From Ichthyosporea sp. XGB-2017a (Eukaryota; Opisthokonta; Ichthyosporea), in NCBI GenBank assembly GCA_002811675.1, contig PDIM01010260.1, positions 175,211-215,915 of the forward strand: a stretch of 40,705 nucleotides of DNA, read 5' to 3'. The notes under the pieces are model-generated. The model ran no database searches. It was not told where the DNA came from and worked only from the letters and a program-made list of their open reading frames with translations. How positions within the stretch are numbered: the stretch's first letter is position 1; every line of letters starts with the position of its first letter. The position numbers were made by a program, and so were the translations under genes. Shown here piece by piece: positions 1 through 40,705 of this stretch.

Positions 1-227
1 AATGATTTCAATAATACACCAAAACTTCTTTTCTTTCGCGCTTTGAGTTATCCTTTTAAATTATTTTTTCCAGATGGGATGTTTGGATCCAACACGAAAG
101 GCCTTTTCCTTTTATACTCAAAGTCCCCGCGAATCAAACTATGTTCCTGCAACTAAAGCTATCCATAGTCTCGCACATTTTTGAAAGAGACACATATGTA
201 GCTGAGAAATTCAAAAAAAAAAAAAAA

Positions 228-269
<42 letters not shown>

Positions 270-2990
270 ATGAATAATTCGTCGAATGAAATTTTTTTGT
301 TTCTAAATTGACTGTTTATTTGTGCCAAAAACTGCAACGCATGGATATTTCTTTTTTTTTAATCTTTTGTGTTACATAATTTGATATATTGCCATCTTAC
401 TGTTAACTACGTACAAACAGCTTAAAATTACTTGCTAATTCAGAAAATAAATGCAATGCATGATATATATATATCGTTGCCAACTCGTTTCTATGGGGTC
501 ACGAAATTAAAAAATATTAAAACGAATCTAAGTTTTTGGAAAATTTAGGCATACCAATGGATCCTTCAAGCAGTGCTATTCGCATAACATGACCCAGACT
601 CTTTACTTTTTCAAGATATGAAATAAAAAGGGCGGTTAATTTATGAGAAGCTCGACATAGGCATCGGTATCGATGAGAAGTACGCGGTGGATATCCCGTA
701 TCCGTGGCTCGTGGGCCGTGGCCGTCTCTCGCGCGCCACCATTTTTATTTCTCCAACGCTTATATATATAAGCTGATTATAAAGGATTACCGAATACCGA
801 TTTTGGAAATTAATTATATAATGAAAAAACGTGCGTGCAGATGATTATATTAGACGTACTTTATACTTCTGAATCAGGGACTCAAGTCTGAATCCCTCCA
901 TAAAATGATGCTGTGGCCGACCAGAGACCGAAGACGGTTGAACCATTCATCCTCGCCATTCATCAAAAACATAACACAAATTATTATCTCTGAACGAAAA
1001 CCTCTTAAAATTAATCGTTAGATCAATTTTGCGCTCATGAATGATACTTTGATAATAACTACAGTAACATATAATTAGCTGCTGCAGATCAAGTTTAATA
1101 TATATTCTAAAGGACCACCGTTTCTGTTACTTTTTATAAATATAGCCCATTGTGATATTAATTTCTTGTTTGGTATCATGAGTGCTCACTAAATCAATTG
1201 CTAAAACTATAAAATATACCCCAGTCTTGCCCGAATGGAGTTTGATATGGATCCTTGTATAAATCCAGTAAAAGTGGCATTTTCCGCCAATCAAAGGGGG
1301 TGGGGGAGACTAGGGAACCAATCAGAAGTCAGAAGAGTTTTTAAATGTATAGCAGCCTTTTTTACTATATATAGAAGGTACATTGCCCTTATTTGGACTG
1401 GTCAAGGTTCAGGGTCGACTGTGGAGAATAATCATGCGCATCTTTAGCCAAGGCAAATGTCCATACAAAAAGTGGAGCTATGCAAAGCCATCAATTCTGT
1501 TTTTGTGCTCTTCAATTCCTTTTTAGTGTGGGGCACAGATGATACTGGTTCAATACTTGCATAAGAATGGATTACATTCTCCGGCAGTTTTATGCATGTG
1601 CACATAGCTAGTACTGTAGTATTAGCAACACCCCTAAGTATTAAAATACGTGGGCACTAGTGTGCCAAAGGTCCGCGGGCGTATGTTTTCTAGCGAAAAG
1701 TGCCCTCGACCCATTGAAACAAAGTTATGTAGTGCTCGGGCCAGCTCGGTAGTCTGCTGATTCTTCAAAGAAGAGAGTGAAAGCCAAAATCACCTACAGA
1801 TAGATACCATGGCATTTTTTTTTTTTCGAGCGTTTTAAAGATGATGGAGTGTCCAAATTCTGTATATAGTTGCTTGAATATTTCTTTGCAATGCAAAGAT
1901 TCTTGTGATGGTGCTGTTGACCACAAATGTGCCTAATCAGGTTAAGTTCCCTAACAAGTACAGTATAGGCAAAAAAACACTACCTTATAGTCTTGCATCA
2001 TAGTTTTAATACTCCACAGTATTATATAACAAATATTAACTCAATTGTTAAATATAGAATATAGAACGGGGCAAAAGCTTATCTAAATGTTTTTGTCTAT
2101 CCGGAGAATCTTTGAGCTCGTGGGGCAACTCTTGTCTGGCAGGTGCGTGAAGGATATAAAGATATAAATAGAAAACGAGTGTAATATTCCAAAATCACAC
2201 CCTCCTTAATTCCGTTGAAAGTCTAGACCTGGGAAATGCCCTCTTCGCTTCTGCCTAACACCCATCGGGCTTGTGATGAGGAACAGAATGGAAGTTTAAG
2301 TGGAAGTTAGCGCTGCTGGTGCTTCCCCTCCAGATGCTGTGGGCTCGACTCCAATTGTTTCTGCTCACACTCCACCGCAAAATAAACGGAAGTATTGTTA
2401 AATTTGGCCTTACTGCAGGACTCATGATCACCAAGAGTCCCCCCTAGCTAGGCCTGTTTTTAGATATTTTGGTTCACAGCAATCTTTGCAAAATACTTCC
2501 ATCAATTACAATGCTTTAGTAAGCTGAACCTTAGATTTGAATGTAAAACAAAAGGGGAATTTTCCCGGGCCCGAGAAACATTTCTTGATGCCATTCAATT
2601 GGGAAAAGTTTTTCACTTATTCTGTTTTGCTTCAGACTTTCGGTGCCTTTTTGTTTGCTTAACAAGCCTCTCCCTCTTGGCATATGCCTGTACGATTGCA
2701 TTTTCTCTTGAACAGTGTTTCAAGCATCAGAGGCTCCTCTCGAACGGAGACGAGCTGAACTCACAAAACACTAAGCTAAGCAGCAAAACATTCACCTTCG
2801 GCAATGAAAATCAGTTATTCTTCGAGGTTACAAACTCAAACAATTCGTAGTCAATGAACTAAACTGACTTCACGAACCAGGCTTAATAAGCAGACTGATG
2901 TTTCCTTCCTGGTTTCCTTCTATCAAAACCTCTTAAAGTTTCCAACGATCAAAGTGATAAAGATGGCCAACAAAATTACTTGACAAAATA
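1..2990. other. Gene-poor left flank
   Basis: I see no supportable gene here. The longest open frames (for example 1235-1447 and 2599-2850) are short, have no recognisable domain, and the second begins at TTG rather than ATG. The stretch is AT-rich with short TA-rich palindromes (about 464-474 and 761-774) and a long poly-A tract described separately. No tRNA or other RNA gene was recognised. Confidence 0.6.
213..268 (+). repeat. Poly-A tract (18 A, TT, 36 A)
   Basis: An 18-base A run (213-230) and a 36-base A run (233-268) are separated by two T. It could be the tail of an old retrotransposed sequence or a simple microsatellite. I see no recognisable body upstream and no target-site duplication, so the origin is open. 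Confidence 0.9.
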
Positions 2991-3322
2991 AGTTCCATAG
3001 AGCATACAAGAAGGCGAAAGAACAGTACTCCACCAGCAATAAATCTAAATCATTGACTCTATTGCAATCGTACATCAATCAGAAAAATCCCAATCCTCTT
3101 CCTACTAGCAACAAAACGTCTCTTTATTCATTCATGTCATCTCTCCCCTTCTCTTTCTCGAGATGACCTCTATCAAAACAAGGGGGTCCATCATATTCAA
3201 ATAGGAACAAGAGAGCACCACCAAAACAAACAAGGGTCACTTCTCTAACTATCTATGTCTAAACGAGTTTTCAAAAGTAACCATAGCACAAATAATTATG
3301 TTGGGCGGGAAATATGTGATGC

Positions 3323-3589
3323 GAATAAACTCAAGCAGCGCAAGTTTTTTTTTTTCTAAAGAGATTATTTTTTTTTTTATTTTTTCGTTTTTTTATTTTT
3401 ATTCGTCCTGTGATTGGTCACCTTGTATTGATTTATTGTGCTTTGATTGGCCAGTTTATTAATTAACCTTTCACATACAAAGGCGTTCAGAAAAAAATAA
3501 AAAAATAATTCTAGGCCAAACTAGTCAATCAGAGGGACAACCACCAATTTCCATACTTAACAAAAAACTTGCGCTGCTTGAGTTTATTC
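3323..3589. repeat. Foldback (inverted-repeat) element, MITE-like
   Basis: Two perfect 28-base inverted arms lie at 3323-3350 and 3562-3589, both containing the core ACTCAAGCAGCGCAAG or its complement. The inner sequence continues as an imperfect hairpin: a GTCCTGTGATTGG block near 3407 pairs loosely with a CAATCAGAGGGAC block near 3526. The interior is T-rich. It abuts the 5' edge of the reverse transcriptase remnant. This resembles a small non-autonomous foldback/MITE insertion. No clear target-site duplication is visible. Confidence 0.6.
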
Positions 3590-3741
3590 CTTTTAAGGTA
3601 CCGAGAGACATTTGCAAAGAGGTCAAGAACTTCTTCAATATCCTTTTGGAATTTGGCTTCCTCATGCTTTCTTATTAGTTCTTTCGCTTTCTTAGCTTGA
3701 GTTTTATATGCGCTCTTCTTAGAGGAGTCTTCTGGGCTGGT

Positions 3742-4911
3742 AGTATATTCGTCAAAGGAATCATACCAGAAATATGGCAACGAGCAATTATTGTTCCCAT
3801 ATACAAGAGTGGATCAGCTTCCGATACAAATAATTATCGAGGTATCTCCTTAATAAGCTCGGGCCTAAAGCTCATATCCTCTGTGGTGGCAAGAAGACTC
3901 CTCACACACTTCAAAAGAGGGCTCTCTAAATACCAAGCTGGCTTTAGACTGGGAGAGGAATGCGCAGCACAATGCACAGCTCTTTGGGAAACAGTAGCTT
4001 TGAGAAAGAAGCAAGGAAAGAAAACGTATATAGGCTTTATAGATTTTAAAAAAGCCTTTGATAAGGTCCCTCACTCAGCAATCAACCACGTATTGAAGAG
4101 CAAAGGTATACACGGCCCATGTCTCAAATATATTGAAAATTTGTATAACTCTTCCTTCGTCGGAGTCCTCGGTGCTGAAGCAGAAGACTTTTTCAAACAA
4201 ATGGAAGGTGTCAGACAAGGTTGCCCTATGTCCCCGATCATTTTCAACCTCTATATAGACACTCTCTTGAATGAACATGACTCAGTAGGGTTTAATGATA
4301 TTGACACATCTATCCCAGGCTTCCAACTTGCAGATGACTCAGCCATTGTAACGTCAACCCAAGAATCCCTTCAAACAGGCTTTGACAAAGTTAATGATTG
4401 GTGCAGCATCTGGGGGATGTCCATGAATCCAAAGGAATGTTGCACAATGGTTGTAGGTGGATCAGAACATGATGTTAACTTACCAATCCCAAACGCCCAT
4501 ACCCCAGTACATGTTAATGGGGAGGATGTACCCATAGTAGATGAGTACAAGTACCTCGGTGTTAATTTCCATTACACTCTAGACTGGGGTGAAATCATCT
4601 CACTCAATGTTACTAGAGGAAAAGACACCATGAAACTCATCACCTATGCCCTGAAGCAGAAATGCCTTCCTACATACCTAAAACTCTCTGCTAATCTCGA
4701 GACTGACATACGGAGCGGAATTGTTTGGCATAGCCCCCGAAAAATACCTTTTACCCCTCATCACCATAGCCGAAGAAGCTCAACCAGTGTCTTTGCATTC
4801 GAGAACAATAGAGAAAAGCAGTCTTCGCAAACAACCGTATTCCTTCTTAGAACTCCTTGCACTGGGAAATTTGAAGCAAGCACGAAGCCACGTTCCACAC
4901 GCAGGCTCTGA
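3742..4911 (+). mobile_element. Non-LTR retrotransposon reverse transcriptase remnant
   Basis: The translated frame carries a typical LINE reverse transcriptase: an NNYRGISL block near the start, the motif-A aspartate in FIDFKKAFDKVPH (about 4035-4073), GVRQGCPMSPIIFNLY (about 4207-4254), the catalytic pair in LADDSA (4327-4344), and the thumb-side EYKYLGV (about 4540-4560). The 5' part (endonuclease, ORF1) is missing and the reading starts abruptly next to a foldback repeat. After SGIVW at about 4725 the frame loses family resemblance while another frame (4721-4984) stays open, suggesting an indel. It is therefore a 5'-truncated, decayed copy that cannot move by itself. The clade is not resolved by eye. 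The frame has no convincing ATG; the upstream start is a TTG. Confidence 0.85.
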
Positions 4912-4991
4912 AAGTCTAAAGAACCGATTGAGGGAAACAAAAAGCCCGTGGAGACAGAAGATGGACAGAAAATTTCCACACCATTGACCAT

Positions 4992-5381
4992 TCACATCCA
5001 TTATGCTGAGAAAAAAGAAAATTTTAAACCTCAATGAAGCATAACGTAATTTTGCTGCATAACTTGCTTCACTTTTAGCTTCCGCATTATTCACTATCTT
5101 TCAAGTCATGAAGTCAACTGAAGAGTTTCAGGTTTCCTTTCCACTGCCAGGGATTACCAAAAAGCCATTGCAGGCAAGTCGTCTGATTTACATGGGAGTC
5201 ATCTAATTCTAGTTTCAATTAGCTTCCATGGCAACATCCCAATATAATAACAGTGTGAAGAATAAACAGGGGGTAGCAGCAACAAAAAGTAAAATAAGTT
5301 AAGCATAACTACACCTTAACAACGCAATGCCTAATGTCAATTGAAGGTGTTCACGACCGAGCTTGGTCCCTACTCAATGGG
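4992..5381. other. Intergenic, upstream of the secreted-protein gene
   Basis: No gene is seen. It separates the retrotransposon remnant from the TATA promoter at 5382. Confidence 0.6.
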
Positions 5382-5389
5382 TATAAAAG
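5382..5389 (+). promoter_or_regulatory. TATA box (TATAAAAG)
   Basis: A consensus TATAAAAG lies 120 bases before the ATG at 5502. A start of transcription about 30 bases downstream (around 5412) would give a roughly 90-base 5' leader with no intron. A strong TATA box is typical of tightly regulated or tissue-specific animal genes. Confidence 0.6.
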
Positions 5390-5501
5390 AAGCAAGGGGA
5401 TTCAATGGAACGGAAATAATCACACATTAAGCTCATTCTGGCAGAGTTTGTTAGCTAAAGATTTCTTGAATCTAACTCAAAAGAATTAGAATACCTCAAG
5501 T

Positions 5502-6041
5502 ATGACACTAAAAGTCGCCCTCGTTGTTTTATGCAGTTTTCTCATAGCGTCTATCTGCTCCGCTCAACCAGTGTCTTCTGACATAAAAGACATTGTGAAT
5601 GCTGAAATGAGTCTCCTCCCAAATATACAAGGCAACACCACCACTGAAACAAAGCCACATCCCGAAGCGTTGCAGGGTGGTCAAAAACTTCGTGGTCTTA
5701 TAACTGAATATATGTCTAGACCGGGATGTAAACTCTTCCTCTCATGGGACAGAGGGAAGCTGACTAGGTGCTTGGCTCTTCTCTCCAAGAAGACCACTTG
5801 CTACTTTCAGATTGAGAATGAGACGAACGAATGTCCTTCTAATATGAATAGAGCAAAAGTGAACGTTGAAGTAACAAAACATTTAGGCGGAAGATATAAG
5901 TATAAACTAACCAATATGCCCAAGATTCCGAGATCGTTTGAATTTGAACTAAAACTTGAAGAAACGTCACATGGGTGGACAGCAAAAGTCAACATGCTCA
6001 AAGGTTTCGAGTTCACGGTTCGTCCTGTAATGGATAAATGA
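5502..6041 (+). CDS. Small secreted cysteine-containing protein, unknown family
   Basis: This is a 179-residue single-exon protein starting at an ATG downstream of a good TATA box. Residues 1-21 form a clear signal peptide (basic K4, hydrophobic core, C-S-A at the likely cleavage site). The mature part has exactly four cysteines (C76, C90, C100, C111), enough for two disulfides, and two N-glycosylation sequons (N45-T-T, N106-E-T). The C-terminal half alternates charged and hydrophobic residues in a beta-rich pattern (for example KVNVEV, YKYKL, FEFELKL). There is no membrane segment after the signal, so it is probably secreted. I do not recognise the family; a small cystatin-like or defence/matrix protein would fit but is not shown. 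No AATAAA is evident downstream. Confidence 0.75.
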   Translation: MTLKVALVVLCSFLIASICSAQPVSSDIKDIVNAEMSLLPNIQGNTTTETKPHPEALQGGQKLRGLITEYMSRPGCKLFLSWDRGKLTRCLALLSKKTTCYFQIENETNECPSNMNRAKVNVEVTKHLGGRYKYKLTNMPKIPRSFEFELKLEETSHGWTAKVNMLKGFEFTVRPVMDK

Positions 6042-6228
6042 TTCCCCTCTAGCCGAGTGTATCAGCTTTGTCATTTGTCACTAAGAAAACATCATCGTAC
6101 TTTTCGCGTACCTCCGCTAGCTTGTCTTGCTGGTGGCAATGCTCTTGTATAACGTTGTCTAGCTGAATATTCACGTACTTTTTTTAACTGTAGTGGCTAT
6201 ATTATCGTGTTAAGGGATATATTTTTAA

Positions 6229-7145
6229 AGCACTTATAGTTTTTCGAGTACTACGGAACGTAAGAAAAGAAAGTATAGCCTCGAAACATTGCAAAAAAGG
6301 CGTCTATACAATCAAAGCTATCAGGCCAAGACATCATATCGTTTATACGACTACAAGCGAAAGGCACGCGCAGGCAAGAAATCGTTCACTCTCACTGACG
6401 AGCAAGCAATCACGCTCTTCACATCAATGGGATTGACCATGTGGACAACTCGGCTTCTTACTCGTCAGACAATTGTGTTCCTTGTTGCTCCCCATGCAAC
6501 CGAGTGAAAGGGTCAAAACGTCTAGACGTGTTCTTGCGAATTCTTGACCATTACCATATCGTTTACAAACCATGGTCCACACCCAAACCAACAACCAATG
6601 TCGCAGCGTTGGAAGCGGAGAAGGATGTACACCAAAACGGACATTGTTCATCATCATATGTGATACCTGTGATTCCAGATCATGACTATATACAGACAAC
6701 ATGCACTGCACAAAGTCCGCAGTCAAAGAGGACATGGAAACTACAACGATGTCGGTACAATCAGAAACGATACTACAACACGACAAAGGGACGGTTGTCA
6801 CACTGCAAACGCAACGCTCGCAGTGCTCAACGTGCTTTCACACTCACTGACGAACAGGCCATCACGCTCTTCACCTCCCCATGCCACTACTGCGGGTACT
6901 CGGCTCTCCCTGAATGCTGTAATGGTATCGTTCGTGTAGACAACTCGGGTCCATACTCGCCAGACAACAGTGTATCTTGTTGTTCTATTTATGCCAAAGG
7001 GGCTAAACGTGTCGAAGAGTTTATGGGTATTTTGAAATATTATCGAGTTTCTTATGCATCGTATAATGGATCCTGTAAATTTCAAACACCTAAGGAAGAT
7101 GATATCAACAACAATGAGAGGCCCATCAATGACAAAGACACATAG
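6229..7145 (+). pseudogene. Tandem HNH-type zinc endonuclease domains, broken
   Basis: Two tandem copies of one module are visible: a basic stretch rich in K, R and Y, then FTLTDEQAITLFTS, then an HNH-type zinc core (CHYCG, G-I-x-x-V-D-N-S, Y-S-x-D-N, C-C-S-x-C-N, K-G-x-K-R). This pattern belongs to the HNH-like nucleases common in phages, large protist viruses and mobile elements. Copy 1 (6229-6600) lacks the CxxC part: compared with copy 2 about 43 bases are missing near 6428, which also shifts the frame. Copy 2 (about 6735-7145) keeps CHYCG but has V for the D of the GID motif and has lost the C-N pair through a 6-base deletion near 6985. No in-frame ATG opens copy 1. The whole locus is therefore probably inactive. 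Function, if any, would have been DNA cleavage by the parent element. Confidence 0.65.
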
Positions 7146-8312
7146 ATATATTGTTGCCAGATGCTGAAAGGATAGTAGCATATGTTGAACGGATCATCAT
7201 CTGATTCTTTAGCTGAGCGAGGAGTGAAGCGAGTGAGTGAGTGAGTGTAGGGACTTAAGTTTAGTTGAAGGACATATACTGGATCTGGAAACTCACTTTT
7301 GTTATCCCTTTGTTTTTCTTTTTTTTTGACAGCTTGTGTTTTACTAAAACAGTTTATGTTGAAATATATTATCGATAAAGAGGTTCAACTATTAGTTCTT
7401 GGCAACGAATACGCAGCCACATACAGAACTCGGACGTATTCCTTTTCTTCACCATTTTTACCATGAACAGCATGATGTTTCTGTATACAGGCATATCAAG
7501 CACTAAGCCTTCTTCTTTTTTTTTTTGCTTTAGCGGTTCTCCCTATCAGTATTTTTTCAACCCCGTTACAGTCAATACGTTCACACCAGCAAGTGTTTTC
7601 ACAACATATTTTTCCTGTTTCGAGGCCAAAAGATCCCATTTAAGAGTATATTCTTGCATGATCCTGACCAAAGTCTCCACTTCCACGAAAGCCAGTGCTT
7701 CATCTCCACATATGCCCAACCATCTATGTTCACACTTCTGGGGATCTTTGAATACAGACTACCACACACAACTACACAAATCGGGAATGCTCTGTAGACT
7801 GTGAGGATCACTCTGAAACCAAATTTAATGCAGTGCGAAAATACGCGTTTTTTAACCATATTTGGTAATATTTGACGTAGGAAAAAGTGACCCGTAATAT
7901 TATTCTTTTTTCCCATCCCCTAATCCCCCCATAATAATCTAGTACAGGACTGCAGAAAAACCAAAGCCTGACAAAAATTTCTTCGTTGGAGGTTGCGAAA
8001 ATTCCTAAAAGGGTCCGTCCTCGGTGGGTTATTTTAGCTTTTCCATTTTTCTTTCATTGTCTTTTGTCATTATAATTTGTGGCTTTTTCCTTTCTCCTGG
8101 TTTCTTTTCTTTTCTTTTTTTTTTTTTGTGTGTTGTTGGGGGGTTTGGATTTAGATTCTTTAAAAAATTTTAGTTCAATTTGTCGTTATTTATTTATTTA
8201 TTTTTTTATTTCTTATTGTTATTTACTTATTCGGCTTAAAATTATATTTCCAGATTTGAAGATCGGTCGCTCGCTAGAGGAATAGTTGTCCTGGTAGTTT
8301 CGCCCAGTACTC
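7146..8312. other. Intergenic, no supported gene
   Basis: It holds a short (GAGT)n run at about 7231-7247 and T-rich stretches near 8100-8215. A 70-codon minus-strand open frame (7546-7758) has a protein-like composition but no start and no recognised domain. The region ends in the 5' flank of the coiled-coil gene; no clear TATA box is visible there. Confidence 0.5.
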
Positions 8313-10997
8313 ATGATTGTAGCACCTCCCAATATGATGACGCCCGGTGGCGACAATGAAGGGCAAGCATCGCGATTCAGGATTAGGTCAACAGAGAGCT
8401 CCAGGAGGAAGAAGACGGAAAAATTTTCTGAACGGAGGGAGGCGATTGAGGTGCAGAAGGCGATGGATCGTAAAAAAGAGTACGAGGAGCGAGCTAGGAG
8501 ACTTAAGGAGAGGTCAGAGAAAAAGATTGCCGGCCTTTTACGAAGACAGCATCGGCCGAAAAATGAGCATGAAAATATGAAGCCTACCCCTCTTTCTGGA
8601 CCAGCTCCACATGGCGAGCATCAGAAAGGGTCTTTGGGAGGGGAAGGCGCTGTTGGTTTGGGCGGACGGAGGAAGAAGCCAGGGGCGGCAGGGCGGAAGC
8701 CGCATGGCAAAGTCGCGCTGGAGGGACGAGCAGCCGTGAAAGGGGAAGCAAACAAGAAAAAAGAGAATGTAATCCGAGAGGCTGACAGAGTTGACATTAG
8801 TGCTGAGTTAAGGTCTTCAATGGATCGACTGCAAAAAGAGATTGGGAATATTTATTTTGGGGAAGGCGGAGATGGGAAGGAGGGGAAGGAGGTGGGTGAA
8901 CAGAAGAAGGCTGGCATTCCCGGTGAAGCACATGCCCTTGCAGCAGATAGCCATTGTGCAGAAGAAGCTGAGTTATTGCATCACTGTGCAGATGAATGGG
9001 GGTCAAAAGGACCTTCCGTGGCACATCCCAAGCATCCTCCACCTCAGCAGATGGACAGCAGGCATCATTTACGAGATGACTTGCGCAAAAGAATGAAGTC
9101 GCCTTATGTGGAGTACTATCCATGGGGAAGACCTGGGGGAGGGGCACCTAATCGCACAGCCTCGGGAAGGGTCAGTGCTGTTAGGAAGAGCTGGGAAGTG
9201 GCACCTTGTGAAACTGCGTTCATAAAAACCAGTCACGATGGTTCATCGGGTGTAAAGACATATGCAATGCCCTCTGGATTTACGTACGCATCAGATAAGC
9301 CAGAGGAAAGGGATGCACAACATATGAAGCAGTTGGCGTATAAGAAAGAGTTGGATGAGCAAGTCAGGATAAAGAAAGACATGGAAAGGAAAAAGGTACA
9401 GAAGGAAAATGAAAGACTGCAGTCCCTAATGAAAAATACTCTTTACTGTCCTAGGACAAATCATTCTACAGAGTATCAGCCTCACACACATGCAGTCAAC
9501 AGCTCTCAGAACAAACCAGTACAAGCAATATATGAACCATCGTATGTGGATTACATGAGTCATACCTTACCTGGGGTAGATAGACTCAATGATCGTTACG
9601 AGATACTTCCATCAATAAGTGGTGACATGATGTCAGCTCATGCAGATGGAGGTACTGGTGCAACTGAAACACAATTGGTGACCAGAAGGTCCAAAGACAG
9701 CGTGTTAAGATCAAGGGACAATATGAGGGTCTCCAAGGACCATGGTAATATGAGGGTCTCGAACGATTGTGGACCTAAAGAAAACAGTAATAGTGGCTCC
9801 CTCGATGCCACCAAGCATAGCATAGAGGTGTCGGACGTTAGTGAGTCAGAAAGAAAGGCAAATAGGAGAATCATGTTGTATTCGACTAGTGATCAAAGGA
9901 GCGCAATGAGAAAGCAGCAAGACGACATACAGAAGGAAATTTTAAAGGCCCAGATTAAGGAGAATCAAGAGCGCAAATTGAAGCAGCAGCAGGAAGAGGC
10001 AGAATATGAACGCCGAGAAGAAGAAAGATTAAACAGGGAAAGGGAAGACATGCTTTTGAAGTATCAGCACGAGCAAGAAGTACTGATGAAGAAGAAGAAA
10101 GAAAAGAATCGTTCGCAAAACAAAGAACCTCAAAGGGAACCTACAGAAGTAGCAAACGGAGATGAAACTGAAAGGCCAAAAAGTCGACCAGTGCTCTCTT
10201 CATATTACCCAAAAGATGGTAAAATTGTTAATCCGGATGGAAGACCTCCATCGAGACCTCTGCCAACCCATGTCAATGGAGTGCAATACAGCAGGCAGTC
10301 TCCTACCCCGTCCAGGTCTAGCTCCGTAGCAGTAGCTGATCCTCATAACATCTTGGCTAAATCTAGGCCCGGCACTGCTATTGATGTATCATATCTCAAC
10401 GAAACCAGTAAGAGCCTCAATCGAGGAACGCCCCCCAGAACTCCTGATAGAATTAAAAACGGTAACTTTTCCCAAACAATTCCTCGCATGGGTGCGTCAG
10501 ATGAAGATCCATATGACGAAGTGCGCGCAAACCAATCGGTCAAAAGGTCCCTGGCCGAAACATACAAAGGATATAGTCCAAGGGGGAATGAACGGGAAAA
10601 GGCGAAATCACGGAATGGACATAAAAATTCTCATCGACCTAATTCATCTTCGGAATACAAAGCTACTAGAAATGCAGAAGGAGTCCCCAAAGTGCTCGAA
10701 ATACCACTGGACAATGATGACCAAGGCATGTTACTTCAACAGTGCGCACTTCTCAGGGCGGTAAGTTTGAAATGTGAGATAGAAGCTTGTCTAGTAGTCT
10801 TGTAATTTAAGTTTAACTAACCTTTTTCTCGCCCTTTCTTTCTTTTCTTTCTTTCATTTTCTATTCCTTAGAATCTATTTAACAAAAAGAGACAGATAGA
10901 AATGGAACTGCACTCTGACTCTGCCAGAGCACTCGAAATTAAAACAGAAAAAGAGTTTTATCAAGCGTCTCTTGCTGCTTTAAAAGGGGAATCATAA
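8313..10997 (+). CDS. CSPP1-like: CSPP1-like centrosome/cilium coiled-coil protein
   Basis: Two exons, 8313-10760 and 10872-10997, are joined by a 111-base GT-AG intron (GTAAGT donor, TTAG acceptor, phase 0), giving 857 residues. The protein is highly charged and mostly coiled coil or disordered: a K/R/E-rich helix at residues 30-80, a Gly-rich linker at 100-140, and E/K/Q helices around 335-375 and 535-605. The motif YYPWGRPGGGAP at residues 268-279 strongly recalls the PWGxGGGGAP box of CSPP1, and the repeated pattern AYKKELDEQ plus E/K helices fits that family. CSPP1 binds microtubules at the centrosome and ciliary axoneme. The ciliary neighbours (DNAH7, IQUB, WDR34) support this call. CCDC66 or another centrosomal coiled-coil protein is the main alternative. 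The second exon restores a sensible C terminus with a TAA at 10995; without splicing the frame ends at 10805. Confidence 0.55.
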
Positions 10998-11001
10998 TAA
11001 C

Positions 11002-11007
11002 AATAAA
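11002..11007 (+). terminator. AATAAA poly(A) signal candidate
   Basis: AATAAA lies 5 bases after the TAA of the CSPP1-like gene, giving a very short 3' UTR if used. Confidence 0.4.
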
Positions 11008-12706
11008 CAATATCTACGGCCTGTTATGAAATTTTTTTAGAGGGTAATTAGTATTGTAATTAATTACAGTAGCTCAAACCTCATTCTTTCATAACGCCCC
11101 TTGCTCCAGAGCTGTGCAATTAACAGTTTAGATTCCCGGTTTATTTTTTTTTGCACAGCTATGTCTGCTTTATGTAACAATTTACCTTCCCGCAAATCCA
11201 TCTATGATCAAAGTCGTTCGTTAGTTGTACAAGAAAGCCATCCATGCATATAACATGTCAGAAGTGACGAGCCATTAAGCTGCTCGTTTTGAGAGATATA
11301 TATTCTACAGGCCTTGTTAACTGTGCTATGTAATGTAGATACAAACTGCTTGTTGAGAGTTCCACCTGAAGGTTGCAAATCAGCTGTTGCCGATAATATA
11401 ATCTTTGTTTTGACAATAAATGGATCGTGGGAGGGTCGAGGGAATGTCTGGGGATCACGGGAATCACGGGATGGTTGAGCTTTGGGTGCTGAGCTCTGAT
11501 TCGCTGTCGTGTTTTATAGCCGGGAACAAGCAGTTACATTGGGCACTTGCAGGACGTCGCTTGATCATGTTGCAGACGTAGGGCGTCTAGTTGTTCGTCG
11601 ATCTGTGCATCATGTAGCTGTGCAGTACTGTAGTGACTAACTGTGACTATATCACTGGTAATTTCCCGATGACCGGCAATGCGTAAATATACTCAGTGTA
11701 CTATAACAGCTCATGGGCCTGCTCGTCTCCCCCTCCCCCGGGTCGGGCGGCGCTACTTATAAAGTTCATGTACGTTAACATGTGAAACTGCGCCAGTGAT
11801 CGACTCGGGGTCCACTCTGGAGTCTCGATCGATCAAATATCGATAGTTTACAATGGATATTTATCATCATGAATGGAATATAAGCCAAAAATCGACTCAT
11901 GCTATTACAGTACATCTGCAATATAAATTTAATAATATATGAATTAACTTTTTTCTTTCGACATGAACTCAAAAACTTATGGATCGCTTCATACAAACAC
12001 AAACAAAACAGCAGCTTATAGGTTAGCTGTTAGCTATCATGTAGCTACGTGAATATAGTCTCGGAAAAGAATTGGGCGGTTACTTTTATTATAATTATCT
12101 TGCAACTATAGCTAAGCCGCACCTTTGCCTGAAGTCGATGCTGATCACTGGTTATTGTTATTATCATATTGTATTATAACTTATAATGTAATTTGTAATT
12201 ATTAAAACGTCGGAAGGAGAAGAAGACCAGAGTGAAGGAGATTTTGTGTCTGATTTCTGTTTGTTTGTGTATGAAAAGAGAAAGGAAGAGTAGGAAGGAA
12301 TAGAAGAAGAAGAAGAAGAAGAAGAAGAAGAAGAAGAAGAAGAAGAAAAGCGGGGGCGTACTTTGATTTGGTTAAATTATTTGCATTTTTTTTTTCTTTG
12401 ATTTGAAGTGTAGAAAAGATTTGAACTTTTTTATTTTGTTTTTTGTCAATCTTTATATCTGAGCCTTTCCCGTGAAACTTAAGGGAAGAAAAACAAACGT
12501 CTATAGCACACTTAAACGCGGTGTTACTTCTACAACCTTGTAAAACTATAATTGTTTCTGCTGAAGGGTGTGGGAAACTTAGGAGGGATTCAAGTTCAAG
12601 TGATTTGAATAGTGCATATTTTTCTCCGAAGTGAATTGTCAAACTAAATTGGAAACGTCAATAGAGTGAGAAAAAAAATCGGGAATTAACAGAGAGGTTT
12701 GTGAAT
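11008..12706. other. Intergenic, upstream of the LIM-homeobox gene
   Basis: No gene is supported. I looked specifically for a further LIM-domain exon (CxxC...HxxCxxCxxC) on the + strand and saw none. The frame entering the ATG at 12707 has an in-frame TAG at 12662. The stretch contains a GAA microsatellite and may hold the regulatory DNA of the homeobox gene. Confidence 0.55.
12303..12348 (+). repeat. (GAA)n microsatellite, about 15 units
   Basis: An uninterrupted run of GAA triplets about 360 bases before the LIM-homeobox start codon. Read on the minus strand it makes a spurious poly-Leu frame. Confidence 0.95.
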
Positions 12707-14498
12707 ATGGGAGGACCCAACTGTGGACTGTGTGGAGGAACGGTCAGCGTGCCTTCTATGAATGCTGCAGATAAGGTGAGTGGAATAGAGTCAAGTGGAA
12801 TCATGTAAAGCGGTGGGTGTTGAGTTACTAACTTTGGCTTGTCTCTGCTTTGTTTTTAATTTATTGAATATGATTTAGTTTTACCATCCGGAATGCTTTA
12901 AATGTTTTAAATGCAAAAAGAAAATTAATGCCGGCGAGAAGTTTGCGTTGAAGGACGACACACTTTACTGTTTGGAAGATTATACTAAGCTGTCCCGTGA
13001 GAGTGGGGGCAGTGGGGGCAGTGATGTGGAGCAGCATAAAGAAAACACTGCAGTGCAGAACGTGAAGGATCAAGAAGAGACAAAAAGGCGAAACAGAACA
13101 ACTATTACAGAAGAGCAGCTTGAGCATATGAAGGCCTGCTTCGAGACCATCCAGGTGCCCAACCAAGAGAAGAAGGAAGAACTAAGTAGACTGACAGGGT
13201 TGTCCACACGAGTAATTCAGGTATGGTTCCAGAATAGAAGGGCAAAGGAGAAAAAGAGAAATGACGGGCTAAAACAACAGGCATTCAGTCCTTCGCCAAT
13301 GCCTGCAAATGCTTCATCTCCACTTGCTCGTTCTGCTGTGGCTTCCGGCTCCAATGGTAGCAATAGTAGACTCGTACAGAGGACAAATTCGAATCCACAA
13401 ATAGGTTCGTCTCCTCTTCTCACGGGCGCAAGCAGTCCATTAGCAAGCCCTAGCCCAGGAAAGCCCACACTAGATGCGAAGCGCAACAGTGGTGTTAATC
13501 CTATTCAGCAATTTGAACACATGTCGATAAATTCTGCGGGAAATCGTAACTCGGCGGGGGCAGCTTTGCAGCAACAGTTTTTGGCACAACAGGCGAATTT
13601 ACAGCAACTGGGAGGTATCCAGCAAGGGGTTCAGCCGAGTCAGATGATGGGTATGAAAATGGGAGCACATCCTGCGCAGCCTATGAGTGATATGCAACAC
13701 ATGTTTAACGGGCTGTCGGGGTCTACCGGTACAGGGCTTCATCGGGCATACTCTGCGCCAGACATGAATATGACGCAGATGCAGGGAAGTTTATTGCAAC
13801 AATTACATATGCAGCAGGCGAATAATGCTGGTCTGGGAAGCAACAATAATAGCAATGCCAACCAACAACAGCAAGCGAACCTGGCAGCAGCAGCAGCGTC
13901 ATCAGTGAACGCAAATGGTGGCGGCATTGAAATGGGGTCACTTGATTTGGACTTGGGGGATCTCTTTATTGAGAAGGATCCTCTTGATGAATTCCTTACA
14001 GGCATTAACTTTAATGAAAGTGAAATGGTAACGGAAAGTAGCGGGGTCGCTCCATCACTTCCAAAGGGAAACGAAGCGAACAATGTTCCACTGAACCCAG
14101 CAGTGCAGCGGCTTGCGGGAGGGGGAAACACTCTTCGAAGGGCAAACTCTCAGCCAAATCTTCAGCGGGTGCCTGTTGGATCTCGACCACAGAGTCCAAG
14201 CCCACTGGAGTCACCACGTTCTCCGGGAGGTGTACCTATGAATGCAGCAATGAGAATGCAAAACAAAGCTGTGCGTAAAAGATCGTCAGCTCCTTATGCA
14301 GTTGTGAATAGACATGGGAGTATGGACGATCTTATGAGACAGGGTCAAGTGGGGAATATCAAAACACCGGGGGCATATGGCGTATCTTCACCAAATAACT
14401 TTGCTGGTGGAAACAATGGAAATAATGGGAACTTGTTTGAATTTGGTGGACTTGGAGAAGATCCTTTGTTCGCAACAGATATCAATGGTTTGTCTTAA
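12707..14498 (+). CDS. LIM-homeodomain transcription factor with one LIM domain
   Basis: Exon 1 is 12707-12775 and exon 2 is 12879-14498, joined by a 103-base phase-0 intron (GTGAGT...TTTAG), giving 562 residues. Residues 6-57 form one complete LIM zinc finger (C6, C9, H26, C29, C32, C35, C54, D57), most like the second LIM of LIM-HD proteins. Residues 92-151 form a homeodomain with RNRTTIT, TGLSTRVIQVWFQNRRAKEK, closest by eye to the Lhx1/5 and Lhx3/4 groups. LIM-HD proteins normally have two LIM domains; here the ATG precedes only one and an in-frame TAG stands at 12662. The roughly 410-residue tail is disordered, Q/N/S/P-rich, and carries repeated phosphosite-like motifs (S194, S315, S447, S493, S504) plus an acidic-hydrophobic patch (residues 377-400) that could activate transcription. 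The protein should act in the nucleus as a developmental DNA-binding regulator, with the LIM domain contacting an LDB-type cofactor. Confidence 0.9.
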
Positions 14499-14899
14499 AA
14501 ATGTAAAATTATATGACTATGGGACGTATTCACTTTATTACGATTTCTTCACGAACACACAATATTGCCATTTTACCTATCTCATCATACACGCATTTAC
14601 CTCTTTCCAAACACAACATCAAAGAAATATTAGCATTGAAAAGCGAAAACACCCTATTAGCATCATTTCGCAGTTCACAGATTTTAAATTATAGATCGAC
14701 CAAAAACGCTTGGAGCTCTAAATTGGCAGTTTCCTCTATCTTAGCATATCTCTCTGGTACATATACGTAGAATTTTGGCAAGCTTGAAACAGAAGTTCGA
14801 GCAGACCAGCCTAGCAAACAAAGGCCACTTCGCTTTCCATCTATGTAATACTACATAGACTACATAGTGGGGTGCTTTGGTGCGTACATGATGCATGCT

Positions 14900-14905
14900 A
14901 ATAAA
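14900..14905 (+). terminator. AATAAA poly(A) signal candidate for the LIM-homeobox gene
   Basis: First AATAAA on the + strand that I see after the stop at 14498, implying a 3' UTR of about 400 bases. Confidence 0.35.
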
Positions 14906-15238
14906 TGTTACTGTAATTAAATCTTGGTTAGATCTGCATTATAGTTGTAATTATAAGGGGTAAGCCGGCCGTGAATCATGAAGTACAAATTGAAACGGGT
15001 ATTTTATAGAGGCAATTGTCATTTGTAAATTGCAGTAAAATGCAGTTAATTGAGCTCTCCAGTCTAATAATTTAGAGGGCGGCGGGGGATCTTTTTTAAT
15101 TATGTCCTTGAAACATGTACACATACGTTAGATGGTGTTTGCCCAGATCAAATAAATCATTAATTACGGACTGTAATTATGGTTATGCATTGTTGTTACA
15201 AGTGCATGCAGCAGGAATTGGTAAGGTCGAAACTTAGC

Positions 15239-15244
15239 TTTATT
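15239..15244 (-). terminator. AATAAA poly(A) signal for the dynein heavy chain
   Basis: TTTATT on the + strand, i.e. AATAAA on the minus strand, 26 bases past the dynein stop codon. Confidence 0.55.
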
Positions 15245-15269
15245 AGCCCCTGGTCAATCAAACTAAATT

Positions 15270-18200
15270 TTAATCATCTAATTGGCAAAGAAGAGCTACA
15301 CCACGACATACCCAGTGTTTCTGGGGTTGTTTAGATGGTAATTCTGCTTGAATAACGAAGTTTGTAGAGTGCCCCGATGTCGACAACACGCCTCGTCGTG
15401 CACTCGTCTTGTATACTGGGCAGATATATACGTTTGAAGACACTTTTTCAGTTTGCCTGACAGGCTTTAACCACATAGGAGGTAGTGTTGCTGAAAGGAC
15501 TTTAGGGAACTGCTCATCAAGAGAGTGCTCTTCAATATTCCATCTGGCTCCATCAACAAACAAACCCCGAACAAATACGCCGTCAGGGGCAGGTGAAGTT
15601 AAGTCATCTTCTGGTTTAGTTACGTGGAACTCAAAACATAAAAGATCAATGGGTATCGAGTGCTTTCTAGAGAAGTTCTGTAAAGCCCCAGTCAAAAAGG
15701 ATTGAGTAAAGTAGAACCCTGAAATCCAAAAGACAGGTGGCGCCTTCAGATCAATCCAATCCTGAAGAAACTTCAATCGAAGAAGCAGGTCAATGACATA
15801 TCCACCTAGAGGCTTTAATGATGGATACGATTTACCTTGCCATAATGCTGGTTGCTTGTTCTTCAATAAGCTCTGCCCAACATCTTCCAAGTCAGCAGAC
15901 ATGACAACCAGTCCTTTAATTGCCTTCTGTAAATCTATAAGGCTTCGCCGAACGACAGAAGTCAGATTATTAAACCTTGCCAATTCTTGAACAAGAACCG
16001 TATTCATACTTTCTTCATACATAACGGGATACAGTTCCCCAACCGCTTCGATGTCAAAATCATCAGGAAGCTTCTTTAGGATATCTTGACTGATCTCTGC
16101 AACCACATCATCGCTTTTCTTGCCTCCGCCTCCTCCGGCTTGTGCTTCTGTCAAAAGAATAGACTCAAATAGGGTCTTTGTCTCCGCAATATCACGTGTA
16201 ATATCTACATTATCATGCATGCCAAAAATTTCGGGTGATTGATTTGCAGGAAGAGACTTAATATACTCGACATAGCTCTCATGGTCACCTTTAGCTGGAG
16301 CGTAGTATGTACCACTCGGGGAAAGTTTATACTTTGGATCTTCTACAATATCAGCACAGTAAAAGGTAGACAGCATGTTCATAAGGCATCTTCTATCCCA
16401 ATCATCTGTTACTCGTCCGCCGTAGTTACAATGACCTGTCAAATAAAGAATGGCATCGTAAGGTACCTCGTCATAAGTGTTAATGAATGTCTGCAATTGG
16501 CGCATGCTAATGCGCATGTCTGACTCATTAAATTCATAGGGGATATTGAATCCTAGTGGTCCAAACTTTCTTCGCTCTTGAACTACCGCATGAAAAAAGC
16601 ACAATCCAAAAACAAGTTTTTCCCAAATTGGTGCTTTCTCGCCACAGCCTTCCCAAAACTCTGTGTCATTAAGGGGGTCGTTGGTAAATGACCCTAGAAT
16701 ATTTGCACGTAGACCTTTGGGTGGCTCATTAGTCATCTTTACACCATTTTGTAAAATAGCCACCGGAAAATTGGGAGATGGATAGCTAGTAAGCCAAAGA
16801 CGAAAGTCGGGCTGCATCTCATCTGCCACAAATTGCTCGCATATTTTTTCTAATGCAGGCATCCAGCTGACAGCCAAATGGCAATTTTGCAAAACAACCC
16901 AAGCACCCTCCTTTTTTGCATTTTCAATCAGCTTTGCTGCTATAGGACCTTGGCCTTGACCGAGTGAAATTGTGTTAAAGCGCTGTCCTGTGAAACCTTT
17001 GCTTTCGGCATATTTAATTAACCCTGCCATAGGGTCGGCTCCAGGAGATAATATAAAAATAAGAGGCGTTGCCGGATTGGAGTCCATGTAGCTCTTAGCG
17101 AGGTCAAATGGCGGAGGCTGAACAAATCGGCCTCCCAGTTTGTCTTCTACGTATATTTGTACCGCTGGGATAACTTTGTCTGGTCTAATTGCTCTTAGAA
17201 CTAGAATCTTCTGAAAATCGGTCAGTGTAGATTCAAATGGGTCAGGGAAACGTTCTTTCTCTGGAGTCTTACTCTCATATATTTTCTTGAAAACATTTTG
17301 GCATTCGGCGAAGGAAGCTGAAAATCCTTTAAAGGCGGGTAAGGACTCTAGTCGACATATTTCATCCCATGACCTACTGGTTAGCCAACTCTCAGAAGGG
17401 TTTTCTTTGTCATTCTCCAAGCCGACACCACCAGTTAGAAACTGTTGATATTCTTTCTCATCCATTTCATCCTTCGACTTCAGAATATGACTACAGAGAA
17501 GAAAACTAAAGAGCAGTTTATCCTTTTCAAACAAAGATCTACATATGTTACAGTAAAGACTGTACGAAAAATGATCACTGAGATACCGAAGACGCTTCTC
17601 TAATATCTTCGACTTGTTACTGTCTGCAATGGAACTTATGTACAGGTTAATAAACCATGTCAAGGAGTACTGATACATCGGCTCGATATTAGCGAGGTCA
17701 CTGATTGTAAAGAAAAGAGTCGACGAGTGCTCTGCTATGGGTGTATATCCCTTGCGGGTATTGTCAATTTTCTTTTCAGTCTCTTCAGCAATTTTTTGCT
17801 TTTCTGAAATTTCGTCTGACAAGACTTTGGAGGAAGAGAGAATTTGAATTGCCGATTCATCTTCTAGAATATTTCCTTCTCCCGAACTTAGCGTTTCAAG
17901 AATTTTGTCCTCAATTTCTTGTAGTGTTTTCTTGTTCTGGGCACTTTGTAAAATTAGCTGATTTTTTTCCTCTTCAAGCTCTGGTTTTTCTTTCGCCACC
18001 ACAATACCCAATAATTGGTCTGAAAGACCATCTCTTGTGATCATAAAGTTAAGAAGAGCGACCTTGGTAGAAACCTCTGGTAAGTAATGAGGGTTTCGAA
18101 GTTTTGTGGTCATGTAAAATTTAAAGTTCTTTGAAAATTCAATTGTAGAATCGCCCAACCTTATGCACATAGTGCCTCCCTGTTTGAAAATCTGTTTCAA

Positions 18201-21200
18201 CAGTAAAGGTTCTAGAACAGGGTCAATTTCCTCTTCGATATTCTCAAGCAAACAGGGATATCCAAACTGAATGCAATTCTCTAATGAGCGAACATAATCA
18301 CCATCAGAAAGTTTAATGACACATAGATTGTTGTCTTTTTCGAAGTTTTTTATCCATTTGTTAGCTTGCCCTTGTGGGTCAATCATCAAGGGCCATCTTC
18401 GTGCGTTTGCTACCACAACACCATTGTCTACAGAAAATGAGTCAGTGGGAAGCCCTGCGATATTCCATGCTCGGATTTCTACAGGTTGGCCAAGAACCTT
18501 GCTCAAAGTGAAGTCTGAGGTACAAAGGATATTTTGCCCTTGGCATTGCTTTACCCATGACTCGGTGCACTTGTTACGGTATCCTGATGTAAATGCCCCC
18601 AAATAAGCCACAGTCCCTGCTGATATGATGACGTCTCCAGTCAGATTGTTGTATACCCCTGTCAATCTTTCAGCTGCGGCAGACCATCTGTCTTTCTCTC
18701 CTCCAAGCCCTCCAATCAATTTTTCTGCTCTTTCCAGTTTTTTAGAGCAAAGATCCACTTGATATTCAAGATCATTTTTCTTGTCCACCATGTTTTTAAA
18801 GTTTGTTTGGAGCTTGTTAAGTCTGTCTTGCACCTCTTGCAGCTCGGCTCTCTTTTCGTCTAAGCGTGCCATTGTTTCTGTAAGAAGTTCATCCGCCTGT
18901 CGCAGTTGTTCTTTCTTTGGTGCCACAACTTTGGCTACCCTGTCGTAAACTTCCATAGCCCGCACCCACTTGCAAAGTCCCTCTCCTGCAGAAGACGCAT
19001 TTCTTACTTTCTCGGGAACAAACTCTGGGTTAGTCATATAGTCAGTACGTATCTTTTTCATCACAGCCACAGGAATGTTATCTTTATCGTAGACTTTAAG
19101 GCTTTCTAAGAACTTCATATCTCCCAAAAGCTTCTTAGCTGGCCCCCAGTAGTCTATAACTTTCTCTCCCGAACCGGAAGGGTTTGGAATCTTATCCGGT
19201 TTAATTTCTTTCATGATACATATGGCTTCCATAACCAATTTAACACCAGCAGGGGGGGTTTTCATGGACTTTACCACTGTGATGTCTGCTGGTTTGAGAG
19301 TATTCAGAGCTTCCATAGCAGCTTCTAAAGCTGGCAATGCTTCGGCAAGGTCTTCTTCGCACTCGTCTTTCATTGCTTTTGCCTTGTCGGCCTGTTCGTT
19401 CGCTGAATCTTCTTCTGCTTTGACAATTTTACTGTATGCTTCAACTTCAACTGATTCCTTTTCTATTACTTTCATCATTTCCTCAGTCTCGCGAGCAGTG
19501 ACAACTAGCTGTGGCTGTAGGGCTGTCAACTCTTCTTGCATTGTCGCAACTTGACCAGCGGCAAAGTCCAATTTTTCGAGACCAATAACATATCTGTTTT
19601 TTGAAGTCATCACAATTTCACGGTTCTTAAATAAAAGATCTTTGAAAGCAGATATTAATTCCAAAAATGAAGTTGGCGTAACATAATTAAACCGTCCCAG
19701 TTTATCTTTGAATTCAAGGGAGAGTTCACGTGCGTCAATATGAAAGCACTGACAGAGTTCAATGCAAGACCGCTTCTCATCAGCATCCATTTCCACCTCG
19801 TCCAAAAACTGTGTGGCAACAACTTGCAATCCATCGGCTGGCCAAGCCTGAAACCAGTCGATTGTACAGCAATTTATAAGGGAAGGGAATTGTCTTAGCC
19901 TGTTTCTGAAAGCATCCCCAATTGGACTCATGCACAGAATGATGTGCAAATTTTCTTTCACCCTGTCAATGAACATACTGTACAAAGCAAGGGGACTCAA
20001 CTCAACATTTTTTCCCATAGTTTGTTGGGCAATGGATCGCATTCTTTCACTTATTTCCTGCTTCTCATCAATTGCAAATATATTTGGAACTTCGCCTGAG
20101 TTTAGAAGATTGTTGATGTCTTCGAGCATTGATTCGTACTTAATTTGCGTATCATTAAACAGAAACACAGTCTGATCCCCTTTTACCCCAGCTCCCTTAA
20201 GAATATTTTTAATGTCATCTTGCCATTCCACCGTAGCGTACGTTTTCGTGATTTCAGGCTGGAATAGTCTGTATCCACATAGAAAAGCAGACAGTCTCGT
20301 TAGGCTTTGTCGCCCACTCCCCCCGACTCCTACTAAGAGTGCATTTGCACCAGGAAGCTTGAGCAACCGACATATTCTGGAGATATGCTCTAAAACATAC
20401 CGAAAGATGACCAAATTCATGGGGGTCTTATAAGTCTGATTATATTCAGCAAGCCCTTCCGAAACCACTTTGTTTAGCTCTTCAATATCCAAAACCTCGT
20501 CGTATAGTTTGTTTTCTTCCGTACTAAGAATATCACAAAACATTAAATTGCTGGTATGCTTGATTGTAATATCTCCTCCCTCATTGTTATTCAGACTGGC
20601 AAACGCCGAATCAAATTCTAAATTGAAATGTGTTTTTACAAGTCCTTTCAAAAAGGCATGCAACCATTCTCTATCGCTATCTTCGATCAATCTGTCGTAA
20701 AAAACTCTATAAACTTCATGGCACCATAGCCGAATAAACTTCTTCTTATCATTCATTACAATAGGAGTCACAAGAAGTACGCCATTCACAACTCTTCCAA
20801 AATCTCTCAAGTTGAATGTGTAATGAGATTTTGCAGGGGTTGGTAAAAGGTTTTCCATGGCTGCTTTGTAAAGGTCCATGGTGGCAGATACAATCTGTTT
20901 TCCAACAATTTGAAGCTCGCCTAAGAAATCATGTTTCACGAGGTGCCAATTTACAATTTGCGAGAAAATTTTTGTCATTGTTAAATCATTGAAACTGTTG
21001 ATGGAAAGCATGTTGAAGTGTCTTGAAAATCTTTCAGTAACAAAATTTCGGCTTCCCCCAGGCGGTCCCATTGCTGTGATGAATTGGATATCTATCAATT
21101 CTATCCGAGTGGTATCTTTCTTGTCATACCAGTTAGAATGGTCCATAAACTGGCGAAGCAACTCTATCGGCGGCTGTGCACCATAAACTTCTTTTGCCGG

Positions 21201-24200
21201 CATATTTAAATCATCAACAAAAACTATGCATTTCTTTCCCATTGGAGGGCCATAAACACCTTTTCTTCGCTTGTCTAGTTTGGACATTATTATATCTTGC
21301 GCCTGACCTGCTGTAGTTTGAGCAGAAAAGTTCACGAATAAAGGGATATACTTGGATTGGTCTAGTCCATTCATGAGTTTGTTTTTGATATATACGGATT
21401 TACCAGTTCCTGTCGGACCGACAAAAAATGTAGGTTTTCCGTTTCGCACTAGTAGGTCAATAAGAAATTCAGACCGTATGGTGTCCGGTGTACTCACAAT
21501 AAGCTCTGAGAGCTTGGCATCAGTAGGGATATCCTCTGCTTTCTGAAAGTCTGTCCATCGTAACCATTTGCCCATACTCTGGTTGACAAACACATAGTCA
21601 TATATACTATCCCCGTCTGGAATTGGGTGTGTGAACTTCATTTCCTTCGCATTTTCAGCAATAAGTGCACGAACTATTTCATTAAACTTTTCCCTTCCAT
21701 CTAAGTTCAAACACCCACCAATTCCCCACACTAGCGCAAAGAAAAAGTACGCCTGTAGCCATGTCATAATATACTTTTCGTCTAAATCCTCTTGAGAGCT
21801 AAAGTCGTTAATAAATGACTCCATTATATTCATTAAGCTAGTGACTACATTTGAATTGCTAGTAGGAGACAATGTCTTACACGACGCAGCAAGCGCTCGT
21901 AGGCACGGAGGAACAAGCAATGAAAACATCTGACTTAAGAAGGTTTTGTGATTTTCACTAATGCATTCAGGAAGGGTATTGAGCCACGAGTTTACCAAAG
22001 GTTCCCATCCAAGATTTTTTGGCTCCATGTATATCATACCACAGCGACTAACAGTTGCTGGTGACGCTACTGCCAAGTCCATTACCTCGAAAATAAGATT
22101 CATTCGATTTCCAAGTTGGATAATTTCTCCACTCATTAAGCACAGCTTCCTATTGTCATCAAGCACTGTGTTCATATTTTCAATCCAGATTGCATCCACA
22201 GGACCATCAAACACAAGCCATCTTCTGTCTTGTGCGGACATTACGGCATAGTCTCTAAAGCTATTCGCCAAAACACCATCAGACCACTCGTGGGAAACAG
22301 CATCAAATTGACCATACAGTTCACCCATTGTTATAGACTTGGGATTTAAAGTTTTGGTTAGTACCTTGCTTTCACCCATTAGTCCTTTCTTGGCAACTCT
22401 ACCTAAAGCTCCAGCAAGTGTCCGAAGGCATTTGGTTTTTCCAGAAATTGGCTCTCCAACTAACATAAAGCCATGTCGAACTATCATCATCTCGTATGTT
22501 TGTAACACCTTTTCTACAAATGGGTCCACCATCTGTAAATTTAACTCTTTACATGTTTCAGCAATTGCTTCTGTGATAACCTCATAGTCCGGCTCAGGGA
22601 GAGTAACACCAGGAAATAGATCTGAAATGATCCCGCGAAAAAGGGGAATGTCATGGGACAGAAATTTGGCTAAGTTAACGTCAATGATTGAGCGAAGAAT
22701 AACAATACTTTCGTCTTCATTAGGATAAGCGAGCTTAAGATTTCCAGCTGCAGCAAGAACGGATTTCACTGCTCTCATTCCGTAATCGTAGTGGCTCTGG
22801 GAAGAAAGTTGTTCAGAACAAAGCCTGTATGTTGTCACAATTTTGACAGACATATTTCGCGCATCTACGAACCCAAACGAATATAGGACAATCTCCCCTA
22901 TCATAGCATAATCAGGCACCATCATAGCAACAGTTCGAAACAGTACTTTCAAATTGTCAGGAAGTTCGCTTCGGCCGGCATATCCTGGATTCATGGTTAT
23001 AAAAACACAACATGTTGGATCCAATGGGAGGTCTGTCCCTTCGAATAAGATACTGTTTTGTTTGGTTGCAATTCCTCTTTGAATTGTTAGCACTTGTTGG
23101 GCAACAACAGAGAGCACTTCGAGATCTATTCGGTTGAATTCATCAAAGCATGCCCATGCACCAGCTGCAGCAAGCCCTTTGAAGAATTTACCCATTGCAA
23201 TGAAATCAAGTCCATCGGAACAATTGAAAACAACACATTGTTTAGCAAGTGCTTTTGCAAGATCTTTTGTTGTTTCAGTTTTACCAGTTCCCGCTGGTCC
23301 TTCTGGCGCCCCTCCTAAGTTTAAGCTATATGCCCCAATCAGTGTACGATAACATCTATCAGTTAATGGTGTAATGACTAGACGAGCGCTGTTACCCAGA
23401 TATTCGTATCCATATGGTACGGTGGCATTAATCATTTTCACTGTCACGTTTTCGCCTTCCCAATAGTATCGAAGCTGACTCAGCCACTGAAAATCATTCT
23501 CTAGCTCGATGTTTTCGTCCACCATCATTTGGATGACATCTTTGGCATGTACATCTATTACAACCAAAGCCCCCAGGGTAAGTCGCGCCATGCTAGTTAA
23601 ATCTCCTCTAACGAGCGCGACCACCTTTTCGAGTCGACTAATCGATTCTTTATGATAATCTTTAAGTGTGCCTTCTTTAATACACTTTTGGACTTCCTGT
23701 GTCCAGAATATTTGACTGACAGCAAGCACAGCTTGTCCAGGCCACTGAAGAACCCATTCTTCCCTTGGCTTTTGAGTGAAATCTTGAAGAGATTTATGGC
23801 AAACATCACGTACACTGATTTGCATTTCTTGTTGTACCTGAAGAAGCCATTTTTCAACAGAGCCTCTTGCAGCACTTGTGGAGATAGGTGTGCACATTTT
23901 CACTTTTTCATCTTCCGCACTGATCATATCCTCAATATCCAATTTCTCATTAAACTGCAGTTTACAAATGCCTTCAAAGCACTTTTTCAAATGGGGCTGC
24001 ACTCTTAATGGGTCTTTGGTTTCTGAAAGTATTTCAAGCATCTCATCATTTGACAAGAAGAAAAACCTGGGGAAGTACAGGCGCTTGCGTTCTAAGTAAT
24101 TGTTCAGCCCTTTGTTGATTTTGTCCAGCATAGCATTGCTCTCTGTTAGCTTCTCCAGAATATCTGGCATGTCTGTTGCATCCAAGACCATTGGGTTCTT

Positions 24201-27200
24201 TCTTGTATAGTCCATAATCATTTTCCATATTCCGTCTACAGTTTTGAACATCTTTCCTTCCTCCGGCATCTGCTGCATGATGTCTTCAGAGCTAAATATA
24301 GGCTCCAAGTATAGCCATTGAATTTGCACTTTCAACCATTGGTCAATTGTTTCCTGCAGTCTTACAAGCCGTTCTTCCCATTGCTTAATTGATTCTTCAA
24401 AAGGTTTACAAAACGGAGACCCTCGCATTGTTTGCGTTTTAACGATATGGTCATCTAAAATCTGTTGAATATCATCGATTGAGGACAGAATGCATGTGCC
24501 ACTGTCTCTATAAGCCACCAGAACAAATTCTGTGGGCTCCCATTCAGCTTTCATTTTTTCCATCCCCTTTTCAAGAGAGAATTCCCGTAGAGCCGCATCA
24601 GCAATGCTCTCCAAAGCCTCCATGTGGGGACCAAGTTCATACTGAATCATCTTTCTGAGGGTAGTGCTAGAATCTGGTGTAATATCCTGGCCAGTTAGCT
24701 CTGACATATTCGTCCAATGTCTCTCCCTCAGACCCGGATTACATACCACAGCAAGAAGAGGAATGTGGACACGAAACTCTTTTATCTGAATCTTAATAAG
24801 TTCGGCAACCTTTCTTGGCTCCGGAAGCTTCTCCAAAGATTTGGCAAGTTTTACTATCTCTCTCCAAAACTCATCCACCTCCTTGTCAACATCCTCTGCA
24901 TTAAGTCCCATAAAGCCAGCATCCATCCATTTTTTATAGTCTCTGCTCCATTTTGTTGCCAAGGTGTATAATTTCTGATATGGTTCGATAGCCTGTGCCA
25001 ACTCCATAAGTTTATCACTTTCTGTTGCTTCCCAACCAAACACGGCCTCTTCCTTATTGATGACTTCTATGTATTCTTCCAAGTCTGAAAGTTCCTTCTG
25101 GATTCCAAGAACAAGTTTGACATAATGTGGCATCTCATCCAAATCACCGTATTCTTTAAACTCCTCTACTTGAGCTTCCATTTTCTCGATCCTAGAAAAC
25201 ACAGTGTCAATCTTGGCTCTCAACTCTGATTGACCATGTTCCTTTGCCTTGACAAGAAGTATTTCACTTTCTTCTAGTACAGGTCCAATTTTCTGTGGCC
25301 AAAGAAATAGTTCTGCATTGATCGCAAACTCGGCTTCATTAAACAAATGTGCCTTCAGTAAATAAGATACACGCTCTTTGGATTCTTCAATTTCCCGGTC
25401 AAGGGACTCAAGATCCTCTGACACCGTTTCCCTCGCATATCGAATGAGTTCTGTCATCTCATCAATGCTTTGTGGTTCTTTTAAGAGCCTTTCAGATATA
25501 CTTTTGAATGAACTACATATATTTTGGTTGTGGGCGTAGCAATCATCAGCCACTCTCTTTATAAGCTTCTGTGAAAGCTGCTTTGCGGTGTCAATTAGTT
25601 CTCTCTTAATGTCCGCACACGACAGAGATATCATTGGGAATTCGGCCAAATCGTTTTCATCGGATATTTCGTCGACTAGATTATCATAGCGAGCAATTTC
25701 ATCTTGATACTCAGCAAATGTATGATCTTCCCCGAAGAATTTTTCAACTTCTTTTTCAGATTCGCCCGTAAAAAGCTTTGAGTACTTCACATACAGCTTT
25801 GCATGTGCCACTGGAGCTTCGAATTTCTGCTGTAGCACTTTCTTTATCCGGGTCCTGAGGCCTTCAACCATATTTGGTTCTATGGAAACCACCAAGTACT
25901 TGTTGCTATTCAACTCACCGCCGTCTTCATCGTTAAGAAACCCATAGCCTTCCATTTCATTGGCGTACCTAACCTTTTCTGGAGATTTCAGGATCGGAAC
26001 ACTCTGACAACACCCCAGCATATGAGATAAGCCCCGCATTACTGTTTTCTCCACCGTTTCATAGTCTGGAAGATACGTAAACTCCCCCTCATTTAATTTC
26101 AATTGCATGTTGAAAATAGGAAGTGAAGATTCATCTTCTTTGTTTTCGAAAAGTTCAGCAAATGCATTCAGGGAACGAATAAGTAATGCCCTCAAGCATG
26201 TAACAACAATTTGGTTGAGAGATCTATAAAACCCATTTGCTTGATACTTTTCTATTCCCTGTGGTAGACTGTTTTCTGGAAAATGACTAAGCAACATTGG
26301 GTACCATGTACCCATGAGTTTATCTTCGTGAAAGTCACATTCAACAACCAGATTAGAAAAGAAAGAAGACACATCACAAGGCCCCACGCTTGCATTAAGT
26401 TTGCTCGCTGAAACAAGAACCGAGTCTTGGAATATTTCGAATGTTTCTAGTGCTTGTTGTATTTCTCTTCTAGCACAAAACAGAGTTTTGCCAATAATTT
26501 CCCTATTTGTTTTGAACTCATTTTTCCACGGACTAGAAAAATCTCTGCACGTCTCGTCATCCTCAGCTTTTGTGACGTCCTTTAAAACCGCATCAATTTG
26601 CGATGAACGAACACTACCCTCGTATTCGGAACATATTTCACTTCGCAGCTTTTGAATAAGGAGTCCAAATGAGCTAGAATTGAATTTTGAGGGAATCAAA
26701 GTCATAATATTATCTAAAGACTCCTGATCCAAAGGTTGTACACAGTTTTGGGAGACACACTCCTTCATGAACATACGATATAATTCCTCTTTGCGGGCAG
26801 GACTCTTCTCAAAAAGCACCGGGGGAGGTGTTTCCGGTTGCTCCGATTTCAAGAGACCATGTACGAAGATGCTCCTACTAAGGGCCTTTTTGGCAAGAAG
26901 TAAGTTTGTCGTGTCGTCAAAAGTTGGACGTTGTGTTGAAGACTGTCGCACGTCGTAGAATTCTGAGGAGGTCAAACTGTCAGTTCGGGACTTTAGCCCA
27001 GAAGGCTCAGCATAAGTTCTATTTAAGGGAGGGAGTAGCTTGTTGTGGGGCATTTTGAGCAGTGAATGCCGCACATTTTCAGTTCTACTGACCGCAGCTA
27101 AGTAGCCACTGCTTCTTCTTCTAGGAGGAACCCCTCGATGTATAATATTCGGAAAATCTTTGTCGTGTAAGGAATTTGGATTAAATTCTTTTTTGGATCT

Positions 27201-27359
27201 TTTAGAAGACCTCTGTGCCGTAGAATGTTCAGCACTCCCATCCCGTTTGTTAGAACTATTCTTCCCTGTATTATCCTGACCATCTTCAGCTATGAGATCT
27301 TGCAGGAAAGACTGCTTTTCCTCACTTGATTCCGGCTCCATTACTTCCGATTCCATCAT
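15270..27359 (-). CDS. DNAH7: Axonemal inner-arm dynein heavy chain, DNAH7-like, single exon
   Basis: An uninterrupted 4029-residue frame from the ATG at 27359 (the longer frame starts at a TTG two codons earlier). It is complete: N-terminal tail and linker (1 to about 1320), then six AAA modules with P-loops GPAGTGKT (about 1353), GEPISGKT (about 1633), GPTGTGKS (about 1980) and GVGGSGRQ (about 2342). A stalk coiled coil flanks the microtubule-binding domain (about 2700-2820, with IPNPSGSGEKV and YWGPAKKLLGD). The C terminus has RRGVLSTSGHSTNFV and ends GVALLCQLDD. Both the length (human DNAH7 is about 4024) and the C-terminal motifs fit the single-headed DNAH3/7/12 group, DNAH7 best. It drives microtubule sliding in cilia and flagella. 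The lack of any intron over 12 kb is odd for an animal. It is head-to-head with IQUB, another axonemal gene. Confidence 0.93.
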   Translation of the reverse strand: MMESEVMEPESSEEKQSFLQDLIAEDGQDNTGKNSSNKRDGSAEHSTAQRSSKRSKKEFNPNSLHDKDFPNIIHRGVPPRRRSSGYLAAVSRTENVRHSLLKMPHNKLLPPLNRTYAEPSGLKSRTDSLTSSEFYDVRQSSTQRPTFDDTTNLLLAKKALSRSIFVHGLLKSEQPETPPPVLFEKSPARKEELYRMFMKECVSQNCVQPLDQESLDNIMTLIPSKFNSSSFGLLIQKLRSEICSEYEGSVRSSQIDAVLKDVTKAEDDETCRDFSSPWKNEFKTNREIIGKTLFCARREIQQALETFEIFQDSVLVSASKLNASVGPCDVSSFFSNLVVECDFHEDKLMGTWYPMLLSHFPENSLPQGIEKYQANGFYRSLNQIVVTCLRALLIRSLNAFAELFENKEDESSLPIFNMQLKLNEGEFTYLPDYETVEKTVMRGLSHMLGCCQSVPILKSPEKVRYANEMEGYGFLNDEDGGELNSNKYLVVSIEPNMVEGLRTRIKKVLQQKFEAPVAHAKLYVKYSKLFTGESEKEVEKFFGEDHTFAEYQDEIARYDNLVDEISDENDLAEFPMISLSCADIKRELIDTAKQLSQKLIKRVADDCYAHNQNICSSFKSISERLLKEPQSIDEMTELIRYARETVSEDLESLDREIEESKERVSYLLKAHLFNEAEFAINAELFLWPQKIGPVLEESEILLVKAKEHGQSELRAKIDTVFSRIEKMEAQVEEFKEYGDLDEMPHYVKLVLGIQKELSDLEEYIEVINKEEAVFGWEATESDKLMELAQAIEPYQKLYTLATKWSRDYKKWMDAGFMGLNAEDVDKEVDEFWREIVKLAKSLEKLPEPRKVAELIKIQIKEFRVHIPLLAVVCNPGLRERHWTNMSELTGQDITPDSSTTLRKMIQYELGPHMEALESIADAALREFSLEKGMEKMKAEWEPTEFVLVAYRDSGTCILSSIDDIQQILDDHIVKTQTMRGSPFCKPFEESIKQWEERLVRLQETIDQWLKVQIQWLYLEPIFSSEDIMQQMPEEGKMFKTVDGIWKMIMDYTRKNPMVLDATDMPDILEKLTESNAMLDKINKGLNNYLERKRLYFPRFFFLSNDEMLEILSETKDPLRVQPHLKKCFEGICKLQFNEKLDIEDMISAEDEKVKMCTPISTSAARGSVEKWLLQVQQEMQISVRDVCHKSLQDFTQKPREEWVLQWPGQAVLAVSQIFWTQEVQKCIKEGTLKDYHKESISRLEKVVALVRGDLTSMARLTLGALVVIDVHAKDVIQMMVDENIELENDFQWLSQLRYYWEGENVTVKMINATVPYGYEYLGNSARLVITPLTDRCYRTLIGAYSLNLGGAPEGPAGTGKTETTKDLAKALAKQCVVFNCSDGLDFIAMGKFFKGLAAAGAWACFDEFNRIDLEVLSVVAQQVLTIQRGIATKQNSILFEGTDLPLDPTCCVFITMNPGYAGRSELPDNLKVLFRTVAMMVPDYAMIGEIVLYSFGFVDARNMSVKIVTTYRLCSEQLSSQSHYDYGMRAVKSVLAAAGNLKLAYPNEDESIVILRSIIDVNLAKFLSHDIPLFRGIISDLFPGVTLPEPDYEVITEAIAETCKELNLQMVDPFVEKVLQTYEMMIVRHGFMLVGEPISGKTKCLRTLAGALGRVAKKGLMGESKVLTKTLNPKSITMGELYGQFDAVSHEWSDGVLANSFRDYAVMSAQDRRWLVFDGPVDAIWIENMNTVLDDNRKLCLMSGEIIQLGNRMNLIFEVMDLAVASPATVSRCGMIYMEPKNLGWEPLVNSWLNTLPECISENHKTFLSQMFSLLVPPCLRALAASCKTLSPTSNSNVVTSLMNIMESFINDFSSQEDLDEKYIMTWLQAYFFFALVWGIGGCLNLDGREKFNEIVRALIAENAKEMKFTHPIPDGDSIYDYVFVNQSMGKWLRWTDFQKAEDIPTDAKLSELIVSTPDTIRSEFLIDLLVRNGKPTFFVGPTGTGKSVYIKNKLMNGLDQSKYIPLFVNFSAQTTAGQAQDIIMSKLDKRRKGVYGPPMGKKCIVFVDDLNMPAKEVYGAQPPIELLRQFMDHSNWYDKKDTTRIELIDIQFITAMGPPGGSRNFVTERFSRHFNMLSINSFNDLTMTKIFSQIVNWHLVKHDFLGELQIVGKQIVSATMDLYKAAMENLLPTPAKSHYTFNLRDFGRVVNGVLLVTPIVMNDKKKFIRLWCHEVYRVFYDRLIEDSDREWLHAFLKGLVKTHFNLEFDSAFASLNNNEGGDITIKHTSNLMFCDILSTEENKLYDEVLDIEELNKVVSEGLAEYNQTYKTPMNLVIFRYVLEHISRICRLLKLPGANALLVGVGGSGRQSLTRLSAFLCGYRLFQPEITKTYATVEWQDDIKNILKGAGVKGDQTVFLFNDTQIKYESMLEDINNLLNSGEVPNIFAIDEKQEISERMRSIAQQTMGKNVELSPLALYSMFIDRVKENLHIILCMSPIGDAFRNRLRQFPSLINCCTIDWFQAWPADGLQVVATQFLDEVEMDADEKRSCIELCQCFHIDARELSLEFKDKLGRFNYVTPTSFLELISAFKDLLFKNREIVMTSKNRYVIGLEKLDFAAGQVATMQEELTALQPQLVVTARETEEMMKVIEKESVEVEAYSKIVKAEEDSANEQADKAKAMKDECEEDLAEALPALEAAMEALNTLKPADITVVKSMKTPPAGVKLVMEAICIMKEIKPDKIPNPSGSGEKVIDYWGPAKKLLGDMKFLESLKVYDKDNIPVAVMKKIRTDYMTNPEFVPEKVRNASSAGEGLCKWVRAMEVYDRVAKVVAPKKEQLRQADELLTETMARLDEKRAELQEVQDRLNKLQTNFKNMVDKKNDLEYQVDLCSKKLERAEKLIGGLGGEKDRWSAAAERLTGVYNNLTGDVIISAGTVAYLGAFTSGYRNKCTESWVKQCQGQNILCTSDFTLSKVLGQPVEIRAWNIAGLPTDSFSVDNGVVVANARRWPLMIDPQGQANKWIKNFEKDNNLCVIKLSDGDYVRSLENCIQFGYPCLLENIEEEIDPVLEPLLLKQIFKQGGTMCIRLGDSTIEFSKNFKFYMTTKLRNPHYLPEVSTKVALLNFMITRDGLSDQLLGIVVAKEKPELEEEKNQLILQSAQNKKTLQEIEDKILETLSSGEGNILEDESAIQILSSSKVLSDEISEKQKIAEETEKKIDNTRKGYTPIAEHSSTLFFTISDLANIEPMYQYSLTWFINLYISSIADSNKSKILEKRLRYLSDHFSYSLYCNICRSLFEKDKLLFSFLLCSHILKSKDEMDEKEYQQFLTGGVGLENDKENPSESWLTSRSWDEICRLESLPAFKGFSASFAECQNVFKKIYESKTPEKERFPDPFESTLTDFQKILVLRAIRPDKVIPAVQIYVEDKLGGRFVQPPPFDLAKSYMDSNPATPLIFILSPGADPMAGLIKYAESKGFTGQRFNTISLGQGQGPIAAKLIENAKKEGAWVVLQNCHLAVSWMPALEKICEQFVADEMQPDFRLWLTSYPSPNFPVAILQNGVKMTNEPPKGLRANILGSFTNDPLNDTEFWEGCGEKAPIWEKLVFGLCFFHAVVQERRKFGPLGFNIPYEFNESDMRISMRQLQTFINTYDEVPYDAILYLTGHCNYGGRVTDDWDRRCLMNMLSTFYCADIVEDPKYKLSPSGTYYAPAKGDHESYVEYIKSLPANQSPEIFGMHDNVDITRDIAETKTLFESILLTEAQAGGGGGKKSDDVVAEISQDILKKLPDDFDIEAVGELYPVMYEESMNTVLVQELARFNNLTSVVRRSLIDLQKAIKGLVVMSADLEDVGQSLLKNKQPALWQGKSYPSLKPLGGYVIDLLLRLKFLQDWIDLKAPPVFWISGFYFTQSFLTGALQNFSRKHSIPIDLLCFEFHVTKPEDDLTSPAPDGVFVRGLFVDGARWNIEEHSLDEQFPKVLSATLPPMWLKPVRQTEKVSSNVYICPVYKTSARRGVLSTSGHSTNFVIQAELPSKQPQKHWVCRGVALLCQLDD

Positions 27360-27882
27360 AATCAAACACTCCCCTCTACTATAGTGGTCACAAGCCCCAG
27401 TATTACCTTGCCTTCTGCTTATATCTTTGATTGCAAAATCAATTCTATATTGTATATATGATTATAGATTTAGCCCGAATGATGGTTTTATACTTTTTCA
27501 ATCTTGTATACGTATATGTTTGTCAACGATCTCTAAGTGACAAGAAAGGAAGCAACTTTTTTCAACCTGGGGCCACAGAATAGGTCAAGTAAAGTTTATC
27601 GTCAATGTTCTCAAGCGTAGCTTACTCTTTCTCTGCCCAGTTGTCAATTCCCTTCTCTAAATAATGCCAGCAATTAGGTCCATGTGCCAGCTTTTGCCTT
27701 TTAGCGACACAGAAGGCCCCATATATATATTTAGCTTGTGCAGTCTATTCGAGGATGATAATACAAATAACAAGAACATATATAAGTTTTGAAGGAACCG
27801 CTCTTCAATGGTTCCTAGGCCTAGCCCCAATAATTAACAAATTAGATGAACCTATAGCTTTGGGTTAGCACTACCCACGGTC

Positions 27883-27895
27883 ATTTCCTAGCAAC
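27883..27895 (+). promoter_or_regulatory. Candidate RFX X-box (ATTTCCTAGCAAC)
   Basis: It fits RYYNYY-N1-RRNRAC. RFX factors drive ciliary genes through such sites in animals. The consensus is degenerate and about two matches would be expected by chance in a region of this size, so this is only suggestive. Confidence 0.25.
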
Positions 27896-28049
27896 AACCC
27901 CATGTGGAAGCTAGCTAGCGAGCCGCGAGGTTGGTTTGCATCGACCGGTCTCTTGCCCCCTACAACAGGGAAAGTAAAAAAGTCTCTCTATTTCAGTGCA
28001 AGAAGTTGGGCTTTCATAAAGCTACACAATTAAAATATCTATAAATAGA

Positions 28050-28064
28050 ATCATCCTTGGCAAC
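28050..28064 (+). promoter_or_regulatory. Candidate RFX X-box (ATCATCCTTGGCAAC)
   Basis: It fits RYYNYY-N3-RRNRAC and contains the strong half-site TTGGCAAC. It lies between DNAH7 and IQUB, about 660 bases from the IQUB ATG. The caveat about chance matches applies here too. Confidence 0.3.
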
Positions 28065-28725
28065 AAATGCGGTCCCCCAATTCCCTGTTAGTGCCTTTGC
28101 ATGCCAGAATTTTTGGATCACAAATAGACAAATAAGGTAAGAAAGCCACTATGTAATATTTTTTGGGGTCCGAGCGGCACTCAAATGCTGGGAAATACGA
28201 ATATATATTATACTATTTAACTTTGTATTGTGAAATTTATTTTCTGTTTATCGTGTACTGCACCCACTGGGTAGTAATCGAGGAATAGTAAATGCTCATA
28301 CAAAGACATACATTGGCAATGGGCTAGACACCCCCTTCACAAGTGATTGCCCAATGAAAAGAAAGATATAATTTGAAGAAAAGCCATTTGCAACCCCATC
28401 GTTAATTGTCTCTTAAACCCTTAACTAAAAACAGGTAACTCATAGCAATGCATTCAGGGCTCATTAATGATACAAATAGCTTTACATACATACGCCAGTA
28501 TACTTATTAGCCACGTAGAAGGTGGACAGGAAATTAAGGTGAAATTCAACAGCCTTATAATGTTCAGGTATTATGACAAATGAAAATCACAGTTCGGAGT
28601 GGTGGGAAATAGGTTTTAAACTTGTTCTGGTAGTAAAAGGGAGATCACTTACAAATTGAAGATTTTTGTACGTGAAAGATCATTTAGATAGTCAATCTTT
28701 GTTCATTTTCAAATTTTTGAGCCTA

Positions 28726-31446
28726 ATGGCGGACGAGGATAAGAGCGAAAGGGAGCTCCCAGTGGAGACCACAGAAGAAGCAAGGAACACTATGGAGGAG
28801 CCGAGTGAAGAAGAAATTAATGACGTAGATGGAAACCAGGAAGAAAGAGAAGATTCGAAAGAAACCGAAGGCAACTTAGACGAAAAGCCAAATAATAAAG
28901 AGCTTGATGAAAAGGGGCAACGGGAAAATGAAGAAAAAATAGAAGAGAATGAGACGAAAGCGAAAAATGAAAGTAGCGAAAAAAGAGAGTCCGAAGAAGT
29001 CCCAACTGAAGAAATTGAAGAAAAAGATATTGAAGAGAGTTCAAAGGAAGAAAAGAAGGAATTAGCCGAGGCAGATGAGGTTGGGGAAAACAATCAAACA
29101 CGGGAAGAAGCAGCTGAAGATGCACCTTTAGCAACAGTGGAAACCGAAACTGAAGAACTGGTAGCAGATACAAATGAAGGGTTAAATGAAGCAACAGTCA
29201 GTACGCAAGAGCCACATAAAGACGATAACCTCGTTGAGGGAGATCAAGAGGCTCCTTTCGAAGAATCGAAGGAAGATAAAGGCGAGATAGTCGATCATGA
29301 AGAAGGCAAAGTGGTGTCTTTGGATGAAAAGGGGGTGGTAGGGGAAGCTGGGGACAGTTTGAATAACGAGGATAACGCTCAAAGTGGGCAACCGCTTACA
29401 GATTCCTCCGCGAAAGATTCTGAATTAAAAAAGGACTCGGAAACTGCTGTCGCGAATGAGCCAACAAACGAAGAACCTACAGATGCAATAGAGGAGTCTA
29501 AAGATAGTGACGGAAATGATGCAAAATCGACTTTTGAGCCAACACCTGATGCGGAAAAATTAACAGAGGGAACAAATAATGACAATGAAGTAGGTGATAC
29601 CGACGGTGACATTGAAGCATCATCATCGTCCCCAGTAGTTCCTCCTGCAGGCCAAGAAGAACTACCAGTCGATGCATCGTCCCATACTCCTTCTCCGCGC
29701 CTATTTTCCGAGACCCCTAGAGTCATCGAAGTTCAAATCGAATTAGAAGGGAACGCTCCTTACAGTGTGAGGGTCGAGGTAACGAGTGAGGTACCCGAGA
29801 AGCTCGCTTTCTTAGGCGGTTTTAGGAATCGCAACACCCTGCTTGAATACCATAACCGTGCAACGCAAACTCCACGGAAATCGAACAGAGAAAAGTATTT
29901 GCATATTATCCAGACTCATAGAGATACGCAGACTGTCTTTGAAAAAAATGGTATGAATCAGGTGTGCCGAGACACTTCCACACAGATGGCGAAGCCGGGG
30001 CTGTACGTGAGTGTCAGTGAGGATAAAGTAATGGAAGCTGGAGAGTATCTAACTTCACAAAGCTGGCTGCTCATTCGAACAAGGGCAGCTGTTATTATTC
30101 AATCTTGTGCAAGGGGGATGGCTGGTCGAAAATATGCAAAATACTGCAAGGATAAACAGCAGCGAATAGTTGCATGGCATCAGAATAGAAAGGAACGAAT
30201 GGAAGCAGCCAGGGAAGAGAGCATCAGAGACCACATGGAACGAAGGCGACATCCCCTAAGTAACGAAGACTTTAACATGCTTTACAGCGAATTAGAAGAA
30301 TGGAGGCTGGGAGAAATTGAAAAAATCGACGCCATGTGCTATAGCGATGATACCAAACGAAGAAAGGCTATGACTGAAATGGTCAAGATGGAAGCCCGTC
30401 TCATTGAGGCTATTCACAGACTCAAGATAGAGGCCAAAGATGAGAACAAAGAGAAAAAAAGACTGCAAAAAATGAACTCTATGACGGCCGGGAAGAAGTG
30501 GGCAGTAAGGAATGGTGAATTTGTCGAGGTTCACACCCCGTTCACGCTCCGTGCAAAAGATCTTCGCGATATTTATACTACGCTATCCCTGACTAACCAA
30601 ACGTTGGATGAGCGCCTTGACATTCTGTTGCATCTGAAGTGGACGGTGAAGGAATTTCAAAGCAAATTATGCACGGATATCGTCGAGTTGATTGACCGCG
30701 AGGCTGATCTTCTTATGCGCGGAAGGTCTGAAGAGTCTTTATTTGGTTTACGAAAAAGAATAATGAATTTATTCGCCACATTCATAGAAAATCCCGAATA
30801 CAATCCTGAGGCAGAAAGGTATCAAATCGTTCCAAAGTTTCTCTCTGGAGCTAGAAAAGTTGAGCACTGTAAAGGATGTGACCGGTATTTGCCACGCGAG
30901 CAGTTTTCATTTAGCATCCGCAAGTCAAGGCTCTCAAGATGCAAAGGATGTACAATACAGGATAACAACGCACGATCTAGGGTTAATCGAGAATACTACG
31001 ATAAAGTTCTTTTGGAACTGCAACGCTTGGAACAGTCAAAAGAAAATAATGGAAATATTATATTTCTTTTGCAGGCCCAGGATCTTTGGTATCTTATTGA
31101 GAATATATGGGGCCACAAGAGTATCATAAGCTCACATTCTCAGCTAGAAGATCTAATACTAACCAGATGGGACCCTTCAACACAATTGTCCCCTTGGAAT
31201 TGCATCCTTTTAACTCGCGAGGAAGCAGAAGCGATGGAGAACTTTGACAACTCGTACGACCACTTTAGCGACAAATTTAAACATAAAATTCATTCCAACC
31301 ACATGGTAGCAAGGCACTACTTCAATAGACTCAACCGCCTGTCAAATGAAATCCCCCAACAGCTACATGAAGTTCATCGAGAGAGTGATTTAAATAGTGT
31401 TTCTACAGGAATAATTGAAGAAGATCCATTACCAATAGAATCATGA
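28726..31446 (+). CDS. IQUB: IQUB-like radial-spoke protein lacking the ubiquitin-like domain
   Basis: A single exon of 906 residues from the ATG at 28726. The frame is open further upstream only to a TTG at 28666 and a TGA at 28657. Residues 1 to about 325 are a very acidic E/D/K/S/T tract without hydrophobic core. From residue 340 the IQUB core follows: FLGGF (362-366), EYHNRATQT, DTQT, an IQ motif (I458-Q459, IQSCARGMAGR), a long helical section, a paired zinc-knuckle-like CKGC (715-718 and 739-742), and C-terminal SPWNCILLTREEA and HKIHSNHMVARHYF. In vertebrates IQUB sits in radial spoke 1 of sperm flagella and binds calmodulin through the IQ motif. The ubiquitin-like domain that should precede FLGGF is not visible; only about 35 residues separate the acidic tract from it. 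Neighbours DNAH7 and WDR34 are also ciliary. Confidence 0.85.
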   Translation: MADEDKSERELPVETTEEARNTMEEPSEEEINDVDGNQEEREDSKETEGNLDEKPNNKELDEKGQRENEEKIEENETKAKNESSEKRESEEVPTEEIEEKDIEESSKEEKKELAEADEVGENNQTREEAAEDAPLATVETETEELVADTNEGLNEATVSTQEPHKDDNLVEGDQEAPFEESKEDKGEIVDHEEGKVVSLDEKGVVGEAGDSLNNEDNAQSGQPLTDSSAKDSELKKDSETAVANEPTNEEPTDAIEESKDSDGNDAKSTFEPTPDAEKLTEGTNNDNEVGDTDGDIEASSSSPVVPPAGQEELPVDASSHTPSPRLFSETPRVIEVQIELEGNAPYSVRVEVTSEVPEKLAFLGGFRNRNTLLEYHNRATQTPRKSNREKYLHIIQTHRDTQTVFEKNGMNQVCRDTSTQMAKPGLYVSVSEDKVMEAGEYLTSQSWLLIRTRAAVIIQSCARGMAGRKYAKYCKDKQQRIVAWHQNRKERMEAAREESIRDHMERRRHPLSNEDFNMLYSELEEWRLGEIEKIDAMCYSDDTKRRKAMTEMVKMEARLIEAIHRLKIEAKDENKEKKRLQKMNSMTAGKKWAVRNGEFVEVHTPFTLRAKDLRDIYTTLSLTNQTLDERLDILLHLKWTVKEFQSKLCTDIVELIDREADLLMRGRSEESLFGLRKRIMNLFATFIENPEYNPEAERYQIVPKFLSGARKVEHCKGCDRYLPREQFSFSIRKSRLSRCKGCTIQDNNARSRVNREYYDKVLLELQRLEQSKENNGNIIFLLQAQDLWYLIENIWGHKSIISSHSQLEDLILTRWDPSTQLSPWNCILLTREEAEAMENFDNSYDHFSDKFKHKIHSNHMVARHYFNRLNRLSNEIPQQLHEVHRESDLNSVSTGIIEEDPLPIES

Positions 31447-31453
31447 AATGCAA

Positions 31454-31459
31454 AATAAA
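31454..31459 (+). terminator. AATAAA poly(A) signal of IQUB
   Basis: It begins 8 bases after the IQUB TGA, within the 45-base gap to the WDR34 stop codon on the other strand. The IQUB 3' end must therefore overlap the WDR34 coding region. Confidence 0.55.
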
Positions 31460-31491
31460 ATTTCTCTCGAAACCATAGTGATTGACCGCTG

Positions 31492-33179
31492 TTAGCCATT
31501 CAATATGTTCCCTAGAATCGCGTTTTCGTTTTGCTGCAAAGAACTTAAATAGCGTCCCGTCTTGAAAATTTTCACTACTCCTGAGCTATCCCCAGTTGCC
31601 CAAAGTCTTCTGATACCCCGGTTTGGCTCTACAACGTACAATGTATGTGGTTTATCAGGCACTTTTGTCTCACTAAAGCTCTTATCTGTCCCTGAAGCAT
31701 ACACCTCTATATAAGGCCTATTTCGACTACAGGAGAGATCATAAAATATCAGTTTTCCATTAGAAGAGCACGTTGCAAACACACACGGTCTCAAAGACGA
31801 CCATTTCGAGTCAAACAAGTACCCTGCATTTGAATCAATTACAAGAATTGGGTCCACATGGAGTGCGTTGTATACCCTAACACAACCATCAGTTCCACAC
31901 GTCAAAAACAAATTTCGGTGGAATGGAGAAGCATTTACAGAGTAAACAGGGCCTTGATGAGGCATGTAGCTAAAAATTATAGGGGATTTAGATAGGTCAG
32001 CTAATGCATCAGAAGAGTGAGAGCCTCTAACTGCAAGCGAGCATTTGAATACCCCTCCATTTTCTGTTCCTATGAAAAAGTGATTCTCATTTTCATAGCT
32101 AAAGGAAATGCATGTTGCACCCATTTCAGCATCCCCTCTTGCCTTACTAACTCTCAAATTCTTTGGAACGCTACTTGTTAGAAGGATAAACCCATTGAGG
32201 AGGGAAAGTCTCCTCTTTTCGAATACTACGCTCCACAGTAATACCTTACCATCTCCTCCAGTGGATACAATGCTTCCTACTTTGCTTGTTCCACTTCCAC
32301 TCCCTACATCGGCGCAGTCAACCCAACGTATTCCGAGCACAGGCTCTCTGTGGGAATGTTCGCTAACTTCAGATTGTGCAACAAGAGGATCTTCACTTGC
32401 TCGACTCAAGTTGTATAACAGTACGTCCCCATTGAAAGTGCCAACTGTGAGAAGTGAAGGTTCTTTCGGGTGAAAACTCAATGACATTACACAGGAAGAC
32501 ACTTCTAGTTCTACATCAGCTTTTACTTCATTCACTCTCCTCCTTTCGATATTCCACGTGCACAGATATCCTTTATGTGGGCACCAATCTTGATGATTAA
32601 ACTTTCCATACCCCACCGCAATAACACTGCCCATGGCGTTCCACGAAAGGCTACTTATCTGCAAAGGCATGCAATCACTCAAAGTGGCGTGTGTAAGCGA
32701 GTGCAAGCATTGAAGATCTTCACAGTCATCGTCCCACAACACTTCATATCCACTGAAAGCATTACTGGTTGAATTGACAAACAGCTGTTCCTCAACTAAG
32801 GGTGCTACTCGACCAAGAAATCGGGAAAGTTGCTCAGGTGCTTCTTGATCTGAAATGCTTTTGCTTGCCAGAGTGGTAAGTACAGGCCCCCCTCCTGATA
32901 CTTGTACCTGTAGTTAAAAAGAAAAGGGGAGATGAAGAAAGGTAAGTAGGTACTTTTGGCTATCAGGTGTGAAAAAAGAGCTACAAATATGAGCTACATT
33001 TTCCTACATACCTCCTTAGAAGCCCTTTCAAAAGACTGCGTATGAATGTCGTCAGTAAGAATTTCGATTGTTTGAGTACTTTCTTCGGCTGAGTGCTTTT
33101 CTCTGTTTTTTTTCCACGTTGATTTGAAACCACATGGCTTTCCAGCCTCTTTGCTCGAGAAGGATGTGGAATCCGGCAT
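31492..33179 (-). CDS. DYNC2I2: WD40 dynein-2 intermediate chain (WDR34/DYNC2I2)
   Basis: Exon 1 is 33012-33179 and exon 2 is 31492-32907 (minus strand), with a 104-base phase-0 intron (GTATGT donor, CTACAG acceptor), giving 527 residues; human WDR34 is about 536. Exon 1 supplies the short N-terminal tail with W-K-K-N-R and STQT. Exon 2 holds the WD40 propeller: LSWNAMGSVIAVGYG, HKGYLCTWNIERR, SLSFHPKEPSLLTVGTFNGDVLLYN, STGGDGKVLLW, TCGTDGCVRVYN, ATGDSSGVVKIFKTG. The HxDWCxHKxYxCTWNxERR pattern is diagnostic for the dynein-2 intermediate chain. It carries cargo-independent structural roles in the retrograde IFT motor of cilia. The 3' end is tail-to-tail with IQUB; I see no AATAAA for it in the IQUB 3' end, so it may use a variant signal. 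Confidence 0.9.
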
Positions 33180-33682
33180 GATTGCTATTTCTTTAAAAAG
33201 CTCTAAATCCCTTTCTTTTTAAAATATCCTAATAATTAAAAAGAAGAAATTTCAAATTTCGGAGCATGTACGAGGGCGAGGGCCACTGGGCATGTAGTCG
33301 GCGGAATTTATAGACCGCAGCGAGGACCGCAGATCACGACAGGCCGACTCTCTGCTCTCGAGGTGGGAAGGCCGAAGGGGGTGCTCGAGAGTCGAGAGTC
33401 GCCTAGCTAAAATCGATGAGTTAATTGGACGCGTCGACTTTGTGGCCCAGAATTCGAAGGCAGAATCTATCTGGCACAAAAATCCAAGGCTCTGCAATTC
33501 GCAAGCGCACATTCCAATAGTCACATAATTACAGTGGTGTTCACAAAAGTTTGTGTTTTTATTTAAACATAAATGCTGTGGTAAGTTAGTTGGTCATAAA
33601 CAAAACAGTACAATGAATTAAATGTTCGCAGTTGAATGCATAATATTATATACGCGTTTTAGCAAAGAAGAAAAGCGCAGAA
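33180..33682. other. Intergenic between SMC1 and WDR34
   Basis: About 500 bases containing the SMC1 3' UTR and poly(A) signal and the WDR34 upstream region. A GC-rich island with several GAGTCGAG/CTCGAG elements lies at about 33340-33440 and may be the WDR34 promoter. A minus-strand 90-codon frame (33252-33524) has no recognised domain. Confidence 0.5.
33558..33563 (-). terminator. AATAAA poly(A) signal of SMC1
   Basis: AATAAA on the minus strand, 120 bases past the SMC1 stop codon at 33683. Confidence 0.55.
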
Positions 33683-36600
33683 TTACTTCAAGGGGCCTTC
33701 CTCGTATTGGGTAAGGTCAACGGTGAGGCAGCCACTGCAGTCTTTGTTTTGATCGCGATAAACTCCGACCAAAGATTCGGCCTTTTCAAAGAAAGTATCC
33801 TTCAATGAAATAACGATGCACTGAAAGTCTTTTCTTCCGGAGCATAATCTTATGTAATTAGATACTTTGTTCACATTGGCGTTGTCGAGGGCAGCATCAA
33901 TTTCGTCCATGACAAAGAATGGGGCAGGCTGATAACTATGAATTGCAAATAGCAAAGCAAGGGCTGCGACAGTTTTCTCTCCACCAGAGAGCTGATCCAT
34001 GTCTCGAAAGCGCTTCATGGGAGGCATTGCATTGTATTTTACACCATGAAGGTAAGGCTCCTATTGATAAATAACAACGGGTCAAGATAGTTACTCTTGC
34101 AAAATAATCGAGTCAAACGCAATACAAAGTGCCAGTTAATAACCTACCTCACTGTTCTCCAGGCTTAAATAAGCAGTTCCCCCGAGGGGTTGAAGGGGGT
34201 TCTTAGTCAACTCTTTGTATACTTGATCAATTCTAGCCGAAATGTGGGTGAAGGCAGCATTAAAAAGCTCGTAGCGACGCGCTTTAATTTTGTTAAACAG
34301 GTCAGTTGCACCTTTTGCATTCTGCCTGGCGTGTTCAAATTCATCCTCACTGGCCTTCAATTTGTTCTTCACATCTTCCAGCTTGTCATTGGCTTTCATA
34401 TTCGGTGATATTTTTTCAATTTCGCTATTTATACTTTTAACCTCTTCCACAAATTCCTCCAAGATCCTTTCAACATCGTCCTTTGACTTAATCTCCCTTA
34501 ACTTTCGAGGCAAAGAGTCATAATTAGGTTCTATAGTATCCTCTGGCGGAAAAGTTTGAGAATTTGCCGCCTCATCCACATCCATCGCATCTTCCTCCCC
34601 TGAAGGTCGAGAAGCGTCTTCTTCATTACTAAAACCAACACCCTCTTCAACATCATCGAGTGAACCTCTCGCGAAGGAAATCCTGATGTCCTCAAGTTTG
34701 CACACTTTCAACTGCTCATGCTTTTTTTGTCGAATATTGATTAATGCTGTTATTTTGGCATCTTTCAATTTCTCAAGGTTAAGTTTTTCTTTTAATTTCG
34801 CATTTCGCAACTTTTTAATCTCCTGTATCTCAACCTCTTTCTCGTCGCCAGAAACTTTTAGCTCGTTCTTTTGTTTGCGCAGCGATGACAGTCGTTCTTC
34901 ATTGTCTTCGATAACCTTGATGTACGCTTTTTCCTCAGCTGTGAGGGTTTCCAGGGCATCTTTGTCTGCCGCAATACTAGCTTTCAGCTTTTTCACAGGA
35001 CCTTCTGTATTTCTGGACCTTTCATACTCAAGCTGATTTTTGAGCCGAGACTGTTGATTTGCGAGCTCAAGCCTCCTTTTAGCAATATCTTGACTTTTCT
35101 TTAAATTTTTAGACTCAAATTCTGCAATATTGTCAACATTTATCTTTGAGCAAAACTGGTCAAAAATATTTCTTTCCAAAACATCCATACGAGATTGCAC
35201 TTTTAGAATCGAAGCATCAAAGGACTTTTCTGATTTTGTAAATTTGGCCAAAGCCGGTTCAATTTTTTCCATCTCCTTAGTAGTAGACGCTATCTCATTT
35301 TCATTCTTCTCAAATTTTTCTATGGTCAATTTCAAATCCACATTTGCATACTTTAAGCGGTTTTCCAGCCCAGATATTTGGGATTGAAGTTGCTGTTCAT
35401 CACCATCTTTCTTCTTTTTCTTAGAAAGTTCATTCAAATCTTTCAAAAAATTTTCTCTATCACTTTTCAATTTTTGCACTTTCTTTTCGTCCCATTTACT
35501 GTTTTTTGATTGAATATCATTAAGGCCACCGGTTATGATACCACTCTTTCTGATAACAGTTCCATCTAGAGTTACGGCTTTAACTCTTTCATTACCAGAA
35601 AAGCATAATTTTCTTGCAATATCAAGATTGTCGCAAACAATAGTATCACCACATGCATATAATATAGCACGGCTAATACTTTGCTCAAACTGCAAAAGAT
35701 CTATTGCAAGCTTACTATCGTGTCCAAGGTGACGAAGACGCTCGTTGGCTTGCTTTGCTTCAATTGATTCTAAAGGAATAAAAGTAGCTGTACCGGCATG
35801 TTGCTCTTTCATATACCTGATACATTCCATTCCAGTTTTCGCATTATCAACAACAATGGCATCTATATTCTTGCCCAAAGCAACAGATATTGCGACTTGG
35901 TACTTCTTAGGATTACTTATCTTACACAGATCATGAAGCTTTCCGTGTACACCAGGAAATAATCGTTTCAAATTTGCAAGGCAGTCATTCATTTTTGCAT
36001 CCCTTTCATTTTCCATCCTATCTGCTTTCGCTTCGCGCAATTGGGACTGACACATCTCAAGTTTCTGAGTAATATTCCTGTGGCGTTCGGCGGCTTCTTT
36101 TACAGTCTTGCTTAAAACAACCAATTCATTTTTAAGTTTGTTCACTGTTTGGATGTTCGAATTCACATATACTTCCAATTTTTCTTTCCTTTGTTCAAGC
36201 TGTTTTCCGCTCTCAATCAGATGCTCCTTTCTCTCTGTCAATTCATCCTTTTTTCCATTCAATCGTTCAATTTCAGCTTTACTTGTAGTCTGTTCTCTCT
36301 TAATTTTTTCAATTTCTTTTCTCATGTTAACAGTTTTACGAGTGGCTTCCTCCCTCAAAGCATTGTACTCCTCCAAGAGATCTTCCTGCAGGGACATATC
36401 CTCCTCTTGTTCCTCACTCTGCTTCAAAATATAAGCTTCATAGTCCTTTGCCACATTAACAATTTCTTCTAGCTCCCGCTCAAGTGCGGTTATTTCTTCA
36501 GAATGATTCGCATGGGTAGCCTCTGCCTTTTTAAAATTTTTTTTAGACTGCTCCAGTCGACTTCGCGCGTGCTTGATCTGCTCCTGCGTTTTGATACACT

Positions 36601-37489
36601 TTGGCCTTTGCTTGTTAAGGTTTTTTTCCAGGGAGCCACTTTCTTTTTCAACTGATGAAATTCCCTTCTTTACTTCAGCCTGTTCCTTCTTTTTGCTCTC
36701 GATTTGATCACCATACTTTTCAATAAGAGGTTCTTGTCTTTTTAGTTCAGCTTCTAGCTTGTTTTTCTCTGAAGAAATGGCTTGCCTCTCCTTGTCATAC
36801 TGGTACAGCTGAAACAAAGTGTGCTGCTCTTTTGTGTCATTCTTTTTCTTAATGAGCTTTTCAAAACGTTCAGCTTCTTCTTTCTGCTCTCTGAATTGTT
36901 TCTTTTCCGCATTAATCCGCTTTTTTTCTTGAAAGTTAAGCAGAGTAGTTTGCTCAGCCTTTTCCTTTTCAGCCATACTCTCTTCATAAGCGGCTTTTAA
37001 TTCTCCAGATCCACTTATTTCTTCAAAAAGGGAAGTAAGTTCCTTGGGGTTCTTTTGAGCTATTGATTCAACATCTCCTTGAAAGACCAGAAAGTTTCTA
37101 GTCTTAATATTGATACCATAACCTTTTAACTTCGAGTTATATTCATCCCAAGTGCATGTTTTCCCGTTGATTTTGTATTCACTGCTACCCGAACTACTAA
37201 CTGTACGCTTCAGGACTACCTCTTTTCCCTCTGGGTCAATAAAGACAGCAGACACCGAGCCTTTCTTCAAATTCTTTCCAGAATTCGCTCCGTGAATCAA
37301 ATCTTTAAGTTGATTGCCTCTCAAATTCTGGGCACGTACACCAAGTACAAAACTGATAGCATCCATTAAATTTGACTTTCCAGCACCATTTGGTCCAATC
37401 ACAGCCGTAAACTCTTTAAAGGGACCAAGCACTTGATGTCCCTTGTAGGACTTAAAGTCTTCAGCCTCGATCCTGTGCAATCTAATCAT
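33683..37489 (-). CDS. SMC1A: Cohesin ATPase subunit SMC1
   Basis: Exon 1 is 34148-37489 and exon 2 is 33683-34060 (minus strand), separated by an 87-base phase-0 intron, giving 1239 residues (human SMC1A is 1233). Visible parts: Walker A GPNGAGKS (32-39), the family phrase [19 protein letters not shown], long coiled coil, hinge (about 515-680, [12 protein letters not shown] to [14 protein letters not shown]), return coiled coil, then ABC signature LSGGE (1138-1142) and Walker [13 protein letters not shown] (from 1162). The splice joins ENSE to EPYLHG exactly where SMC1 proteins have ENPEEPYL, confirming the intron. It pairs with SMC3 to form the cohesin ring that holds sister chromatids and shapes DNA loops. 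An acidic insert (about residues 940-970) stands in the second coiled-coil arm. It is head-to-head with the scramblase gene. Confidence 0.96.
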
Positions 37490-37952
37490 CTTCTGAGATC
37501 AGCTGCACAGCACGGGATTTAACTGTAATTCAGATTGGACCAAAACACAAAGGTCCCTTGGTCAACTTTAAGCACCACAAACAAAGGGACTAGAATTAGA
37601 AAATAAATTCAGATGAGAAGAACGAAGACAAGCTGTTGAACACGCACAATACAACCACAAGTCAACCCAAAAAATGTCTCGAGTCAACAAATCAAACAAA
37701 ATACAATAACTCAGTTATTCTCAATCCTTCGCCAATACCAGAGTTCTAGGTGTACGGTAAATCAGCTTTTCAGTTAACTTCCAGACAACAGTCTGCAGCA
37801 CTCGCTCTATGCAGGAAGACTCGAGAGTGCACTCCTATGCCATGGCAGTTGCGGCCACAACACAGCATCCCATCGACACAAAAAAAGGAAGGGTCAGGGT
37901 TATTTCTGCATGTTTCCCGCCAAATCATATTTTGCATCGGGACTTGGGCCCC

Positions 37953-37958
37953 CACGTG
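37953..37958. promoter_or_regulatory. Palindromic E-box CACGTG
   Basis: A perfect USF/MYC-type E-box 230 bases before the scramblase ATG and 15 bases before a TATA-like element. A single hexamer match is weak evidence. Confidence 0.3.
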
Positions 37959-37972
37959 ATTCCTTTTTCTGG

Positions 37973-37982
37973 CTATATATAG
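37973..37982 (+). promoter_or_regulatory. TATA-like element (CTATATATAG)
   Basis: About 200 bases before the scramblase ATG. It could place transcription start near 38005. TA-rich repeats are common in this DNA, so the call is tentative. Confidence 0.3.
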
Positions 37983-38182
37983 ATAGATAAATTACTTTTT
38001 ATTTATATTTCAACCCTTTCGACTAATATATACTCCTTCAGCAAAATTCATAATACAAAGCTTCGTGAAGATCAAGTATATACATTGTAATTTAGAGCTA
38101 CCAATCTCTAAGAAACCAGCTGCACACTAGCCATTACCCAGTTTGCAATGTCTTGTTTCTTATTGCACCAAAAAAAGGAGCA

Positions 38183-39997
38183 ATGAGTGGCCCCCCGACA
38201 TACGATATTTCTGAGAAGCCCCCGGGCACAAACAGTTATCAGATTCCAGGTCAAGCGCAAACTCCACAACAAGGTTATCCACCATCTACCCAACAACAAC
38301 AATACCAGTATCAACCACCTCCCCAGGGCAACTACCCCGCCCAATCCCCGACTTATCAACAGTGTCAACAGCCTCCTGGTCAGTTATACAGTCAACAGCC
38401 ACCATACCAGCAGCCCCCGCAGGGACAGTTCCAGCAACCATCTCCTTCAGTGCAATACCACACTCAGCAGCCTGGTGCACAGCAATATCCGGTTCCAAGT
38501 GGTCAGCCAGCGGTAAGACACTTTGACGTACATTTTCAAAGTCCATAGAGTGACAATGAAATAATTTTACTTAACGTGCGCGTGTGTTCTGCTATGTTTG
38601 CATATAATTTAGCCAGGCCAAATTGTCTTTATGCCTCAACCATCGCAACGAGTTGACTGTCCAAGAGGTTTAGAGTACTTACTTAGTGTTGACCAACTGC
38701 TTATTCATCAGCAGGTAAGTGCAAAGTTTAGAACATGCTTGCAGCTGCATTGCCCAGTGCCCAGTAATATTCCATCTAGATCTTTTCATGATGAGCAGTT
38801 CAGAGCTGAGACGCTTGAGTGAATGCATCACTAGAGCTAGAATAGCTAAATCACTATGTCAATATTGTTACCTTTTATTAACCGTTCACAGTATGTTTCT
38901 ACTTAATTATTATAATAAGGTGGAACTTTTGGAGGCATTCACAGGTATAGAGACCAATAACAAATATCTCATAAAAAATACATTGGGTCAAGTAGTATTT
39001 TTTGCTGCCGAAGATACTGGCTGTTGCAATCGACAATGTTGTGGAAAAGACAGAGCTTTTACAATCAATGTACGTAAGTGTAAGCCGTAAGGTTCCATGA
39101 TGAATATTTTGTTGTTTCAAGCTTTAGCGCCGGACCATTACCAGCTAGCTAAGTGCGCATGTTGATGCACACGCAGATACAGTACACACAGCTAGCTGAA
39201 GCTTGTAATCCATTTAAATATTCAGGGCGGTCACTGCATATATCTCGACGTGATATGTAATTAACAACGCATAATTTAATTTCTATACATTACAATCATA
39301 TTTGCTTTTGCATTAACGTACGATGTTACAAATATATACTCACTCTGATGTGCGCATGCATATATATATGGTCATAATGAATTAATTGGTCATAATGAAT
39401 TAATTGGTCTTCAACATTGCTGTTAATATAATTACTTATTGGACCGACTATCATTAAACGGAATTAATTATTGACTTATAACCGCTAATTACGACGCACG
39501 TCGTTACATGACACTAGATACTTGATAACTCCAGTCAATGTGTCCTACGTTTGACGAGACCCTTGAGATGCAGTACAGTTTGGTGCCCCTTTATACTACC
39601 TATCAATTGTTGCTGCCTCCAAAGGTTAACCGTCGAAACTCCAGGAGGCATGGTCTTGGGATATGTGGCCCAAAAATATTCTCTATGCAAACCATACTTT
39701 TCGGTTAGAAATGAATTGGATGAAGAAGTATTTACTATTTTAGGCCCGTGTTGTGTCTGTGATTGTTGCGGGGACCAGAATTTTTTCGTGAGCGACCAAA
39801 ATGGCAACACTATAGGCAATGTGCAAAAGCAATTCACAGGTCTAGTAAAAGAGTTTTTTACCGACGCGGATAATTTTGGCGTTACCTTTCCCCTTGATCT
39901 AGACGTCAAACTCAAGTCCCTGCTGCTAGGGGCAGTTTTCCTGGTGGACTTCATGTATTTCGAGGAGTCAGGGAACAAGAATGACCAAAGAAGCTAA
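38183..39997 (+). CDS. PLSCR: Phospholipid scramblase
   Basis: Four exons, 38183-38512, 38613-38714, 38920-39069 and 39518-39997, all joined in phase 0, give 353 residues. Exon 1 is a Pro/Gln/Tyr-rich tail with a WW-ligand PPTY near the start. Exons 2-4 give the scramblase core: CPRGLEYLLSVDQLLIHQQ, LLEAFTGIETNNKY, FFAAEDTGCCNRQCC (palmitoylation-type cysteines, 179-185), FTI-N joined to ILDNS, RPLRC, PGPCVxC-like ILGPCCVCDCCGD, the calcium-loop DADNFGVTFPLDLDVK, and a C-terminal hydrophobic helix LLLGAVFLVDFMYF. The match to the family across each junction fixes the splice sites. The last acceptor (CACTAG before 39518) has a poor pyrimidine tract. Scramblases move lipids between leaflets in response to calcium, or act in signalling. 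There is an extra hydrophobic PFILPIN stretch inside the cysteine cluster after RPLRC. Confidence 0.93.
39370..39405 (+). repeat. 18-base tandem duplication in a scramblase intron
   Basis: GGTCATAATGAATTAATT occurs twice in direct succession inside intron 3 of the scramblase gene. It is AT-rich and probably slippage-derived. Confidence 0.9.
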
Positions 39998-40133
39998 TTA
40001 GTACGTACTCGTACCTAACAATATTGTATATTAACTACGTCCGCGACGTGGAGCCAGCTGCTGATGACGTCCGGAGAATTAAAGAACTAGATGTCGTCTG
40101 GGGTAATACCGCGGCGACGTAATTAAACGTTGA

Positions 40134-40139
40134 AATAAA
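40134..40139 (+). terminator. AATAAA poly(A) signal of the scramblase gene
   Basis: It lies 136 bases past the scramblase stop codon and is the first AATAAA downstream. Confidence 0.5.
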
Positions 40140-40166
40140 TTATAATTATTATAAGGAGAAAATTCA

Positions 40167-40705
40167 CTAGGACATTATATGAATTATTGTAGTACAGGAG
40201 GCTGGATCGACAATGTTTAATGGTGGCATATAACTGCCCTTGAGTTCTGCTCCACTGGTTTCAATTATAAACCGCGCCAGTTGATGTATAAGGAAAGGCC
40301 GATGACCAAGCAGGAACTCTTTCATTTGCTTCCGTGATTTTGAAGCGCCTGATCACGCCTTAATGTGATCATGCTACAAGAGATTCAAACAAGTTAACGT
40401 CTTCCTTTATTCTATGCAAAGAGGCAACGAGTTATAGGCATCAGCTAGGCTAGGGAGAAGCTCTCCGTCTAGCATTCCAATCACGTCATCCACAAGACGT
40501 ATAGGGCTGTTGCCGATAGGACCTATCCCTAGCTCAGGGATAGGTTTGTAATCCTCGGAAGGCTCGGACTCTGAAGAGTTAGGGGAAGCTGGCTTCTCCA
40601 TTTCCCCCCCAGTTCGAGGCATACGAGGTTTTGCGTCTTTCAGCCATGAAAGATACCGTTCCGAAGTGCAGCGAGGCACACGTGTATTTATCACGTGGTT
40701 TATCT
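40167..40705 (-). CDS. Possible 3' end of an unrecognised minus-strand gene, cut by the window edge
   Basis: Two minus-strand segments read like protein. The first, 40407-40705, is open to the window edge and encodes a Ser/Pro/Glu-rich stretch (GEMEKPASPNSSESEPSEDY) and then VDDVIGMLDGELLPSLADAY, ending at a TAA at 40407. The second, 40167-40349, encodes about 60 residues including FLLGHRPFLIHQLARFIIE and ends at TAG 40167. A short intron could join them (a CAG acceptor lies at about 40350), but I could not fix a matching donor. The first ORF has no ATG at its open end, only GTG, so it would be an internal exon. No domain is recognised. If real, it is convergent with the scramblase gene. Chance open frames remain possible. 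Confidence 0.35.

Follow-up and report, generated by a model that had tools for sequence, protein, structure and literature searches.

Kinase and 14-3-3-type serine motifs in the long tail of a LIM-homeodomain protein from the ichthyosporean Chromosphaera perkinsii

Introduction

Two groups of transcriptional regulators offer the closest described precedents for the protein reported here. The class IIa histone deacetylases (HDAC4, HDAC5, HDAC7 and HDAC9) carry several LXRXXSXXXL sites, which serve as 14-3-3 sites as well (PMC6890249), and the core site of HDAC4 is RKTASEP (PMC7841527). The CRTCs carry AMPK-family sites and are substrates of SIK and MARK kinases; a proline at +2 is common in them, and it is found in 6 of the 7 sites given in PMC6890249. 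Both groups are controlled by sequestration in the cytoplasm (PMC6890249).

LIM-homeodomain (LIM-HD) proteins have been studied from another side. Bona fide homologues with one or two LIM domains were described in Chromosphaera, Corallochytrium, Ichthyophonus, Amoebidium and Capsaspora (Grau-Bove et al. 2017, PMC5560861). Members with one LIM domain are counted as LIM-HD in that set, and these unicellular genes were not confidently placed in animal subfamilies (PMC5560861). The single gene described here bears on what LIM-HD genes were used for before animals; it lies in a window of 40,705 nucleotides (the whole stretch of ichthyosporean DNA that was analysed).

Results

Based on translation and splice signals, the LIM-HD gene consists of two exons on the + strand and encodes a product of 562 aa. 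Exon 1 (12707-12775, +) encodes residues 1-23 and is followed by a GT donor at 12776; exon 2 (12879-14498, +) follows an AG acceptor ending at 12878 and encodes residues 24-562 and the stop codon. Both exons are further supported by the annotated EukProt protein Nk52_evm60s152, which is 100% identical to the gene model over 562 aa. The Nk52_evm prefix denotes Chromosphaera perkinsii, an ichthyosporean (PMC6981761). LIM-HD genes are already known in this species, and the one studied here is presumably the Chromosphaera LIM-HD gene of PMC5560861.

A (GAA)n tract (12303-12348) precedes the start codon by about 360 bases, and the gene adjoins a dynein heavy chain of 4,063 residues in one uninterrupted ORF (15270-27461, −). 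Ordinary neighbours are an IQUB-like protein (28660-31446, +), an SMC-family protein in two ORFs (34136-37498 and 33683-34060, −) and a scramblase (39518-39997, +). On the other side are an ORF that encodes a reverse transcriptase domain and is probably a retroelement fragment (3679-4911, +), and an ORF of 248 residues (6399-7145, +) that has no match in Pfam and holds two Cys-rich blocks similar to each other (YSxDNxVxCCS...KGxKR).

Pfam places a single LIM domain (PF00412, E 3e-13; residues 6-60; 12722-12989, +), split by the intron at 12776-12878, N-terminal to a homeodomain (PF00046, E 1.7e-19; residues 93-149; 13086-13256, +). This is the order of a LIM-HD protein, with one LIM domain in place of a tandem pair. 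In the alignment with the orthologue described below, the LIM domain pairs with the second one of that protein (residues 70-122). PDB matches, judged by chain position, likewise fall on the second LIM domains of other proteins. A missed upstream exon carrying the first LIM domain was considered. Three simple LIM half-patterns gave no match on either strand of 10000-12900, although a domain split by an intron could escape such a scan; since no first LIM domain was seen upstream, LIM1 may have been lost in the C. perkinsii lineage.

The best named matches holding both a LIM domain and a homeodomain are Lhx3, Lhx1 and Lhx5 proteins, which points to a LIM-class homeodomain on the strength of sequence matches. 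Two results run counter to this assignment: the second-best match to residues 1-154 is a multi-homeodomain zinc-finger protein (P0038), and the top PDB matches are chains of the double-homeobox protein DUX4, followed by Lhx4 and Isl1. The other strong homeodomain of the assembly (G000:C175:174454-177621) belongs to a different protein, with a long GGPPHQ repeat run and no LIM domain visible by eye in its 645-residue frame.

Beyond the homeodomain stretches a tail of 410 aa rich in G, S, N, A and Q (residues 153-562; 13266-14495, +). In the AlphaFold model, which rests on 9 sequences only, the blocks for residues 101-150, in the homeodomain region, have a pLDDT of 94-97; secondary structure ends by residue 158, and the blocks from residue 161 onward have mean values of 36-49. 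Because of these low values and the lack of secondary structure, the tail is most likely disordered.

The initial annotation had singled out five serines of this tail, within an interval (13371-14333) that corresponds to codons L188-L508, and the translation places all five exactly where they were claimed. S194 (VQRTNSNPQI; 13389-13391, +), S315 (LHRAYSAPDM; 13752-13754, +) and S447 (LRRANSQPNL; 14148-14150, +) combine a hydrophobic residue (φ) at -5, R at -3, P at +2 and φ at +4, and S447 also has R at -4. S504 (VNRHGSMDDL; 14319-14321, +) has φ at -5, R at -3 and φ at +4. It forms the second half of a doublet, the first half of which is S493 (KRSSAP; 14286-14288, +), with K at -3 and P at +2. 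Four of the five sites thus fit the AMPK-family consensus when -5 and +4 may each be any hydrophobic residue; LRRANSQPNL alone fits LXRXXSXXXL with leucine at both ends. The claim that three of them are mode-1 14-3-3 sites stands for the general form, RxxSxP being present at S194, S315 and S447, but not for the strict form with S, F, Y or W at -2 (R-[SFYW]-x-S/T-x-P), which none of the five sites matches.

These sites exceed chance. In 100,000 composition-preserving shuffles of the 410-aa tail, a comparison set beforehand, the observed four φ-x-R-x-x-S/T-x-x-x-φ sites (0.12 expected) and three φ-x-R-x-x-S-x-P-x-φ sites (0.008 expected) were never reached, and the three R-x-x-S/T-x-P sites (0.18 expected) were reached in 65. 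Ten other ORFs of the window (8,446 aa) contain three φRxxSxxxφ matches, five RxxSxP matches and one match to the combined pattern.

An orthologue was sought with residues 1-154 (LIM domain and homeodomain) as the query, which makes the choice independent of the tail. Among 38 matches from 304 scored candidates, only P0039 (EukProt Opistho-1, 642 aa), apart from the query itself, could be assigned to a unicellular organism; its identity is 40% over 99% of the query region. The name Opistho-1 denotes the clone of Pigoraptor vietnamica (PMC7147346). P0039 combines two LIM domains and one homeodomain with a tail that is also 410 residues long. Among the matches to our LIM and homeodomain queries (7,996 candidates scored, a capped number, and 304), none was named as a protein of Corallochytrium, Ichthyophonus, Amoebidium or Capsaspora.

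Pigoraptor is a filasterean, and the tail of its protein carries sites at S369 (VRRSQSEPSL), S538 (LRRVKSAPLF), S573 (KRRSNP), S584 (LKRNESLD) and S607 (LRRSRSHEFL), together with one RxxTxP site (RAPTSP). The RSQSEP sequence fits the strict mode-1 form R-[SFYW]-x-S-x-P. The three φRxxSxxxφ sites (0.28 expected) were reached in 175 of 60,000 shuffles of this tail and the two φxRxxSxPxφ sites (0.028 expected) in 20 of 60,000. Sites of the form [RK]xx[ST]xP number four in each of the two proteins, one of those in P0039 being on T334; the C. perkinsii tail that holds its four is predicted to be disordered. The earlier reading had been staked on orthologous tails, and the one available from a unicellular holozoan holds R-3/P+2 motifs above the shuffle level.

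Whether the motifs stay fixed while the rest of the tail drifts has a divided answer. Most of the tail has drifted, and MAFFT pairs S447 with S538 (LRRVKSAPLF) and S504 with S584, the latter lacking a hydrophobic residue at +4; however, S194, S315 and S493 stand opposite T, E and N, and S493 meets a P0039 serine only after the alignment is shifted by one residue. Identity in the S447, S493 and S504 windows is 11/28 vs 90/316 in the rest of the tail, a modest difference. BLASTP runs its LIM-homeodomain alignment on into the tail, covering the first, S/P-rich part and stopping at residue 240. That first part also gives the best ungapped 18-residue window between the two tails, with a score of 38 vs a 95th percentile of 38.1 in 300 shuffles, and the S447 window ranks second with 35.

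The S493-S504 doublet finds its counterpart in S573-S584, and both read K-R-x-S-x-P-x5-R-x-x-S-x-D. Its spacing is 11 residues in both proteins, at 0.83 of the C. perkinsii tail and 0.86 of the P0039 tail. The pattern, [KR]xxSxP-x5-[RK]xxS, was defined post hoc from these two sequences and is present in none of the 72 other proteins retrieved. Shuffles of the P0039 tail contained it anywhere in 1,219 of 150,000 cases, within 5% of the observed place in 124 of 150,000, and together with a φxRxxSxPxφ site in 97 of 150,000.

The sites therefore recur in the Pigoraptor orthologue in kind, in number and partly in position. As only two orthologous sequences stand behind this comparison, the sites could have been gained independently, and the whole series might be a by-product of a low-complexity tail containing Ser, Pro and Arg. 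The failure of the tail windows to align above shuffles would fit this explanation, as would the tail-only query, whose one match at E up to 1 was the protein itself, a weak negative because only the 7,991 candidates with the most shared words were scored. Peptides from the S447 region and from the P0039 S369 region, queried against the PDB, each gave no match at E up to 10. Shuffles that preserve composition, however, never reached the counts of the C. perkinsii tail and seldom reached those of P0039, and the doublet keeps both its spacing and its relative place. We consider a by-product origin improbable.

The tails of other homeodomain proteins were compared in the same way. Of 74 proteins retrieved, 72 had testable tails, P0037 being set aside for its lack of a homeodomain and P0049 for its tail of 31 residues. 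The C. perkinsii protein (P0001) has four φRxxSxxxφ sites and P0039 three; a single site occurs in nine tails and no site in 61. The φxRxxSxPxφ form is confined to P0001 (three) and P0039 (two), with no case among the 70 others. The 19 other LIM-HD tails tested hold at most one φRxxSxxxφ site each. Among the 22 proteins with both a LIM domain and a homeodomain, any such site outside the homeodomain is seen only in P0001, P0039 and P0048, which has two, one of them in the tail. A single RxxS/TxP is present in 6 of the 20 other LIM and homeodomain proteins (P0002, P0004, P0005, P0006, P0010 and P0049). From these counts, the series is not a general property of the tails compared, be they from LIM-HD or other homeodomain proteins, and the multisite pattern is lacking from the other LIM-HD tails retrieved.

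Another set of long homeodomain proteins (P0020, P0021, P0024, P0051 and P0055), which may be fungal and whose relative P0030 comes from Syncephalastrum racemosum, carries R-S-[FYLQ]-S-[LV]-P. This 14-3-3 form, which resembles mode 1, occupies one aligned tail position in 5 of 6 aligned sequences. These proteins may show the same control in an older form or in one that arose independently.

The assembly was also searched for partners of the proposed switch. Kinases of the AMPK family are present: one locus (L007) encodes kinase catalytic, UBA and KA1 domains, with MARK1 as its best PDB match (E 1.1e-180), and a second AMPK-related kinase (L006) has MARK4, MARK2 and MARK3 as its best matches. 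A MARK/Par-1-type kinase is therefore encoded, and its published consensus fits the tail sites. The suggestion of an LKB1/SIK- or calcium-type kinase thus keeps its AMPK-family consensus, but the narrowing to SIK or CaMK does not follow, as the candidate found is of the MARK/Par-1 type.

It is nevertheless conceivable, though rather unlikely, that the serines are sites for other basophilic kinases (CaMK, PKD or PKA type), that is, plain marks without 14-3-3. A φ at -5 and R at -3 are common to several CAMK-group kinases, and many kinase stretches exist in the genome: a SnRK1-type query gave 149 matches, counted exon by exon, among them a doublecortin-domain kinase (L010). Such kinases are not known to require P at +2, however, and this residue, the preference of 14-3-3, is found at 4 of the 5 C. 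perkinsii sites and 3 of the 5 named serine sites of P0039.

One of several HDAC loci in the genome (L027) was considered as a class IIa enzyme. Where class IIa HDACs have His, L027 keeps GGYD, so it provides no evidence for a class IIa HDAC. A further histone deacetylase match lies in a reported ORF of 10,490 residues (L029, G000:C159:52198-53511).

The proteasome family, in which 14 genes are expected, gives 8 matches at only four places in the assembly examined. This assembly comprises 25.06 Mb vs 34.6 Mb for the published Chromosphaera genome (PMC5560861). Genes for 14-3-3, a LIM-binding protein and CRTC were not found in these 25.06 Mb; as the assembly looks incomplete by both its size and its proteasome count, we do not count these misses as absence.

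The sites are interspersed with an acidic-hydrophobic element, LDLDLGDLFI (residues 378-387; 13941-13970, +), which has a counterpart in P0039, LDAWLSDILM (residues 451-460), at relative tail places of 0.55 and 0.53, respectively. Both are spaced like a class-1a CRM1 export signal. On its own, this spacing is not significant, as it occurs in 71% of 3,000 shuffled P0039 tails. Based on its sequence, LDLDLGDLFI could be a candidate CRM1 export signal or, equally, the core of an activation domain.

Discussion

The combination of site chemistry, shuffle statistics and recurrence in Pigoraptor leads us to propose that an AMPK-family kinase and 14-3-3 have this premetazoan LIM-HD factor as a multisite client, kept from the nucleus or from DNA when phosphorylated. 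We give this reading a probability of roughly 0.55. MARK/Par-1, or another AMPK-related kinase close to it, would phosphorylate the long disordered tail at multiple serines. A 14-3-3 dimer would then dock on the phosphoserines, chiefly S447 and S315 or S194, with participation of the S493-S504 pair. The docked 14-3-3 would most likely hold the factor outside the nucleus or off DNA until dephosphorylation, as with CRTCs and class IIa HDACs. Phosphorylation, docking and the change of location are inferred by analogy with these proteins, and changed nuclear access is the likeliest outcome of such a switch.

One alternative accepts phosphorylation and 14-3-3 binding and proposes that the factor is constitutively nuclear and that 14-3-3 alters its stability, its choice of partners or the strength of its activation. 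We regard it as less probable than sequestration, at about one chance in four. It would make sense of motifs that flank a possible activation domain (the acidic-hydrophobic LDLDLGDLFI and DPLDEFL), and no export signal is proven, the class-1a spacing being common by chance; yet CRTCs and class IIa HDACs, whose motifs have this chemistry, are sequestered in the cytoplasm (PMC6890249).

If an AMPK-family kinase and 14-3-3 gated LIM-HD proteins in this way, a central regulator of animal cell fate would descend from a direct reader of cell state. One can speculate, tentatively, that ancestral LIM-HD factors were signal-gated in general: the holozoan tail would have been a MARK/SIK-14-3-3 switch coupling polarity or nutrient state to the homeodomain, and animals would have lost it when LIM-HD proteins became LIM-controlled combinatorial selectors of cell fate. 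We find this doubtful. Axenic culture of C. perkinsii has been achieved (PMC5560861).

In the open-access literature, judged chiefly from titles and abstracts, we found no LIM-HD protein under such kinase, 14-3-3 or export control, and no account of this tail or report of its multisite character, in agreement with the initial annotation, which knew of no LIM-HD protein described this way. The treatment of unicellular holozoan LIM-HD genes in PMC5560861, as far as it is represented here, concerns domains and phylogeny, and the tail is absent from it.

Compared with the metazoan LHX factors (Lhx3/4 and Lhx1/5), the C. perkinsii protein shares a LIM domain and a LIM-class homeodomain with RV(I/V)QVWFQNRRAKEK, but it has one LIM domain rather than two, and its 410-aa tail carries four to five sites of the kinase/14-3-3 type. 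If our proposal is true, a DNA-binding homeodomain protein joins the regulators under multisite kinase and 14-3-3 control. The resemblance claimed for S447 to the sites of class IIa HDACs, and likewise to those of CRTCs, is real by the published consensus (PMC6890249, PMC7841527). RKTASEP of HDAC4 resembles RRANSQP of C. perkinsii and RRSQSEP of P0039; only these short motifs are alike, however, and the C. perkinsii protein has no deacetylase domain, Pfam finding a LIM domain and a homeobox only. Similarly, SLPDL of CRTC3 resembles SAPDM at S315, but the C. perkinsii protein has no TORC domain (no TORC_N match in Pfam) and, in contrast to CRTCs, has a DNA-binding homeodomain of its own. On the most economical reading, it would work like CRTCs and class IIa HDACs while belonging to neither.
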